A stretch of 64,000 bases of DNA from Olsenella profusa F0195 (GTDB taxonomy: Bacteria; Actinomycetota; Coriobacteriia; Coriobacteriales; Atopobiaceae). Of the stretch, positions 1 through 64,000 are shown one piece after another; the first letter of the stretch is position 1, and every line of letters starts with the position of its first letter. The notes beneath the pieces were generated by a model. It was not told the origin of the DNA and made no database searches. It saw only the letters and a list, made by a program, of their open reading frames with translations. Made by a program: the position numbers and the translations under genes. The stretch spans positions 62,001-126,000 of the forward strand of contig NZ_AWEZ01000073.1 of the NCBI RefSeq assembly GCF_000468755.1. Direction: 5' to 3'.

Positions 1-500
1 CGCTGACCCTCTCCAAGGAGATCTATGCCGATCCCGAGCGGGCGGACGAGGTCATCGCCAGCTCGCTCAGGCGTGCGGGCGTCGACTACGTCATCATGGC
101 CGGCTACATGCGTATGGTTCACGAACCCATCCTGGCCGCGTTTCCCAACAGGGTCATCAACCTGCACCCGGCGCTCCTTCCTAGCTTCAAGGGGGCGCAC
201 GCCATCCAGGACGCCTATGACTATGGGGTCAAGGTGACGGGCGTGACCGTGCACGTGGCCGACGGGCGCTACGACTGTGGCCCCATCATCGCGCAGCGCG
301 CGCTGGCGGTGGAGGAGGGCTGGACCGTTGACGAGCTGGAGGAGCACATCCATGCCATCGAGCATGAGCTCTACCCGGACGTCATCCAACTGCTCGCCGA
401 GGGTCGCGTGCGTGTCGACGGTGGCAGGGTGCACGTTGACCCGCCGCTCGCAGAGGGGGCGGCGGGCGACGGCGCGGCGTCTGTCACGGCGACTCTGTGA
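1..500 (+). CDS. purN: Phosphoribosylglycinamide formyltransferase, 3' part (5' end outside window)
   Basis: Transfers a formyl group from 10-formyl-THF to GAR in cytosolic de novo purine synthesis. The reading frame is open from base 3, so the gene enters from the left edge. Visible motifs are typical of PurN: the run INLHPALLPSFKG with the catalytic His, then a GVTVHVADGRYDCGPIIAQ segment containing the catalytic Asp. The conserved fold ends near the RVRVDGGRV stretch; about 20 further residues rich in Ala and Gly form an unconserved tail. The formate-binding Asn lies upstream of or near the visible start. No downstream purine gene follows in the window. The family call is secure. Confidence 0.95.
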   Translation, partial: LTLSKEIYADPERADEVIASSLRRAGVDYVIMAGYMRMVHEPILAAFPNRVINLHPALLPSFKGAHAIQDAYDYGVKVTGVTVHVADGRYDCGPIIAQRALAVEEGWTVDELEEHIHAIEHELYPDVIQLLAEGRVRVDGGRVHVDPPLAEGAAGDGAASVTATL

Positions 501-922
501 TAGGCCACCATGCGAAGGTGCGCGGAGACACGGGCGTCGACGTTGGGCAGCGTGTGGGCGCGGCCGTCCTCCATGAGGCACTCCTGACAGGCGACGATGC
601 GGTGCGTTCCCCCCTCACAGAATCCCGAGCGAATCCCTCCCTTGGGTCCTGGCGCATAGGGGATGTGCATCCTCTTGATGGGGTGTGATATATGGACGAG
701 GCTCCAGCGACCTGGGAACCATTCCAACGCGCCCAGACGGCTGCCTGGGGCACCGCCGCAGGGCGTCCGCCGTCGTTTTGTGTGGTGCCGTCCGGCACCG
801 TCGCCTGGGGCGATTGACGGGGACTAGAATGACGCAGATACCAATTTGCGCGAGCCACCGCTCCACGTGTCGCGACGCGAGGGAGATCGAGGCCGCGCCC
901 TGCGCTTTGATGGGAGACATGT
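501..922. other. Intergenic region with one doubtful antisense ORF
   Basis: Between purN and the dehydrogenase gene there is no recognisable gene. On the - strand an open frame runs from ATG at 670 down to 371, antisense to the purN tail. It has GC-rich third positions like real genes here and a C-x2-C pair (ACQEC), but I recognise no family. There is no good ribosome-binding site, and its last 130 bases overlap purN. It could be a small unknown protein, a remnant, or chance. Confidence 0.25.
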
Positions 923-1876
923 ATGGGCGACATAACCAAGATAGGCGTCATTGGCATGGGTCACGTGGGGGCGCACGTGGCAAACGCGATTCTCTACCAG
1001 GGGCTTGCGGCGGAGCTGTACTGTGTCGACTCCCAAGAGGGTAAGGTGTCCTGCGAGGTCAATGATCTGCAGGATGCCATGCCCTTCTACCCGCGCCAGG
1101 CGCGCGTCTACAACTGTCATCAGGACTATGAGGCCCTGCTCGACTGTGACGTGGTGGTCAACGCTGCCGGCCACGTCGCCCAGGCTGCCGGCAACCGCGA
1201 CGGAGAGCTCGTCTGCACCTCGGGTGAGACCAAGGTGTGGGCGCCACACTTTAGGGGGTACGAGGGCGTCATCGTGACCATTGCGAATCCCTGTGACGTC
1301 ATTGCGACGCTCGTCTGGAAGCTCTCGGGACTCCAGCCCAACCAGATCGTGGGCTCCGGCACCGCGCTCGATTCCGCGCGCTTCCGCCATGCGCTCTGGA
1401 CCGAGACCGGCTATAACCCCACCTCCATCACCAGCTGGATGATTGGCGAGCATGGATCCAGCCAGTTTGCCGCATGGTCGCACGTGTCGTTTGGCGCCAT
1501 GCCCCTCTTGGAGCTCGAGCGGGTCGACCCCGAGCGCTTCACCCTCGACAAGGATGCCATCGAGGAGGCCGTGCGCCAGGGTGGCTATGTCACGTATGAT
1601 GGCAAGGGATGCACGGAGTACTCCATCGCCAACGCAGCCGTCGAGCTGGTCAAGGCGGTCGTGCAGGACTCCAGGCTCATTACGCCCTGCGGGACGCTGC
1701 TGCCAGACGAGGGCTATTATGGTGAGCGCGGGCACTTCACCTCCATCCCCGCGGTCGTGGGTGCCGATGGCGTCGAACGGACGCTCAAGATGGAGCTCTC
1801 CCACGACGAGCAGGAGAAGTTCCACGTCAGCTGCAGACACATCCAGGAGAACGTCGAGAGGGTCAGATGCTGGTAG
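923..1876 (+). CDS. Lactate/malate-type NAD-dependent dehydrogenase (L-2-hydroxyisocaproate dehydrogenase-like)
   Basis: A 317-residue member of the LDH/MDH superfamily, interconverting an L-2-hydroxyacid and its 2-oxoacid with NAD(H). The N-terminus has the Rossmann loop GMGHVG. Asp and Arg of the catalytic relay are seen in LDSARFR and the catalytic His in IGEHG; the full family length of about 310 is present. The substrate loop (AGHVAQAAGNRDGEL) differs from classic LDH, which favours a branched or bulky 2-oxoacid as in HicDH of lactobacilli. The start is ATG preceded by GGGAGA. It stands alone, so the true substrate cannot be fixed from context. Confidence 0.8.
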   Translation: MGDITKIGVIGMGHVGAHVANAILYQGLAAELYCVDSQEGKVSCEVNDLQDAMPFYPRQARVYNCHQDYEALLDCDVVVNAAGHVAQAAGNRDGELVCTSGETKVWAPHFRGYEGVIVTIANPCDVIATLVWKLSGLQPNQIVGSGTALDSARFRHALWTETGYNPTSITSWMIGEHGSSQFAAWSHVSFGAMPLLELERVDPERFTLDKDAIEEAVRQGGYVTYDGKGCTEYSIANAAVELVKAVVQDSRLITPCGTLLPDEGYYGERGHFTSIPAVVGADGVERTLKMELSHDEQEKFHVSCRHIQENVERVRCW

Positions 1877-2153
1877 CATTCGTCTATGGGCTGCGCTTGA
1901 GGTTGTCGAGGCTTCGCAGGGCCTGCGCCAGCGGGCCCTGGGGCACCCTCAGGCGACTGCCAGGCATCAGGGGAGGCGCCTCGAACCATCATGGCGGACG
2001 GCTGTTCCGAAAAGGCCCGAAGCGTCGGGTTGTCCATGCAGCAAATGGGGTACACTAGAGCTCGTTTTAAACGTGAGTCAAAACTTTGAACGTCGCAGGA
2101 AGTCCAGATGTCGCGACACGAGGGGTTGGCTCAAGGCAAGGGAGGCAAAGCTC

Positions 2154-3626
2154 ATGCAATCGAAGATAGCGCATGCAGCGGAGCGAAAGGCATTTGGTTT
2201 TGCCATCGATCAGATCATCAAGAGTGCTTCTGGCAAGAGTCGCGAGCAGAACGTCGAGCATCTCATCGATATGGCCGGCAAGCTCCTCAAGGACACCTCG
2301 CCCGGTGCCACCCGCGGCATCCGCAAGGGCCTGTACCCGGGGTCCAAGTGGGAGAGGTACCTCTTTGACATCATCGACACGGCAGATCACAACGTCCTCA
2401 GGCAGACCGTGCTCAACGGCGGCTATGAGGGCGCCTTCCGTGGTCTGCGTGCCTGTACCGAGAATGCCGAGAAGTACCAGTGCAACGTGCCGTGGATCAT
2501 CCTGTTCGATCCCACGAGTGCCTGCAACAAGCACTGTGTCGGCTGCTGGGCGGCCGACTACGGCAACCGTCTCAACCTCACGTATGACGAGATGGACAAG
2601 CTCGTGAGCGAGGCCAAGGCGCTCGGCACCCACATGTTCATGCTCACCGGCGGCGAGCCGCTCGTCCGCAAGGCCGATATCCTCAAGCTGGCTGAGAGGC
2701 ACAACGACTGTCTGTTCAACATCTTCACGAACGCCTCCCTCATCGACCAGGCCTTCTGCGACGAGGTCAAGCGGCTGGGCAACATCATCTTCTCCGTCTC
2801 GCTGGAGTCGTATGAGCCCTCCGTCAACGACGGCCGTCGTGGCGACGGGTCCTTCGGTGAGGTCATGAGGGCCTTTGACCTCATGAGGGAGAACGGCCTG
2901 CTCTTTGGCACCTCCACGGCATACACGCGCGACAACACCGAGGCCGTCAGCTCCGACGAGTTCTTCGATCTCATCATCGAGAAGGGTGCCCGCTGGGCCT
3001 GGTACTTCCACTACATGCCCGTGGGCGAGGGCGCCAACGCCGACCTCATGCCCACCGTCGAGCAGCGCGAGTACATGCTGCACCGTATCCGCGAGGTCCG
3101 CGCCATCGAGAGCGGCAAGCCCATCTTTGCCATGGACTTCCAGAACGACGGCGAGTTCGTCGGAGGCTGCATCGCCGGTGGCCGTGTGTACTGTCATGTG
3201 AACGCCCGTGGCGATGTGGAGCCCTGCGTGTTCATCCACTACTCCAGCGCCAACATCAAGACGGAGGACAGCTGGCTCGACTGCCTGCGCCAGCCCATCT
3301 TCCAGGCATACCGCGAGAACTACCCCTGGAACGACAACATGCTGCAGCCCTGCCCCATGCTGGAGAACCCTGCCATCCTGCCGCGCATCGTCAAGGAGTC
3401 AGGCGCCAAGACCAGCGAGTACGTTGCGCCCGAGGCTGCCGAGGACCTCTGCAGGCGCACCCTTCCCTATGCCAGGGAGTGGGCTCCCAGGGCCAAGGAG
3501 CTATGGCTTGACGAGCACCCCACGGGCAAGAAGGTCTACGAGGACGAGATGTCCATGATGGGTACCGATCGCAAGGCAAAGATCATCGCCCAGGACGACG
3601 CCGAGGAAGAGGCGGTGCTCGACTAG
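2154..3626 (+). CDS. Radical SAM protein with SPASM-like C-terminus, function unknown
   Basis: 490 residues. The frame is open far upstream, but the start at 2154 is chosen because GGAGG lies at 2141-2145 and the upstream part only shadows the dehydrogenase gene. About 120 residues of helical N-terminus precede the radical SAM motif CNKHCVGC (4Fe-4S cluster, SAM cleavage), followed by the SAM-binding TGGEP. The C-terminus carries more cysteines (GGCIAGGRVYCHVNARGDVEPC and QPCPM), consistent with an auxiliary-cluster domain. This architecture is widespread in anaerobes without an assigned reaction. No peptide substrate or partner is visible next door, so I assign no product. It ends in acidic residues and is followed by a terminator. 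Confidence 0.85.
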   Translation: MQSKIAHAAERKAFGFAIDQIIKSASGKSREQNVEHLIDMAGKLLKDTSPGATRGIRKGLYPGSKWERYLFDIIDTADHNVLRQTVLNGGYEGAFRGLRACTENAEKYQCNVPWIILFDPTSACNKHCVGCWAADYGNRLNLTYDEMDKLVSEAKALGTHMFMLTGGEPLVRKADILKLAERHNDCLFNIFTNASLIDQAFCDEVKRLGNIIFSVSLESYEPSVNDGRRGDGSFGEVMRAFDLMRENGLLFGTSTAYTRDNTEAVSSDEFFDLIIEKGARWAWYFHYMPVGEGANADLMPTVEQREYMLHRIREVRAIESGKPIFAMDFQNDGEFVGGCIAGGRVYCHVNARGDVEPCVFIHYSSANIKTEDSWLDCLRQPIFQAYRENYPWNDNMLQPCPMLENPAILPRIVKESGAKTSEYVAPEAAEDLCRRTLPYAREWAPRAKELWLDEHPTGKKVYEDEMSMMGTDRKAKIIAQDDAEEEAVLD

Positions 3627-3654
3627 CCTGTCACCCATGTCCACGCGCACGCAG

Positions 3655-3687
3655 AGGGGCCTTGGCCACAGGGGCAAGGCCCCTTTC
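3655..3687 (+). terminator. Rho-independent terminator after the radical SAM gene
   Basis: AGGGGCCTTG (3655-3664) pairs perfectly with CAAGGCCCCT (3675-3684), with a 10-base loop and a short T run following. It lies 28 bases after the radical SAM stop codon and separates that gene from the EF-G-like gene. Confidence 0.8.
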
Positions 3688-3881
3688 GTGACCGCGCCGC
3701 ATGCCACGCCCACGGTTCGTGTGTCGGCGCTCCCCGATGCCCTCGCGCCAACGGCCACCACCACGGCTACGCTTAGTCTTGGCGTGCGCAGCCGCGTCGC
3801 CCGCAAGCGTTACAGGTGCACGGTGACGCCCCATCGCTTCTTTTGGCGCCGTCACCCTGCAGTGCGATCCGAGGAGGGATC

Positions 3882-5957
3882 ATGGCTACAGGCACTGGAA
3901 AGGTAAAGAACCTCGCACTCGTGGGCCAAGGTGGCGTGGGCAAGACCATGCTGGCCGAGGCCATGCTGCACCTCACGGGCAAGACGTCCCGTCTGGGCGG
4001 TCACGCCGGCACCAAGCCCACGCTTGACTACGATGCCGAGGAGGGCGCTCGCGGCTTCTCCATCTCCACCACCATCGCGCCCGTCGAATACGGGGGCTGC
4101 CGCATCAACGTGCTGGATGCCCCGTGCTATCCCGACTTCGTGGGCGATGCCTACGGTGCCCTCGCCGCAGCCGAGACCGCCCTGTTCGTCATCGATGCCG
4201 CCGCTGGTCCCGGTGCCATCACCACGCGCCTGTGGTATGCGGCCGAGGATTTCTCGCTGGCGCGTGCCCTCTTCATCAACCGCCTCGACCGACCCGACGC
4301 GGATTGGGACACCGCCCTGCTTGCGGCTCAGGAGCGCTATGGCAATCGCCTTGCCGCCGTCACCATCCCCATGGGGTCGGGCGAGGCGTTCTCCGGCGTC
4401 GTCGACGTGGTGCACCAGAAGGCCCGCACGCTCAGGGACGGGAAGGTGGAGACGACGAACGTGCCCGCCGAGTATGCGGATGCCGCACGTCAGGCCCATG
4501 ACCAGCTCGTCGAGCTTGTCGTGGAGGCCGATGACGACCTCATGATGAAGTACCTGGATGGCCAGCCCATTACGCCTGAGGAACTCGAGGGCCTGCTTGC
4601 CCAGGCCCTCATGCAGCGCGTGTTCGTGCCCGTGTTCGCCGGTTCCTGCGTGCGTGAGGAGGGCGTCATCTCGCTGCTCGAGGATGTGGCGGAGTGGTTC
4701 CCCACGATGGCCGACTATGGCCGCGTGCCGCTCGTGAACGGCGAGGAGCTGGAGATCTCCCCGGATGACGATCGTCCCGTGGCCTTCGTGTTCAAGAGCC
4801 TGCAGGATCAGCAGAACGGCAAACTCTCCTTCATCAAGGTGCTGGCAGGTACCATCACCCCTGGAACGGAGCTCACCTGCGCCCGCACGCGCAAGACGGA
4901 GCGTCTCGGCCACCTCTATCGGATGACGGGACGCGAGACCGTCGACCTCAAGCAGGTGGCCGCGGGCGACGTCTGCGTGGTGCCCAAGCTCGAGGCGCTC
5001 ACGGGTGATACGCTCTCGGTGACAGGAAAGGTGGAGGCAGCGGCCTTCCGCTTCCCCAACTCGCTCTACCGCGTGGCCATCGAGCCGGACGAACGCGGCA
5101 GCGAGGGCAAGGTCTATGCCTTCCTGGAGAGGAGCGCCGAGGCCGATCCCACGCTCTCCGTGGCCCGTGACGAGGACACCGGTCAGACGGTTGTCTCCGC
5201 CATCGGCGAGGCGCAGGTGAGCGTCCTGCTCGATCGCCTGGAGGAGCGGACGGGGACCTCCGCGCACACCGTCAGGCTGCGGATTCCCTATCGTGAGACC
5301 ATCCGTCGCGTGGCCAGCGCGCAGGGCCGCCACAAGAAGCAGACCGGTGGTGCCGGCCAGTATGGCGACTGCTGGCTGCGTGTGGAGCCCAACCCCGGGG
5401 CCGGCTATGAGTTCGTGGACGAGGTCGTGGGCGGCCATGTCCCGCGCAACTTCATCCCGGCCATCGACAAGGGCGTGCAGGAGACCATGGCCGACGGCGT
5501 GCTTGCGGGCTATCCCATGATCGATGTCAAGGTCGCCGTGTATGACGGCTCGTACCACCCGGTGGACTCCAACGAGATGGCCTTCAAGACGGCGGCGCGC
5601 ATCGGCTTCCAGAAGGCCGTGGCACAGGCGGAGCCCGTGCTGCTGGAGCCCATGGCACACCTCTCTATCACCGTGCCCGACAGCTATGCCGGCTCCGTGA
5701 TGGGCGACGTCTCCGCATCGCGCGGCCGCATCGAGGGCATGAACGCCGCGTCCGACAAGGGTGCCTTGGCGGGATCGACCACCATAGAGGCGACGATCCC
5801 CTACGCCGAGGTCACGGACTACGCCACGCGCCTTCGATCGCTCTCGCGCGGTACCGGTGAGTTCACGCTCGAGCTCTCCGGCTACGAGCAGGTGCCGCAC
5901 GATGTACAGGAGAGGCTGGCGGCCGAGTACGAGCAAAAGCGGGCAGGGGGCAGGTAG
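3882..5957 (+). CDS. Elongation factor G-like translational GTPase (non-canonical EF-G)
   Basis: 691 residues, the length and domain order of EF-G (G domain, domain II, then domains III-V with the IV/V pair from about residue 470). ATG 3882 is chosen for the GAGGAGGGA just before it. The P-loop reads GQGGVGKT instead of the usual GHVDAGKT. The G3 region reads DAPCYPDF instead of DTPGHVDF, losing the usual Gly and His, and G4 reads NRLD instead of NKLD. These changes mark the EF-G-like subgroup whose members are thought not to be the main translocase; some bind ribosomes without ordinary GTP turnover. The main fusA is not in the window. It is a single-gene unit between hairpins. Confidence 0.85.
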   Translation: MATGTGKVKNLALVGQGGVGKTMLAEAMLHLTGKTSRLGGHAGTKPTLDYDAEEGARGFSISTTIAPVEYGGCRINVLDAPCYPDFVGDAYGALAAAETALFVIDAAAGPGAITTRLWYAAEDFSLARALFINRLDRPDADWDTALLAAQERYGNRLAAVTIPMGSGEAFSGVVDVVHQKARTLRDGKVETTNVPAEYADAARQAHDQLVELVVEADDDLMMKYLDGQPITPEELEGLLAQALMQRVFVPVFAGSCVREEGVISLLEDVAEWFPTMADYGRVPLVNGEELEISPDDDRPVAFVFKSLQDQQNGKLSFIKVLAGTITPGTELTCARTRKTERLGHLYRMTGRETVDLKQVAAGDVCVVPKLEALTGDTLSVTGKVEAAAFRFPNSLYRVAIEPDERGSEGKVYAFLERSAEADPTLSVARDEDTGQTVVSAIGEAQVSVLLDRLEERTGTSAHTVRLRIPYRETIRRVASAQGRHKKQTGGAGQYGDCWLRVEPNPGAGYEFVDEVVGGHVPRNFIPAIDKGVQETMADGVLAGYPMIDVKVAVYDGSYHPVDSNEMAFKTAARIGFQKAVAQAEPVLLEPMAHLSITVPDSYAGSVMGDVSASRGRIEGMNAASDKGALAGSTTIEATIPYAEVTDYATRLRSLSRGTGEFTLELSGYEQVPHDVQERLAAEYEQKRAGGR

Positions 5958-5992
5958 ACCGACCGAACTGCCTGTTGCGCCTCGAGTGCTCC

Positions 5993-6027
5993 TGCCCTCA
6001 CGGCAAGAGACCCCTGTTGTGAGGGCA
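5993..6027 (+). terminator. Hairpin after EF-G-like gene
   Basis: TGCCCTCAC (5993-6001) pairs with GTGAGGGCA (6019-6027) over 9 bp, 36 bases after the stop codon. There is no clear T run, so it is a terminator or 3' stabilising hairpin by position only. Confidence 0.45.
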
Positions 6028-6245
6028 CTATCTCTGGCCGGCTGGAGGCGCCGCGCCGCCGTACAGGCGAAACCCTCCCCAGCGGCATCCGTCTTTCCAC
6101 GCACGCCTGTTAGGGTATGTTCAGCTGTGAGGGAGACGGCACGGGGTGGGCGCAGGTGCGTCCAAAGGGGATGCGTCCGGTGCCCCACGGTACGGGGTCG
6201 TGGGGGGTTGCCCTGCGTGCCAGGAGCGCACGGGAGGGGAAGCGC

Positions 6246-6917
6246 ATGGAAGAAGTCAGGGTAATCGAGCTCAAGGAGAGCGTCTTCGCCGACAATGACG
6301 CCGAGGCGGACCGCGTGCGTGAGGACCTCAGGTCTCGCGGGCAGTTCCTCCTCAACGTGATGAGCTCGCCCGGATCCGGCAAGACCGCCACGCTTGCGCG
6401 CCTCATCAACCTTCTCAAGGACGACTATCGTATAGGTGTCATGGAGGCCGACATCGACGGTGCCGTGGACACCGACCGCATCATCTCGCAGACGGGCGCC
6501 CGCGCCATCCAGCTTCACACGGGCGGCATGTGCCACCTCGACGCCGGCATGACGCGCACGGGCATCGATTCACTTGACGCTACAGGCCTTGACCTTGTCT
6601 TTCTTGAAAACGTCGGCAACCTTGTATGCCCCGCCGAGTTCGACACCGGGGCCTCCAAGAATGCCGTGATCCTCTCCGTTCCCGAGGGAGACGACAAGCC
6701 GCTCAAGTACCCCCTCATGTTCGAGAGGGCCGACATCGTCCTCCTCAACAAGATCGACGTGCTGCCCTACTTCGACTTCGGCCTCGATGTGTTCGAGGTC
6801 CACCTCCGCCAGCGCAACCCCAACTGCCAGCTCATCAAGATTTCAGCCAAGACGGGTGAGGGCATGGACCAGCTTGCCGATTGGGTTCGTCACGAAGTCG
6901 ACCTCTGGAGGGCGTAG
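6246..6917 (+). CDS. hypB: Hydrogenase/nickel-enzyme maturation GTPase HypB
   Basis: 223 residues. HypB is the GTPase that helps deliver Ni2+ during [NiFe]-hydrogenase maturation, working with HypA in the cytosol. The P-loop SSPGSGKT is at about residues 40-47. The metal site residues at the dimer interface are visible as GGMCHLDA (C96, H97) and LVCPAEFD (C128). The guanine-specificity motif is NKID. The His-rich N-terminal nickel store of some HypBs is absent. ATG 6246 follows an AGGGGA-rich stretch. The stop is three bases before the flavoprotein gene, and hypA follows that, so this is one operon. hypCDEF and hydrogenase subunits are not in the window. Confidence 0.93.
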   Translation: MEEVRVIELKESVFADNDAEADRVREDLRSRGQFLLNVMSSPGSGKTATLARLINLLKDDYRIGVMEADIDGAVDTDRIISQTGARAIQLHTGGMCHLDAGMTRTGIDSLDATGLDLVFLENVGNLVCPAEFDTGASKNAVILSVPEGDDKPLKYPLMFERADIVLLNKIDVLPYFDFGLDVFEVHLRQRNPNCQLIKISAKTGEGMDQLADWVRHEVDLWRA

Positions 6918-6920
6918 AGG

Positions 6921-9827
6921 ATGCCGGAACAGTTTGAGCAGCCCCGCTCCACCTACCAGAGCGAGGCAGGGCGCAATGCAGCCGTGGCCAAGCTCGGCCG
7001 CAAGGTCACTGACGTCGTCAAGCACAAGATCGGTGGCGTGAAGACCGATGACCCAGAGTACTGGGGCCTCAAGGAGGTCCTCACGGATGAGATGGTCGAC
7101 CTCGCCAACCGCATGAAGCTCCGCCAGTTCTACGACTTTGACGGCATGATGGCCCTCGCTCCCCAGATCGAGCCTGCGCACCTGCAGGAGCTTCTCGACC
7201 AGATGAGCGTCGTTGGCATCATCGAGTACGACTACGGTGACCATTACAACGATGACGGCCCCGTCGCAGACGCACCGCGCACCAAGCGCTGGCGCCTGCC
7301 GTTCTTCGTGCCGGGCTCGGCCGAGCTCTTCAACTCGAGCAAGGACCGCGTCGACAAGAATCCCGCAGTGGCAAGCTTCTTCGAGCGCATGACCTTCATT
7401 CCGCTTGCGGGCGTCACCCAGATGGTCCCGCCCGGCGGCGACGGCATCGGCATGCACGTCATCCCCGTCGAGGAGGCCGTCAACTTCCAGAACGAGGCCA
7501 TCAAGGTTGAGCGCATCTCCCATTGGCTCAAGAAGTACGAGGGGCACATCGCGGCTGGCATTTGCTCCTGCCGCTACTCGCGCACCAAGCTGGGCGAGGG
7601 CTGCGCCGATGACCCTGACGACTGGTGCATTCAGGTGGGCGACATGGCCGACTACACCGTTGAGACGGGCCGCGCCCACTACATCACGACCGATGAGGCG
7701 CTCGAGATCCTCAAGCGCGCCGAGGACAACGGCTTTGTCCACCAGATCACCAACATCGACGGGGAGGACAAGATCTTCGACATCTGCAACTGCGACGTGA
7801 AGATCTGCAACGCCCTGCGCACGAGCATGCTCTTCAACACGCCCAACCTCTCGCGCAGCTCCTACACCGCCAGGGTGACACCTGAGAACTGCGTTGCCTG
7901 TGGCCTGTGCGTGGAGTCCTGCCCCGCAGGCGCCGTGAAGCTTGGCCAGAGGCTCTGCCGTGCCAACGGCGAGCAGCCCAAGTATCCGCGCGCCATCCTT
8001 CCCGACGCCATCCGCTGGGGCAAGTACGCCTGGGACGAGAACTACCGCGACACCGCCCGCATGCACAACACCTGGCCCACAGGCTCCGCTCCCTGCAAGG
8101 CAGCCTGCCCGGCGCACGTTCCCGTGCAGGCCTATCTCCAGAAGGCCAAGGAGGGCAAGTACCAGGAGGCCGTCGAGCTTATCCGCACGATGAACCCATT
8201 CCCCGCCGTGTGCGGCCGCATCTGCAACAAGCGCTGCGAGGACGCCTGCACGCGCGGCACCATCGACGAGCCCGTCTCCATCGATGCGGTCAAGAAGTTC
8301 GTGGCCGACTACGACCTCGCGCAGGCGGAGCACGCCGTTCCGGGCCGCGCGGTGCCTTCCCTCCACGGCCGCTTCGACCAGAGGATCGCCATCATCGGTG
8401 CCGGTCCCGCAGGCCTCTCCTGCGCTTACTACCTTGCACTTCTCGGTTACTCTCCTGTCGTGTTCGAGAGGCACGAGCAGCCCGGCGGCATGATGATGTA
8501 CGGGATTCCCTCCTATAAGCTCGAGAAGGACGTGCTTCTCGCCGAGGCCGAGATCATCAAGAGCCTGGGCGTCGAGATCCGCTGCGGTGTCGAGGTGGGC
8601 CGCGACATCACGCTCGGCCAGCTGCGCGAGCAGGGCTTCGAGGCCTTCTTCGTGGCCGTTGGCTGCCAGGGCGGCAGGCGTCCCGGCGTCCCCGGTGACA
8701 CCGCAGAGGGCACCGACGTGGCCGTGCACTACCTTGAGGACTCCATGTCCAAGGGCAACCCTGCGCTGGCAGGCGACGTCGTGGTCGTCGGTGGCGGTAA
8801 CGTGGCCGTGGACTGTGCCATGAACGCCAAGCGCCGCGGCGCCGGCATCGTCACGATGGTCTCGCTCGAGCAGCGAGACGAGATGCCCGCAACCAACGCC
8901 GAGATCGTCGAGACCCTCGAGGACGGCGTCTGCGTCCAGAACGGCTGGGGGCCCAAGGAGGTCCTGACCGATGAGGACGGACGCGTCACGGGCGTCATCT
9001 TCAAGCGCTGCACGCAGGTCATCGACCCCAAGACCAAGCGCTTTTCGCCGCTCTATGACGAGGACGAGACCATGGCCGTGGCCTGCGACCAGGTGGTCTT
9101 CGCCATCGGCCAGGCCATCGAGTGGGGCGGTCTTCTCGACGGGCGCTCCGTCACCTTCCACCACGGCAACTATCCGCAGGCAGACGCCCTCACCTTCCAG
9201 ACGGCCGACCCCGACATCCTTGTGGGTGGCGACGCCCTCACGGGCCCCAAGTTTGTGATTGACGCCATTGCCGCCGGTCACTATGCGGCCGAGTCGCTTC
9301 ACCGTCGCGTACAGGCCGGCGCGAGCATGACCATCGGTCGTGACCGTCACGACTACCTTGAGTTTGACAAGGATGACCTTCTCATCGACTCCTACGACAA
9401 CGCCGGGCGCCAGGAGGAGGGCATGGACCTCGAGGGTGCCGATCGCTTCCGCGACACGCACCGCACGCTCACGGCCGAGCAGGTGGCTACAGAGACCAGG
9501 CGTTGCCTGAACTGCGGCCTCTCGGTTGTCGACCTCAACAAGTGCATCGGCTGCGGCATCTGTACGACACGCTGCAAGTTTGACGCCATCCACATCTACC
9601 GTGACCATCCCGAGATGTCCGACATGCGTGCGGCAGAGGACAAGGTGGCTGGGCTTGCTTCCTATGCAATCAAGCGTGCCATAAGGATCGTTGCCAACTC
9701 TGGCTCCGAGGAGGCCAAGATCATGCGCGAGAAGCGCCGCGAGTACGATCGCACCCACAGGGAGTTCGAGCGCACGCACCCCTACACAGGCAACGCAAGC
9801 GACGAGACGCGCAGGGAGAACGCGTAG
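6921..9827 (+). CDS. Large iron-sulfur flavoprotein: ferredoxin-type N-terminus plus GltD-like FAD/NAD(P) module plus C-terminal 4Fe-4S
   Basis: 968 residues. Residues to about 330 form an iron-sulfur module seen in anaerobe oxidoreductases: GICSCRYSRTKLGEGC, WCIQ, a degenerate ICNCDVKICN cluster, then a ferredoxin motif CVACGLCVESCPAG. Residues about 385-460 are the Fer4_20 cap (CPAHVPVQAYL, CGRICNKRCEDAC). Next comes a GltD/NfnB-like domain with FAD loop GAGPAGLSC and NAD(P) loop GGGNVAVD. The C-terminus has NCGLSVV and CIGCGICTTRC. It should pass electrons between NAD(P)H and a ferredoxin-like or metal-centre partner, possibly by bifurcation. Lying between hypB and hypA, it may serve a nickel enzyme; that role is inferred. 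Confidence 0.8.
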   Translation: MPEQFEQPRSTYQSEAGRNAAVAKLGRKVTDVVKHKIGGVKTDDPEYWGLKEVLTDEMVDLANRMKLRQFYDFDGMMALAPQIEPAHLQELLDQMSVVGIIEYDYGDHYNDDGPVADAPRTKRWRLPFFVPGSAELFNSSKDRVDKNPAVASFFERMTFIPLAGVTQMVPPGGDGIGMHVIPVEEAVNFQNEAIKVERISHWLKKYEGHIAAGICSCRYSRTKLGEGCADDPDDWCIQVGDMADYTVETGRAHYITTDEALEILKRAEDNGFVHQITNIDGEDKIFDICNCDVKICNALRTSMLFNTPNLSRSSYTARVTPENCVACGLCVESCPAGAVKLGQRLCRANGEQPKYPRAILPDAIRWGKYAWDENYRDTARMHNTWPTGSAPCKAACPAHVPVQAYLQKAKEGKYQEAVELIRTMNPFPAVCGRICNKRCEDACTRGTIDEPVSIDAVKKFVADYDLAQAEHAVPGRAVPSLHGRFDQRIAIIGAGPAGLSCAYYLALLGYSPVVFERHEQPGGMMMYGIPSYKLEKDVLLAEAEIIKSLGVEIRCGVEVGRDITLGQLREQGFEAFFVAVGCQGGRRPGVPGDTAEGTDVAVHYLEDSMSKGNPALAGDVVVVGGGNVAVDCAMNAKRRGAGIVTMVSLEQRDEMPATNAEIVETLEDGVCVQNGWGPKEVLTDEDGRVTGVIFKRCTQVIDPKTKRFSPLYDEDETMAVACDQVVFAIGQAIEWGGLLDGRSVTFHHGNYPQADALTFQTADPDILVGGDALTGPKFVIDAIAAGHYAAESLHRRVQAGASMTIGRDRHDYLEFDKDDLLIDSYDNAGRQEEGMDLEGADRFRDTHRTLTAEQVATETRRCLNCGLSVVDLNKCIGCGICTTRCKFDAIHIYRDHPEMSDMRAAEDKVAGLASYAIKRAIRIVANSGSEEAKIMREKRREYDRTHREFERTHPYTGNASDETRRENA

Positions 9828-10172
9828 ATGCACGAGCTAGGCATTGTCGTGCACGTGATCGATATGGTCGAAGAGGCCGCCCGCAAGAACGGCGTGAGCA
9901 AGGTGGTGCGCGTTGACCTCGAGGTGGGCGAGGTCAGCACCATCGTACCCAGCTACTTTCGCGACTGCTTCGAGTGGGCGAAGCTCCGCACGGAGCACAT
10001 GCGCGAGTGCGAGCTCAACATGATCATCGTGGCAGGCATTTCGTACTGCCGAGACTGCAAGAAGACCTACCGAACGACGGAGTACGGGAAGGCCTGTCCT
10101 GTCTGCGGAGGCCACAACACCTACCTCGTGACCGGCCGCGACGTGATGGTGAAGGACATCCAGGCAGTGTAG
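9828..10172 (+). CDS. hypA: Hydrogenase nickel incorporation protein HypA
   Basis: 114 residues, the normal length. The conserved N-terminus MHELGIV gives the nickel site (Met1, His2, Glu3). The structural zinc site is C74-x2-C77 and C90-x2-C93 (YCRDC, CPVC). HypA hands nickel to the hydrogenase large subunit with HypB. Its ATG directly abuts the TAG of the flavoprotein gene, with GGGAGA inside that gene as ribosome-binding site, so translation is coupled. Finding hypA separated from hypB by a 2.9-kb oxidoreductase gene is unusual. Confidence 0.93.
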   Translation: MHELGIVVHVIDMVEEAARKNGVSKVVRVDLEVGEVSTIVPSYFRDCFEWAKLRTEHMRECELNMIIVAGISYCRDCKKTYRTTEYGKACPVCGGHNTYLVTGRDVMVKDIQAV

Positions 10173-10322
10173 CGACTGCTCCGCGTGCATGTGCGATGCA
10201 ATCGCCAACAGGCATGGGCGAGCCTCGCTGCCCGCGTCCCCGAAAGACGTCCGTGGGCATACTTTGCTAAAATCGAAAGCCAAGACTTCTGTCTGCCAGT
10301 TCAGGAGGTTGCGCACACGCGC

Positions 10323-11672
10323 ATGGACATAGCCCTCTCCATTACGGTCACCGTACTGCTCACCATCGCAAACGGCTACTTCTCGATGTCCGAGATGGCC
10401 CTCTCCACGGCACGCAAGGTGCTGCTCGATCACGACGCCGAGGAGGGTGACCGTCGTGCCGCAGCTGCCTCAGCCGTCGTCGAGAATCCCGACCGCTTCC
10501 TCGCCGCCATTCAGGTGGGCATCACGCTTTTGGGCTTCTTTAGCTCCGCCTTTGCGGCGACCAGCCTCTCTGCGCCGTTCGGGGCTTGGTTTGCGTCGTT
10601 GGGTGTCGACGAGAGCATCGCCACGGGTCTGGCCACGGTCATCATCACGCTCGTCGTCTCGTACTTCTCCATCGTGGTGGGAGAGCTCGTGCCCAAGCGC
10701 ATGGCCATGGCCGATGCCGAGGGCATGGCCAAGCGTGTGGTGGAGGCCATCAGTGGCTTTTCGCATCTGGTTCGCCCGCTGGTGGCGCTTACGGCCGCCA
10801 GCGCAGACGGTCTTGCCTGCCTGCTGCACGTGAAGAGCACGGACGATCGCCAGGACGTCTCCGAGGACGAGATCCGCTACATGGTGACGGACTCCGACGA
10901 ACTCTCCGACGAGGAGAAGTCCATGATTCACGAGGTCATCGACCTCGGTGACACCAACGCTCGCGAGGTCATGGTGCCGCGCGTGGACGTGACCTTCATG
11001 GAGGACGACTCCACGCTGGGCGACGTGCTCGACGTCATGCGTCGCACGGGCTACTCGCGCATCCCCATCTACCATGAGGATCTCGACCGCATCGTGGGCA
11101 TCGCCCACATCAAGGACCTCATTGGCCCCGTCCTTGACGATCATGCGGCAGGCGAGGACATCCGCACGTACGTGCGCAAGCCCGACTTCGTGCCCGACAC
11201 CAAGGACATCATCCCTCTGCTCTCCGAGATGCGTGGCGCGCACGACCAGATGGTCATCGTGGTGGACGAATACGGTGGTACGGCCGGTGTCATCACGATT
11301 GAGGACATCGTTGAGGAGGTCGTGGGTGAGATCGAGGATGAGTTCGATCCCGACAACAAGTACCTGACACGCCTCTCGGATCGCGAGTGGCTCGTGGACG
11401 GACGCTTCTCCATAGACGATGCCATCGAGTTGGGGTGGCCCATCCAGGACTCCGAGGAGTACGAGACCATTGCGGGCTTCGTGTTGGACGTCGCCGACGG
11501 CCTGCCCAGGCCCGGCGAGGAGTTCAATGTGGACGGCTATGTATTCCACGTGCAGTCCATGCGCGGCAGACGCGTGTCGCTGCTGCGCGTGACGGCTCCC
11601 GAGCAGTCCCTCGAGGCGGGGGACGCCGAGCGGGATGACGGCGCCTCCCCCGAGGAGCAGGGCGACGGTTAG
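10323..11672 (+). CDS. CNNM/CorC-type membrane protein (DUF21, CBS pair, CorC_HlyC domain)
   Basis: 449 residues. The N-terminal DUF21 membrane domain has about four hydrophobic segments in residues 1-190. A CBS pair follows (around 205-330, including the usual EVMVPRVDV and the GYSRIPIY/HIKDL signature). A CorC_HlyC domain lies at the end (EYGGTAGVITIEDIVEEVVGEIEDE). Such proteins are linked to Mg2+/Co2+ efflux or Mg2+ homeostasis; older annotation calls them hemolysin-like. ATG 10323 is used; AGGAGG at 10303-10308 sits 14 bases upstream, somewhat far. The last residues are acidic and unstructured. Confidence 0.88.
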   Translation: MDIALSITVTVLLTIANGYFSMSEMALSTARKVLLDHDAEEGDRRAAAASAVVENPDRFLAAIQVGITLLGFFSSAFAATSLSAPFGAWFASLGVDESIATGLATVIITLVVSYFSIVVGELVPKRMAMADAEGMAKRVVEAISGFSHLVRPLVALTAASADGLACLLHVKSTDDRQDVSEDEIRYMVTDSDELSDEEKSMIHEVIDLGDTNAREVMVPRVDVTFMEDDSTLGDVLDVMRRTGYSRIPIYHEDLDRIVGIAHIKDLIGPVLDDHAAGEDIRTYVRKPDFVPDTKDIIPLLSEMRGAHDQMVIVVDEYGGTAGVITIEDIVEEVVGEIEDEFDPDNKYLTRLSDREWLVDGRFSIDDAIELGWPIQDSEEYETIAGFVLDVADGLPRPGEEFNVDGYVFHVQSMRGRRVSLLRVTAPEQSLEAGDAERDDGASPEEQGDG

Positions 11673-11701
11673 CGCACCAGGCTACGCCTGCGGCGTGGCA
11701 C

Positions 11702-11710
11702 TGGTACAAT
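11702..11710 (+). promoter_or_regulatory. Extended -10 promoter
   Basis: TGGTACAAT is an extended -10 element (TGn plus TACAAT at 11705-11710). No good -35 is seen. It would start transcription about 30 bases ahead of the ATG at 11748, which supports that start over the earlier in-frame ATG at 11709. Confidence 0.5.
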
Positions 11711-11747
11711 GCAGGGCATGTATACGTTGCAAGGGAAGGTTTGCCCC

Positions 11748-13109
11748 ATGGCGCAGCTCATCGAAATCAAGAGGGTCGAGGTTGGGCTCACCAACCTCAG
11801 GGCGCGCGTTCGCCTGAGTGACGACGCACCCCTCATGACCAGCGAGGACCTTGTTGCCACCACGCGCATCTACTATCTCATGCCGCACATCGTCGAGCAT
11901 GTGTGCCTGGGGGACGCGAACGATACCTTCAAGGACGTGATGGGTGACACCGAGATACCCCACCTGCTCGAGCATATGGTGGTCGAGCTGCTCTCGCAGT
12001 CAAGCGAGTCCGGCGAGGTCACCTCGGGTCGCACCTTCCCCGTGGAGGACGACGGGCGCAGCTACGACATCGAGGTCTCCTGCCCCGACGACGTGCTGGT
12101 GATGGGCGCGCTGTCCAGTGCCGTGTGGATTGCCAACTGGGCCTATGGTGGCGGTGGCGAGCCCGAGCCCGACGTCGAGGCCATCGTGGCGGGACTCACC
12201 AACATGGTGCAGCACATCGGCGAGGTTCATGCCATGACGTACCAGCAGCAGGTCGAGGAGCAGCTGCAGGCCGAGCTCAATGCTGCGTACGAGGAGAGGT
12301 ACCGCGAGCGCCAGGCGCAGATCGAGGCGCGCGAGGCGGAGATAGCCGCCCGGCGTGCGGAGGTGCGGGCCGAGGCGGAGAGGCTCGCCGAAGAGGAGCG
12401 CCAGCGCCGCGAAGAGGAGGAGCGCGCCCGCAAGGAGGCCGAGGAGGCCGCCCGCCGGGCACGGCGGCCCTCATGGGCGGTTGACCTCGAGGCGTACGAC
12501 CGAGCCCAGAAGGCTCGGCGTCAGGCGGCCGCCGAGGATGGCGCCCCCACCGCCGCCACCCCTGTCCCAGAGGCGGAGGACTCGATGGAGTCCGTGCCTG
12601 GGCCCGAGCCCACCGAGGCGCCGGAACCCGCCCGCATCGAGCAGGAGCCAGAGCCTGAGAGGGAGCCCGAACCCGCACCGTCTGCCGGAGAGGAGCCGGA
12701 GTCGCAGTCGCCTGCGGCCAGCGACGCCTCCTCCCAGGATGAGAGCGAGAACTTTGCCGCTCAGCTGAGCAGCCTCTTTCGCTCCCAGCCCAAGGTCGAG
12801 TCCGTCGTCCCCGACGAGACCGTCGCGTACGCCTGCCCCCACGACGCGGATGTGCCCGAGGAGGAGGCTCCCCCGCAACCTGTCGAGCCGGCGCCTGTGG
12901 CGGACATCCCGGGACCCCTCGCGGATGACGACTATGAGTTCCCCGAGCCGGAAGAGGAGCCTGGGGAAGAGGACTACGATGACGAGTACGACTACCCCGA
13001 GCCGGATGAGGAACCCATCCAGGACCCCCGCCCGGGGCCGGTGCGTCCGGAGCCCTCCCATTCCTGGGAGGATGACGAGCACATCCCAGGTCCACATAGA
13101 GTACGCTAG
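11748..13109 (+). CDS. Protein with a stand-alone cyanophycin-synthetase-type N-domain, coiled coil and acidic Pro-rich tail
   Basis: 453 residues; ATG 11748 has AAGGGAAGG eight bases upstream. Residues about 30-145 match the layout of the cyanophycin synthetase N-terminal domain as I remember it: MPHIVEHVC, then FKDVMGDTEIPHLLEHMVVEL (the H-x2-EH-x3-EL helix), SGEVTSGRTF, and a strand followed by an AxxxAVWIANW helix. ATP-grasp and Mur-ligase modules of the real enzyme are absent. Residues about 165-245 are a highly charged Glu/Arg coiled coil. The rest is low-complexity Pro/Glu/Asp-rich. Polymer synthesis is excluded by the missing catalytic domains; a binding or scaffold role is a guess. 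YtxH and PRC-barrel genes follow in the same direction. Confidence 0.6.
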   Translation: MAQLIEIKRVEVGLTNLRARVRLSDDAPLMTSEDLVATTRIYYLMPHIVEHVCLGDANDTFKDVMGDTEIPHLLEHMVVELLSQSSESGEVTSGRTFPVEDDGRSYDIEVSCPDDVLVMGALSSAVWIANWAYGGGGEPEPDVEAIVAGLTNMVQHIGEVHAMTYQQQVEEQLQAELNAAYEERYRERQAQIEAREAEIAARRAEVRAEAERLAEEERQRREEEERARKEAEEAARRARRPSWAVDLEAYDRAQKARRQAAAEDGAPTAATPVPEAEDSMESVPGPEPTEAPEPARIEQEPEPEREPEPAPSAGEEPESQSPAASDASSQDESENFAAQLSSLFRSQPKVESVVPDETVAYACPHDADVPEEEAPPQPVEPAPVADIPGPLADDDYEFPEPEEEPGEEDYDDEYDYPEPDEEPIQDPRPGPVRPEPSHSWEDDEHIPGPHRVR

Positions 13110-13179
13110 GCATGGCACGCCGCATGGCGCGGGTTCGTCAGCCGTCCTGGTTGGTTGCCAGGAGCGATAGGAGGATGTC

Positions 13180-13629
13180 ATGAGCACTAAGGAAGCACTT
13201 GGTTTTGTGTTGGGTAGCATCTTTGGAGCCGCGGCCGGCGTTGCCGTCGGCCTTCTCGTTGCCCCTCGTACGGGTGCGGAGAGCCGTGCCATGGCAGCGG
13301 ATGCCGTCAACGATGCCTGGGACAGTGCCGTTGACTCCTATGAGCGCGGCACGCGCATCGTAAGCGAGAAGATCAACAGCGTCCGCCCCGTGGCTGATGC
13401 GACCACCGATGAGCTGCGCGCGAAGGTCGACCTGGCACGAGAGCGCATGGATCAGCTGCGCAGCTCGCTCTCTGACGCCGTCAACACCACCACGGAGCAG
13501 GTACAGGATGCCGTTAACACCGTGGCGGACAAGGTGAGCGCCGTGGCGGACGAGGCTGGGACCCAGAAGGCCGAGTCGGTCCATGTCGAGATCGTGGATT
13601 CGGACCCTGCCGAGGAGGGACAGGAGTAG
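13180..13629 (+). CDS. YtxH-family membrane-anchored protein
   Basis: 149 residues. The N-terminus has one glycine/alanine-rich hydrophobic segment (GFVLGSIFGAAAGVAVGLLVAP) followed by RTGAESR, the usual YtxH signature. The rest is helical, rich in Ala, Val, Asp and Glu with repeats such as DAVNTxxxxV, predicting an amphipathic helix, and the tail is acidic. YtxH proteins are stress-related envelope proteins with no known catalysis. GGAGG lies about six bases ahead of the ATG. The PRC-barrel gene begins 20 bases later, so they are probably co-transcribed. Confidence 0.75.
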   Translation: MSTKEALGFVLGSIFGAAAGVAVGLLVAPRTGAESRAMAADAVNDAWDSAVDSYERGTRIVSEKINSVRPVADATTDELRAKVDLARERMDQLRSSLSDAVNTTTEQVQDAVNTVADKVSAVADEAGTQKAESVHVEIVDSDPAEEGQE

Positions 13630-13649
13630 CCGAGGGTACGGCAACGCAC

Positions 13650-14366
13650 ATGGCGCATCTGAGCGACTACATCCGACAGAAGGCCTTTGTCCCCAAGGGC
13701 AAGGGTGGCAAGGCCAAGCTCAAGAGGCTTGGCCGCTTGCATATGACGGTGTTCTCACCGAAGGGTGACACGGTGGTGGGATTCCTGATACGGCGTCCCG
13801 ATGTCATGGGCATGGTCAGGCGACCCGACGTGTTCGTGGCGCTTGACAGCCTTTCCAAGGCGGAGGATGGCTTTCAGGTCTCCGACGAGAGGGGGGCCAT
13901 TGATGACACCGCCCGCAGGCGCCTGGGCATCGACTGGGATCGCTGCCTCATGTGGGAGGGCATGGATGCCGTCACCGTGGATGGGGGCACGCTTGGCCAT
14001 GTGAGCGACGCCGAGTTTGACCCTGCCACGGGCAAGGTCTCCCTGTTCTGCGTGGGTGACGGAGGCGTTGCCGAGTCGCTCGTGGGCACCGTGCGCATCC
14101 CCGCGGCACAGGTCAGGGGCTATGGCGACGGCATGATGGTGGTCGCCAACAAGGCTCGGGACCACAGGCCGTCGGGAGGGGTCGCCGGCAAGGCGGGCAC
14201 CGCCTACGCCAAGGCCAAGGCTCAGGGGGCACAGACCGCCAAGAGGGCCGATGATGTGGCCTCACGGGCCGTGGACAAGGGGTCAAAGGCGCTGGGCAGG
14301 CAGCTGGGGAAGACGAAGGGCATGTTTGGGTCGTTCATGGACGAGTACAGGAGGGCAAGTCGCTAG
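13650..14366 (+). CDS. PRC-barrel domain protein
   Basis: 238 residues. The first half contains two short beta-barrel-like repeats of PRC type (GRLHMTVFSPKGDTVVGFLIRRPDV and TVDGGTLGHVSDAEFDPATGKV). The second half is Lys/Ala-rich and likely helical or disordered. PRC-barrels bind RNA, proteins or cofactors; no catalytic residues are expected. It follows the YtxH gene closely. Its 3' end overlaps the convergent ABC exporter gene by 32 bases (14335-14366). A related N-terminal PRC region appears in the MgtE-like protein at 18469-20307. Confidence 0.65.
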   Translation: MAHLSDYIRQKAFVPKGKGGKAKLKRLGRLHMTVFSPKGDTVVGFLIRRPDVMGMVRRPDVFVALDSLSKAEDGFQVSDERGAIDDTARRRLGIDWDRCLMWEGMDAVTVDGGTLGHVSDAEFDPATGKVSLFCVGDGGVAESLVGTVRIPAAQVRGYGDGMMVVANKARDHRPSGGVAGKAGTAYAKAKAQGAQTAKRADDVASRAVDKGSKALGRQLGKTKGMFGSFMDEYRRASR

Positions 14367-15987
14367 GGCCGCACACCTGAAGCCTTCCGCTCTGGAGGGA
14401 CAGTACGGCGTCGTAGCGTCGTGCGTGTGAGCCGTCCAGATGATGCGTGACCGCGATGACGGTCACCCCCTTGAGCGAGAGCAGCACATCCTCTATCTGA
14501 GCGGCGGTCGCCCGATCGAGTGCGGACGTCGCTTCGTCCACGAGGAGCAGTCGCTTGCCATGCAACAAGGCCCGAGCGATGGCCACACGCTGGCGCTCTC
14601 CTCCCGAGAGCCTGGAGCCATTCTCCTGTATGGGGGTGTCGAGTCCCTCTAGGAGTGCGGACACCACACCCTCAAGGCCCGCGAGTCGCACGGCCTTGTC
14701 CACCCGCCCGTCGGGAAAGCTCGCCCCCAGACAGATGTTCTCGCGCAGTGAGTCGTCAAAGAGAAACACGTTCTGATGGATGAAGGCGGCATCCGGTGCC
14801 GTGCCACCCTTGCCGTCAACCAGCACCGTTCCCGAGGATGGGGTGAGCCTGCCCGACAGCAGCCCAAGCATCGTGCTTTTGCCGCAGCCGCTCTGACCGA
14901 TGATGACATACTTCCTTCCTACCTCAAAGCGCATGGAGCAACCGCTGATGACGGTCCGTTCCCCACTCCCATACGAGAAGCTCACGTTGTCCAGCGCGAG
15001 CGACTGCGTGATGCCGCAGCGTACCGCTTGCGGATGTTCGTGCGCCACCTGTTCGAGCTCCCCCATGCCCTCGAGGAGGGGGGAGCAGGCCCTGATCTTT
15101 CCCAGTTTGCCCGACAGCTCGGATGCGGGGGCGATGACGCTTCCGGAGAGCTGCGTCACGGCAATGACGCTACCTATGCTTACCAGACCCCATACGGCGA
15201 AGACGCCCGTGAGGCCCATGATGGCAAACTGCATGATCGTGCCGGTGGCGCTGGCCATGCCGCTGACGCACGCCATGGTCCTCGCCAACCTCGCCTTGTG
15301 CCCTTGCAGCAATCTCGCCTGTCGGTCAATCTTGTCGGTCATGGGGCGCTCCGCGCGAAACGACCACAGCACCTCCCTGCCCTGTGCCGCATCGCGAACG
15401 CAACCGTTGTAGGATTTCGTGCCCCTGATGACCAGGCCCTGGGCATGTGATAGGCGCCCGGCGAAGAGCCGGGGAAGCACGGTTGGCAGGGCCATGCCCA
15501 CCAGGGAGACGCACGCGATGAGAGGGTTGAACCATACGAGGAGGGCGACGCCTATGGCGATCTGGAACAGGGAGTCCACTACGTCAAGCGTGCCCATGAG
15601 CCAGTCATGCTCGAGCGTCTCCATGTTCTGCCCGAGTACTGTGAGCTGCTCCGCACTGTCACGGGCACCTGCGCCGGTTCGTGCCATCATGCCCCGCGCA
15701 CCCGCGCCACGCAGCCCGACCATGACGTCCCTGACGATCGATGCCCTGATCATGCCCGCCGCAAGGCTCATGATGCCCAAACCCAGAGAATAGGCGATGG
15801 AGAAGAGGGTGAGGCTCACAACGGGCGAGAGGTCCCCGCTCGCGAGGGAGGCGGAGACCGTATCGATAAGGGCGCTCAACAGCAGCGCCACGCCCATGAA
15901 CAGGATGGAGAGGATGAGGTCGGCAAGCAGGTAGACGACGAGCTGTGCGGTACGTGCGTAGCTCTTGATCCATGAGATGCCCAGCAT
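14335..15987 (-). CDS. ABC exporter, fused permease and ATPase, probably for the neighbouring peptide
   Basis: About 550 residues in one half-transporter. Residues to about 290 hold six hydrophobic segments of an exporter membrane domain. The ATPase follows with Walker A GQSGCGKST, signature LSGGE, Walker B LLLVDEATSALD and the switch His (VTHH). There is no C39 peptidase domain, so any leader would be cut by another protease. Start: ATG 15987 has GGAGG at 16001-16005, 13 bases away; an in-frame ATG at 16020 has no good site. It is the third gene of a - strand set (regulator, short peptide, exporter) and lies behind a strong hairpin. The exporter family is certain; the peptide substrate is inferred from context. 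Confidence 0.88.
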   Translation of the reverse strand: MLGISWIKSYARTAQLVVYLLADLILSILFMGVALLLSALIDTVSASLASGDLSPVVSLTLFSIAYSLGLGIMSLAAGMIRASIVRDVMVGLRGAGARGMMARTGAGARDSAEQLTVLGQNMETLEHDWLMGTLDVVDSLFQIAIGVALLVWFNPLIACVSLVGMALPTVLPRLFAGRLSHAQGLVIRGTKSYNGCVRDAAQGREVLWSFRAERPMTDKIDRQARLLQGHKARLARTMACVSGMASATGTIMQFAIMGLTGVFAVWGLVSIGSVIAVTQLSGSVIAPASELSGKLGKIRACSPLLEGMGELEQVAHEHPQAVRCGITQSLALDNVSFSYGSGERTVISGCSMRFEVGRKYVIIGQSGCGKSTMLGLLSGRLTPSSGTVLVDGKGGTAPDAAFIHQNVFLFDDSLRENICLGASFPDGRVDKAVRLAGLEGVVSALLEGLDTPIQENGSRLSGGERQRVAIARALLHGKRLLLVDEATSALDRATAAQIEDVLLSLKGVTVIAVTHHLDGSHARRYDAVLSLQSGRLQVCGPSDLPSCTRP

Positions 15988-16032
15988 GATAGGTCTCTTT
16001 CCTCCAAGGTGATGCTCCATGTCGAGGGTGGG

Positions 16033-16070
16033 CCGATGATTGGCAGCATAAGGTTGCTGCCAATCATCGG
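16033..16070 (-). promoter_or_regulatory. 16-bp perfect hairpin between peptide gene and exporter
   Basis: CCGATGATTGGCAGCA (16033-16048) pairs with TGCTGCCAATCATCGG (16055-16070), with a 6-base loop and no T run on either side. It starts 12 bases after the peptide stop codon (- strand). It may partly terminate or stabilise the message, giving more peptide than exporter. Confidence 0.75.
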
Positions 16071-16081
16071 TGCCTGTGGCA

Positions 16082-16153
16082 TCAGTTCCCGACGATGATG
16101 ACCAAACCCGCGTGCACGCGCTGCCTCACGTGTCCCTTCGTCTGACTGCTCAT
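16082..16153 (-). CDS. Short 23-residue peptide, candidate SHP-like pheromone precursor
   Basis: ATG at 16153 is preceded by AAGGAGGTG, among the strongest ribosome-binding sites in the window, with 7-base spacing. The peptide starts MSSQTK, has a basic middle (His, Arg, Arg) and ends in the hydrophobic stretch HAGLVIIVGN before TGA. Streptococcal SHP2/SHP3 pheromones of the Rgg system end in DILIIVGG or DIIIIVGG, so the tail is a close look-alike. Unlike those, the N-terminus is hydrophilic and has no signal-like segment, so export would depend on the ABC gene just downstream. An HTH-TPR regulator gene lies just upstream. The ORF is well supported; its pheromone role is inferred. Confidence 0.7.
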   Translation of the reverse strand: MSSQTKGHVRQRVHAGLVIIVGN

Positions 16154-16279
16154 GTGCCCACCTCCTTCTTGTGTCGGTGAGCACATCATGGCAGGCGGGC
16201 TGACGACACTCCATAACGAAGTGTGTACGTTTCAGCCTACGCAAGATGTTATGTGGTGGTGGGGCCCGAAACCCTGGTC
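16154..16279 (-). promoter_or_regulatory. Probable promoter region of the peptide gene
   Basis: 126 bases separate the regulator stop from the peptide start. I see no good -35/-10 pair, which would fit an activator-dependent promoter. A spaced inverted repeat (CATAAC at 16212-16217, GTTATG at 16248-16253) could be a regulator site. The strong ribosome-binding site is at 16159-16167. Confidence 0.4.
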
Positions 16280-17197
16280 TCAGCTCCCCTGGTGTCGCAT
16301 CCACGCGCGTATGGCATGCGCGTAGTCATGCATCTCGCAGAGGTCGAGGTACGCGGCGACCGTCCTCAGCGTCGATGCCGCCTCTGTCGTGTCGCCGGCA
16401 CGAAACTCCAGCCGGGCAGTCCCGGCAAGGATGAACGGCATGAGGCCCAGCTCATCCTCCTTGATGCTTGTGTCCCTTGCCAGATCAAGATAGGTGCGCG
16501 CCTCCTTCGCCTGTCCGAGCTCCTCAAGGATGTTCGCCAGGTTGACCATGAGGGAGAGGCACAGGACGAGCTGCCTGCCCTCAAGACCTCCCTGGCGCCT
16601 GAGGGCGGCGAGCGTCCTCTCCCCAAGGCGGATGGCGTCCATGGGGCGCCCCGCACCGTGCAGGGCCACGACCATGAGCGACAGCAGCTCTGCCTCTCTC
16701 GACGAGAGCAACCTGACTTCCAGGTCATGCACGTCTATGTCTGGCTGGGAGAGCCTGAGCCCCTGCTCCAGCAGTTCAAGTGCCCTCATGCAGTCCTCTG
16801 GGGAGTCCTGCGACCTGATGAGTGCCGCGGCCTCGAGCTCGAGCACCCTTTGTCGCTCCCCAGGCGACCCCGTCTCCCGTGCCGACGAGCGCAGGTCGCT
16901 CAGCAGGACCCTTCCCCTGTCCGCGTCAAGGTGATTGATGGCGTTCCATGTCGCCTGGCTGAGCCGATCGAAGGCCTGCCGTTTCGCGCTTCCCGCGCTG
17001 CTCTCGAAGAGCTGGTAGCCATCCAGCCCCAAACGGTCCATGAGCGCATCAAGCAGTGCCTTGGAGGGCCGCTGCCTGCCACTCTCTATGCGCGAAATGG
17101 AGACGGGGGAGCAGATCCCCTCCGCAAGCTGTTCCTGCGTGAGACCATGCTCCTTGCGGAGTCTCCGGACCAGGCTGCCAAGCTCATGTTGGCTCAT
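16280..17197 (-). CDS. HTH-TPR transcription regulator, RRNPP (Rgg/PlcR)-like
   Basis: 305 residues. The N-terminus is a Xre-type helix-turn-helix (LRKEHGLTQEQLAEGI...SISRIESGRQRPS, residues about 10-48) in the form used by Rgg and PlcR. The remaining 240 residues are all-helical with tetratricopeptide-like repeats (for example MVNLANILEELGQAKEARTYLDLA), the fold that binds peptide pheromones in RRNPP regulators. Length is close to Rgg (about 280-300). GGGAGG precedes the ATG by 8 bases. It lies 127 bases upstream of the short peptide gene and, beyond that, the ABC exporter, all on the - strand. Peptide control is inferred from fold and context; a non-peptide TPR regulator remains possible. 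Confidence 0.8.
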   Translation of the reverse strand: MSQHELGSLVRRLRKEHGLTQEQLAEGICSPVSISRIESGRQRPSKALLDALMDRLGLDGYQLFESSAGSAKRQAFDRLSQATWNAINHLDADRGRVLLSDLRSSARETGSPGERQRVLELEAAALIRSQDSPEDCMRALELLEQGLRLSQPDIDVHDLEVRLLSSREAELLSLMVVALHGAGRPMDAIRLGERTLAALRRQGGLEGRQLVLCLSLMVNLANILEELGQAKEARTYLDLARDTSIKEDELGLMPFILAGTARLEFRAGDTTEAASTLRTVAAYLDLCEMHDYAHAIRAWMRHQGS

Positions 17198-17231
17198 GGT
17201 GCAAGCCTCCCGCCATGCCTCAGGTGCAAGG

Positions 17232-18467
17232 TTAGAATCCCATCGCCTGGAAGGCGAACATCAGCACCGTGAGGATGACGACCGCCACGATGGTAAACCA
17301 GGTGAGTGCGTTCCATATGCGCCCGTTGGCGTGACGCCCCATGATGTGGTGGTCGCTGGCGATGAACACCATGCAGAGCAGCAGAACGGGGAGCAACACG
17401 CCATTGATGACCTGCGAGACCATCATGATGCCAAAGAGGCTGGCACCAGGGATCAGCACGACGGCCGCGCTGGCGACAGTGATGGCCGCAATGGTGCCGT
17501 GGTAGACGGGCGCGTCCCTCCATCCGCTGCCCGCACCGCGCTCCCAGCCAAAGGCCTCGCAGACGGCGCCGGCGGTGATGCCGGGCATGACGCAGGCCGC
17601 CAGGAACGATGCCCCAACGAGCCCTGCGGCGAAGAGGGCGGAGCTGTACTCACCAGCCAAGGGCACGAGCGCCTGGGCGGCATCGGCCGCATCGTTCACC
17701 TGCACGCCCGCGGGGTAGAGCACCGCACCCGTGGTGAGGATGATGAACCAGGTGATGAGCTCGGCAGCGATCACGCCGGTGACGTTGTCGGCGCGCTGGC
17801 CGGGGATGTCGGTCTCGTCCAGGTTCTTCTCCACCACGTTGCTCGCGACCATGAAGATCATGTAGGGCGAGATGGTGGTGCCGGCATTTGCCACGAGCAG
17901 GGAGATGTAACTGGGGTTCGTGGATATCTGTGGCACGAGGGTGTCATGCAGTGCGTCACCCCAATCGGGACCACATATGACGCCGGCGATGACATACGTC
18001 ACGAACACGCAGCTGATGGTCAACAGGATCCGCTCTATGCGGTGGTACGAGCCACTCATGGAGAGCAGCCAGGTGGCAATGGCCGCCACGGGAACCGACA
18101 CCACCACGGGCACGCCGAAGAGCGCCATGCCGCTGGCGATGCCGGCAAACTCCGAGAGCGTGACGGCGAAGTTGGACACGATGAGCGCAAGCATGGCCAC
18201 GGCCGAGATGCGGACGCCAAAGCGCTCCCGGATGAGCGAGGCGAAGCCCTTGCCCGTGGCGCACCCCATGCGGGCGGCCGTCTCCTGTACCACCACGAGC
18301 AGCACGCCCATCACGGGAACGGTCCAGAGCATACCAAAGCCAAACTGCGCTCCGGCCGTCGAGTAGGTTGCGACGCCACCCGCGTCATTGCCCGCGAGTG
18401 CGGTGAGCAGGCCGGGTCCCATGGCGGCCAGGATGGCGAGCGCGCCGGTCCTCCTCTTCGTGGCCAT
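17232..18467 (-). CDS. NRAMP-related transporter of the magnesium (NRMT) type
   Basis: 411 residues with about 11 hydrophobic segments in the NRAMP/SLC11 fold. Classic manganese/iron NRAMPs have DPGN in helix 1 and a Met-containing MPH motif in helix 6. Here helix 1 reads GNDAGGVATY and helix 6 reads GTTISPYMIF, so the sulfur ligand and standard motif are gone. This is what distinguishes the NRAMP-related magnesium transporters described from Eggerthella lenta, also a coriobacterium. The ATG lies one base after the stop codon of the MgtE-like gene, so the two are co-translated. Mg2+ is the likely substrate; Mn2+ is the alternative. Confidence 0.8.
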   Translation of the reverse strand: MATKRRTGALAILAAMGPGLLTALAGNDAGGVATYSTAGAQFGFGMLWTVPVMGVLLVVVQETAARMGCATGKGFASLIRERFGVRISAVAMLALIVSNFAVTLSEFAGIASGMALFGVPVVVSVPVAAIATWLLSMSGSYHRIERILLTISCVFVTYVIAGVICGPDWGDALHDTLVPQISTNPSYISLLVANAGTTISPYMIFMVASNVVEKNLDETDIPGQRADNVTGVIAAELITWFIILTTGAVLYPAGVQVNDAADAAQALVPLAGEYSSALFAAGLVGASFLAACVMPGITAGAVCEAFGWERGAGSGWRDAPVYHGTIAAITVASAAVVLIPGASLFGIMMVSQVINGVLLPVLLLCMVFIASDHHIMGRHANGRIWNALTWFTIVAVVILTVLMFAFQAMGF

Positions 18468-18468
18468 G

Positions 18469-20307
18469 CTATGCGCCCATGCCGTTCATGAGGGCGGACA
18501 CGATGCCAACGAACGCCAGCACGGCTATCGCCATGGCGATAGCCTGTAGCGCGAGACCGGAGGTCTCGCGGCCACGACTCTCCCTGCGTCGCAGCACGAT
18601 GAGGTAGAGGGGGCAAAGCACAAACGAGAGCAGGACGCTCGCGGCCGCCGCTGTGAAGCCGTAGGCTCCCACGCGTGCCACCCGACTGAATGGGCCTGCA
18701 AAGAACGTGCCGAAGATGCCCGTGGAGACGAGGGCGATGAAGGCCGCAAAGAGCAGCCCCAACCCGATGCCCTTGACCGTAAAGCCTGCGACGGAGGGCG
18801 AGTCCTCGTCATCGGGGTCATTCTCGATGAAGAAGTTGGTGACGAAGGTGGCGGAGTCGAGGGCCGCCACGATGGCAGCGGGCATGGCAAAGCCCAGAGC
18901 CATGACCTCGCCGCGCATGCCCGTCCCCAGGAGTGCGGCAAGCAGGGAGAAGCCGATCATCCAGAACAGGAACCACAGTTCGTTGCGGCAGAGCCAGAGG
19001 ATGTCATGGGATCCCTTGCTTCCGTCACTGTCGCCATGTCCCGCGCCGGCGATCTGCAGGTCCTCCTCATGTTCCTCCTCCAGGACGTCGAGCGCGTCGT
19101 CCACGGTGACGATGCCCAGCAGACGATGGGCATCGTCCACAACGGGCATGGCCAGCAGGTTGTACTTGGCGATGTCCTTGGCCACGTCCTCCTGGTCGTC
19201 GTCGGGCCCGGCGGTCACCAGCTCATCGTGGGCGATGGACGAGAGTTGCAGGTCCCCGTCATGCGAGATGAGGTTCCTCAGGCTCACCACGCCGGAGAGG
19301 TGGTCCTCGTCGTCCTTGAGGTAGATGTAGTTGACGGCCTCGAAGTCCTCGTCAAGGCTGCGTATGGCGGCAACGGCATCCGCCACCGTTGCCTGCTCGG
19401 GGAGCGAGACGGCCTCGGAGGTCATGATGCGGCCCGCCGTGTTCTCCCGATAGCCCAGCAGCTGGTTGATGGCCTTGCGCTCCTTGACACCCATCAGGCG
19501 CAGGAGCTTCTCGGCCTTGTCGTAGTCAAGCTCGCTCACGAGCTCCGCGGCGTCATCGGGGTCCATCTCGGAGAGCAGGCGCGAGGCGGCGTCCTCGTTC
19601 ATGTCGTCCATGAGCTCCGCCGCCATGGAGTCATCGGCGAGCTCGGCGATGGCGTCGGCCGCCTGCTCCTCATCGAGCTGGGCAAACACCTGGCCACGCA
19701 GGCGCGGGTCAAGCTTCTCGATGATGTCGGCGATGTCAGCGGGATGCAGCTCGTCGAGCGTCTTGTGCGACACGGAGAGCTTCACGTTGGAGAGGTCACG
19801 GTCGATGAGGTCCATGTAGTTCCATGCGATGATGCGTTCGGGAATGGCCCTGCCGAGGGACCTGGCGAGGCGGAGCACGAGACGCTCCAGTGCGGGTGAG
19901 AGGGAGCGCAGCAGGCCGCGGATGCCCACCTCGGCACCAAGGAGACGCAGCTGGTTGGCGTTGGTGTCCGAGAGCTTGAGGTCGTTCACGCGCACCACGC
20001 GCGCGCCGCGCGTGTCCACGATCTGCTTGTTGAGCAGGTCGCGGGCCACAAGCACCTCGTCGGGTTGCAGATAGCTGAAGCGAATGTCCGTGGAGACCAC
20101 CTTGAGGTGAATCTCGCTCTCGTCAAAGGAGTCGACGTACTTGCGCCAGCTGATCATGAACGGCGTGCGACCCGGACCCTCGACGGCAAGGGAGGTGATG
20201 CGGGGGAAGACCTCACCCGTGGCGATGCCCAGGTCATTGACTCTGCCGATGCGCTCGCCCTTGGCGTCGAGCACCGGGTTTCCTACGAGCTGTGAAAGGT
20301 AGATCAT
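18469..20307 (-). CDS. MgtE-like protein: PRC-barrels, MgtE N-domain, CBS pair and atypical membrane domain
   Basis: 612 residues from ATG 20307, chosen for AAAGGAG just upstream. Residues about 1-140 contain two PRC-barrel-like units (GERIGRVNDLGI, GARVVRVNDLKL). An MgtE_N helical domain (LDELHPADIADIIEKLD, LSEMDPDDAAELVSELD) and a CBS pair follow; in MgtE these sense cytosolic Mg2+. The C-terminal 150 residues have about five hydrophobic segments but lack the GNAGxQ-type pore motif of MgtE channels. It may act as the Mg2+-sensing partner of the NRAMP-like protein encoded one base downstream rather than as a channel. This role is inference. Confidence 0.8.
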   Translation of the reverse strand: MIYLSQLVGNPVLDAKGERIGRVNDLGIATGEVFPRITSLAVEGPGRTPFMISWRKYVDSFDESEIHLKVVSTDIRFSYLQPDEVLVARDLLNKQIVDTRGARVVRVNDLKLSDTNANQLRLLGAEVGIRGLLRSLSPALERLVLRLARSLGRAIPERIIAWNYMDLIDRDLSNVKLSVSHKTLDELHPADIADIIEKLDPRLRGQVFAQLDEEQAADAIAELADDSMAAELMDDMNEDAASRLLSEMDPDDAAELVSELDYDKAEKLLRLMGVKERKAINQLLGYRENTAGRIMTSEAVSLPEQATVADAVAAIRSLDEDFEAVNYIYLKDDEDHLSGVVSLRNLISHDGDLQLSSIAHDELVTAGPDDDQEDVAKDIAKYNLLAMPVVDDAHRLLGIVTVDDALDVLEEEHEEDLQIAGAGHGDSDGSKGSHDILWLCRNELWFLFWMIGFSLLAALLGTGMRGEVMALGFAMPAAIVAALDSATFVTNFFIENDPDDEDSPSVAGFTVKGIGLGLLFAAFIALVSTGIFGTFFAGPFSRVARVGAYGFTAAAASVLLSFVLCPLYLIVLRRRESRGRETSGLALQAIAMAIAVLAFVGIVSALMNGMGA

Positions 20308-20518
20308 GCAGGCTCCTTTGTGGGCCGGGCGCGTGTCATGGGCATGGCGCGCCGCATTCACCGGGCGTACCCCGCGGTGAGGCCGACAAAGGAAGGCGCG
20401 TCACCGCGGGGTCATCGACTGTGAGGTCGGGGTTTCATCGATGACCTTTCTCCTTGGCTGCAGGGGGAGGTGACGTAGCCTTTCAGGCATGCGCCATGCC
20501 CCAACGGAAGATTGTACA
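20308..20518 (-). promoter_or_regulatory. Structured 5' leader of the magnesium transport operon
   Basis: On the - strand TGTACAAT (-10 TACAAT at about 20513-20518) would start a leader of about 200 bases. It holds two consecutive long hairpins: TCGATGACC/GGTCATCGA (20438-20446 with 20410-20418, 9 bp) and CCCCGCGGTGA/TCACCGCGGGG (20370-20380 with 20401-20411, 11 bp). The two touch at 20410-20411. A metal-responsive riboswitch or attenuator is plausible by position. I do not recognise the M-box consensus. Confidence 0.45.
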
Positions 20519-20559
20519 CGTCGGGAGGGCATATGCCCCACGCGCCGCCCGACCGGCAT

Positions 20560-20697
20560 GAGTCGTTCGCAAATTATCATGTCCTTGCCGAGGATGCATC
20601 ACAAACAACAAGAGCACTAGCTGCGGCGATGCAATGTGAGAGCCATGCGCATATGCGAACGACTCCCACGACGAGCGCGGAGGAATGCGAACGACTC
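20560..20697. repeat. Three copies of a 12-base repeat, TGCGAACGACTC
   Basis: GAGTCGTTCGCA at 20560-20571 and its exact complement TGCGAACGACTC at 20654-20665 and 20686-20697, the latter two 32 bases apart. They lie between lemA and the Mg-transport leader, where no gene is seen. They may be regulator sites or part of a 3' hairpin for lemA. Confidence 0.6.
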
Positions 20698-20731
20698 GAA
20701 GAGCAGGGGTGCAGAGGGACGCTGCCGCAGG

Positions 20732-21283
20732 CTAGAACTTCACCTGGGGAGCCTGGCGCGCTGCCGTGTCGACAACCTCGAAGCCCTGACGCGTCTTGAA
20801 CCTGCTGCCCGCGACGATGTTGCCAGGGAACGTCTCGATGGCGTTGTTGTAGGTGAGCACGCAGTCATTGAAGCTCTGGCGCGCATATACGATGCGATTC
20901 TCGGTATCGGTGAGGTCGGCCTGGAGCTGCTGGAAGTTTGTGTTGGCCTTGAGCTCGGGGTAGGCCTCGGCCACGGCAAAAAGCGACTTGAGCGTGTCAG
21001 TGAGCACGTTGGAGGCCTGCATCTTCGCCTCGGGCGTGGTGGCGTTGGCGACGGCTGCACGAGCCTGCGTGACGGCCTCGAGCGTGCCGGACTCGTGCGC
21101 GGCGTATCCCTTGACCGTCTCAACGAGGTTGGGAATGAGGTCGTTGCGGCGCTGGAGCTGTGCGTCTATCGTCTGCCAGGCGTTGTCGCAACGATTGTCC
21201 TTTGTGACGATGCCGTTATAGAGCGAGACGAACCACACTGCGAGCACAATGATGACAACGACGATGATGCCAAGGATGGGCAT
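20732..21283 (-). CDS. lemA: LemA family membrane protein
   Basis: 183 residues, the usual length. One N-terminal membrane helix (ILGIIVVVIIVLAVWFVSLYN) is followed by the LemA coiled domain. Conserved parts include NRCDNAWQTIDAQLQRRNDLIPNLVETVKGYAAHE and the C-terminal YNNAIETFPGNIVA. ATG 21283 has GGAGG eight bases upstream; an upstream in-frame ATG would give extra poorly conserved residues. Function in bacteria is unclear. It is a single gene downstream of tRNA-Ser. Confidence 0.9.
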   Translation of the reverse strand: MPILGIIVVVIIVLAVWFVSLYNGIVTKDNRCDNAWQTIDAQLQRRNDLIPNLVETVKGYAAHESGTLEAVTQARAAVANATTPEAKMQASNVLTDTLKSLFAVAEAYPELKANTNFQQLQADLTDTENRIVYARQSFNDCVLTYNNAIETFPGNIVAGSRFKTRQGFEVVDTAARQAPQVKF

Positions 21284-21383
21284 AGTCAGTTCCTCCATTC
21301 GTCTGCCTGACCACTGCGGGCAGCCCTTCGATTTGCTGTAGTATACCCGCTTGTGGAGAAATGCCACCTGGGCGGAGGCCCAA

Positions 21384-21473
21384 TGGCGGAGGGGGAGGGA
21401 TTCGAACCCTCGGAACGGGTTACCGCTCGACGGTTTTCAAGACCGTTGCAATCGACCACTCTGCCACCCCTCC
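21384..21473 (-). tRNA. tRNA-Ser(UGA)
   Basis: 90 bases including an encoded CCA. The acceptor stem GGAGGGG pairs with CCCCTCC, the discriminator is G, the T arm is GAGGG-TTCGAAT-CCCTC, and a long variable arm is present as in serine tRNAs. The anticodon loop is CTTGAAA with anticodon TGA. Confidence 0.95.
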
Positions 21474-21535
21474 GCGTGATGGAGCAGATATATCCTACAA
21501 CATGTGATCTTTTTGTCATGCGAGAGGGAGACGGT

Positions 21536-22096
21536 GTGATTCGGGCAAGTGATGACGAGAGGTTCATGCGCCTTGCACTGCGCGAGGCCCGGCTGGCGGC
21601 ACAGGAGGGGGAAGTTCCTGTTGGGGCCGTGGTGGTCTATGACGCCACACGCGATCCGGCGAGCTCCCTTTACATCGATTCAGAGAGGTCACGGATGGAA
21701 CGCGAGGACGCACCGGCGCCCCGGGTCATCTCCAGTGCGCATAACCGCCGCGAGCTCGATGAGGATCCTGCGGCGCATGCCGAGTTCCTTGCCATGGAGC
21801 TTGCCTCCTGCGAGCTTGGGCACTGGCGGCTTTCGGGCTGTACGGTCTACGTGACGCTGGAACCCTGTCTCATGTGTGCGGGTCTTATGGTGAACGCGCG
21901 AGTCGACGGCTGCGTGTATGGCGCGAGCGACCCCAAGGGCGGTGCGGTTGGGTCGCTCTTTGACGTGAGCGCGGACGAGCGCCTCGATCACAACTTTCCC
22001 GTGCGGGCGGGTGTGCTCGAGGAGGAATGCTCCCACCTGCTGAAGGACTTCTTCCGCGACCGTCGACGGGGACACCGTCGGCATGCCTCGGCGTAG
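21536..22096 (+). CDS. tadA: tRNA-specific adenosine deaminase TadA
   Basis: 186 residues from GTG 21536, which has AGAGGGAG just upstream; an in-frame ATG at 21518 has no ribosome-binding site. TadA converts adenosine-34 of tRNA-Arg(ACG) to inosine. The zinc and catalytic motifs are HAE (residues 81-83) and PCLMC (110-114). A segment of about 25 residues (about 38-64) is inserted after VGAVVVYD, before the AHNRRE strand, compared with the usual compact enzyme of about 155 residues. It follows the tRNA-Ser gene on the opposite strand. Confidence 0.9.
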   Translation: MIRASDDERFMRLALREARLAAQEGEVPVGAVVVYDATRDPASSLYIDSERSRMEREDAPAPRVISSAHNRRELDEDPAAHAEFLAMELASCELGHWRLSGCTVYVTLEPCLMCAGLMVNARVDGCVYGASDPKGGAVGSLFDVSADERLDHNFPVRAGVLEEECSHLLKDFFRDRRRGHRRHASA

Positions 22097-22186
22097 CTCC
22101 TATCGAGCAGAGGCGTTGAGCGAGAGGGGGGCGGCGCGCATGGCTGGGGCGCGTCGCCCCCGCAGCGTCGGCGTCCTTCCGATGGG

Positions 22187-22308
22187 CCTAGACGATATGT
22201 AGAGCGATCGGGACCTCGCTCTGTGAAGCAGTGGCCCTCATGGGGCGTCGTGGGTTAGGCTCGATCCTGTAGGAATCCGGCTTGCCACATTCACAGGAGG
22301 TCCCGACC
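22187..22308 (+). ncRNA. IS110 left end, candidate bridge-RNA region
   Basis: The non-coding segment upstream of the transposase is about 85% identical by hand alignment to 36159-36283 (inverted), so it belongs to the element. IS110-family elements encode their bridge RNA in this left-end region. A local hairpin is GAGCGA/TCGCTC around 22202-22219. TCGGGACCTC (22208-22217) is complementary to GAGGTCCCGA (22297-22306), which would cover the transposase ribosome-binding site. Confidence 0.5.
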
Positions 22309-23394
22309 ATGATGTACTCTACCAGCATCGGCCTTGACGTGCACGCCCGCTCCATCAGCGCCGCCGCCTTCGTCTTCGAGACGGGCGAGGTCTCCCAGCG
22401 CACGTTCGGCTACGACCCGCAGGGCGTCGCCGCGTGGGCCCGCTCGCTGCCGCAACCAGCGGGCTGCCTCTACGAGAGCGGCCCGACGGGCTTCGACCTG
22501 CAGAGGAGGCTCCTGGCTCTGGGACTTCCCTGCCACGTGGGCGCCGTCACCAGGATGCTGAGGCCGTCCGGCGAGCGGGTGAAGACCGACAGGAGGGACG
22601 CCCTGTTCCTCTCGAGGCTGCTGGCTGTGGGCGAGTTCGTCGAGTGTGAGCCCCCGACGCCCGCCATGGAGGCCGCCCGCGACCTCTCCCGCGCCCGCGA
22701 GGACGCCCGGGAGGCGCTGATGAGGGCGCGCCACCAGCTCTCGAAGTTCCTGCTCAGGAAGGGGCACGTGTGGCCGAGGGGCAGGTCCACGTGGACCAGG
22801 GCGCACAGGGAATGGCTGCGCTCGATAGAGCTGGCCGACCCCTGCGAGCGGCTCGTCCTCGAGGAGTACGTCGCGCAGGTCAGAGAGTGCGAGGAGCGGC
22901 GTGAGCGTCTCGACGCGGCCATCGCCGAGAGGTCGCGCGCCGACGACCTCGCCGGTGTCACCTCGAGGCTTTGCGCCCTGCGCGGTGTCTCCACCGTCAC
23001 CGCCTTCGGCATCGCCGTCGAGATAGGCGGCTTCTCGCGCTTCGCCACGCCGAGGGCACTCATGTCCTTCGTGGGTCTCGTGCCCTCCGAGTCCTCCTCC
23101 GGGGAGACGGTCTCGAGAGGCAGGATCACCAAGACTGGCAACTCCCACGTCAGGAGGCTGCTCGTCGAGGCCGCCTGGCACCACGCGCGACCGCTGTCGC
23201 CGGCCTCGGAGGCCGACGCCGCGGCCTCGTCCGGCCTCTCAGCCGGAGCCGCGGGCATCGCGTCGCGGGCGAACAGGCGGCTGCACCACAGATGCCTCGA
23301 CCTCAGGGCGAGGGGGAAGGGCGCCAACGTGACCAACGTCGCCGTGGCGCGCGAGCTGGCGGGCTTCTGCTGGGCGCTCGCGCTCGCGGGGTGA
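22309..23394 (+). CDS. IS110-family transposase
   Basis: 361 residues. The N-terminal RuvC-like DEDD domain shows D10 (IGLDVHARS), the Glu in YESGPTG and the KTDRRDA aspartates. The C-terminal Transposase_20 (helix-hairpin-helix) domain contains LRGVSTVTAFGIAVEIGGFSRF and FVGLVPSESSSGETVSRGRITKTGNSHVRRLL, with the conserved Ser region. The reading frame is intact, so the element may be active. ATG 22309 follows AGGAGG. IS110 elements lack terminal inverted repeats, so its right end, somewhere in 23395-23630, cannot be fixed by eye. Confidence 0.92.
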   Translation: MMYSTSIGLDVHARSISAAAFVFETGEVSQRTFGYDPQGVAAWARSLPQPAGCLYESGPTGFDLQRRLLALGLPCHVGAVTRMLRPSGERVKTDRRDALFLSRLLAVGEFVECEPPTPAMEAARDLSRAREDAREALMRARHQLSKFLLRKGHVWPRGRSTWTRAHREWLRSIELADPCERLVLEEYVAQVRECEERRERLDAAIAERSRADDLAGVTSRLCALRGVSTVTAFGIAVEIGGFSRFATPRALMSFVGLVPSESSSGETVSRGRITKTGNSHVRRLLVEAAWHHARPLSPASEADAAASSGLSAGAAGIASRANRRLHHRCLDLRARGKGANVTNVAVARELAGFCWALALAG

Positions 23395-23632
23395 CGGCAC
23401 CGTAGCAACCACACTCCCGCACGCGCCGGTGCGGCCGAGGCGCGTGGGGCACCCCGCGATGCGACTATGCGCAGCGAGGCGAGCCGCCTCGCCACGCGCG
23501 ACCCTAGACAGGCGGAGCTCCCCAGCCGAAGCATCGGAATGCGTTAGCCAACACGCGGATATCAGACTTGCAGCCGTGCGTCGAACCAGACACGCCCTGG
23601 GCGCCGCCGCACGGGAGGTGGCCATAGAAGGA

Positions 23633-23701
23633 GCAGGGCCGGCCCCCGAGAAATCGGAGGCTGGCCCTGCCTGCCCTCTTGACAAACCTATCTACATATC
23701 A
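23633..23701 (-). terminator. Terminator of gldA and left copy of an inverted terminal sequence
   Basis: The hairpin has left arm 23633-23649, right arm 23654-23670 and loop GAAA; 15 of 17 bases pair. From the gldA stop codon downward, the - strand reads TGATATGTAGATAG, then three differing bases, then TGTCAAGAGG. The same string occurs on the + strand from 36046. The region 23395-23632 before it holds the undefined IS110 right end and no gene. Confidence 0.7.
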
Positions 23702-24793
23702 GTCGCCCAGCGCCTTCTTGCCCATGGAGTCGGCTGCAACTATGGATGCGTAGAGCTCGTCGGGTGTGACGTCGCCAGCGAGGTTGTGGATGGTCTCGCC
23801 CGGCACGCAGGCGTTCCTGGCAATGGTGTGCACCTGGTCATCGGAGCTGATGCCCAGCTGCTCGAGTGTGACGGGAAGGCCAACCTCCAGGCAGAAGTCC
23901 TGGACGTCATCGAACTCGTCTTGCGGAGCCCCCTCGAGCACCAGTTGGACCAGGGTACCAAAGGCGACACAGCACCCATGCGGAGCGCTGTGGCCGCCAA
24001 GCGCCGTAAGGCCGTTGTAGAACGAGTGCGCAGCCGCACAGTTGACGTTGTCGGCACCGACACCAGAAAGGTAGACGTTTGCCTCCACGATGGCATCCAG
24101 GGCAGGCGTGACCACGTTGTTCTCGCAGGCGACGATTGCCTGGGAGCCATAGTCACGGAGCGTCTCGTAGCAAAGCTTCGCCAGGGCCATGCCGGCACGT
24201 GTGATGCCGGTTCCCTCCAGGCTGGGCGATTCGGTGCGGAGGGAGGAGCGTCCCTCGAAGTAGGTGCCGAGGGCATCCCCCATGCCAGCGATCAGGAACC
24301 TGACGGGCGCGTTGGCAATGACCTGGCTGTCCACCATAACGGCATCGGGGTTGGTGGGATAGAAGAGGTATTTGTCAAAGCTGCCGTCATCGTTGTAGAT
24401 GACCGAAAGGCCCGTGCAGGGCGCGTCTGTGGCTGCGACGGTGGGTATGGCGACGATGTGCGTGCCCGTGTAGTGGGCGGTCGCCTTGGCCGTGTCGATC
24501 GCGGAGCCTCCTCCTGCCGCCACGACGGTGTCAATCTCGTGCTCCTCGACCAGCTCCCGCATCCTTGCGATTTCGCCCTTGCTTGAGACGCCGCCGAAGA
24601 TCTCCCACTGGCGAACGTCATCGGAGTCCGCAAAGCTCTCCTCGATCTGATCATGGCACGCCTTGTAGCCACTTTTCGAGCACACAAAGAGCCATCGGCT
24701 GCCCATGTAGCCCATCTCATCCTTGAACCTGAGAAGGGCTCCCTTTCCCTGGACGTACTTGAGGGGTTCGCGCATCGCTCGTAGCAGCTTCAT
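23699..24793 (-). CDS. gldA: Iron-containing alcohol dehydrogenase, glycerol dehydrogenase family
   Basis: 364 residues, the length of GldA (about 367). NAD binding is shown by AAGGGSAIDTAKA. The metal ligands Asp and two His fit GMGDALGTYFEGR, GHSAPHGCCVAFG and AAHSFYNGL. It would oxidise glycerol to dihydroxyacetone or act on a related vicinal diol or ketone such as acetoin/butanediol; the nearby acetoin dehydrogenase operon makes the second option attractive. ATG 24793 is preceded by GAGGAG. It is divergent from cstA and faces the IS110 element. Confidence 0.85.
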   Translation of the reverse strand: MKLLRAMREPLKYVQGKGALLRFKDEMGYMGSRWLFVCSKSGYKACHDQIEESFADSDDVRQWEIFGGVSSKGEIARMRELVEEHEIDTVVAAGGGSAIDTAKATAHYTGTHIVAIPTVAATDAPCTGLSVIYNDDGSFDKYLFYPTNPDAVMVDSQVIANAPVRFLIAGMGDALGTYFEGRSSLRTESPSLEGTGITRAGMALAKLCYETLRDYGSQAIVACENNVVTPALDAIVEANVYLSGVGADNVNCAAAHSFYNGLTALGGHSAPHGCCVAFGTLVQLVLEGAPQDEFDDVQDFCLEVGLPVTLEQLGISSDDQVHTIARNACVPGETIHNLAGDVTPDELYASIVAADSMGKKALGD

Positions 24794-25307
24794 GACAGCT
24801 CCTCTCATGGAGTCACCGCTTCTCATGGCGGTGAAAGACACTGCAGAGTATATGTGGGTGCCGTGAGGGCACGGCCGCTCAAGCCGCGACTATTCGCCGG
24901 ATGTTGTGCAAGCTGGCCTGGAAGGCAGGGAAGTCCGGCCGCCGTGTCTCCGGTATGCCCCAGAGGATGGCGCGTTCGGGGTCTGGCGACGTCCCCACAT
25001 GTTTGGGCCGTGCGCTTGTGTCATGTGCTGCCTTAGCGAGGGCCCGGCCGAGCGGGTCGTTCGTCCATGAGGTGGCTGCGGCCGTAGATGGTGGGCTTTT
25101 CCGTCCTGTGTGCGGACGGTTTCGGAGACGTTTCCCTTTGCCCCGGAAAAGCCTGTGAGTGATACCACAGCCTTACGGGTATCAGGCCCCAAGTATGGTG
25201 TGCCGCGCTATCGGCAGGGGATAGACCTGCCCGGGATGCGCGACGTCCAGATGGCAGAGGGAGTGTGCCCTGCATGCAGGGCGCTTCCGTGCGGAGAGGT
25301 AGTGGCA
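24794..25307. other. Divergent intergenic region, gldA / cstA
   Basis: 514 bases with no recognisable gene; it must hold promoters for both genes. Small symmetrical sequences are visible, such as TGATACC...GGTATCA at about 25158-25183 and CACATG...CATGTG at 24997-25028. The latter encloses GTGCGCTTG, also found in the repeat family near 57145. I see no known riboswitch. Confidence 0.4.
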
Positions 25308-27167
25308 ATGAATGGATTGACCGTCATCGTCATCGCGGCGGTGGTCTTGGTCATCGGCTATGGGGCGTATGGCCGTTGGCTCGCAAGGACCTGGGGCATC
25401 GACGAGGGTGCGCTGACGCCCGCCATGCGCATGGAGGATGGCAGGGACTACGCGCCAGCATCGCGCTTCTCCGTGTTCGCGCACCAGTTCTCGTCGATCT
25501 GTGGTGCTGGCCCCGTCACGGGGACCATCGTGGCCATGATGTTCGGTTGGCTGCCCGTGCTGCTGTGGGTGCTCGTCGGCGGCGTCTTCTTTGGCGCCGT
25601 GCACGACTTTGGCGCCCTCTACGCCTCGATCAAGAACAACGGCAAGTCGCTGGGCCAGCTCATCGAGAAGTACATCGGGAGGACGGGCCGCCGCCTCTTC
25701 CTCCTGTTCAGCTTCCTGTTCTGCTGTATCGTCGTCGCCGCGTTCACGGCCATGGTCGCGGGCACGTTCGCCTCGACCTTCGATGCCAGCGGGGCCGTTG
25801 ACGTCACCAAGTCGTATGCGGCGGGATGCGCGGGGACGATCTCGATCCTGTTCACGTTCGTGGCCATCGGCTTTGGCTGGGTCTGTCGCACCTTCGACCT
25901 CAGGGGCGTGGCCAAGTATGCCCTTGCCATCGCCCTCATCGCCGTGATGTTCGTGCTGGGCATGCTCTTCCCCCTCTACCTCAACCTGATGGGGTGGACG
26001 GCCGTCGTGGCCATCTACCTGGTCTTCGCATGTGCGATGCCCATCCAGGTGCTCAAGCAGCCACGTGACGTGCTCACGGCGATCATGATGGTCGCCATGA
26101 TCGTCTGTGCCGTGCTGGGCATCGTCGTCATGGGCCTCGACGGTCAGGCGACGATGACCGCTCCCATGATTGCCTCGTCCGAGCAGCTCGGCGCGCTTGC
26201 CGCCAAGGGCAACTACCTGTTCCCGCTGCTCTTCGTCTCCGTCGCCTGCGGCGCCCTTTCCGGCTTCCACAGCCTCGTGAGCTCGGGTACCTCGTCCAAG
26301 CAGCTCTCCAACGAGCGGGACGCCCTGCCTGTGGGGTATGGCGCCATGGTGCTCGAGAGCTTTGTGGGCACGCTTGCCGTCGTCGTGGCAGCTATCATGT
26401 TTGGGGACATGAACACCGTCGGCACCGGCGCCCTCAATGCGGGCGTTGCCAGTACCCCGTTTCAGATCTTTGCCGCCGGTGTGGCGCGCGGCATGCAGAG
26501 CTTTGGCGTCAACGGCACCTTTGCGACCGTGTTCATGACCATGAACGTCTCGGCGTTGGCGCTCACCTCGCTGGACGCCGTGGCACGCATAGGCCGCACG
26601 TCATTCCAGGAGTTCTTCTTCAAGACCAACGACGTTCAGGCCGAGAAGGCCATCGAGAAGAGCGCCGGCCAGAGGCTCGTGACCAACACATGGTTTGCCA
26701 CCATCATCACCCTGGTCATCGGTGTGGGGATGTCGCTGGGCGGCTATCTCAACATCTGGCCGCTCTTTGGCGCCTCGAACCAGCTGCTTGGCGGCATGAC
26801 CATGATCACGCTCGCCGTGTTCTGCAGGTGCACGGGGCGCAAGGGGTTCATGCTGTACGCGCCCGTCGCGTTCCTGCTCTGCTGCACGTTCACGTCACTG
26901 ACCATGAGCGCCATCAACTGCCTCAACGCGGTCGTCGCCAACGCCACGCCGGCCGTGCTCGCCACGAGTGGGCTGCAGCTCGTCTTTGCGGTGCTGCTCA
27001 TGGTTCTGGGGCTCATCGTCGCCTACAACTGCCTCAAGGAGCTCTTCCGGGCCAAGGCGGGATCCAAGCCTGACGAGGAGCCCGAATGGACGGAGCTCGG
27101 CCGCGCGCATGTGACCGAGGTCAGGGCCAAGACCACTACGGGTGACGCAGAGGCCACGGCCGTATAG
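25308..27167 (+). CDS. cstA: CstA family carbon-starvation/peptide or pyruvate transporter
   Basis: 619 residues with about 16 hydrophobic segments. CstA signatures are present: FAHQFSSICGAGPVTGTIVA near residue 60, a HDFGALYAS stretch, SGFHSLVSSGTSSKQL in the middle and WPLFGASNQLLGG late. CstA proteins take up peptides; relatives (BtsT) take up pyruvate. The shorter form (no long C-terminal extension) is typical of anaerobes. ATG 25308 is chosen because the protein starts with the first membrane helix there. A position just before pyruvate/acetoin-linked genes is consistent with pyruvate import, but this is inference. Confidence 0.88.
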   Translation: MNGLTVIVIAAVVLVIGYGAYGRWLARTWGIDEGALTPAMRMEDGRDYAPASRFSVFAHQFSSICGAGPVTGTIVAMMFGWLPVLLWVLVGGVFFGAVHDFGALYASIKNNGKSLGQLIEKYIGRTGRRLFLLFSFLFCCIVVAAFTAMVAGTFASTFDASGAVDVTKSYAAGCAGTISILFTFVAIGFGWVCRTFDLRGVAKYALAIALIAVMFVLGMLFPLYLNLMGWTAVVAIYLVFACAMPIQVLKQPRDVLTAIMMVAMIVCAVLGIVVMGLDGQATMTAPMIASSEQLGALAAKGNYLFPLLFVSVACGALSGFHSLVSSGTSSKQLSNERDALPVGYGAMVLESFVGTLAVVVAAIMFGDMNTVGTGALNAGVASTPFQIFAAGVARGMQSFGVNGTFATVFMTMNVSALALTSLDAVARIGRTSFQEFFFKTNDVQAEKAIEKSAGQRLVTNTWFATIITLVIGVGMSLGGYLNIWPLFGASNQLLGGMTMITLAVFCRCTGRKGFMLYAPVAFLLCCTFTSLTMSAINCLNAVVANATPAVLATSGLQLVFAVLLMVLGLIVAYNCLKELFRAKAGSKPDEEPEWTELGRAHVTEVRAKTTTGDAEATAV

Positions 27168-27235
27168 GGGGAGCGGCTCTCTGCCGGGCCCCGGGAGGGG
27201 GTGGACCGGCAGGCTGCCATCACCTCGCAGGACAT

Positions 27236-27300
27236 GACAGCCCACGCGGGGCATGGGTCGCCGCTTGCACGGGCGCGTCCCCTGCCCCGCGTGGGCCGTC
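27236..27300 (+). terminator. Long hairpin after cstA
   Basis: GACAGCCCACGCGGGGCA (27236-27253) pairs with TGCCCCGCGTGGGCCGTC (27283-27300), 17 of 18 bases, loop 29. There is no T run. The surrounding 27168-27639 region (472 bases) holds no gene I can recognise. Confidence 0.5.
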
Positions 27301-27639
27301 CGTCACCGAGGCTGGGACGAGTGCCGCTGGCCGACAATTTGCAGCAATTTAAACGATTTGTCTCTCCGCGAGGAGTGGCTCTCGATATCCTTAGCCTGGA
27401 TGTATGTCTGCTGCCCCCGCATCGACCCCTGTCGAGTGGTGTGCGGCTCTGGAGGTGGTGACTGCTGCCAGCGCCCTCTACGAACCTTGAAGACTAGAAA
27501 ACGTTGAGCATAGCCGATGCGATGCGCGGTCGTGAATCACCGGATCTCTGGGACAGGCGTGCCAAAGGACGGGGGATGGCCGTGGCGATGGGGTTGCCTG
27601 CGACACCGCGAGAGGGTCTTGGGTGAGGAGAGGGTTCCC

Positions 27640-29643
27640 ATGGCAGAGCGAACAAGGATGTTCACAAGCATCAGAATCGGAAACGTCGAGGTGAAGAACC
27701 GCCTGGCGCTGGCGCCGATGGGTGCCTTCGGGCTGGTGGACAGGTACGGTTGCTATAACCAGCGGGCGATCGACTACTATGTCGAGCGGGCGAAGGGCGG
27801 CACGGGCCTGCTGATCTCGTCGGTGACGAAGGTCGAGAACACGGTTGACTCGATGATAGACGGCTTCCTGCCCTGCACGGACATCGACCCCGCCCGCTTC
27901 GTGCTCACGGCCTCCGAGATGACCGAGCGCGTCCATGCCTATGGCTCCAAGATGTTCCTGCAGCTCTCCATGGGCTTCGGCCGCGTCCTGGCCCCCGCGC
28001 TCGCGAAGAAGCCACCCGTCTCCGCATCCGCGGTGCCCAACTTCTGGGACCCCTCGGTCACGTGTCGCGCCATGACTATCAAGGAGATCGAGTTCGTCAT
28101 ACGCAAGTTTGGCGAGGCGGCTGCCATAGCCAAGCGGGCCGGCTTCGATGGCGTCGAGATCCATGCGGTTCACGAGGGATACCTGCTTGACCAGTTCACG
28201 ACCGCCTTCACCAACCACCGCACGGACAAGTTTGGTGGGGACCTGAGGGGCCGCACGACCCTGCCCGTCGCCATCGTCAAGGAGGTCAAGGGCACGGTGG
28301 GAAAGGACTTCCCCGTCGTCCTGCGCTTCTCGATCAAGAGCTGCGTGAAGGGCTTCAATTCGGGAGGCCTCGAGGGCGAGGACTACCAGGAGTTCGGGCG
28401 CGACGCCGACGAGGGCTACACCATCGCCCCCTGGTTCGAGGAGGCGGGTTATGACGCCTTCGACGCCGACGAGGGCTCCTACGATGCCTGGTACTTTGCC
28501 CATCCCCCCGTCTACCAGCGGCATGGCCTGTATCTCGACCATACGAAGAGGCTCAAGGAGGTCGTCTCCGCCCCGGTCATCGTTGCGGGCAAGAACGACA
28601 TCCCCGAGCTCGCGGAGAGCGCGCTCGCGGAGCGGAAGGCCGACATGATCGTGCTGGGTCGAGCGCTCCTGGCGGATCCCTCCTGGCCCCAGAAGGTGCT
28701 CTCGGGCAAGGAGGACCAGATCAGGCCCTGCATTGGCTGCCATGTGGGCTGCATGGGGCGTGGATTCGAGGGCAAGCACCTCTCGTGTGCCGTCAACCCC
28801 GCGTGTGGTCGCGAGCGGCTGTATCGGATCGAGAGGATTGCGGAGCCCAGGAAGGCGCTCGTCGTCGGTGGTGGCGTGGCGGGCATGGAGGCCGCCCGCG
28901 TCCTGAGTCTGCGGGGCTTCGAGGTGTCGCTGTACGAGGCCACCGACAGGCTGGGAGGAAACATCCTGCCCGGCTCGGTACCCGACTTCAAGGCCGATGA
29001 TCGCCGCCTGATCGCCTACTACGAGCGCCAGATGGAGGTCCGGAAGGTCGACGTCCACATGGGCGCGCGACTCACGGCTGATCAGGTCGGGGACATGGAT
29101 GTCGACGTCGTCATCCTGGCCACCGGCTCCACCATATGCACGCTGGACGTGCCCTGCAGCCATCCCGAGCGTATGGTCGATGCCGTGTCGGTCCTCGAGG
29201 GCGCGCCGGTCGGCCAGAGGGTCACCATGATCGGCGGAGGGCTCGTCGGCTGCGAGACCGCCCTGTGGCTTGCGCAGCAGGGCAAGGAGGTCACCGTCGT
29301 CGAGATGCTGTCGGCGCTCCTCTCTGCGGGAAGGCCCGTCCCCTTCATGAACAAGGACATGCTCCTGACGATGATGAGGCGCGAGGGCATCAGGGAGATC
29401 ACGAACACCTCCCTGCTGGAGGTCACCGACGAGGGGGCCGTCCTCGTAGACAACCACTTCAGGACCTCGACCGTCCCCTGCGACACCGTGGTGACCTGCA
29501 CGGGGTTCAAGGCCAACGACCAGCTGTTCAAGGAGCTGTACGGCAAGGTCGAGCACCTCTACAACGTGGGGGACAGCCAGGTGGCGGCGGATGTGATGAC
29601 GGCGGTCTGGCAGGCCAACGAGGTCGCCCTCAACGTTTCGTGA
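27640..29643 (+). CDS. OYE-family FMN/4Fe-4S/FAD reductase (enoate reductase / 2,4-dienoyl-CoA reductase / BaiCD type)
   Basis: 667 residues. The N-terminal TIM barrel (residues 1-370) is Old Yellow Enzyme type (NRLALAPMGAFG, EIHAVHEGYLLDQF). The 4Fe-4S cysteines follow in CIGCHVGC and the next Cys. The C-terminal part has an FAD loop VVGGGVAGMEAAR and an NADH loop IGGGLVGCETA. Such enzymes reduce activated C=C bonds with NADH; in gut anaerobes relatives act on enoates, bile acids or plant compounds. ATG 27640 is preceded by GAGGAGAGGG. It is followed by acoA but after 190 bases, so it may be a separate unit. The substrate is unknown. Confidence 0.85.
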   Translation: MAERTRMFTSIRIGNVEVKNRLALAPMGAFGLVDRYGCYNQRAIDYYVERAKGGTGLLISSVTKVENTVDSMIDGFLPCTDIDPARFVLTASEMTERVHAYGSKMFLQLSMGFGRVLAPALAKKPPVSASAVPNFWDPSVTCRAMTIKEIEFVIRKFGEAAAIAKRAGFDGVEIHAVHEGYLLDQFTTAFTNHRTDKFGGDLRGRTTLPVAIVKEVKGTVGKDFPVVLRFSIKSCVKGFNSGGLEGEDYQEFGRDADEGYTIAPWFEEAGYDAFDADEGSYDAWYFAHPPVYQRHGLYLDHTKRLKEVVSAPVIVAGKNDIPELAESALAERKADMIVLGRALLADPSWPQKVLSGKEDQIRPCIGCHVGCMGRGFEGKHLSCAVNPACGRERLYRIERIAEPRKALVVGGGVAGMEAARVLSLRGFEVSLYEATDRLGGNILPGSVPDFKADDRRLIAYYERQMEVRKVDVHMGARLTADQVGDMDVDVVILATGSTICTLDVPCSHPERMVDAVSVLEGAPVGQRVTMIGGGLVGCETALWLAQQGKEVTVVEMLSALLSAGRPVPFMNKDMLLTMMRREGIREITNTSLLEVTDEGAVLVDNHFRTSTVPCDTVVTCTGFKANDQLFKELYGKVEHLYNVGDSQVAADVMTAVWQANEVALNVS

Positions 29644-29835
29644 CGTGATGTGACGGCGCCGCCGGCGAGGGGAGGCGCCCGACGTCGCCGTCGTGGCAGG
29701 GGCCTGCGAGGGGCGTGGTGGCCCACGCCCCTTGGGGCCATGGCTTCATCGAAGATGGGAGACTCGTATGACGGTATCGATGCATCGGTCGTGACGGACA
29801 GGGCCCAATTTCGCTGACAAGGGAGGCGCGTCCCT

Positions 29836-30822
29836 ATGAAGGTGCCTACTAACGAAGACATGAAGGGCATGTACGAGACCCTCGTGAGGATTCGCACGTT
29901 CGAGAGCAGGGCGGTGGACCTGTTCGCGGAGGGACAGATTCCGGGCTTTCTTCACTCCTATCTCGGAGAGGAGGCGATTGCCACCGGCGTGTGCGCGAAC
30001 CTGGAGAGGACGGACTTCATCACGAGCACGCACAGGGGCCATGGCCACATCATCGCCAAGGGCGGCGACACCAGATACATGATGGCCGAGCTGTATGGCC
30101 GCACGACCGGCTACTGCAAGGGCAAGGGCGGCTCCATGCACATTGCGGACAGGGACCTGGGGATCCTGGGCGCCAATGGCATCGTGGGAGCCGGACAGGA
30201 CATCGCCGTGGGGGCGGGCCTCTCCATCGCGTACCGGGGGACCAACCAGGTGACCGCCTGCTTCTTCGGTGATGGCTCCACGAACCAGGGAACCTTCAAT
30301 GAGGCCCTCAACATGGCGTCCATCTGGAAGCTTCCCATCGTCTTCGTCTGCGAGAACAACCAGTTTGGCATTTCCATGAGCCAGTCCAGGCACCAGGCTA
30401 TCAAGGACATCGCGGATCGCGCCGTGTCCTACGGGTTCCCCGGCATCGCGGTCGATGGCAATGACGTCATGGCCGTCTATGAGGTGGCGCGAGAGGCGGT
30501 CAATCGCGCCCGGCAGGGGCAGGGGCCAACGCTCGTCGAGTGCAAGACCTGGAGGTGGCGTGGCCACTTCGAGGGCGACCCGAGCGTCTACAAGGATCCG
30601 GTGGAGCAGGAAGCCTGGATGGAGAAGGAGCCCGTCAGGCGCTACCGTACGTTCCTCGAGGAGAACGAGGTCATGACCGCGGACGAGATGGATGCGGTCG
30701 ACAAGCGGATTGACGACGAGATCGATGCCGCGGTCGCGTACGCGCAGGAGAGCCCGCTGCCGCAGCCGGAGGACGTCGTCAAGGACGTCTATACCGATAT
30801 CGTAGAGGAGGTGCGTCACTGA
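29836..30822 (+). CDS. acoA: Acetoin dehydrogenase complex E1, alpha subunit
   Basis: 328 residues. TPP-dependent E1 alpha, which cleaves acetoin (or decarboxylates a 2-oxoacid) and transfers the unit to lipoate. The TPP motif runs from GDGS (145-148) to the paired Asn (about 174-175). The GLGEE-like HSYLGEEAIATG and the THRGHGH loop are typical. Length matches AcoA rather than the longer pyruvate dehydrogenase alpha chains. The neighbouring acoX is found only in acetoin operons, which decides the substrate call. Its stop overlaps the ATG of acoB. Confidence 0.9.
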   Translation: MKVPTNEDMKGMYETLVRIRTFESRAVDLFAEGQIPGFLHSYLGEEAIATGVCANLERTDFITSTHRGHGHIIAKGGDTRYMMAELYGRTTGYCKGKGGSMHIADRDLGILGANGIVGAGQDIAVGAGLSIAYRGTNQVTACFFGDGSTNQGTFNEALNMASIWKLPIVFVCENNQFGISMSQSRHQAIKDIADRAVSYGFPGIAVDGNDVMAVYEVAREAVNRARQGQGPTLVECKTWRWRGHFEGDPSVYKDPVEQEAWMEKEPVRRYRTFLEENEVMTADEMDAVDKRIDDEIDAAVAYAQESPLPQPEDVVKDVYTDIVEEVRH

Positions 30823-31793
30823 TGAAGACCATGAAGGCTATGGAGGCCCTCCGCGAGGGCATGTGCATCCGCATGAGAGAGGACGAGAACGTCCTTTTGC
30901 TCGGCGAGGATGTCGGCGCGTTCGGCGGATGCTTTGGCGTATCCGCGGGCATGCTTGACGAGTTTGGGCCCGAGAGGGTTCGTGACACGCCCATCTCCGA
31001 GGGTGCCATCATCGGCGCGGCGACGGGCTCGGCGGCGACGGGGCTGCGCCCCATCGCTGAGATCATGTTCTCTGACTTCCTCACGGTTGCCATGGACCAG
31101 GTGGTGAACAACGCCGCGTTCATGCACTACATGTTTGGTGGCAAGATCGAGCTCCCGATGGTCGTTCGGACCGTCAATGGCGCCGGCGCGCAGGGGGCGG
31201 CGCAGCACTCGAAGTCGATGGAGGCATGGGTCACGCACATCCCGGGCCTGAAGGTGGTGTTTCCCTCCACGCCGCAGGACTGCCTGGGCCTGATGCTCGC
31301 GTCCATAGATGACGACAACCCCGTCATCTTCTTCGAGCACAAGATGGCATACGGCCGTGCGGGGGAGGTGGCCTCAAGAGATCCGATCCCCCTGGGCAAG
31401 GGCGACATCAAGCGGGAGGGTGACGACCTGACGATCATCGCCTACGGCAACCAGCTGTTCGTGGCGCTGGATGCGGCCGAGGCGCTGGCCAAGGAGGGCA
31501 TCTCCGCGGAGGTCGTGGATCCTCGCACGCTGTACCCCCTCGACAAGGACCTGATCGCCCAATCGGTCGAGAAGACGGGCAACGTCATCGTGACGTCCGA
31601 GGAGTTCAAGCGGGGAAGCTATGCCGGTGAGATATCCGCGTTCGTCTCAGAGGAGCTCTTTGACGACCTCAACTCATCCGTAAGGCGCGTCTGCGCGCTC
31701 GACACCCCCGTTCCCTTCGCTCCGATCCTGGAGCAGACCTTCCTCCCGAAGGCCGAGGACATCGTCGCGGCCGCACGGGAGCAGCTGGGATAG
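30822..31793 (+). CDS. acoB: Acetoin dehydrogenase complex E1, beta subunit
   Basis: 323 residues. It forms the alpha2beta2 E1 with AcoA. Conserved parts: LLLGEDVGAFGGCFGVSAGM near the start (Glu that activates TPP), DTPISEGAIIGAATGSA, and a C-terminal transketolase-type domain with VDPRTLYPLD. The ATG overlaps the acoA TGA (TGATG), giving coupled translation and equal amounts of both subunits. Confidence 0.9.
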   Translation: MKTMKAMEALREGMCIRMREDENVLLLGEDVGAFGGCFGVSAGMLDEFGPERVRDTPISEGAIIGAATGSAATGLRPIAEIMFSDFLTVAMDQVVNNAAFMHYMFGGKIELPMVVRTVNGAGAQGAAQHSKSMEAWVTHIPGLKVVFPSTPQDCLGLMLASIDDDNPVIFFEHKMAYGRAGEVASRDPIPLGKGDIKREGDDLTIIAYGNQLFVALDAAEALAKEGISAEVVDPRTLYPLDKDLIAQSVEKTGNVIVTSEEFKRGSYAGEISAFVSEELFDDLNSSVRRVCALDTPVPFAPILEQTFLPKAEDIVAAAREQLG

Positions 31794-31880
31794 GGGGCCG
31801 GAGGGCTCGCCCGGTGGCCTGTGACGGGGCGCCGGACGGGCCCCTCCCCGATGGGGGGAGATGCCTGAGAAGGAGGTCGG

Positions 31881-32903
31881 ATGATGCCAAGCCTGGGAAT
31901 CATTGCAAACCCCGCTTCTGGCAAGGACATCCGCAGGCTGGTGTCCTATGCGACGATCATCGACAACCAGGAGAAGGTGAACATCGTCAAGCGCCTGGTG
32001 CTGGCCGCCCAGTCCCTCGGGGTGGACGAGGTGCTCTTCATGCCGGACAGCTATCACTTCGGCGAGGTGGCGATGGGCGAGCTGACGGCAGACCGTACGC
32101 TGAGGGCCTCGTACGAGGTCATGGACCTTCCGATCTTCGCGACCCAGGAGGACACCATCCGGGCGGCCGCCGAGATGGAGCGGCGCCATGTGGGCTGCAT
32201 CGTCGTCCTGGGTGGCGATGGGACGAGCCGGGCGGTCGCGAAGTCGGTCCGCGACACGCCCATCCTTCCGCTGTCCACCGGTACGAACAACACCTACCAG
32301 GAGATGATCGAGGGGACGGTCGCAGGCATGGCTGCCGGCATCATCGCGGGCATGGAGGACCCGTCCCCCCACTGCATCCGGGACAAGAGGATCGAGGTCC
32401 GCATCAATGGCAGGTTCCGCGACATCGCCCTGATCGATGCCGCCATATCGGATGACCTCTGGGTGGGCGCACGGGCGATCTGGAACGCGGATGACATAGG
32501 GACGGTGATCGTCACCCGCTGCAGTCCTGCGAGCATCGGCTTCTCGGCGGCCGCCGGCTGTCACTGCGTGATCCTTCCGACGGATGACCAGGGCCTTGCG
32601 CTGGAGCTTGCCGGCGGCAGCCATGCCGCGCGCAGGGGAGGCGGGCGGCGGTACCGGGCGCCCATCGCGGCGGGCGTGTTGAACGAGATAGAGGTCCTTG
32701 ACTCCAGGGAGCTCGAGCTCGATGAGCCCTATCGCATCGAAGCCGAGTCAGACGGCATGCTCGCCGTGGACGGGGAGCGGGAGGTCCGCATCGCGAAGGG
32801 CGACGTGCTGGACTTCAGCATCACGCGCAACGGCCCGCTGCGCGTTCTGGTTCGCGAGACGCTTGACCAGGCGGTCGACGACAACCTGTTCGAGCTCCGC
32901 TAG
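31881..32903 (+). CDS. acoX: AcoX, ATP-NAD kinase-like protein of acetoin operons
   Basis: 340 residues. It has the NAD kinase/diacylglycerol kinase-type fold: [13 protein letters not shown] at the N-terminus and the GGDGTSR nucleotide loop near residue 113, followed by STGTNNTY in place of GTGND. AcoX accompanies acetoin dehydrogenase genes in many bacteria; its reaction is not settled. The start is ATGATG 31881 behind AAGGAGG. It is inserted between the E1 and E2 genes. Confidence 0.85.
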
Positions 32904-32922
32904 TCGAGAGGAGGCGTGCGTC

Positions 32923-34263
32923 ATGGCTGAGAAGGTGCTGATGCCCAAGCTGGGGATGACCATGACGGAAGGTACCGTCGAGGAGTGGAGGGTGAAGGAG
33001 GGCGATGCGGTCGAGAAGGGCCAGGCTATAGTCTCGGTGGCGACCGACAAGCTGACGAACGATGTGGAGGCGCCGTGCGAGGGGGTGGTCTTGCGGATAC
33101 TCGCCGCGGAGGGCGCGTCGGTCCCGGTGTCAGCCACCCTCGCCTACCTCGGCGCACCCGGTGAGGCCATCCCCGAGGAGGGGGCCGCCGATAGGACCGT
33201 CGCCCAGGCCGCGCCCGCGGGACCTGCGGACGAGGTCACCGCGGTGCCGAGGGGGTCCTCCAACAGGGACGTGAGGGCCGCGCCGGTTGCGCGGAAGCTG
33301 GCGAAGGAGCATGGCGTTGACCTGTCGCTCGTGGAGGGAACGGGGCCCAACGGGCGCATCAGGAGGGAGGACGTCGAGGCCTTCCTCGCGGCACAGTCCC
33401 AGGGTGAGGCGCAGGCTCCCCTTCGCGTGAGTCCAACCGCGCGGAAGCTCGCGGAGGATACGGGCGTTGACGTGAGCCAGCTGGACGTCGGCGGGCGCCG
33501 CATCATGAAGGACGACGTCCTGGGCGCAGCCGGTGGGTCCGTGCGGGCCGACGTGGCGGCCGAGCCGGAGGGCGATGACTATCCGCCGATGAGGGTCAGC
33601 TCCATGCGACGCAGCATCGCCAGGAACATGACGGCGTCCTGGCACACCTCGCCACGCGTCACCTACACGCACCCGGTCGACTGCACGGCGCTCAAGGCCC
33701 TGCGCACCACCTTGCGGGAGCCCTTCGAGGCAGAGGGGCTCAAGATAACGTACAACCACATCATCATGAAGGTCGCGGCCCAGGCCCTGATGGAGTTTCC
33801 GGACATCAATGCGAGCTTTGACAGCGAGCAGCTGACGCGGCATGCCCACGCGAACGTCGGGCTTGCCGTCGCCAAGGGGGATGGCCTGATCGTCCCCAAC
33901 GTGAAATGGGTGGAGGCCAAGGCGCTGAGGGAGGTCTCCCGCGAGACGGAGGGCCTGATAGCAGCCGTCCGGGACGGCAGCATCGGCATGGATGACGTCA
34001 TGGGTGGGACGTTCTCCATCACGAACCTGGGACGGTATGGCGTCACGGGCTTCTCGCCCATCATCAATCAGCCTGAGCTGGCGATCCTGGGTGTCTGCGC
34101 CATCGTCGACACCCCGGTCGTGCGCGACGGCCGCGTGGTCATCCGTCCGATGATGAACCTCTGCCTGGCTGCCGACCACAGGGTCGTGGACGGCGTCATG
34201 GCCGCCGGGTTCCTACGGCGCGTCGCACAGCTCGTGGAGAATCCCTACCTGCTGCTGGCGTAA
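32923..34263 (+). CDS. acoC: Dihydrolipoamide acetyltransferase E2 of the acetoin complex
   Basis: 446 residues. The lipoyl domain is at 1-76 with Lys43 (ATDKLTND). Two E1/E3-binding domains follow in tandem: [16 protein letters not shown]...[11 protein letters not shown] and [19 protein letters not shown]...RIMKDDV. The second has a shortened GTG region. The catalytic domain has AADHRVVDG with the active His near residue 419. It transfers acetyl from lipoate to CoA. ATG 32923 follows GAGAGGAGG. Most E2 proteins carry one binding domain, so the duplication is notable. Lipoylation could come from the lipoate ligase gene at 36582-37586. Confidence 0.9.
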
Positions 34264-34275
34264 GGGGGCAAGAGC

Positions 34276-35718
34276 ATGGACAGGACAGGAGCATCACGGG
34301 CAGCCACCTCCGGAAGCAGGACGGTCATCGTGATAGGGGGCGGGCCGGGAGGGTATGTTGCGGCAATCCGTGCCGCACAGCTCGGGGCCGCCGTCACCCT
34401 GATCGAGCGGGAGCACATTGGCGGCACCTGCCTCAACATCGGCTGCATACCGACCAAGTGCCTCCTCCACAGCGCGGAGCTGCTCTGTGAGATCCGGGAC
34501 TGGGGGGCGGAGGTCGGCGTCGACGTGGATGGTGCGCGGGTCAACGTCCCCCAGCTCATGGCCCACAAGGACAGCGTGGTCAACCAGCTCACCTCCGGTG
34601 TGGCTGGGCTCCTGCGCCTCCACGGCGTCAAGGTGATCGAGGGCGAGGCGAGGTTCACCGGACGACGGGAGATCGAGCTGACCAGGCGGAATGGGTCAGG
34701 GGAGACGATGGGTGCCGATGACCTCATCGTCGCCTCGGGCTCCGTCAACGCGGTGCCCCCCATCCCGGGCCTGAGGGAGGTGCCCGCCTGCATCGACTCG
34801 ACGGGGGCCCTGGGACTCACGCGCCTGCCCGAGTCGATGGTCGTGATTGGTGGCGGGGTGATCGGCGTGGAGCTGGCCTGCGCCTATGCGGCATTTGGAA
34901 CGCGGGTCGATATCGTCGAGGCGCTTGACCACGTGCTCCCGATGCTCGACGGCGACCTCACCAAGATCGGCATCGCACACATGAGGCGGATGGGCATCAA
35001 GCTCCACCTGTCCTGTCCCGTCCAGAGGGTGGAGGAGCGCGCCGGAGGGGCGACGGTCGTCTGCAGGGACAAGGATGCGGGCCAAGAGGTCTCCTTCGAG
35101 GCCGAGAAGGTCCTCGTGGCGGTCGGACGCGCGCCCAACACGGCCTCCCTCGACCTCGCGGCCGGCGGCATCGACAACGAGCGGGGCGCCATCCGCGTCA
35201 ACGACCACATGCAGACCAACGTCAGGGGCGTGTATGCCATCGGGGACTGCGTGTGTGGGCATGCGCGGCTGGCCCATACGGCGATGGTCATGGGGGAGGT
35301 CGCCGCAGAGACCATCATGGGCCCGGAGGCACGGTACGACGAATCGACAAACCCCACCTGTGTCTACATGGAGCCGGAGGCGGCGTCGGTCGGCCTGACG
35401 GAGGAGCAGTGCCAGGAGCGGGACATCGCCTATCGGACCGCGAGGTTCTCCCTGGCGGGCAATGGCAAGGCGCTGATCGAGAACGGTGGCGAAGGCCTGG
35501 TCAAGATCATCGCGGAGCCACGATACGACCAGATTCTGGGCATGCACATCATAGGGCCGCGAGCAACCGACCTCATCAGCGAGGGGGCCCTGGCGATTCG
35601 CCTGGAGGCAACGGTGGACGAGCTGGTGAGCACGATTCACGCGCACCCCACGATCTCCGAGGCCGTGAGGGAGGCGTCCCTCAGCTACTTCGGCCGCGCG
35701 ATCCACGCCAAGAGCTGA
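34276..35718 (+). CDS. lpdA: Dihydrolipoamide dehydrogenase E3
   Basis: 480 residues. FAD loop IGGGPGGYVAAIRAAQ, redox disulfide in GGTCLNIGCIPTK, NAD loop VIGGGVIGVE, and the C-terminal active-site His-Glu in HAHPTISEAV. It reoxidises dihydrolipoyl E2 with NAD+. It sits 12 bases after acoC and is the E3 of this complex. Confidence 0.93.
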   Translation: MDRTGASRAATSGSRTVIVIGGGPGGYVAAIRAAQLGAAVTLIEREHIGGTCLNIGCIPTKCLLHSAELLCEIRDWGAEVGVDVDGARVNVPQLMAHKDSVVNQLTSGVAGLLRLHGVKVIEGEARFTGRREIELTRRNGSGETMGADDLIVASGSVNAVPPIPGLREVPACIDSTGALGLTRLPESMVVIGGGVIGVELACAYAAFGTRVDIVEALDHVLPMLDGDLTKIGIAHMRRMGIKLHLSCPVQRVEERAGGATVVCRDKDAGQEVSFEAEKVLVAVGRAPNTASLDLAAGGIDNERGAIRVNDHMQTNVRGVYAIGDCVCGHARLAHTAMVMGEVAAETIMGPEARYDESTNPTCVYMEPEAASVGLTEEQCQERDIAYRTARFSLAGNGKALIENGGEGLVKIIAEPRYDQILGMHIIGPRATDLISEGALAIRLEATVDELVSTIHAHPTISEAVREASLSYFGRAIHAKS

Positions 35719-35748
35719 GGGCCATACCAACGAGAAGGAGGTACTGGC

Positions 35749-36048
35749 ATGAAGAGGGCCGCATTCATCTTCCTGGCACCCCAGACGGACCCGTCCGTGC
35801 ATCGGGGCACCGTGAAGACGCCCACGATGGACCTGGATGCGATTGCCGTGCCCACCTACGCGGAGGCGGCACGGGTCGCGAAGGACCTCGTGGACCAGGG
35901 GCTCGGCATCATAGAGCTCTGCGGAGGGTTTGGCATCCGTGGCACGTACGTCGTCAAGCAGGCGGTCGGCGACAGGGCCAGGATCGGTGTCGTGCGCTTC
36001 GACGGGCATCCGGGACTGGATGACCGGTCGGGGGACGAGCTGTTCTGA
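35749..36048 (+). CDS. DUF6506 family small protein
   Basis: 99 residues beginning KRAAFIFLAP and ending HPGLDDRSGDELF, with IELCGGFG in the middle; I recognise the family as DUF6506, function unknown. It resembles a small ferredoxin-like alpha/beta fold and has no catalytic motif. AAGGAGG precedes the ATG. As last gene of the aco operon it may be an accessory for 2-carbon or carbonyl metabolism; that is a guess. Confidence 0.75.
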   Translation: MKRAAFIFLAPQTDPSVHRGTVKTPTMDLDAIAVPTYAEAARVAKDLVDQGLGIIELCGGFGIRGTYVVKQAVGDRARIGVVRFDGHPGLDDRSGDELF

Positions 36049-36110
36049 TATGTAGATAGAGCTGTCAAGAGGCAAGGCGGTCCCAGCCCGAGGTTCTTCG
36101 GGTTGGGGCC
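36046..36110 (+). terminator. Terminator of the aco operon and right copy of the inverted terminal sequence
   Basis: Starting at the stop codon, the + strand reads TGATATGTAGATAG, three differing bases, then TGTCAAGAGG, matching the - strand downstream of gldA. A stem with G-U pairs follows (GGCGGTCCCAGCCCGA with TCGGGTTGGGGCCGTC). The two copies enclose 12.4 kb. Confidence 0.7.
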
Positions 36111-36141
36111 GTCTCCTATTGCCCGCCCCGCCGTGCTCCGC

Positions 36142-36283
36142 GCTGGTACGACGGACCATGGTCGGGGCCTCCTGTGGACGTGGCAGGCCGGACGACTCCT
36201 ACGACCGAGCCTAGCCCACGATGCCCCATGAGGGCTACCGCTTCATGGAGCGAGGTCCCGACCGCTCCATATATCGTCTAGGG
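36142..36283 (-). mobile_element. Truncated IS110 copy (left end and first codons only)
   Basis: Read on the - strand, this matches 22187-22326 at about 85%: CCTAGACGATAT at the outer edge, the TCGGGACCTCG hairpin, CTCATGGGGC, CCACAGGAGG and an ATG at 36159 followed by ACCAGC, as in the intact transposase. The rest of the transposase is gone and the aco terminator lies directly next to it. It points inward toward the aco block, as the intact copy at 22309 does. Confidence 0.8.
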
Positions 36284-36369
36284 GCCAACGTTAACGCTAC
36301 TTGACATAAGGTGAGTGGGGCGGATGTCGTGGCGTCGGCGTCCGCCCTCCCTACTCGGGGGTGTCGCCC

Positions 36370-36444
36370 AAAGTGCACACGCAACGCGTTTCGCCCAGCG
36401 TTTGCCCAGTTGGCGTTTTCGAATATACGTTGCGTGTGCACTTT
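36370..36444. repeat. 17-bp perfect inverted repeat with repeat-family core in the loop
   Basis: AAAGTGCACACGCAACG (36370-36386) and CGTTGCGTGTGCACTTT (36428-36444) are exact complements around a 41-base loop. The loop holds CGTTTGCCCAG (36399-36409), the complement of CTGGGCAAACG also found at 57162-57172. It lies between convergent genes; the rest of 36284-36581 shows no gene. Confidence 0.75.
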
Positions 36445-36581
36445 AGGCGGGGCACTTCAAGTATCACGATGCACGTCACCGTGATAACGCCTCCGCGTTT
36501 GTCGTTCCCGCGTCCCCCTAGCGCCCCAGCGTGCCGTCAGGCGCGAGCAGCGACGGCGCGCAGGCGGGCTTGGTGGCCTCC

Positions 36582-37586
36582 CTACGAGGGAAAGACCGTC
36601 GACAGGACCTCCTCCATCGTGATGCCGCCAAACAGGGCACCGATCGCCTGCCGCTCCAAGACCTCGCGGACGGCATCCCTCCGATAGGGGCAGCCGACGA
36701 GTTCGTCCGTCAGCGTCCCAAGGGGCACCAGGGAGAGGAAGTCACCGAAGAACCGGATGTCGGCGATCCTCTCCCGCGTGATGGACGCCCGCACCTCCAG
36801 CTCGCCGCCGCTCCACCAACGCCTGTTGCGCAGGTCATAGGCCGGGGAGCGTCCAAAGACCCATTCCCAGCTGTCGTACTTCTCCGCCTTCAGGCGACGG
36901 ACCAGGTCCAGCTCCCCATCGTCCAGCTCGTCGGGCACGAGGCCGTCCCCCGCCAGGGCCTCCTTCAGGTAGGCCCAGAATTCGGGGAGGGTCATGTCGC
37001 AGCCCCTCCGCGCCAGGCACTCACGGATGATGCCGATTCGGCCCCGGACGGACTGGGCGCGCTTTGCGCGAAACTTCTGGGGATTCACCCGCAGGGCACC
37101 GGCGATGAGGGACGGATCCGAATCGAAGAGGAGCGTCCCGTGATGAAGGACCCTCCCCCCAGCCAGCCGCTGCGCCGTCCCCGACACCTTCCTCCCGTCG
37201 ACGACGATGTCGTTGCGACCGGAGGCGCTTGCGTCGAGACCCAGCCCACGCAGGGCCTCGACGATGGGCAGGGTGAAGCGCTCCAGCATCAGGTGGCTCG
37301 AGTCCCCCGCGTCGGCCATGAACGAGTAGTTGAGGTTTCCGAGGTCATGGTAGACCGCACCGCCACCCGTCGTGCGGCGGGCGACCCTGATGCCGTGCTC
37401 GCGGACGAAGCGTTGGTCGATCTCCGCCTCCGCGTTCTGGTTCTGCCCGAGGACGATGGTGTTGTCGTTCTGCCAGAGCATCAGGTAGGTGGCATCGCGG
37501 CGGCTCAGGAGGACGTGTTCCTCAAACGCCAGATTGAAGTCTGGGTCCACGGATCCCGTCTCGAGGTAGTGGATGATGCCGGTCAT
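36582..37586 (-). CDS. lplA: Lipoate-protein ligase A
   Basis: 334 residues, the length of LplA. It activates free lipoate with ATP and attaches it to the lysine of lipoyl domains such as Lys43 of AcoC. The lipoate-binding motif RRTTGGGAVYHDLGNLNYSF and the catalytic lysine region (DIVVDGRKVSGTAQR) are present, as is the C-terminal accessory domain. ATG 37586 has GGGGAG upstream. It is convergent with the aco operon, just beyond the IS110 remnant. Confidence 0.92.
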   Translation of the reverse strand: MTGIIHYLETGSVDPDFNLAFEEHVLLSRRDATYLMLWQNDNTIVLGQNQNAEAEIDQRFVREHGIRVARRTTGGGAVYHDLGNLNYSFMADAGDSSHLMLERFTLPIVEALRGLGLDASASGRNDIVVDGRKVSGTAQRLAGGRVLHHGTLLFDSDPSLIAGALRVNPQKFRAKRAQSVRGRIGIIRECLARRGCDMTLPEFWAYLKEALAGDGLVPDELDDGELDLVRRLKAEKYDSWEWVFGRSPAYDLRNRRWWSGGELEVRASITRERIADIRFFGDFLSLVPLGTLTDELVGCPYRRDAVREVLERQAIGALFGGITMEEVLSTVFPS

Positions 37587-37738
37587 GGCAGCTCCCCTCT
37601 CCTGGTCGTTGCATCTCCCTTCGGGCCCACAGGCGTGAGCCGCCGAGGTATGGCCGGGCGCTTCGCGAGACGCCCGCACGTGGGCGGGCACCCGTTCCCC
37701 GCAGGCCCGCACCGTGGTGGGAAGGGGCCTTGGCATGG

Positions 37739-38785
37739 CTAGTCCACCTTCTGCAGGCGCGCCACGCTCAGGCGCTCCACAAGTCTGAGGTTCATCGAGA
37801 TGCGTACCGTGTTGCCGTCGGTCTTGCCCTTGATGATGTTCGAGAGGCGCTGCACCGCCGTCGCCCCCATGCATTCCTTCGGAACCCCCATCGTCGTGAG
37901 GGGCGGATTGAAGAAGCTGCTGGTATAGATGTTGTCAAACCCCATGACCGATACGTCTTCGGGCACGCGGATGCCATGGTCCTGGAGGGCGCGGATGCAG
38001 CCCGATGCGATGAGGTCGTTATCGGCGAAGAACGCCGTGGGCAGCTTGGGGCTGGCGTCAAGGTAGGCAAGCATATCCATGCAGGCGGCATCCATCGTCG
38101 AGCCCACGCGCACGATGGTGTTCTGGGTGGGATCCGAGGAGCGCCCTATGTCTCCCATGGCGGAGAGGAAGCCCTGCTGGCGCTCGAGGAAGTTACGGAT
38201 GTCCACCTTCGAATGGAGGTAGCCGATGTCGGTGTGTCCCATGCCATGAAGGTACCGCACGGCCTCCCAGGCACCACGGCTGTTGTCGATGACGACGGAG
38301 TCGAGGTTCTTGGTGGGAAACCAGCTGTCCAAAAGGACGATGGGCACGCCAAGGCGTTCGAACTGCGATACCTCGCGTGCGCGCATCTCGGTCGCGAGCA
38401 GCAGTATGCCTGCGCACTTGATGGATCGCAGCGCCTTGAGCTGCTCCGAGGCATGCTCATGCTCATAGAAGTATGAGATGGAGAGGCGGTGGTAGCCGTT
38501 GCGGTACGTGGCATCCGAGGCGCCCTTGATGAGGGCCTCGAAGAAGGGCGTCTCCCGCACCACCTTTCCGTGTCGCTTGTAGATGATGAACAGGAGGGTG
38601 CTCGTCTTGCGATGAGCTCCTCCCGACACGCGCTCGAGCCCCATCTCCTTCGCGACCCGGAGGACGCGCTCGCGTGTCTGTGCCCCGACGCCTGGCTTGT
38701 TTCTCAGCACGAGCGAGACGGTCGCAGGGGAGACGCCTGCCTCGCGTGCCACATCCCGCGATGTCACCCTTGCCGTGCTGGACAT
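37739..38785 (-). CDS. LacI family transcription regulator
   Basis: 348 residues. The N-terminal helix-turn-helix and hinge are RVTSRDVAREAGVSPATVSLVLRNKPGV...TRERVLRVAKEMG. The periplasmic-binding-type domain follows (PTAFFADNDLIASGCIRAL, VPEDVSVMGFDNI). It should bind a sugar effector and control the divergent catabolic operon at 38954. The shared intergenic region carries nested palindromes. ATG 38785 lies next to GGGGGAG; an upstream in-frame start lacks a site. Confidence 0.9.
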   Translation of the reverse strand: MSSTARVTSRDVAREAGVSPATVSLVLRNKPGVGAQTRERVLRVAKEMGLERVSGGAHRKTSTLLFIIYKRHGKVVRETPFFEALIKGASDATYRNGYHRLSISYFYEHEHASEQLKALRSIKCAGILLLATEMRAREVSQFERLGVPIVLLDSWFPTKNLDSVVIDNSRGAWEAVRYLHGMGHTDIGYLHSKVDIRNFLERQQGFLSAMGDIGRSSDPTQNTIVRVGSTMDAACMDMLAYLDASPKLPTAFFADNDLIASGCIRALQDHGIRVPEDVSVMGFDNIYTSSFFNPPLTTMGVPKECMGATAVQRLSNIIKGKTDGNTVRISMNLRLVERLSVARLQKVD

Positions 38786-38836
38786 GCGCTCCCCCTCGTC
38801 GAGATACGGCGGCCGACCTCCCGGCGGCACCCATAG

Positions 38837-38859
38837 TTTAGTACTAAATATTTAGTAAA
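38837..38859. promoter_or_regulatory. Nested palindromic operator, probable LacI-family site
   Basis: The AT-rich stretch TTTAGTACTAAA (38837-38848) is a perfect palindrome and overlaps a second perfect one, TACTAAATATTTAGTA (38842-38857). Together they give three TTTAGTA half-sites. This is the only AT-rich stretch between the LacI gene and the isomerase gene. Confidence 0.7.
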
Positions 38860-38953
38860 TGTTTTTCATTCATTTATCAATCGTTCAAAGAGCATACCGT
38901 GAGTGTGGGCACACGACATCGTGCCGATTCAATCGAAGGGGTCAGGGAGAGGC

Positions 38954-40369
38954 ATGGACACCATTCGCATCGGATATGCACCTACCCGCAGGAGCATCTT
39001 CTCCGCTCCGGACGCCAGACGGTATCGCACGATCATCGCGGACAGGCTGACCGAGCTGAACGTTGAGTTCGTGGACATCGACGACATCAACGACGAGGGG
39101 CTCCTCTTCGACGAGGACGACCGCATCAGGGTGCTGGGGAAGTTCCGCACCGCCGGGGTTGACGGCCTGTTCCTCCCGCACTGCAACTTCGGTACCGAGT
39201 TCATCTGCGCGCGCCTTGCCAAGGACCTCGGAAGGCCCGTCCTCCTGTGGGGCCCGCTTGACGAGCGGCCCGAGCCCAACGGCGTGCGCCTGCGCGACAC
39301 CCAGTGCGGCCTCTTCGCCACGGGCAAGGTGCTCCGCCGCTTCCAGGTGCCCTTCACCTACCTGACCAACTGCCGGGTGGACGACCCGGTGTTCGAACGT
39401 GGCCTGCGCGACTTCATGGCCGTCTGCAACGTGGTGAGGGCCTTCCGGGCCGCCCGCATCCTGCAGATGGGTCCCAGGCCCTACGAGTTCTACTCCACCA
39501 TGTGCAACGAGGGCGAGCTGCTGGAACGGTTCAACATCGAGTGCGTGCCCGTGCCCCTCGGTGAGCTCACGCGTGGCGTGCGGCAGGCCACAGGCGAGGT
39601 CACGGGTGACGGCAGCTCCGACGTCGAGGCCCAGCTCGCGTGGATGGAAGAGCACTTCGACCGCGACTGCAGCAGCGAACAGGCCCAAACCGTGGCCGGC
39701 ATGGCCGTCGCCATCCGTCGCCTCCTCAGGAGCTACCACTGCACGGCCGGTTGCATCCAGTGCTGGAACGAGCTCCAGCACGAGCTGGGCGTCATGCCCT
39801 GTGCGGCCAACTCCATCCTCAACGAGGAGGGCACGCCCATCACCTGCGAGACCGATGTGCACGGTGCCATCACCAGCCTGATGGTCGAGGCTGCCGACAT
39901 GGGCCGCAAGCGCTCCTTCTTCGCCGACTGGACCATCCGTCACCCCGACGAGCCCAATGGCGAGCTCCTGCAGCACTGTGGGCCGTGGCCCTGCAGCGTC
40001 GCTAAGGAGAGGCCAAAGATCACCGTTCCCCTGGCGTTCGATCACAACGGCGCCCTCACGGCCGAGGCCAGGCACGGCAACCTCACGCTGGCGCGCTTCG
40101 ATGGCGACAACGGCGCATACTCCCTGCTGCTGGGGCATGCCGAGGGCATCGACGGCCCCAAGGGCATGGGCACCTACCTGTGGGTGAGGGTGGACGACAT
40201 CAAGCGCCTCGAGGCCAAGATCGTCGAGGGACCCTACATCCACCACTGCGTGGGTATCCATGACGATGTCGTGCCGGTGCTGTACGAGGCCTGCAAGTAC
40301 CTGGGCATCACGCCCGACCTGTACGACCCGATCGAGGAAGACGTCAAGGCATACCTGAGGGGTGAGTAG
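38954..40369 (+). CDS. L-fucose/L-arabinose isomerase family protein
   Basis: 471 residues in the fucose isomerase superfamily (aldose-ketose isomerases with Mn2+). Typical stretches are GLFLPHCNFGTEFICARL, CIQCWNELQHELG and PITCETDVHGAITSLMV, the last containing the metal-binding Glu and Asp. Only the superfamily can be assigned. First gene of the operon, divergent from lacI; transketolase subunits follow with overlapping ends, so the product is probably a ketose destined for transketolase after phosphorylation. ATG 38954 has GGGAGAGG upstream. Confidence 0.8.
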   Translation: MDTIRIGYAPTRRSIFSAPDARRYRTIIADRLTELNVEFVDIDDINDEGLLFDEDDRIRVLGKFRTAGVDGLFLPHCNFGTEFICARLAKDLGRPVLLWGPLDERPEPNGVRLRDTQCGLFATGKVLRRFQVPFTYLTNCRVDDPVFERGLRDFMAVCNVVRAFRAARILQMGPRPYEFYSTMCNEGELLERFNIECVPVPLGELTRGVRQATGEVTGDGSSDVEAQLAWMEEHFDRDCSSEQAQTVAGMAVAIRRLLRSYHCTAGCIQCWNELQHELGVMPCAANSILNEEGTPITCETDVHGAITSLMVEAADMGRKRSFFADWTIRHPDEPNGELLQHCGPWPCSVAKERPKITVPLAFDHNGALTAEARHGNLTLARFDGDNGAYSLLLGHAEGIDGPKGMGTYLWVRVDDIKRLEAKIVEGPYIHHCVGIHDDVVPVLYEACKYLGITPDLYDPIEEDVKAYLRGE

Positions 40370-40370
40370 G

Positions 40371-41210
40371 GTGGCGGACATTGCCGAGCTGGAGCGCCTG
40401 CGCTGGGAGCTGCGCCAGGACTGCGTGGACATCATCATGGCGGGTGGCGGCGGCCACATCGGCGGTGACATGTCCATCATGGACGCGCTGCTGGTGCTCT
40501 ACGCCAATCACCTCAACGTCACGCCCGAGACTGCGGGCGACCCCAACCGCGATCGCTTCATCCTCTCCAAGGGCCATGCGATGGAGGCCTACTATGCGGT
40601 CCTCTGCAACCGTGGCTTCCTCGACCTCGCGGACGTCAAGGCCCGCTTCTCCACGTTCGGCTCGCCCTATATCGGTCACCCCAACAACAAGCTGCCGGGC
40701 ATCGAGATGAACTCCGGATCGCTGGGCCATGGACTGCCGGTTGCCGTGGGCATGGCGCTTGCCGCCCGGATGGACGGCCGCCCCTATCGCACGTACGTGT
40801 TCCTTGGTGACGGCGAGCTGGCCGAGGGCTCCGTGTGGGAGGGGGCCATGAGCGGCGGCAGCTATGCCCTCGACAACCTGTGTGCCCTGGTCGATCGCAA
40901 CCGTCTGCAGATCTCTGGCCCCACGGAGGACGTCATGCGGCAGGACCCCCAACAGGAGCGTTGGGCCGCCTTCGGGTGGAATGTGATCTCCATCCCCGGC
41001 AACGACCTCGCCGCCCTCGACGCCGCCTTCACCCTGGCCCAGAAGGCCAAGGGCAGGCCGACCGTCATCATCGCGAACACCACCAAGGGCTACGGGAGCC
41101 CCGTGATGGAGGACAAGGCCAACTGGCACCACAAGCTGCCCAGCGCCGAGGAGTATGCCCACATATCAGCTGATTTCAAGGCCCGAAGGGAGGCTGAGCG
41201 TCATGCCTAG
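40371..41210 (+). CDS. Transketolase, N-terminal (TPP pyrophosphate) subunit
   Basis: 279 residues from GTG 40371 (GAGGGG eight bases upstream); GTG 40362 is an alternative. It carries the TPP pyrophosphate-binding domain: GGHIGGDMS, LSKGHAMEAYYAVL, GSLGHGLPVAVGMA, GDGELAEGSVWEGAM. Split transketolases pair with a separate C-terminal subunit, encoded next with an 8-base overlap. In this operon it may be a dedicated enzyme for one sugar phosphate rather than the housekeeping transketolase. Confidence 0.9.
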   Translation: MADIAELERLRWELRQDCVDIIMAGGGGHIGGDMSIMDALLVLYANHLNVTPETAGDPNRDRFILSKGHAMEAYYAVLCNRGFLDLADVKARFSTFGSPYIGHPNNKLPGIEMNSGSLGHGLPVAVGMALAARMDGRPYRTYVFLGDGELAEGSVWEGAMSGGSYALDNLCALVDRNRLQISGPTEDVMRQDPQQERWAAFGWNVISIPGNDLAALDAAFTLAQKAKGRPTVIIANTTKGYGSPVMEDKANWHHKLPSAEEYAHISADFKARREAERHA

Positions 41211-42147
41211 CACCGTGCCCAACCGCAAGGCAATCTGTGACGTGCTCATGAGGCACGCAGCCACCGATAGGGACGTTGTGGTGCTCTGCTCCGATTCCCG
41301 CGGGTCGGCCTCGCTCACGCCCTTCTTCGAGCGGTATCCGGAGCAGGCCATCGAGGTTGGCATTGCCGAGCAGGACCTCGTGGGCATCGCCGCGGGCCTC
41401 GCCGCGTGCGGCAAGAAGCCCTATGCCGCCAGCCCCGCCTCCTTCGTGAGCACGCGCTCCTACGAGCAGGTCAAGGTCGACTGCGCCTACTCCGACACCA
41501 ACGTCAAGCTCATCGGCATCTCGGGGGGCGTGAGCTATGGCGCCCTGGGCATGAGCCACCACTCCGCCCAGGACATCGCCGCCATGAGCGCCATCCCCAA
41601 CATGCGCGTGTACCTCCCGAGCGACCGCTTCCAGACGACCCGGCTCTTCGAGGCGCTGCTCGAGGACGAGAGGCCCGCCTACATCCGCGTGGGCCGCAAT
41701 CCCGTCGAGGACGTCTACACCGAGGACTCCTGCCCCTTCCAGATGGATCGGGCCACGGTGGTTCGCGAGGGCACCGATGCGCTGCTGGTGGCCTGCGGCG
41801 AGATGGTCCGGCCTGCAGTCGTGGCGGCCGACCTCTTGGCCGCCGATGGCGTGAGCGCCACCGTGCTCGACATGTACTGCGTCAAGCCGCTCGACCGCGA
41901 GGCCATTGTCACGTATACGCGGGATGCCAAGGTGGTCGTGGGCGTGGAGGAGCATGCGCCCTTCGGTGGCCTGGGCTCGATGGTGGCTCAGGTGGTGGGC
42001 GAAGAGTGCCCGAGGCCCTGCGTCACGATGGCGCTTCCCGACGCACCGGTCATCACGGGCAGCTCACGGGAGGTCTTCGCGCAGTACGACCTGGATGCGC
42101 ATGGAATCGCCACGCGCGTGCGGGAGCTTCTCGCCAAGGGGGGCTAG
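41203..42147 (+). CDS. Transketolase, C-terminal subunit
   Basis: 314 residues from ATG 41203 (GGGAGG upstream). It includes the pyrimidine-binding domain (EVGIAEQDLVGIAAGLAACG, with the catalytic Glu) and the C-terminal regulatory domain (VLDMYCVKPLDREAI). It completes the enzyme with the preceding gene. The ATG lies before the stop of the N-terminal subunit gene, giving coupled translation. Confidence 0.9.
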   Translation: MPSTVPNRKAICDVLMRHAATDRDVVVLCSDSRGSASLTPFFERYPEQAIEVGIAEQDLVGIAAGLAACGKKPYAASPASFVSTRSYEQVKVDCAYSDTNVKLIGISGGVSYGALGMSHHSAQDIAAMSAIPNMRVYLPSDRFQTTRLFEALLEDERPAYIRVGRNPVEDVYTEDSCPFQMDRATVVREGTDALLVACGEMVRPAVVAADLLAADGVSATVLDMYCVKPLDREAIVTYTRDAKVVVGVEEHAPFGGLGSMVAQVVGEECPRPCVTMALPDAPVITGSSREVFAQYDLDAHGIATRVRELLAKGG

Positions 42148-42225
42148 TGCCTGGCACCCAGGCCCGTGGTGGGATGTGGGGCAGGGATGGCCTGCCTGTA
42201 CAACGAGTTCAGGAGAGGGGCAATC

Positions 42226-43254
42226 ATGAAAGACGTTTCGAGGCGCGACTTCTGTAGGGTATCCGGTGTCATGGGCGCAGGCCTCGGCCTTGCCGCGCTG
42301 CTTACCGCGTGTGGGGGTGGCTCGTCGGACGCCTCCAAGCCCGCAAGCTCCGGCTCCGGTGGCGAGCGGGAGGTGCTGAAGGGAGGCGGCTCCGACATCA
42401 TCTATGTCATCACGCCCTCCGTCTCCAACCCCGCCTTCAAGGCCGAGGCCGACGGTGCCACCGACGAGGCGCAGAAGCTGGGCTATGAGGTCAAGGCAAA
42501 CTCCCACGACGACGACCTCAACAAGCAGTCCGAGCTCTTCGACTCCGCCATCGCCGACAAGGCGGCCGCCATCATCTGTGACAACGCCGGTGCCGATGCG
42601 ACGGTCGCAGCCGTCCAGAAGGCGGCGGAGGCGGGCATCCCCACCTTCCTGATCGACCGCGAGATCTCCTCGACGGGCGACGCCATCGCCCAGATCATCG
42701 CCGACAACAACCAGGGCGCCTCGGACGTGGCCCAGGCCTTCGTGGACGCCATGGGCGAGAAGGGCAACTACATCGAGCTCAAGGGCAAGGACTCCGACAC
42801 CAACGCCCACGTGCGCTCCGACGCGTTCCACGCCGTCATCGACCAGTATCCGGACATGAAGATGCTCGATGCCCAGACGGCCAACTGGGAGAAGGACGAA
42901 GCCTACAACAAGATGGAGGCCCTCATCCAGACCTATGGCAGCGACATCAACGGCGTCATATCCGGCAACGACACCATGGTCCAGGGCGTCTGCGCGGCCC
43001 TCGACTCCGCGGGCATGAGCATCCCCGTCGTCGGCGTCGATGGGTCCGACGAGGTGCGTGACCTCATCAAGCAGGGCAAGGCCACGGCCACCGCGCTCCA
43101 GCAGTTCGATGTCATCGCCCGCACCGCCGTCCAGGAGGCTGACACCTACCTCAAGGAGGGCGCGACGGGCAAGGATGAGAAGCAGCTCATCCCCTGCATC
43201 GTCATCACCAAGGACAATGCCGGCAAGCTCGATGGCTTCGTCTACACGGAGTAG
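42226..43254 (+). CDS. Sugar ABC transporter substrate-binding lipoprotein (ribose type)
   Basis: 342 residues. The signal peptide contains SRRDF, a twin-arginine-like start, and ends in the lipobox LTAC with Cys29. The mature part is a type I periplasmic-binding protein of the RbsB family (VITPSVSNPAFKAEADGATDEAQKLGYEV, NAGADATVAAVQKAAEAGIPTFLIDREI). AGGAGAGGGG precedes the ATG. With the ATPase and permease genes that follow it imports the sugar handled by the isomerase and transketolase. Confidence 0.9.
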   Translation: MKDVSRRDFCRVSGVMGAGLGLAALLTACGGGSSDASKPASSGSGGEREVLKGGGSDIIYVITPSVSNPAFKAEADGATDEAQKLGYEVKANSHDDDLNKQSELFDSAIADKAAAIICDNAGADATVAAVQKAAEAGIPTFLIDREISSTGDAIAQIIADNNQGASDVAQAFVDAMGEKGNYIELKGKDSDTNAHVRSDAFHAVIDQYPDMKMLDAQTANWEKDEAYNKMEALIQTYGSDINGVISGNDTMVQGVCAALDSAGMSIPVVGVDGSDEVRDLIKQGKATATALQQFDVIARTAVQEADTYLKEGATGKDEKQLIPCIVITKDNAGKLDGFVYTE

Positions 43255-43388
43255 CACGGCGCTCGCAGCATCTCTCAGGCAGGTGAACGGTGGGGCATGG
43301 GTTCTGTCCGTGGTCCCACCGCTGCGGAACCGCGCACGGCGGCCTACCCTTGCGGCGCGGCTTGTCAGCGGCAGGAGGAGGAGAGAAG

Positions 43389-44069
43389 ATGAGAAGGAGC
43401 ATGCTCCCGGTCGTGGTGAGCGCATCGCTGGTGGGGTCGCTCGTCCTGTTTGGATGTACGGTGGTGCCCATTGGCCAGGAGGGCACGTACACGGGCGAGT
43501 CCACCTTTGATGCCGCGAGAGACATCGACACCCTGTGGAGCGAGAACGTGCAGTCCGAGATTGGCGGCAACGCACGGGACCTCAACGGGCTGCTGGGCGC
43601 GAGCAGCCTGGTCGCCGATGACACGGCAAGCCAGTTCGCAGGCAAGAGCCTCTCCACCTCCTCGAGCGCAGCCGGCAATGTCGTGGTCTATGCGGTCAAG
43701 GGGGCCGGCACCGTCACCAATGTCGTCGCGAAGGCAGCCGATTCGGGGGCATCCTCCAAGGGCTACATCACCATCGCGCTCGAAGGCTACGATGGGCCCA
43801 CCGAGGTCGACATCAACGTCGGCCCCGTCATATCGGACACGTCGTTGCGTGACTACCTCAGCAGCATCAACCTCAACGATTACAGGGACACGACCGAGTG
43901 GTCACAGGTCTCCAAGGGCCTCAACGACAAGGCTCAGTCCGAGGTCATCGACCCTGCCGACATAGCCACCATCAAGGGCAGGAGGGTCACCTTCGTGGGC
44001 GCCTTCACGGCCAACTCGGCGACGATGAGCAAGATCACCATCACGCCCATCGAGATGGTAGTCGAGTAG
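43389..44069 (+). CDS. DUF2291 family lipoprotein
   Basis: 226 residues. The signal peptide ends in LVLFGC with Cys23 as lipid anchor. The rest fits DUF2291 (DIDTLWSENVQSEI near the N-terminus, and late VTFVGAFTANSATMSKITITPIEM). DUF2291 genes repeatedly occur inside ribose-type sugar ABC operons; the function is not known. It lies between the binding protein and the ATPase here. A strong GGAGGAGGAGAG precedes the ATG. Confidence 0.8.
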   Translation: MRRSMLPVVVSASLVGSLVLFGCTVVPIGQEGTYTGESTFDAARDIDTLWSENVQSEIGGNARDLNGLLGASSLVADDTASQFAGKSLSTSSSAAGNVVVYAVKGAGTVTNVVAKAADSGASSKGYITIALEGYDGPTEVDINVGPVISDTSLRDYLSSINLNDYRDTTEWSQVSKGLNDKAQSEVIDPADIATIKGRRVTFVGAFTANSATMSKITITPIEMVVE

Positions 44070-44104
44070 GGGTTTGCGGACGCTTGGGAAGGAAGTGCGT
44101 ACGT

Positions 44105-45661
44105 ATGGCAGGCTATGGCTGTCCGGACGATGTGTTCCTGCACGCCGATCGGATCTCAAAGGTGTACCCCGGTACCAAGGCGCTCGACAACGTCTCGTTC
44201 GACCTGCTCAAAGGTAAGGTCAATGTCCTGATCGGCGAGAACGGGGCGGGTAAGTCCACCCTCATGAAGATGATAGCCGGCATCGAGCAGCCGTCATCGG
44301 GCACCCTGTACATTGGCGATGCCGAGGTGAGCTTCAAGGACACGACCGAGGCCCGCAGGCACGGCATCGGCATCATCCACCAGGAGCTCAGCCTCTTCCC
44401 CAATCTCAACGTGTACCAGAACATCTTCATGAACAGGGAGCACAAGCGGGGCTTCAGCCTTGATGACGCCTACCACATGAACGCGTCCAAGAAGGTCCTT
44501 GACCTCCTGGAGCATCCCATGGACCCCACCACCAGGGTCGGCAGCCTCCGCGTCGGCCAGCAGCAGATGATAGAGATCGCCCGGGAACTCGTTGATGACG
44601 ACCTCCAGGTGCTCATCATGGACGAGCCCACCTCGTCGTTGTCGCAACAGGAGGTGCAGGTCCTCTTCAAGATCATGCGCGAGCTTACGGCCAGCGGCCT
44701 CTCCATCGTCTACATCTCCCATCGTCTCGAGGAGATCATGGAGATCGGCGATCACGTCACCATCCTGCGCGACGGCAGGTACGTGGACGACGCTGACGTC
44801 AAGGACATCAGCATCAGCTGGATCGTCCAGAAGATGACCGGTGGCGAGAAGCAGTACCCCAAGCGTGATCGCGTCGTCGATTGGGACGCACAGCCCAAGA
44901 TCCTCGAGGTCAGCGACCTCTGCCTGCCCAAGCCCGGCGGGGGGTACCTCGTCGACCACGTGAGCTTCGACCTCAGGAAGGGCGAGGTGCTGGGCATCTA
45001 CGGTCTTTTGGGCGCCGGACGCACCGAGGTGTTCGAGTGCATCATGGGCCTGCGTCCCGAGCACACGGGAACGGTCAGGCTCAACGGCAGGCCCATCACC
45101 ATCGGCAGCGTCTCGCAGATGATCGATGCGGGCATCTCGCTCATCCCGGAGGATCGCCAGGGTGGTGGCCTGGTCCAGACCTTGGACATCGAGAAGAACG
45201 TGTCCCTTGCGGCACTCAAGCGCTACCGGAAGGGGCCGCTCATCGACTCCGTCACGGAGGACAGGAGGGTCGACGAGGAGATCCGGGACATCCACATCAA
45301 GGTCGCCGACAAGCACCTGCCGATCCTGTCGCTCTCTGGCGGCAACCAGCAGAAGGTCGTCATCGCCAAGGGGCTGCTCACCGAGCCACAGATCCTGCTC
45401 ATGGACGAGCCGTCCCGCGGCATCGACATCGGGGCCAAGACCGAGGTCTACGAGATCATTGACAAGTACGCCAGGCGGGGGCTCTCGATAATCGTCATCT
45501 CCTCCGAGCTCGAGGAGATCATAGCCATCTCCGACCGCATCCTCGTCCTCTCGAACGGCAGGCTCACGGGTGAGTTCGCGGGGGGCCACATCGACAAGGA
45601 TGCGTTGGCGCTCGCTTCCTACAAGGGACATCACGCTGTGAAGGCAGAGAAGGAGAACTAG
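44105..45661 (+). CDS. Sugar ABC transporter ATP-binding protein (RbsA type, two ATPase domains)
   Basis: 518 residues with duplicated ATPase domains. Domain 1 has Walker A GENGAGKST and Walker B VLIMDEPTSSLS. Domain 2 has the degenerate Walker A GLLGAGRTE, signature LSGGNQQK and Walker B LLMDEPSRGID. This layout is typical of the ribose/xylose/galactose importer group. The start is ATG 44105 behind AAGGAA; an in-frame GTG at 44096 is possible. The permease gene starts two bases after the stop. Confidence 0.92.
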   Translation: MAGYGCPDDVFLHADRISKVYPGTKALDNVSFDLLKGKVNVLIGENGAGKSTLMKMIAGIEQPSSGTLYIGDAEVSFKDTTEARRHGIGIIHQELSLFPNLNVYQNIFMNREHKRGFSLDDAYHMNASKKVLDLLEHPMDPTTRVGSLRVGQQQMIEIARELVDDDLQVLIMDEPTSSLSQQEVQVLFKIMRELTASGLSIVYISHRLEEIMEIGDHVTILRDGRYVDDADVKDISISWIVQKMTGGEKQYPKRDRVVDWDAQPKILEVSDLCLPKPGGGYLVDHVSFDLRKGEVLGIYGLLGAGRTEVFECIMGLRPEHTGTVRLNGRPITIGSVSQMIDAGISLIPEDRQGGGLVQTLDIEKNVSLAALKRYRKGPLIDSVTEDRRVDEEIRDIHIKVADKHLPILSLSGGNQQKVVIAKGLLTEPQILLMDEPSRGIDIGAKTEVYEIIDKYARRGLSIIVISSELEEIIAISDRILVLSNGRLTGEFAGGHIDKDALALASYKGHHAVKAEKEN

Positions 45662-45663
45662 AC

Positions 45664-46761
45664 ATGGCAGCTGAAACCAAGAAGGCCTCGGGGGGCACCA
45701 ACAACCTGGTGATGGTGCTGCTGAACGGCCGAACCCTCATCGTGCTGGTCATCCTCATGATCTTCTTCAGCCTTGCCACCCCAAACTTCTTCACGGCAGG
45801 GTCGCTTCTCTCCGTGGCCAAACACGTGGCACTCTATGGCATCCTCGCCATTGGCATGACGTTCGTCATCATCACGGGGGGCATCGACCTCTCGGTGGGC
45901 GCGGTGGTCGGTCTCGCCGGCATGGTCTCGGCGGGCTTCGTACAGGAGGGCCTGACCCTCACCTTTGCGGGCGTGACGATCTACTTCAGCGTGCCTGTCG
46001 TGGTGCTCCTCACCCTGCTCATGGGTGTCGTGCTGGGGATGCTGAACGGCCTCGTCATCACGAAGCTGGGCGTCGCCCCCTTCATCGCCACGCTGGGCAC
46101 CATGTACGTCTGGCGGGGCTTCGCCAACATCCGCTCCAATGGGGCGACGTTCTCCAGCATCTCGGGGCATGTCGGGCTCGGCAACACGGGATACGGCTTC
46201 TTCGCATCGAGCGTCCTGGGCATCCCCATGGGCGTCATCATCTTTGCGATCTTTGCCGTCATTGCGGGCATCGTGCTCAGGAAGACGGCCTTTGGCTGGC
46301 ACGTGCTGGCAATCGGTGGCAACCAGAACGCGGCGCGCCTTTCGGGCATCAAGGTTGACCGCAACCTCATCATCGTCTATGCCATCTCGGGCTTCTGCGC
46401 CGCCATGGTCGGCATCATCACCACCTCGCAGCTCATGGGCGCCAACCCCTCTACCGGCACCTCTTGGGAGATGAATGCCATCGCGGCGTCCGTCCTGGGT
46501 GGCACCTCCATGGCGGGTGGCGTGGGTACCATCCTTGGCACCGTCGAGGGAGCCTTCGTCATCGGCGTCATCAACGATGGCATGGCCATGTGTGGCGTCA
46601 CGGAGTTCTGGCAGCAGGTCATACGTGGTATCGTCATCATCATTGCCGTGGTGATTGACCAGGTGCAGCGCAACCTTCAGGCGCGCATGGCCCTGCAGGT
46701 GCGCGACGAGGGCAGGGGTGATGTGGGTGGTGACGGGGCCGCCGGGGCTGCGGCGGAATAG
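45664..46761 (+). CDS. Sugar ABC transporter permease (RbsC type)
   Basis: 365 residues with about nine or ten hydrophobic segments. Conserved stretches are ITGGIDLSVGAVVGLAGM, the GWHVLAIGGNQNAARLSGIKVD loop and a C-terminal AASVLGGTSMAGGVGTILGT. It forms the membrane channel with the RbsA-type ATPase. The C-terminal tail is hydrophilic and Gly/Ala-rich. Confidence 0.92.
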   Translation: MAAETKKASGGTNNLVMVLLNGRTLIVLVILMIFFSLATPNFFTAGSLLSVAKHVALYGILAIGMTFVIITGGIDLSVGAVVGLAGMVSAGFVQEGLTLTFAGVTIYFSVPVVVLLTLLMGVVLGMLNGLVITKLGVAPFIATLGTMYVWRGFANIRSNGATFSSISGHVGLGNTGYGFFASSVLGIPMGVIIFAIFAVIAGIVLRKTAFGWHVLAIGGNQNAARLSGIKVDRNLIIVYAISGFCAAMVGIITTSQLMGANPSTGTSWEMNAIAASVLGGTSMAGGVGTILGTVEGAFVIGVINDGMAMCGVTEFWQQVIRGIVIIIAVVIDQVQRNLQARMALQVRDEGRGDVGGDGAAGAAAE

Positions 46762-46863
46762 CAGCCCGGAACCATGCCGGCGTGCCCAGGGGCATGCGAA
46801 TGCCGAGCGATGCATGGTCCGCATGTGACCTCGTGGCACGTCACGAGTTGGAGGAGGAACAGC

Positions 46864-47259
46864 ATGAAGAAGAGGGGCATACTCAACGTCCAGCTTGCCG
46901 GGCTGTTGGCCGGCCTGGGGCACAAGGACAGCTACATGATTGCCGATGCCGGCATGCCCATACCCAGGGGCGTGGAGGTCGTCGATCTGGCCGTGACAGG
47001 TGGCGTCCCCACCTTTCGCCAGGTCATGGATGCCGTCCTGGACGAGTGCGCCGTCGAGCGCTACACCTTGGCCGAGGAGATACGGCAGGCCAACCCGGAG
47101 CTCCACCGCTACATCGAGGGTGCGCTGGCGGGCGTCGAGCACGACTACCTTCCCCACGACGAGCTCAAGCGGGTGGAGGCGTCCTGCAAGTTCGTGATAC
47201 GCACGGGGGAGTTCTCGCCGTACCCCAACATCCTGCTCACTGCGGCCTGCGCGTTCTAG
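46864..47259 (+). CDS. rbsD: RbsD/FucU family sugar mutarotase (ribose pyranase)
   Basis: 131 residues, the usual RbsD length. The catalytic His20 lies in GLGHKDSYMIADAGMPIP, and the end FVIRTGEFSPYPNILLTAACAF is typical. It interconverts cyclic forms of the imported sugar so the kinase or isomerase receives the right one. GGAGGAACAGC precedes the ATG. rbsD and rbsK being adjacent supports a ribose-like pentose, though RbsD relatives also act on fucose. Confidence 0.9.
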   Translation: MKKRGILNVQLAGLLAGLGHKDSYMIADAGMPIPRGVEVVDLAVTGGVPTFRQVMDAVLDECAVERYTLAEEIRQANPELHRYIEGALAGVEHDYLPHDELKRVEASCKFVIRTGEFSPYPNILLTAACAF

Positions 47260-47298
47260 CCTCCGGGCCATCGCGTGCCGGACAAGACGGGAGGCATC

Positions 47299-48189
47299 AT
47301 GAGGATTCTCGACTTTGGATCCCTCAACATAGACTACGTCTATGGCGTCGACCACATAGTCGCGCCGGGGGAGACGCTCGCCTCGACACAGCGCAGCGTC
47401 TTCCCCGGCGGCAAGGGGCTCAACCAGGCCGTGGCGCTTGCCCGCGCGGGCGCGCGGGTATGGCAGGCGGGGATGGTGGGGCCCGAGGGGGGCCTGCTGC
47501 TGGACGTCTGCAGGGACGCAGGCGTCGACACGCACCTCGTCGCCCGCAGCGACGTTGCCACGGGGTATACGGTCATACAGGTGGATGCGAAGGGGCAGAA
47601 CTGCATCCTGCTCTATGGGGGCGCCAATCGGCAGGTGGACGAGGGCTACGTGGATCAGGTGCTCGCGCAGTTCTCGGCGGGGGACTACCTCGTCCTCCAG
47701 AACGAGATCTCGTGCCTCGCCTACCTTGTGGATCGCGCGGGCGCCTTGGGCATGAAGGTCATCCTGAACCCCTCGCCGTACGATGACGCGCTGCGCACTG
47801 TCGACCTGGGCAAGGTGTCACTGTTCATCCTCAACGAGATCGAGGGGGCACAGATCTCGGGTGGCTCGACGGATCCGGCCGATGTGCTTGGGCGACTGGG
47901 GGAGCAGTACCCCCAGGCCGAGGTGGTCCTCACCCTCGGCGCCAGGGGATCGGTGTATCAGTGTGGCGGGCATCGCTATGAACAGGGCATCTTCGAGGTT
48001 GAGGTCATCGACACCACCGCTGCGGGGGATACGTTCACGGGTTACTTCGTGTGGGCGCGAAGCGTTGGCAAGCCCGTGCAGGAGGCCCTGGCGCTGGCTG
48101 CCAAGGCGTCTGCGATGGCGGTGTCGCAGCAGGGGGCGGCGCCGTCCATTCCCACGATGGAGCAGGTCCGGGCAAGCCCGCTGGGCTAG
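47299..48189 (+). CDS. rbsK: Ribokinase-like PfkB family sugar kinase
   Basis: 296 residues from ATG 47299 (GGGAGG just upstream); a GTG at 47275 is possible. It carries the PfkB N-terminal signature FPGGKGLNQAVALARAGA and the C-terminal DTTAAGDTFTGYF with the catalytic Asp and anion hole. It phosphorylates a sugar with ATP, most likely ribose or another pentose in view of rbsD and the RbsABC-type importer. Its 3' end overlaps the convergent gene by four bases. Confidence 0.88.
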   Translation: MRILDFGSLNIDYVYGVDHIVAPGETLASTQRSVFPGGKGLNQAVALARAGARVWQAGMVGPEGGLLLDVCRDAGVDTHLVARSDVATGYTVIQVDAKGQNCILLYGGANRQVDEGYVDQVLAQFSAGDYLVLQNEISCLAYLVDRAGALGMKVILNPSPYDDALRTVDLGKVSLFILNEIEGAQISGGSTDPADVLGRLGEQYPQAEVVLTLGARGSVYQCGGHRYEQGIFEVEVIDTTAAGDTFTGYFVWARSVGKPVQEALALAAKASAMAVSQQGAAPSIPTMEQVRASPLG

Positions 48190-48875
48190 CGCCTGTGCCT
48201 GTGGGGCAGCCTCGACGGCCTGGGGTTGTTGATGCGCTCCGCCTTGGCGTTGGCGATCCGTTGTCGGGAGGTGCGAAACCCCTCTGCGGCCTCGGGATGC
48301 TCGGCGGCAGCCCTGAAGCAGAGCACCAGGTAGACAAGGGCAAGCGCGAAGTTGAGGACGGAGAGGTACAGGGCGCCTCCCTCAAGGGAGAAGACGGCCG
48401 TGCTACCCGGGACCGTCATGAGCACGATGTCGAGGAAGGTGAAGAGAAGGGGAACGAACGCCCAGCCATGGGACACGCGGGGGAGCCGGTCCGCGTCGAC
48501 GCCCGCACGGATGCCCTCGACGGCGGTTGCCAGAAACGCCACCAGGCGCACGAGGGACATGAGGGTGTCCGACTGACGGTAGCCAAAGAGGCTCCAGGCT
48601 CCAGTGCCTGCAGCAAGGTACGCGAACGACCATGCGATCAACAGGGTCGAGGCGGCGATCAGCACGTTTTGGAAGCGGGAGCGCGCCGTGTGAAGGAGCA
48701 CAACGAGCCTGTGGAACGACGAGTGGATGCTGGCTGACGAGCGCAGGCCGTGACCAGTGGCCAGGGGCGAGGAGGGAGGCTCAACGCTATCGCCCGTTGC
48801 CATGATCCGCTCCCGCTCGAGCGCCCTCATGGCGCGCAGCCTCCGTCGATGCGTGCGTTTGCTCTGTCGTGACAT
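48186..48875 (-). CDS. Four-helix membrane protein, unknown function
   Basis: 229 residues from ATG 48875 (AGGGAG upstream). A basic N-terminus (SRQSKRTHRRRLRAMRALERER) is followed by about four hydrophobic segments (VLIAASTLLIAWSFAYLAAG, LMSLVRLVAFLATAVEGI, HGWAFVPLLFTFLDIVLMTV, YLSVLNFALALVYLVLC) and a basic tail. I recognise no family. It lies on the opposite strand between rbsK and the FGGY kinase gene, and the divergent promoter region to the latter is about 150 bases. Confidence 0.65.
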   Translation of the reverse strand: MSRQSKRTHRRRLRAMRALERERIMATGDSVEPPSSPLATGHGLRSSASIHSSFHRLVVLLHTARSRFQNVLIAASTLLIAWSFAYLAAGTGAWSLFGYRQSDTLMSLVRLVAFLATAVEGIRAGVDADRLPRVSHGWAFVPLLFTFLDIVLMTVPGSTAVFSLEGGALYLSVLNFALALVYLVLCFRAAAEHPEAAEGFRTSRQRIANAKAERINNPRPSRLPHRHRR

Positions 48876-48942
48876 GGGGCTCCCTTGGGCGTGGGTCGTG
48901 ACGTCCTGCGTGTCGGGCGCCGGAGCGGTTGGTTCGATTCTA

Positions 48943-51050
<2,108 letters not shown>

Positions 51051-51346
51051 GCAAACCCCCTTCGGTTGCGGCTCCCTGTGCTGAGACGAGGATACGCATC
51101 GCCCCCACGGCGGACAAACGCCACCTAACAGGTGGACAGGGGGTGGCGCGCACTTCGCTCCCAGGTGCCTGTCCTCGCGAGTGAGAGAGAAAGGCCACAG
51201 ATGGATGCAGGTGCTCAGTGGGCACATGGAGCCTTCTTTCCCGAGTGCCCGCCTGGTGGGTGCCCTGCGGTCTGACACGTTTTGCGGTCTCCCGGTCCCG
51301 CTCGCCGACAAGGGTGTGCCGTCCGAATGTCTTCCGTTCCAAAATT

Positions 51347-51399
51347 GAAATTAAATACCTGAAATTAAGAATTGTCGTGACGCAATAATTCCATATAGG
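51347..51399 (+). promoter_or_regulatory. Promoter and possible RpiR operator
   Basis: In the otherwise featureless 369-base divergent region there is one AT-rich patch. GAAATTAA occurs twice in direct orientation (51347-51354 and 51361-51368). It is followed by a promoter-like TTGTCG (51372-51377), 16-base spacer and TATAGG (51394-51399), 21 bases before the regulator ATG. Autoregulation is likely. Confidence 0.5.
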
Positions 51400-51419
51400 T
51401 ACAACAGTAGGGACAAGCC

Positions 51420-52265
51420 ATGGATGGACGTGACGTCATGGTCCTTTTAAAAGAGAATAGAGATAGAGCAACGACCTCGGAGCGCAACGCCATCGACTAC
51501 ATCCTCGCACATACGGAGGATGTGATGGGCATGAGCATCCATCAGCTTGCGGACGCCTCGTTCGTCTCCCCGTCCACCATCTCGCGCCTCTGCCGGCACC
51601 TGGGTCTTGGCGGCTATCGGCAGTTCCAGAGCTCGCTCGTCTTCGAGCTGGCGAGGCGGCGAGACAGTGAGCGTACGTCCATTGGGGACATCAGTCCCAA
51701 GGATTCGGTACGGCAGAGCATCTTCAAGGTGACCAGGAAGAACATCGAGTCCCTGACCATCACGGAGAAGCTCAATGACCCCGACACCATCGAGTCGTGC
51801 GTGGCCCTCATGGGGCAGGCGTGCAGCATCAGCCTGTTTGGCCTGGGCTCCTCCCTGCTGAGCGCCCGGGACCTGTACTACAAGCTCATCCGTGCCAACG
51901 TGCGCTGCAACGTCTGTGACGACTGGCACGCCCAGCTCGTGTGCGCCACGAACATGGGGTCTGAGGACCTTGCGATTGCATTCAGCTACTCGGGGCTCAC
52001 GCACGAGGTCATCGAGTGCTCGCGGAGGGCCAAGGGACGCGGCGCGTCCCTCATCGCCATCACGCGGGCCGCTCACGACTCGGAGCTTGTCCGCCTGGCC
52101 GACCAGACGCTCTACGTCGCCTCGACGGAGCCCATCTTTCGAAGCTCGGCGAGCGCGTCGCACATCTCGCAGCTGGACATCGTGGACATCCTCTTCGCGG
52201 TGTACGTGAGCAGGAACTTCCAGCGTTGCTCTGAGTGGTTTGATCGCAACTACATCGAGAAGTGA
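51420..52265 (+). CDS. RpiR/MurR family transcription regulator
   Basis: 281 residues. The N-terminal helix-turn-helix is SIHQLADASFVSPSTISRLCRHLGLGGYRQFQ. A SIS domain for sugar-phosphate binding covers about residues 120-250 (ISLFGLGSSLLSARDLYYKL, DLAIAFSYSGLTHEVIECSRRAKGRGASLIAITR). MurR of this family senses MurNAc-6-phosphate, and the MupG and AnmK-like genes downstream make a muropeptide sugar a good candidate effector. Confidence 0.88.
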   Translation: MDGRDVMVLLKENRDRATTSERNAIDYILAHTEDVMGMSIHQLADASFVSPSTISRLCRHLGLGGYRQFQSSLVFELARRRDSERTSIGDISPKDSVRQSIFKVTRKNIESLTITEKLNDPDTIESCVALMGQACSISLFGLGSSLLSARDLYYKLIRANVRCNVCDDWHAQLVCATNMGSEDLAIAFSYSGLTHEVIECSRRAKGRGASLIAITRAAHDSELVRLADQTLYVASTEPIFRSSASASHISQLDIVDILFAVYVSRNFQRCSEWFDRNYIEK

Positions 52266-52310
52266 GTTGATAGGGCATCCCATGAGGTGGGGGCCAGAGA
52301 GGGGCGTGTC

Positions 52311-52613
52311 ATGGAGTACAGGATTCTGCTCGTGTGTTCCGGCGGGATGTCGACGTCGGTGCTCATGGACAAGATGCAGAGGTACGCGACGGAGCATGAC
52401 GTCGTGATCAAGGTGGATGCCTGCGGAACGAGCAACTATGCCGACGAGGCAGCGGATTACGACATCATCCTCCTGGGCCCCCAGGTCGCCTATCGCAAGG
52501 CGCAGATCGCGGGGACCGTGGACGTCCCGGTCGTGCCGATCGCACCACGGGACTATGCGTTCGGCAACGTCGAGAACATCCTCACGCAGGTGGACCAGGT
52601 CCTTGAGGGGTAG
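52311..52613 (+). CDS. PTS lactose/cellobiose-family IIB component
   Basis: 100 residues. The phosphorylated Cys lies in the P-loop LLVCSGGMSTSVL near the N-terminus, followed by the ILLGPQVAYRKAQI segment typical of CelA-like IIB. It transfers phosphate from IIA to the sugar bound by IIC. It lies 45 bases after the RpiR gene and before IIC in one operon. Confidence 0.92.
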   Translation: MEYRILLVCSGGMSTSVLMDKMQRYATEHDVVIKVDACGTSNYADEAADYDIILLGPQVAYRKAQIAGTVDVPVVPIAPRDYAFGNVENILTQVDQVLEG

Positions 52614-52667
52614 CCACTGCGGGGACGGCCATCGCATTCGCACGCTCACCCACAACAAGGAGGGGAT

Positions 52668-53966
52668 ATGGACGCGTTTCAAAAGTTCCTAGAGGACAAG
52701 CTGGGGCCAGCCATGAGCAAGTTCGGGTCGAACAGGTACCTGCTTGCCGTCCGCGATGGCGTCATCGCCGCCCTGCCGCTCATCATCGTCGGGTCGTTCT
52801 TTCTCATCATCGCCAACCCGCCGCTGCCCCAGAGCTGGGGGCTCTACCAGTTCCTCACGGCTAACGCCGCCACGATACTGCTTCCCTACCGCGTGACCAT
52901 GTACATCATGTCGCTCTATGCGGTCTTTGGCATGGGCAACAGCCTTGCCAGGTCCTACGACCTTGATGGCCTCTCGGGTGGTGTGATGTCCGTCATGGCC
53001 TTCCTGCTCACCATCAAGCCCGTCAACGTGAGCGCGGACGCCAACGCGGGGATCGCCGGCTTCGTGCTCCCCATGTCGTCTCTGGGCAGTGCCGGCCTCT
53101 TCGTGGGCATCATCGTCACCTTCATCGCCATCAACATCTTCCGCCTCACCCAGAGCTCCCGGTTCCACATCACCATGCCCGAGCAGGTGCCTCCCTCGGT
53201 CTCCCGCTCCTTCGAGGCGCTCACGCCCACGCTGCTGGTGATGCTGCTCATCGGTTCCATCACGTACTTCCTGGGCTTCAACTGGAGCGGGGCCATCACG
53301 GCCATCGTCACGCCCCTCGTCACCGCCACCGACACGCTGCCCGGTGTGCTGCTCGTGTGCTTTCTGACCTGCTTCTTCTGGTTCTTCGGCATCCATGGCG
53401 CCTCGATCGTGGGTTCCATCGCGCGTCCCCTCTGGCTCACCCTGCTCGAGCAGAACGCCAATGCCGCAGCCTCCGGCGTGGCCGGGACCGCCCTTCCCGC
53501 GATTGGCCCCGAGCCGTTCTACCAATGGTTCATCTGGATCGGTGGCGCGGGCTGCACCATCGGTCTGGCCATCCTCCTGGTGAGCGTGTGCAAGTCGAAG
53601 TACCTCAAGGATCTTGGGCGCATCTGTGTCGCGCCGGCCCTCTTCAACATCAACGAGCCCCTCATGTTCGGCGCGCCCGTGGTGCTCAACCTCACGTTGG
53701 CCATCCCCTTCGTCCTCACGCCGATGATCTGTGCCATCATCGCATGGGTTGCCACGAGCCTCGGCCTGGTGAGCCGTGTGATCATCACCGCTCCGTGGAC
53801 CCTGCCCGGACCCATCGGGGCCTATCTGGCGACGGGTGGAGACTGGCGTGCCGCCGTACTGTGCTGCATCCTCATCGCGGTCTCGGCGGTGTGCTACCTT
53901 CCGTTCGTGAAGATCTACGACAAGCAGTTCCTTGCCCAGGAGCAGGTGGAGGAGCCGCAGGAGTAG
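52668..53966 (+). CDS. PTS lactose/cellobiose-family IIC permease
   Basis: 432 residues with about ten hydrophobic segments and the CelB family signature (FLEDKLGPAMSKFGSNRYLLAVRDG at the N-terminus, FFGIHGASIVGSI, and late FNINEPLMFGAPVVLN). It imports a beta-disaccharide or amino sugar as its 6-phosphate. Given the MupG gene after it, MurNAc-GlcNAc or a related cell-wall disaccharide fits better than cellobiose. AAGGAGGGG precedes the ATG. Confidence 0.92.
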   Translation: MDAFQKFLEDKLGPAMSKFGSNRYLLAVRDGVIAALPLIIVGSFFLIIANPPLPQSWGLYQFLTANAATILLPYRVTMYIMSLYAVFGMGNSLARSYDLDGLSGGVMSVMAFLLTIKPVNVSADANAGIAGFVLPMSSLGSAGLFVGIIVTFIAINIFRLTQSSRFHITMPEQVPPSVSRSFEALTPTLLVMLLIGSITYFLGFNWSGAITAIVTPLVTATDTLPGVLLVCFLTCFFWFFGIHGASIVGSIARPLWLTLLEQNANAAASGVAGTALPAIGPEPFYQWFIWIGGAGCTIGLAILLVSVCKSKYLKDLGRICVAPALFNINEPLMFGAPVVLNLTLAIPFVLTPMICAIIAWVATSLGLVSRVIITAPWTLPGPIGAYLATGGDWRAAVLCCILIAVSAVCYLPFVKIYDKQFLAQEQVEEPQE

Positions 53967-54007
53967 AGGGGGTGGACTCGCGCCGTCGGACCACCAAACG
54001 TCCCATC

Positions 54008-54036
54008 AGGGCCCCAGGTATGTCCTGGGCCCTTTG
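54008..54036 (+). terminator. Terminator-like hairpin between IIC and the MupG gene
   Basis: AGGGCCCCAGG (54008-54018) pairs with CCTGGGCCCT (54024-54033), one bulged C, followed by TTT. As the next gene is in the same direction only 30 bases later, it may act as partial terminator. Confidence 0.6.
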
Positions 54037-54065
54037 CATCTGCAGGTGACCAGGTCAGGAGGGTC

Positions 54066-55166
54066 ATGAAGCGCCTTGGCATCTCCATCTATCCCGAGAA
54101 GAGCGACCGCGACGAGCTGCTCGACTATATGGAGCGGTCCGCGAGGGCGGGATTCTCCCGCATCTTCAGCTGTCTGCTCTCGGTCGAGGACAGCCGCGAG
54201 AACGTGATGCGGGACTTCTCGGACATCAACCGTCGTGCCCATGAGCTGGGCTTCGAGGTCTTCCTCGACTGCGACCCCAAGGCCTTCAGCAGGCTGGGCG
54301 TGTCCTACCAGGATCTCGCCTTCTTCAAGGATATCGGCGCGGACGGCATCCGCCTCGACATGGGCTTCACGGGTAGCGAGGAGTCGCTCATGACCTTCAA
54401 CCCCGAGGGCCTCATGGTCGAGGTGAACATGAGCAACGACGTCCACTACATCGACACTATCATGGACTACCAGCCCGACCCCTCGCACCTGGTGGGCTGT
54501 CACAACTTCTACCCGCATGCCTACTCCGGCCTGGGGCTCGACCACTTCAATGCCTGCACGCGTCGCTTCAGATCGCATGGCCTGAGAACGGCGGCGTTCG
54601 TCACGTCGCAGGCATCGGGCACCTTTGGGCCTTGGCCGGTGACGGACGGTCTTCCCACGCTTGAGATGCACCGGCACCTGCCGCTCCATCTTCAGGTGGA
54701 GCACTACGTCTCCCTGGGCACCATCGACGACGTCATCATCTCCAACTGCTACCCCACGCAGGAGGAGCTGGACCGCATAGGCACCCTGCCTAGGAACCTG
54801 GTGTCCTTTGGGGTCGCCCTCGCCCCGGGCCTTCCCGAGGTCGAGCGGTCCATCGTCCTGGATGAGCTGCACTTCAACCGAGGGGACGTGTCTGCGAACT
54901 TCCTCCGGTCCACGCAGAGCAGGGTGAAGTATCGGGGCCACCACTTTGCCGTGCTGGACGCACCCGAGGTCATCCGCCGCGGCGACGTGGTCATCGAGAG
55001 CAGCGAGTACGGCCACTATGCCGGCGAGCTGCAGGTTGCCCGCAGCGATATGCGCAACAGCGGCAGGAGCAGCGTCGTGGGGCACATCCCCGAGGAGGAG
55101 CACTTCCTCATCGACACGATCCGCCCCTGGCAGAAGTTCCGTTTCCACGAAGCGCAGGACGCATGA
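54066..55166 (+). CDS. DUF871/MupG-type 6-phospho-N-acetylmuramidase
   Basis: 366 residues, the normal length. A TIM barrel starts with LGISIYPEKSDRDELLDYM; the small C-terminal domain ends the protein. MupG of Staphylococcus aureus splits MurNAc-6-phosphate-GlcNAc inside the cell. Conserved parts include FSRIFSCLL, GADGIRLDMGF and a CHNFYPHAYSGL stretch. It would act on disaccharide phosphate brought in by the PTS before it, giving GlcNAc (substrate of the next kinase) and MurNAc-6-phosphate. Its TGA overlaps the next ATG (ATGA). Confidence 0.85.
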   Translation: MKRLGISIYPEKSDRDELLDYMERSARAGFSRIFSCLLSVEDSRENVMRDFSDINRRAHELGFEVFLDCDPKAFSRLGVSYQDLAFFKDIGADGIRLDMGFTGSEESLMTFNPEGLMVEVNMSNDVHYIDTIMDYQPDPSHLVGCHNFYPHAYSGLGLDHFNACTRRFRSHGLRTAAFVTSQASGTFGPWPVTDGLPTLEMHRHLPLHLQVEHYVSLGTIDDVIISNCYPTQEELDRIGTLPRNLVSFGVALAPGLPEVERSIVLDELHFNRGDVSANFLRSTQSRVKYRGHHFAVLDAPEVIRRGDVVIESSEYGHYAGELQVARSDMRNSGRSSVVGHIPEEEHFLIDTIRPWQKFRFHEAQDA

Positions 55167-56098
55167 GATGGCTCGGCATCGACGGCGGGGGAACCAAGAC
55201 CTCCTTCGTCACCTTTGATGAGGACATGGGCGTCATTGCGAACCTGCGCCTTCCCAGCTGCCACATCGCCCAAGCGGGCGAGAGGGGCATGGCGAGCGTG
55301 CTGGGCGAGGGCATCTCCTGGGCCATGCGCGAGGGTGGCCTGGGCGAGGAATGGGGCATTGGATTTGGCCTCGCTGGTTATGGCGAAGAGCCGCTCTCCC
55401 GCGCGAAGGTCGAGGGGGTGTGCGAGAGGGTCGCCCTGGGCCATCCATATGCGCTGCTGAGCGACCTCGAGGCGGGCTGCTCGGCAGCGTTAGCTCTCGC
55501 CGACGGTGTCGTCATGGTGGCCGGCACAGGGTCCGCCGCCCTGGGTATGCGGGGCGAGCTGAGCCTGCGTTGCGGTGGCTGGGGGTGCCAGATAGGGGAC
55601 GAGGGGAGTGGCTGGTGGATGGGCCGCCGGCTCCTGCAGGCCTTCAGCAGACAGGCGGACGGGAGGTCCCCTCGTGGCACCCTGTACCAGCTGGTCCGGG
55701 AGCACTTAGGCCTTGTGTCCGGCTACGACCTCATCGCGCTTAGGTGGGGGTCGCTTGTGGGCCGCAGCGAGGTGGCCTCACTGGCGCCGCTTGTGTTCGA
55801 GGCGGCAGACGGGGGAGACCCCGAAGCGAGCCACATTCTCGATGAGGCCGCTGCGGCTGATGCCGAGATGGCCTCGACCGTCGTGCGGGGCCTCTTCCCC
55901 GATGCGAGCGAGGTGAGGATCTCGTACATTGGGGGAACGTTCCTGGGCGGAGGAGGCACCATCCTCAGGATGCTCCCGGAGCTCCTGCCTCCGGCCTGCC
56001 GGTTGGAAGAGCCCGTCTTCGAGCCGGTGGCCGGAGCCTGCCTGGTGCTTCGCAGGTCTCTGGAGGGAGGGGACGCATGTATGCGGGGTGTCGTATGA
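55163..56098 (+). CDS. BadF/BcrA-type N-acetylglucosamine/MurNAc kinase
   Basis: 311 residues of the ASKHA fold: IDGGGTKTSFVTFDED at the start, then the DLEAGCSAALALADGVVMVAGTGSAALG region, and IGGTFLGGGGTILRML late. Relatives phosphorylate GlcNAc or MurNAc at position 6 or 1 during cell-wall recycling. It overlaps the preceding MupG gene by four bases, so the two are produced together. It would act on the GlcNAc released by MupG. Its end overlaps the truncated anmK frame. Confidence 0.85.
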   Translation: MRWLGIDGGGTKTSFVTFDEDMGVIANLRLPSCHIAQAGERGMASVLGEGISWAMREGGLGEEWGIGFGLAGYGEEPLSRAKVEGVCERVALGHPYALLSDLEAGCSAALALADGVVMVAGTGSAALGMRGELSLRCGGWGCQIGDEGSGWWMGRRLLQAFSRQADGRSPRGTLYQLVREHLGLVSGYDLIALRWGSLVGRSEVASLAPLVFEAADGGDPEASHILDEAAAADAEMASTVVRGLFPDASEVRISYIGGTFLGGGGTILRMLPELLPPACRLEEPVFEPVAGACLVLRRSLEGGDACMRGVV

Positions 56099-56630
56099 CG
56101 AGGGCGGTGCCATCGCGGCGCGAGGGGCTGTCGACCATGCGTTGCTCCGGGAGCTGATGGCGCAGCCGTACTTCTCTCTCAAGCCGCCAAAGTCTGCGGG
56201 GAGGGAGCTCTTTGGCACGCAGGCCGTGGCCCGCATCCTTGCCACTCATCCCGACGTGCCTGGCGAGGACCTGGTGCGCACACTCACGGAGTTCACGGCG
56301 CAAAGCGTGGCGGAAGCCTGCCTGCGCCTTGTGGAGCCCCGCGTCGGCGGTCCCATCGACCGCCTGGTCGTGGGAGGTGGAGGGGCACACAACCCCGTGA
56401 TGGTGGGGGAGATTGCGCGGTGGCTTCCTCACGTTGAGGTGCTCACCCAGGAGGACCTGGGTGTTTCCAGCGACGCGAAGGAGGCAATGGCCTTTGCCAT
56501 ACTGGGTAACGAGACCCTGCACGGGCGACCCTCGAACGTACCCTCGGCAACGGGAGCAAGGTCGCCAGCGGTGCTGGGAACCATCACCCCGCCTCCCCAA
56601 GGCGGTCCGCTGCCATGGCACCTAGGGTAG
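56088..56630 (+). pseudogene. anmK: 5'-truncated anhydro-N-acetylmuramic acid kinase (anmK)
   Basis: From about 56088 the frame matches the C-terminal half of AnmK: SYDEGGAIAARGAVDHALLRELMAQPYFSLKPPKSAGRELFG, then VVGGGGAHNPVMVGEIARWLP. A normal AnmK is about 370 residues; only about 180 are present. The N-terminal lobe with the GTSxDGxD nucleotide motif and the catalytic Asp is missing. The 5' boundary falls in the overlap with the BadF-type gene, so the loss is a deletion, not a simple frameshift. GTG 56088 could start a short product, which would lack kinase activity. Confidence 0.75.
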
Positions 56631-56651
56631 AGAAGTGAGGGGTTCGCAGAA

Positions 56652-57017
56652 ATGAGTCGACACGACAGGCCGGCCAACAGGAAGTTCCACGGCGTGATCT
56701 CCGAGGACAGGGTCCAGGAGCAGACCGAGCGCATGGGTGTGTATCCGTTCACGTTCACGAGTTCGGCCATCATCGCCACTGCGGCGCTGCTGGGGTATCT
56801 CGTCCTTCCGGTGCTCCTATCGATGGCGGGCGTGGACGTCAAGGTGACGATGCTGGCGCTGGGGCCACTCTGCGTCTCCTTGGCGTTGGCGGCCACACGC
56901 TACCTGATTGACTCCAAGCGCGGAGTCACGCGGGGCTTCTGGGTGACGTTTGCCGTGGCGCTCTCCGTTCTTTTGACCATTACGTACCTGCTCGTGTTCC
57001 GGGGCGTCGCGCTGTAG
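56652..57017 (+). CDS. Small membrane protein, unknown
   Basis: 121 residues. A polar N-terminus of about 35 residues is followed by three hydrophobic segments (SSAIIATAALLGYLVLPVLLSMAG, VTMLALGPLCVSLALAATRYLI, GFWVTFAVALSVLLTITYLLVF). I recognise no family. It starts 22 bases after the anmK remnant with GAGGGG upstream and may be carried on the same transcript. Confidence 0.6.
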   Translation: MSRHDRPANRKFHGVISEDRVQEQTERMGVYPFTFTSSAIIATAALLGYLVLPVLLSMAGVDVKVTMLALGPLCVSLALAATRYLIDSKRGVTRGFWVTFAVALSVLLTITYLLVFRGVAL

Positions 57018-57133
57018 GCCGAGCGTGCCATCGGGCGGGCCTGCTGCCGGGACTTTCTCGTTGACTCCCGCCACCGGTGACTTCCCGGTGACCCTCCCGG
57101 CCCAACCACCCCGGCCAACCGAACATGTGAGCG

Positions 57134-57200
57134 CTCGAACTGTGCGCTTGCCTCGCGAATCCTGGGCAAACGTGGGGCAAGCGGACAAGTGGGCCCACGA
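57134..57200. repeat. Intergenic palindromic repeat, family member A
   Basis: CGCTTGCC (57145-57152) pairs with GGCAAGCG (57176-57183), extended by flanking near-complementary bases. The loop holds CTGGGCAAACG (57162-57172). It lies in the gene-free stretch 57018-57301, with related copies at 57963-58038 and 36370-36444. Confidence 0.6.
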
Positions 57201-57301
57201 CCCGTGCGGTCGGGGAGGGACCCACCCCGCGCGGGACACGCGGCTTGTGCGCTTAGGGTGCCCCTGGTTGGCATCGCAACCCCGCGCCCCGACCATCGCC
57301 C

Positions 57302-57589
57302 CTATCCCGCAAGCGCCTCGACTTTGGGCATCCGTGAGGCGTCGATCGTCTTGAGGTCATAGTCAGTCTGCAGGTTGAGCCAGAACCGGGGCGTCGTCCC
57401 AAGGGCCGACCCCAGTAGCCACGCCATCTCTGCCGTAATGGACCGCCGCCCGTTGACGATGTCGGACACAGCGGACTGCGACTTGCCGATGGCCTTGGCC
57501 AGGCGGTACTGGCTGATACCCAGGGGCTGCAGAAACTCCTCGCGCAAAATCTCTCCGGGGGTGGAGATGTAGTCGTTAATGGTAGTCAC
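57302..57589 (-). CDS. higA: HigA-type antitoxin
   Basis: 95 residues from GTG 57589, which has GGAGG nine bases upstream; TTG 57598 is a worse alternative. It is a Xre-type helix-turn-helix of the HigA/VapI group (PGEILREEFLQPLGISQYRLAKAIGKSQSAVSDIVNGRRSITAEMAWLLG), followed by the typical TTPRFWLNLQTDYDL. It overlaps the toxin gene's end by 14 bases. It should neutralise HigB and repress the shared promoter. Confidence 0.92.
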   Translation of the reverse strand: MTTINDYISTPGEILREEFLQPLGISQYRLAKAIGKSQSAVSDIVNGRRSITAEMAWLLGSALGTTPRFWLNLQTDYDLKTIDASRMPKVEALAG

Positions 57590-57860
57590 AGAACTCAACC
57601 TCCGTCGCCTCGCCGTTGTGCCATATGAAGCACGGTCGCCACTGGTTGTTTACACGAATGCTGTGCTGTCCCGCATGATTTCCCTTGAGTATCTCGAGCC
57701 TGTTACCGGGAGGAACCCTAAGGTCTCCTAGCTCACGGGCGGCCGAGAGAATCTGCAGCTTGCGGTATAAGGGCTTTCTCGCATTTGGAGGAACCCTGCG
57801 CGGTGGATTGGCGACTGGGTCCAGCCAGAAGAGCTCGATGTCCTTGTCTGCAAACTGCAT
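57576..57860 (-). CDS. higB: HigB-type toxin (RelE superfamily mRNA interferase)
   Basis: 94 residues, first gene of the module as usual for higBA. The RelE-like fold is seen in RKLQILSAARELGDLRVPPGNRLEILKGNHAGQHSIRVNNQWRPCFIWHNGEATEVEFCDYH. It would cleave mRNA on the ribosome. A good promoter with overlapping operator lies directly upstream. Confidence 0.92.
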   Translation of the reverse strand: MQFADKDIELFWLDPVANPPRRVPPNARKPLYRKLQILSAARELGDLRVPPGNRLEILKGNHAGQHSIRVNNQWRPCFIWHNGEATEVEFCDYH

Positions 57861-57888
57861 GGCACCCCGCAGCTTCTCTCATACATGA

Positions 57889-57919
57889 TGATAGTACTGT
57901 AATACAGAAGTATTATCAA
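57889..57919 (-). promoter_or_regulatory. higBA promoter and operator
   Basis: On the - strand: -35 TTGATA (57914-57919), 17-base spacer, -10 TACTAT (57891-57896). TGATAGTACT (57889-57898) and AGTATTATCA (57909-57918) form a 9-of-10 inverted repeat that covers both elements, and a small TGTA-A-TACA palindrome sits in its centre. This fits HigA autorepression. Confidence 0.75.
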
Positions 57920-57962
57920 GCGATATAGAGAGGGTCGAAATCGTGGCCGCCTCCAGCCAACC

Positions 57963-58038
57963 GCACATATGCGCACTCAAATTGCTCGCTCGAAGGGAGA
58001 ATTCTGGGCGAACGCAGAGCAAGCGAGCAAGCACATGT
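57963..58038. repeat. Intergenic palindromic repeat, family member B
   Basis: TTGCTCGCT (57981-57989) and AGCGAGCAA (58021-58029) are exact complements; CACATATG (57963-57970) and CACATGTG (58031-58038) flank them. The loop holds CTGGGCGAACG (58003-58013). Directly after it, TTGTCCGCTTGCCTCG resembles the arm of member A. The gene-free region 57920-58151 shows nothing else. Confidence 0.65.
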
Positions 58039-58151
58039 GATTCTTGTCCGCTTGCCTCGGATGCTGCCTTGGAGCAGCCATCCCCTCTCGCTAGTGTGTG
58101 CCTGCGTCTGGCCCTAGCCTTCCACGGTGGCGTTTCCCATGACCTTGAGGA

Positions 58152-59078
58152 TTAGGTAGGCCCCACCTCCAGATGGCGTCTCAGTTCGTAGGTCGCACCT
58201 AGCAGGTTGGCATCATTTCCATGGAGGGCGCGCACTACATGGGGCTTGGGTAGTTGCTTGAGCGGCCACGGTTCGTATTGCTCGTCCACCTGTTGGCGTA
58301 TTGCCTCAATAAGGGCATCCTGTGCCGAGATGCCTCCGCCGATGGCAAAGACGTCCGGGTCGACGATGGCCTGCAACGAGAAGAGTAGCATGGCAAAGCG
58401 CCTGGCATAGGCGGTAAGCCCCCTGCGCGCGGCTGCGTCGCCGTCGTTGATCCACTGAAAGACCATGTGGCCATCTGTGGCTTGGCGCTCGCTGGGGGAG
58501 AGCCCCTTCTCCTTGCATACGATGTCGCGTAGGGAGGACCAGCCAAGCCCTCTGGCAGCCATGGATTCAACGTCGAGGCCGGGCGCATAGTCGGTGGGGA
58601 CGAAGCTAAACTCGCCAGCAAAGCCGTGAGCTCCCGAGAGCACGTGGCCGTCCGCGACGATGCCGCCACCCAAGCCGGTTCCTATGGCGATAACCACACC
58701 CACGCTCGAACCCATGAGGGCGCCCATGGCATACTCGCCCAGGGCGCAGCTCTTGCCGTCGTTGGTGACTGCGACGGGCAGGCCACACGCCTGGGATACG
58801 CGTCTACCCAGGGCACAGCCGTCCATGTAGTCGAGTGCTCCACCTCCTATCACCGTGCCCGTGGGATCGTTGGTGCGTACGGTTCCCGGTACGCTGAGAG
58901 CCACACCACGCGACTGTTTGAGCCATGGCTGGGCAAGTGCGACCACGGCGTCTATCAGCTCGTCTTGGCTTGAGAAGTCCGTACCGATGCGCCCCCTCTC
59001 GTGAAGCGCATAGGTATCATCGACATTTGCCCACTTCACTTGGGTCCCGCCTATGTCGACCGCGAAGTAGCTTGCCAT
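58152..59078 (-). CDS. ROK family sugar kinase
   Basis: 308 residues. The ATP-binding loop is AVDIGGTQVKWANVD and the GTGLGGGIVADG and HGFAGEFSFVPTD stretches follow. The zinc-binding CxCGxxGC motif of many ROK kinases is replaced by DYAPGLDVESMAA, so this belongs to the zinc-free subgroup. It should phosphorylate a hexose released by the glycosidases encoded just upstream; its ATG is two bases after the rhamnosidase stop. AGGAGG precedes the start. Confidence 0.88.
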   Translation of the reverse strand: MASYFAVDIGGTQVKWANVDDTYALHERGRIGTDFSSQDELIDAVVALAQPWLKQSRGVALSVPGTVRTNDPTGTVIGGGALDYMDGCALGRRVSQACGLPVAVTNDGKSCALGEYAMGALMGSSVGVVIAIGTGLGGGIVADGHVLSGAHGFAGEFSFVPTDYAPGLDVESMAARGLGWSSLRDIVCKEKGLSPSERQATDGHMVFQWINDGDAAARRGLTAYARRFAMLLFSLQAIVDPDVFAIGGGISAQDALIEAIRQQVDEQYEPWPLKQLPKPHVVRALHGNDANLLGATYELRRHLEVGPT

Positions 59079-59080
59079 CG

Positions 59081-61684
59081 CTATGCCTCCTGCAGGTTGC
59101 CCGAGAGCTCATGATGTCCCGAGGCTATGGTCTCATGGATGCCGCAGCTCTCGATGCGCGCCGTCGTCCCCGCAGGCACGTCAACGGAGATTCTGACCCT
59201 CTTCCCATCCTCCATCCGCCAGCTGACGGCGGCGCGGCCGAAGGGGGTGAGGTGCCACACGGACGCATGGTCGATGCCCCCACCGATGATGGGTGCCACG
59301 CGCAGACTTCTCCAGCCCGGCTCCGCAGGCGCGAGCCCACCGACGCACTGGAATACCCACTGTGCGACCGACCCCAGCGCGTAGTGGTTGAAGGAGGTCA
59401 TGTCGCCGGGGTTCACCGTGCCGTCGGGCAGCATAGAGTCCCAGCGCTCCCAGGTTGTGGTTGCACCCATGGACACCTGGTAGAGCCAGCTGGGGCACTT
59501 CTCGCCGAGAAAGAGCCTGTAGGCCTCCTCGACATGGCCGGTCTCGGTGAGGGCCGGCAGGACGAAGGGGGTCCCGGCAAAGCCCGTCCCCACCTTGTAG
59601 CCCGCTTCATGTACCAGCTGTGCAAGGCGGTTGCCGGCCTTCTGGCGTCGCCCTCCCTTGACGAGTCCAAAGGCGATGGCTAGGGCATAGGCACACTGGG
59701 TGTCCGATGTCATGGTGCCATCCGCGTGCACGAAGCGCTCCGAGAAGCCCCTCTTGACGCGGTTGGCAAGGTCTGTGAGCCACTCTGCGTCCTGAGCCCT
59801 ATCGAGTACCTGTGCCATGCGGGAGGTCATCCAGCAGCTCTCATAGAAAAACGCCGTGGCGACAAGCTCCTTCTCAGTCATGGCGCGGATGGGGTCGTCC
59901 GGCGGAGCCGTCGGGTCGAGCCAGTCACCCAACTGACCTATCATCAGCTCGGGTTTGCGGTCCCATATTGCATCGGGAGAGAGGTAGCCCTCGACCTGGC
60001 TGACCCAGGAACGGGCAAGGTCGTAGTGGCGTTCGAGTAGCCCAGTGTCCCCCGAGGCCATGTAGAGAGCCCAGGGAACCCGTGCGGCGGCGTCTCCCCA
60101 TAGGGCGATTGCCGAAGGGTCCGACCACACTCCCAAGGGGACGTAGGGTACATAGTAGGGCACAGTCCCCACGCGCCGCTGCTCGCTGCGGACGTCGTCA
60201 AGCCAGCTGGAAAGAAACTGTGTCGTGTCATAGAGATAGCAGGAAGTGGGAGCAAAGAGCGCTATGTCACCCGTCCAGCCCAGGCGCTCGTCGCGTTGGG
60301 GGCAATCGGTGGGGATGGACACGAAGTTGGACCTCAGGGACCAGGAGACGTTCTCGCAGAGCCTATTTACCCGCTCGTCCGAGCATTCGAAGCCACCGGT
60401 CTCCTCCAGGGCTGTGTGATACGCTCTCACGACGAGATCGTCGTCGGCGAGATCGTCGATTCCCGAGATCTCTGCATAGCGGAAGCCATGCATGGCAAAG
60501 CGCGGCTCCCACCACGTATCCACTCCTGCGGAGATATAGACATCGTGCTGCCTGCCGCGGCGCAGCGGCCGGGTCGAGAGGGTCCCATCGTCCTCCAATA
60601 CTTCGGCATGCCGTAGCTCCACACGCTCGCCTGCGGCAAGTCCCCGGACGTGCAGGCATATGCGCTGCGTGCAGTTCTGTCCCATGTCAACCAGGAAGCG
60701 CCTGTCACCTAGCTTGGCGATGGATCGTGGGTGCATCCGCTCACAGGGTCTCACGGGTGGCAGGGGCGTGTCCTGGATCTTGTGGGGATCATAGTAGATC
60801 TCCGCCACGGGCTGCCAGGCGGAGTCATCAAAGCCCGGGCGCGACCAGCCCTTCTGCTCGAGGCGGGTGTCGTAGCGTTCTCCCTCGCAGAGGTCGCTGC
60901 ACACGATGGGCCCTAGGGCGCTCTTCCAGCTGCCATCCCAGGAGTTGGAGCGTATAGACGCCGTGCTCCCATCGGCAGGGACCGCATCGATCTGGGCATA
61001 TACCGCCAGGCGATTGCCATAGACGTTGGCCCTGCCGCCATCGAAGCCGATGCGCCCACGCCACCAGCCGTCGCCCAGCCACAGACCGATTGCGTTGGGT
61101 CCCCTGTGCAGGAGATCGGTGACGTTGAAGGTCCAGCAGGCCAAGCGACTGTCATAGCAGGTCCAGCCGGGAGTGAGCACGTCCTTGCCTACCCGCAGGC
61201 CATTGATTTCGGCTTCCACCAGGCCCAGGGACGTGAGGTAGAGTCGCGCTGCCACTGGACGTTCGGCCAGCTCGAACTCGTTGCGCACCAGAGGGAGGCG
61301 ACGGTGGTCACTGGCCCCGTCCAAGGAGGAGGGGCCCACGAAGTCGGCCATGCGCAGAAAGGGCACGAGCAAGCCCGTCTCCACCTCAAGCCTATCTGAC
61401 CAAGGTCCCGTGGCCTGCACGTCGGTGAGTCGTGCCCTCAGCGTTGCGTGCTCGCGGGGGGCCAAGGGATCGAAGGGCCAGTGGAGCAGTACGTTGTCGT
61501 CCACGCCTGCATAGGCGTGCTGGACGCGCGCCTCGCTCCCCAGTACGGAGCGCGTAACCTCTATCTCCACCTTTGGTCCATGACCAGGATGGTGTCTGTA
61601 TTGCCAGCTGATTCGTGGGGAGGCGTCGCCTAGTCCCAGTACATCGCCGGCAAAGTGCTCAGCCTGGAGGTGCGTGATGCCCAT
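59081..61684 (-). CDS. Alpha-L-rhamnosidase, glycoside hydrolase family 78
   Basis: 867 residues without a signal peptide, so it is intracellular. Domain order fits GH78: N-terminal beta domains (ADFVGPSS..., LYLTSLGLVEAEINGLRVGKDVLTPGWTCYDSR), an (alpha/alpha)6 barrel with the signature SIPTDCPQRDERLGWTGDIALFAPTSCYL containing the general acid Glu, and a C-terminal beta domain (FNHYALGSVAQWVFQCVGGL, PFGRAAVSWR). It removes terminal L-rhamnose from glycosides such as flavonoids or pectin fragments taken up by the cell. No strong ribosome-binding site is seen; it begins nine bases after the upstream gene ends, so reinitiation is likely. Confidence 0.92.
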   Translation of the reverse strand: MGITHLQAEHFAGDVLGLGDASPRISWQYRHHPGHGPKVEIEVTRSVLGSEARVQHAYAGVDDNVLLHWPFDPLAPREHATLRARLTDVQATGPWSDRLEVETGLLVPFLRMADFVGPSSLDGASDHRRLPLVRNEFELAERPVAARLYLTSLGLVEAEINGLRVGKDVLTPGWTCYDSRLACWTFNVTDLLHRGPNAIGLWLGDGWWRGRIGFDGGRANVYGNRLAVYAQIDAVPADGSTASIRSNSWDGSWKSALGPIVCSDLCEGERYDTRLEQKGWSRPGFDDSAWQPVAEIYYDPHKIQDTPLPPVRPCERMHPRSIAKLGDRRFLVDMGQNCTQRICLHVRGLAAGERVELRHAEVLEDDGTLSTRPLRRGRQHDVYISAGVDTWWEPRFAMHGFRYAEISGIDDLADDDLVVRAYHTALEETGGFECSDERVNRLCENVSWSLRSNFVSIPTDCPQRDERLGWTGDIALFAPTSCYLYDTTQFLSSWLDDVRSEQRRVGTVPYYVPYVPLGVWSDPSAIALWGDAAARVPWALYMASGDTGLLERHYDLARSWVSQVEGYLSPDAIWDRKPELMIGQLGDWLDPTAPPDDPIRAMTEKELVATAFFYESCWMTSRMAQVLDRAQDAEWLTDLANRVKRGFSERFVHADGTMTSDTQCAYALAIAFGLVKGGRRQKAGNRLAQLVHEAGYKVGTGFAGTPFVLPALTETGHVEEAYRLFLGEKCPSWLYQVSMGATTTWERWDSMLPDGTVNPGDMTSFNHYALGSVAQWVFQCVGGLAPAEPGWRSLRVAPIIGGGIDHASVWHLTPFGRAAVSWRMEDGKRVRISVDVPAGTTARIESCGIHETIASGHHELSGNLQEA

Positions 61685-61693
61685 GGCGATCGC

Positions 61694-63229
61694 CTATCTT
61701 GTACGCAGGCGAAGGAGCATGTACTGACGGGAGGGGAGGTCAACGCGGACATGCCCCTCGAAGCTGCCAGGCAGCGTCTCGAACGTCATGTTCCAGGTGT
61801 CGATGACGTCGATGCTGTAATTCTTGCCTTCGGGCAGGTCGAACTCACGATAGGAGGGACGGAAGAATCCGAAGTAAATGACCACGTCGTCATCACCACC
61901 TCCGCGCTCGTTTGCCATGCAGGTGATGTCCCAGGTGAAGGTTCCCAGCAGGATGCCCCGCTCGTCAGGCACCGTGTCCATGTCCTCACCGAGCGATTCC
62001 ATGAATGAGCGGCAGAAGCCGATGCGGGCGGGGGAGTCCCCGTACAGTCTTCCGCCGTGCGCCCACCAGATCTTGGGGCCCCGGTCCACGAAGGTCTCGC
62101 CATGGCTGAGATAGCCGCCACGCAGGCAGCCTTCCCAGAAACGCCTGGTCATCTCCTGGCCGGTGAGGTTACCCCAGCCCCAGTTGATGTTGCCCTCATA
62201 GGCGCACTCATCGACCACAACGGGCTTGCCGTATTGGGCGCGCAGCTCGCTTACGCATTCCGCCGTGCGCTGGAGGTCACAGCGTTGCCAGCTCACATGG
62301 GTGATCCAAGGGTGGGAGTGGTCAAAGATGGTGCGACAGTTGTGAATGGAGCGCAGGTGCCCATAGGGGTCATTGTCCATGATGATACGGGCGTACTGGT
62401 CCCAGTCCTCTACGGACTTCCATGGTAGGAGGTCGAACTCGTTGGCGAGGCTCCACCAGACGTTCTTGTAGGCCGCATAGCGCCGCGTCACGTAGGTGAG
62501 GTAGAAGGCATCCTCCTCCTTGCTCATGCGCGAGAAGCCCCATTCGGGTTTGTCGTAGGGGTGCAGCAGGATGATGTCCGCCTGGATACCTAGTTCGTCG
62601 AGCTGCGCCAGCCGGTGGTCGAGGTTCTCCCAGAACGGCTCATAGAAGCGCGTGCGATCGAAGCCCCTGCCCGCGGCCCCAGGGAAGGCGTACATGGCGG
62701 GGTCGTCGTGGTTGTAGTCGTAGTACTTGGGGAAGATGCACATGCGCACCTTGTTGAAAGGGCTGGCAGCGAGGGTCTCGACGGTCTGCTCCTGTACCTC
62801 GGGCTCTTGGTTCGTCCAGGCGTAGCAGGTGGTTCCGAAGGGCAGGAAGCTGGTGCCATCCTCGTAGCAGAACTTGAAGTCGTTGCTGGTGTCAAAGACG
62901 GTCTGTGTTGTGCGCACGTCCTTCGCCCTGAGCACGCGACCATGGTTGCCTGGCCTTGCGGCGCTCACCTCGAGGGTGCCCTTAAGGCCATCGAGGGTCC
63001 TATCGGAACTGCTGGTGATATAGGACCAGCTGCCTGCACTGCGCGGCATGAAGCGTATGCCGTAGCGCCCGTCTCCGCGGTAGAAGCCGCGCACGGACAC
63101 GCTGTCGCCGTTGTCCTTGCGTCTAAACGTCGCATCAAGGCGCACGTCCTGGTATGGGTTGCCCATGCTCGTCCCGGCGAGCGCAAGATCGAATACTTTG
63201 TACTGCTCGATGGTTTTCGTTGTGTTCAT
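61694..63229 (-). CDS. Glycoside hydrolase-like protein with DUF5060 and DUF4038 domains
   Basis: 511 residues, no signal peptide. Residues 1-95 are a DUF5060-type beta domain (DVRLDATFRRKDNGDSVSVRGFYRGDGRYGIRFMPRSAGSW). Residues about 110-420 are a TIM barrel of DUF4038 type (FLPFGTTCYAWTNQ, NKVRMCIFPKYYDYN), with possible catalytic acids in WWSLANEFDLL and VVVDECAYEG. A small beta domain ends it. DUF4038 is also the core of GH140 apiosidases, but this one is a different arrangement and the substrate is unknown. It is the middle of an operon MFS transporter / this enzyme / GH78 / ROK kinase. Confidence 0.75.
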   Translation of the reverse strand: MNTTKTIEQYKVFDLALAGTSMGNPYQDVRLDATFRRKDNGDSVSVRGFYRGDGRYGIRFMPRSAGSWSYITSSSDRTLDGLKGTLEVSAARPGNHGRVLRAKDVRTTQTVFDTSNDFKFCYEDGTSFLPFGTTCYAWTNQEPEVQEQTVETLAASPFNKVRMCIFPKYYDYNHDDPAMYAFPGAAGRGFDRTRFYEPFWENLDHRLAQLDELGIQADIILLHPYDKPEWGFSRMSKEEDAFYLTYVTRRYAAYKNVWWSLANEFDLLPWKSVEDWDQYARIIMDNDPYGHLRSIHNCRTIFDHSHPWITHVSWQRCDLQRTAECVSELRAQYGKPVVVDECAYEGNINWGWGNLTGQEMTRRFWEGCLRGGYLSHGETFVDRGPKIWWAHGGRLYGDSPARIGFCRSFMESLGEDMDTVPDERGILLGTFTWDITCMANERGGGDDDVVIYFGFFRPSYREFDLPEGKNYSIDVIDTWNMTFETLPGSFEGHVRVDLPSRQYMLLRLRTR

Positions 63230-63271
63230 GGGGTCTCCTCTGTGGTGTGGCGTGTGGTCGTGTTCTGTCTG

Positions 63272-63314
63272 GCCCCTCGGGTCATGCCCAGGTTAGAGGC
63301 ATGACCCGAGGGGC
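63272..63314 (-). terminator. 15-bp hairpin after the MFS gene
   Basis: GCCCCTCGGGTCATG (63272-63286) pairs perfectly with CATGACCCGAGGGGC (63300-63314), loop 13. There is no T run. It lies between the MFS transporter stop and the next gene on the - strand, perhaps lowering read-through into the glycosidases. Confidence 0.65.
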
Positions 63315-63362
63315 GGCGTTTCCATTGTGGCGCACGGTCCCCTGGGCGCTGTGCGCCGTTAC

Positions 63363-64000
63363 CTACTTGACCCTGCGGATGAAACCGATGAAGACGGCCC
63401 CCACAACTACCAAGAGGATGGCGCAGGGGAACACGAGGTTGTAGCCACCGGTTGCGAGGTAGATGTTGGACGCCACGATGGGGGCCAGCACCTGGCCCAG
63501 GGTGTTTGCCATGTTGAGAATGCCCAGGTCCTTGCCCGCATCATCGGGGTTGGGAAGGACGTCGACGTTGAGCGCCTGGTCAACGGAACTGTATACGCCA
63601 TAGCCCAGGCCTGATATGGCGGCAAAGACGAGCATGCTTGCAGCGCTGGGGACAAGGAAGGGAACCAGGATTCCCAAGGCGATGAGGGCGGAGCTGAGTA
63701 TGACCAGCGGCTTGCGACGTCCTATCCTATCCGAGATGGCACCAGATGAGAGGGAGGCCACTATGGAGACCACCATGATTATGACTGACATGGTGGACAT
63801 GACGCCTGCGGCCTCTGCGGCAGAGAGGCCGATATAGCGCTCGATGATGTAGAGCTGGAACGTCACAATCATCTGGTAGCCAAAGATGAGCATGAGACGG
63901 CCCATGAGAGCTAGGTAGAAATCACGGCAGTTCTTGGTGGGTGGCACGAAGGAGACACGTGTCTTTGAGACGTCGCTCTGCCCCTGTGTCTCCAGTGTCG
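63363..64000 (-). CDS. Major facilitator superfamily sugar transporter, C-terminal part (5' end outside window)
   Basis: The frame is open to the window edge, so at least 212 residues are the C-terminal half, with six hydrophobic segments. The loop SSGAISDRIGRRKPLVILSS is the second MFS signature. It ends FIGFIRRVK. A polar loop before the visible helices (SKTRVSFVPPTKN) is the central cytoplasmic linker. Being first in the glycan operon, it likely imports the rhamnosylated glycoside for the intracellular GH78 enzyme. Confidence 0.85.
   Translation of the reverse strand, partial: TLETQGQSDVSKTRVSFVPPTKNCRDFYLALMGRLMLIFGYQMIVTFQLYIIERYIGLSAAEAAGVMSTMSVIIMVVSIVASLSSGAISDRIGRRKPLVILSSALIALGILVPFLVPSAASMLVFAAISGLGYGVYSSVDQALNVDVLPNPDDAGKDLGILNMANTLGQVLAPIVASNIYLATGGYNLVFPCAILLVVVGAVFIGFIRRVK

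Follow-up and report, generated by a model that had tools for sequence, protein, structure and literature searches.

Known peptide-signalling systems and the present locus

RRNPP peptide signalling is a main cytoplasmic quorum-sensing scheme of Firmicutes. Four described systems are closest to the locus analysed here. PlcR–PapR of the Bacillus cereus group pairs an HTH-TPR receptor with a propeptide, PapR, that carries a Sec signal peptide and is not known to have an exporter of its own in tandem. In Rgg–SHP of streptococci, the SHP peptide has a basic, hydrophobic N-terminal part with Asp/Glu before the tail, SHP2 and SHP3 end in DILIIVGG and DIIIIVGG according to a published correction notice, and SHPs use PptAB (PMC5167397). 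The Rgg-regulated rtg locus of pneumococcus combines an Rgg-type regulator, the SHP-like peptide RtgS and a linked transporter that is peptidase-containing and named for double-glycine peptides (PMC13361665). In the leaderless communication peptide–RopB system, the signal peptide is called leaderless (PMC10518010). A published analysis of such systems covered Firmicutes and viruses (PMC10075063), and no report of an RRNPP circuit in Coriobacteriia or another actinobacterium appeared among the top-ranked entries of our searches of open-licence literature.

We examined a 64,000-nucleotide stretch of DNA (hereafter the window) whose host is inferred, not shown, to be a coriobacterium (phylum Actinomycetota). 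It carries a compact, patchily inherited cassette that resembles a complete peptide-signalling loop (i.e. receptor, tiny peptide and own exporter), although its working is inferred. An earlier note on the same sequence had described an HTH-TPR regulator, a 23-residue peptide with the tail GLVIIVGN and a dedicated ABC exporter without peptidase on the minus strand, and this observation is confirmed by our analysis. Its interpretation, a pheromone that is secreted, re-imported and bound by the regulator in a host outside the Firmicutes, is only partly supported: an RRNPP-like receptor, a recurring adjacent peptide and a co-occurring exporter are supported, while secretion, re-import, binding and the phylum remain inferences.

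Gene content and organization

The features of the cassette are listed in Table 1. The exporter could also start at an ATG at 16020, but by inspection this codon has no Shine-Dalgarno, whereas the ATG at 15987 (MLGISW...) follows GGAGG and was used here. The neighbouring genes that were scanned encode NRAMP, MgtE, PRC-barrel, YtxH, LemA and a cyanophycin-synthase-like protein; among these we found no modification enzyme or immunity gene, and the exporter is without peptidase, so that neither a linked modification enzyme nor a peptidase-containing exporter, as expected for a RiPP or bacteriocin cluster, was found.

Table 1. Features of the predicted cassette (window coordinates)
Feature	Position	Strand	Supporting observation
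HTH-TPR regulator, 305 aa, putative peptide receptor	16280..17197	-	Pfam HTH_31, HTH_3 and TPR_12; AF2 single-sequence model, mean pLDDT 81.6, pTM 0.65
Conserved upstream box ending in TATGG, proposed regulator-binding site	16211..16245	-	Leader alignment; binding is inferred
Proposed -35 (TGGAGT), 17 bp from the proposed -10	16208..16213	-	Spacing shared by the leaders; inferred, and not reported by a sigma-70 consensus scan
Proposed -10 (CATGAT)	16185..16190	-	ATGAT lies 21 nt after TATGG in 9 of 10 aligned leaders (AAGAT at 22 nt in locus L071); inferred
Stretch in the promoter spacer that can pair with the Shine-Dalgarno	16190..16200	-	In the window only in the fold that stops at the start codon
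Shine-Dalgarno AAGGAGG of the peptide	16161..16167	-	Present in the sequence
Peptide gene, 23 aa, MSSQTKGHVRQRVHAGLVIIVGN	16082..16153	-	Peptides at the same place in six other loci
Perfect 16-pair hairpin between peptide and exporter, no T-run	16033..16070	-	Fold z -5.6 against mononucleotide shuffles; no terminator-like site found
ABC exporter, 550 aa	14335..15987	-	Pfam ABC_membrane and ABC_tran, no peptidase domain; close homologues at regulator loci

Distribution of the cassette

The regulator is carried by nine genomes at 15 places (the window and 14 loci designated L followed by a number). Exporter homologues at E<=1e-80 were found in 6 of 140 genomes of the family, with 10 candidates scored per genome, and all 8 places lie at regulator loci. 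A short peptide with a beta-branched tail fills the same slot in seven loci in two families (the window, L067, L013, L068, L069, L070 and L071), of which five are distinct. Q occupies position 4 in the six peptides other than that of L071, whereas the tail sequence varies strongly between loci.

Seven loci retain an intact regulator and exporter. Left out of this set are L013, L068 and L070 (decayed, peptide present), L047 (regulator followed by an unrelated peptide and exporter), L049 (broken), L050 (single regulator with insertions), and L051 and L072 (HTH remnants). The decay of several copies counts against the signalling reading. The peptide is present in four of the seven intact loci and absent between regulator and exporter in the other three (L045, L046 and L048). 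L045 and L046 are near-copies, so the seven represent about five independent loci, two of them without peptide. Lack of a conserved peptide ORF in relatives that keep both partners had been named beforehand as refuting the signalling reading, and this condition is partly fulfilled.

Loci that lack the peptide are also consistent with an alternative that we consider unlikely, in which the peptide is itself the effector, a small secreted antimicrobial or interfering peptide, the transporter exports it and gives immunity, and the regulator adjusts production by sensing it; peptide-less loci would then be immunity-only remnants. The patchy distribution and decay of the cassette and the lack of convincing further promoter targets (see below) fit this view, as does a predicted hairpin between peptide and exporter in the window, L067, L013, L069 and L070, which could set a high peptide to transporter ratio. 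By contrast, the absence of a modification enzyme or immunity gene among the neighbours examined, the very short peptide and the resemblance of its tail to known pheromones argue against it, and a plain bacteriocin is not known to need an RRNPP-like receptor.

Wider searches returned little. For the regulator, plasmids gave no match and phages gave two unannotated records, one of which (MT837704.1, from human faeces) covers 94% of the regulator at 24% identity (E 2e-10). Among viral contigs, the regulator profile matched one HTH-only locus, and the exporter gave 136 pattern matches but no confirmed relative. A scan of genome contigs gave 31 loci that match at most about the first 100 residues and were not used as evidence. 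In a draw of 296 genomes from the phylum, only the window's own genome was found, and only weak regulator matches (best E 7e-12) were obtained in a Thermoleophilia, a Blautia and an Enterococcus genome, a comparison that indicated no kinship.

Between two genomes of one species, the exporter shows 11 amino-acid-changing against 6 silent codon differences, which counts against the signalling reading. The three-base difference in the peptide tail is the only gap in 6 kb between these genomes, against 34 mismatches, but it lies in a GTC repeat and is therefore weak evidence for coding.

The short peptide

We asked whether the peptide could be a chance reading frame between two genes, as its 23 codons and its absence from three related loci might suggest. 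A scan for a Shine-Dalgarno, an ORF of 18–28 aa and a beta-branched tail gave 3 unrelated hits in 271,756 strand-bases, i.e. about 0.003 expected per 250 nt, whereas the same slot holds such an ORF in four distinct loci (window/L067, L013/L068, L069 and L070). The filter was set after seeing the peptides, the L071 peptide does not pass it, and a wider filter (10–40 aa) gives more unrelated hits. Nevertheless, the strong Shine-Dalgarno stands at a fixed distance from the leader motif, and a chance origin appears very improbable.

The link to SHP in particular is weak. By inspection, the window peptide is mostly hydrophilic to residue 15, with no hydrophobic N-terminal stretch as expected for SHP or for the Sec signal peptide of PapR, and it contains no Asp/Glu before its tail. 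It shares with Rgg–SHP a short peptide with an IIVG-type tail beside an HTH-TPR regulator, but differs in the tandem order and in having its own exporter. Compared with the rtg locus, no peptidase domain was found in the exporter, and compared with the leaderless peptide of RopB, the peptide has a hydrophilic N-terminal part and a linked exporter.

The possibility that the small ORF is a leader peptide whose translation controls the exporter by attenuation, with the exporter handling another substrate, is also very unlikely. In its favour, the ORF precedes the exporter with predicted hairpins on both sides, and hydrophobic stretches occur in ribosome-stalling leaders. However, the intergenic hairpin of the window lacks a T-run, no terminator-like site was found, the tail varies strongly between loci, and the same leader stands directly before the exporter where the peptide is absent.

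Predicted fold and family placement of the regulator

The regulator has an N-terminal Xre HTH and a C-terminal TPR domain, and its predicted fold over both parts is closest to PlcR, ComR and Rgg2. The best Foldseek match of the single-sequence model is PlcR (3u3w, E 2e-8), and ranks 1–16 (301–329 alignment columns) are PlcR, ComR or Rgg2 chains, several of them repeat chains of one entry, with 19% identity to PlcR and 14–15% to Rgg2. In VIA-align, rows 1–3 are PlcR (Z 19.7, 19.1 and 18.6), although the eukaryotic TPR protein LGN scores Z 18.5 and is tied with two of these rows by the rule of the method. A profile search hits PlcR at 6e-15, mostly through the HTH, but profile searches of the PDB rank unrelated HTH and designed proteins between PlcR and the other RRNPP receptors. 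PlcR is thus the closest solved relative, with a similar HTH segment (ICSPVSISRIESG against ICHQSEVSRIESG) and five TPR-like helix pairs in the model.

N219, in predicted helix 207–226, is invariant in 7 of 7 aligned regulators but absent in an eighth (L050). It aligns with PlcR Asn 201 and, if an equal-length 58:58 stretch is ungapped, with RapF 227, the Asn called strictly conserved in the RNPP superfamily (PMC3601957), in both cases through low-scoring stretches. A role in binding the peptide backbone is therefore inferred from sequence position only. Of PMC6568020, PMC4970707 and PMC3601965, which were searched for this Asn, the first two contained none of the terms.

No curated RRNPP model is passed. 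Neither Pfam RNPP_C or Rgg_C nor an Rgg/PlcR-named NCBIfam model is listed for the window protein at E<=1, and RNPP_C and Rgg_C each match 1 of 7 members weakly (E 0.0019 and 0.016). As these models were built on known members, we take this to indicate no known subfamily rather than no RRNPP.

Leader organization and a possible translational lock

The leaders share a fixed motif spacing (Table 1). An alternative in which TATGG is the -10 itself would keep the hairpin in the normal mRNA; it is less favoured because ATGAT lies at a fixed 21 nt, but is not excluded. The sigma-70 consensus scan reports only a promoter-like pair inside the intergenic hairpin. A search for YGWTATGG-N21-ATGAT in nine genomes gave 13 hits, 9 at cassette loci (expected, as the motif was drawn from them) and 4 elsewhere, and the reversed control pattern gave none; G314, G031 and G068 (our labels for three of the genomes) had no hit. 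Of the four, one lies in an apparent aspartyl-tRNA synthetase frame, two lack a fitting gene start, and the last has the same letters in the sister genome. We took them as chance and claim no wider regulon, so that the output seems to be only the cassette itself, which counts against the signalling reading.

In most leaders, the spacer can pair with the Shine-Dalgarno, which may silence read-through mRNA. Against spacer shuffles over seven leaders (window, L013, L045, L048, L069, L070 and L071; the near-copies L067, L068 and L046 of window, L013 and L045 were left out), this pairing gives a Fisher p of 5e-8, and 2e-7, 4e-5, 1e-6 and 8e-8 with 0, 12, 30 and 60 coding bases included. The shuffles keep base content only, the leaders are related, and the p-values are not corrected for the pairing having been noticed first. 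The evidence is also uneven: (i) in the window, the pairing probability falls from 0.66 to 0.08, 0.01 and 0.00 when 12, 30 or 60 coding bases are included; (ii) L069 falls to 0.45 at 12 but is 1.0 at 30 and 60; (iii) L071 is not above shuffles in any setting; (iv) hairpin-energy p-values are 0.86 for the window, 0.001 for L013, 0.011 for L045, 0.001 for L048, 0.006 for L069, 0.68 for L070 and 0.04 for L071; and (v) spacer helix length is significant in 3 of 7. In 75-nt folds, the start region of the window, L067, L045 and L069 pairs elsewhere, and in the window GTGCTCACC, just after ATGAT, pairs with GGTGGGCAC.

Interpretation

The preferred explanation, to which we assign a probability of roughly 0.65, is a self-contained RRNPP-type peptide-sensing cassette. 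In this view, the regulator binds the box upstream of the peptide–exporter promoter, and the peptide is exported by the adjacent ABC transporter, probably trimmed to its beta-branched C-terminal part, re-imported by an oligopeptide permease and bound in the TPR groove, which switches the promoter on (or off). As a secondary proposal, mRNA reading in from the regulator gene would fold so that the Shine-Dalgarno or start codon is buried, while mRNA starting at the cassette's own promoter would lack the 5' arm and be translated. Our analysis establishes the genes, the recurrence of their layout, a predicted RRNPP-like fold, the fixed motif spacing in the leaders and two OppA-type (SBP_bac_5) proteins in the genome; by contrast, the promoter assignment, binding, export, trimming, re-import, signalling, the direction of control and the translational lock are inferred.

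A more far-reaching possibility, which we regard as unlikely, is a horizontally moving, self-contained signalling cassette of Coriobacteriia, outside the known RRNPP subfamilies, in which the DNA between -35 and -10 (or, in the window, the stretch around -10) doubles as an antisense to the ribosome site. Signal and exporter would then be made only from the pheromone-responsive promoter, never by read-through from the receptor gene, and loci that lost the peptide but kept receptor and exporter would be eavesdroppers or immunity-only forms. This possibility is weakened by the finding that the window's own spacer pairing does not survive a longer fold.

If the host is a coriobacterium, as we infer, a working circuit would widen the range of RRNPP signalling to another phylum, give small testable peptides for these bacteria, and perhaps show a promoter that also locks translation of stray transcripts.

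Gene order and genomic setting

The window (G000:C73:62001-126000) comes from a 2.7 Mb genome in 73 contigs, about 65% G+C. The host is read as a member of the Coriobacteriia (Atopobiaceae-like) from gene content, G+C and the sizes of the sampled taxonomic groups; comparison through named loci revealed no kinship, so its placement outside the Firmicutes, as claimed in an earlier note, is an inference. Class, family and phylum hereafter refer to the sampling ranks around this genome (G numbers denote genomes and L numbers denote loci).

The arrangement described in the earlier note is present: an HTH-TPR regulator, a 23-codon ORF preceded by AAGGAGG and an ABC exporter lie in this order on the minus strand, after an NRAMP gene. 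By inspection, the upstream ATG of the exporter at 16020 has no ribosome site, and we therefore place the start at the downstream ATG. The exporter contains ABC membrane and ATPase domains and no peptidase. The window also encodes an MgtE-type protein with an N-terminal PRC-barrel domain.

Coordinates of the cassette genes and of related features in the window and at other loci
Feature	Sequence	Coordinates	Strand
MgtE-type protein	window	18469-20361	
NRAMP gene	window	17232-18467	-
HTH-TPR regulator	window	16280-17197	-
23-codon peptide ORF	window	16082-16153	-
ABC exporter	window	14335-15987	-
Second copy of the cassette	L013 (G000:C29)	5000-7460	
Second copy of the cassette	L068 (G272)	3640-6110	
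RiPP-like precursor	L047 (G002)	3619-3726	-
Integrase-core gene (Pfam rve)	L045	2037-3161	
Frame closely similar to that in L045	L046	7913-9241	
Distant relative of the regulator	phage record MT837704.1	4373-5209	

Distribution of the regulator and exporter

We then searched for the regulator in related genomes. Counting the window's own genome, it occurs in 6 of 150 relatives at E<=1e-10 and, at E<=1e-20, in 8 of 396 class genomes, 8 of 140 family genomes, 1 of 65 genomes of a second family of the order and 1 of 296 genomes in a phylum draw, the last being the window's own. These samples overlap; together they make nine genomes and 15 places (three each in G000 and in G272 of the same species, two each in G002 and G352 and one each in G027, G071, G031, G068 and G314), with weaker HTH-only matches not counted. 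The exporter goes with the regulator: with 10 candidates scored per genome, it is found at E<=1e-80 in 6 of 140 family genomes at 8 places, every one of which is a regulator locus. A record labelled Bacteriophage sp. from human faeces encodes a distant relative over 94% of the regulator at 24% identity.

The cassette appears to be accessory. In G001 and G003, of the same genus, the NRAMP gene is followed by the PRC-barrel gene that flanks the cassette here, 87 and about 220 bases on, with no regulator or exporter match between; in G002 the gap is 0.8 kb, also without a match. Regulator copies also lie beside a TypA-like gene in L047, L049 and L070, and apparently in the remnants L051 and L072 too (judged only from an antisense frame). 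Most of these copies are decayed and several are broken, as if this were an older home of the cassette. In L047, an intact regulator of this family is followed downstream by a 35-residue RiPP-like precursor, MSDIKREEWDPIPIELDDMTGVDEMFSICGVNCGG, with a strong ribosome site and, at some distance, by an unrelated ABC transporter. Between G000 and G272, silent and amino-acid-changing codon differences number one and one in the regulator, 6 and 11 in the exporter, and 3 and 1 in the NRAMP gene, i.e. changing differences exceed silent ones in the exporter.

The peptide gene and its absence at some loci

Between regulator and exporter we find MSSQTKGHVRQRVHAGLVIIVGN in the window, MSSQMKGHVRQRVHAGLVVIIVGN in L067, MAKQ[P/S]GHLMRRGNGDVVITVVL in L013 and L068, MRGQAEHLSGQVNSGWVIIIIKH in L069, (GTG)MQRQIERQVRHSNGGVSIKIEITIG in L070 and, in L071 of another family, MISIEIKINIGH or 18 residues from an upstream ATG. 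L013 and L068 are second copies of the cassette within the same species, with truncated regulator and exporter but an open peptide frame and leader. The first six peptides share Q at position 4, and all have a stretch rich in V, I or T near the end. A background scan finds three unrelated ORFs of this type in 271,756 strand-bases, although the filter was set after the peptides had been seen and L071 does not pass it. A chance ORF is considered less likely than the readings discussed below.

Seven loci have intact regulator and exporter side by side. The peptide is present in four of them (window, L067, L069 and L071, with the exporter frame of L071 checked) and absent in three (L045, L046 and L048). 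In the last three, the exporter ATG sits where the peptide ATG would be, behind the same kind of leader, and no peptide of this type is found in the surrounding 10-11 kb. L045 and L046 are near-identical although from two genera; L045 is followed by an integrase-core gene (the Pfam scan covered L045 only) and L046 by a closely similar frame, which suggests transfer. Loss of the peptide in relatives that keep regulator and exporter had been named beforehand as evidence against the circuit, and this condition is partly fulfilled. However, systems without pheromone are also discussed for classical RRNPPA (PMC9765709).

Predicted fold and identity of the putative receptor

A profile of the regulators hits PlcR best in the PDB (6e-15 with alignment A3, of seven regulators, and 2e-14 with alignment A1), mainly through the HTH; Rgg2, ComR and RapF follow weakly, with unrelated HTH and designed proteins in between. 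The single-sequence AF2 model has a mean pLDDT of 81.6 and a pTM of 0.65, with five TPR-like helix pairs. Foldseek ranks 1 to 16 are PlcR, ComR or Rgg2 chains, some of them repeat chains of one entry, while rank 17 is LGN. VIA-align also puts PlcR first (2qfc, Z 19.7, 281 residues, rmsd 8.2; 3u3w, Z 19.1, 276 residues, rmsd 4.8; 4fsc, Z 18.6), with LGN at 18.5, so the TPR part alone would not decide the identity.

Residue N219, in helix 207-226, is invariant in the seven regulators of A3 and aligns with PlcR 201 and, by position, with RapF 227. RapF Asn227 is called strictly conserved in the RNPP superfamily, and N227A is reported to impair peptide binding (PMC3601957); ComR N208 is described as bonding the peptide backbone (PMC5131891). 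The equivalence rests on low-scoring stretches, and the aberrant regulator L050 has another residue at this position. Curated models do not claim the protein.

The leader and intergenic hairpin

Ten leaders can be aligned, with an upstream box, TATGG, and ATGAT 21 nt later in nine of them; L071 has AAGAT at 22 nt. The start codon ends 64-66 nt after the start of the TATGG hexamer in nine leaders and 76 nt in L071, whether it belongs to the peptide or to the exporter. Read as a promoter, TGG... is a weak -35 and (N)ATGAT a -10 at 17 bp.

In folds ending at the start codon, the spacer is predicted to pair with the Shine-Dalgarno in seven distinct leaders, with mean probabilities of 0.66 to 1.00 and single p-values against shuffles of 0.004, 0.001, 0.027, 0.012, 0.001, 0.063 and 0.38 (Fisher 5e-8); without the arm, the site is 57-97% free. 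With 12, 30 or 60 coding bases added, the Fisher values are 4e-5, 1e-6 and 8e-8, but the window's own pairing drops to 0.08, 0.01 and 0.00, and L071 never exceeds shuffles. In the window's longer fold, the start region is predicted to pair instead with the stretch just after ATGAT, which a promoter-initiated mRNA would also largely lack. A putative lock on read-through mRNA, inferred from sequence alone, is thus supported for L013, L048 and L069, fairly supported for L045 and L070, and uncertain for the window.

Between peptide and exporter, a hairpin is predicted in the window (16 pairs, perfect, z -5.6), L067 (-5.5), L070 (-5.8) and, not beyond shuffles, in L013 (-1.95) and L069 (-1.6), but not in L071 (0.7). 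It may set the ratio of peptide to exporter. The window's hairpin has no T-run, and an attenuation leader is considered less likely than a peptide-sensing loop or a self-sensed secreted effector.

Possible mechanism and relation to known systems

The most economical account is an auto-regulated peptide-sensing loop with its own exporter and re-import through Opp, to which we assign a rough probability of 0.65. The genes, the recurrence of their layout, the motif spacing and two OppA-type proteins in the genome are shown by the analysis, and the receptor-like fold is predicted by it, whereas the promoter assignment, binding, export, re-import, control of the promoter and the lock are inferred. 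The earlier note's interpretation as a complete RRNPP peptide quorum-sensing circuit is therefore only partly supported. M50 proteases also exist in the genome, though the peptide has no obvious membrane segment to cut. The exact promoter motif has no convincing further targets, so the output may be the peptide itself; the main alternative is therefore a self-sensed secreted effector with transporter-based immunity, which we consider unlikely. Loss of the window's own pairing in longer folds and the unconfirmed phylum weigh slightly against the loop; for the same reasons, the more far-reaching reading that includes the lock is doubtful.

In a partial literature search, no description of such a circuit in an actinobacterium was found. 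The parts would work like an RRNPP circuit, and the structural criteria tested are mostly fulfilled. By contrast, the cassette passes no curated subfamily model, its peptide fails the SHP and PapR criteria, and it has its own exporter apparently in the same transcript. This suggests an RRNPP-like circuit, inferred in function, that departs from the Rgg-SHP and PlcR-PapR types in these respects.
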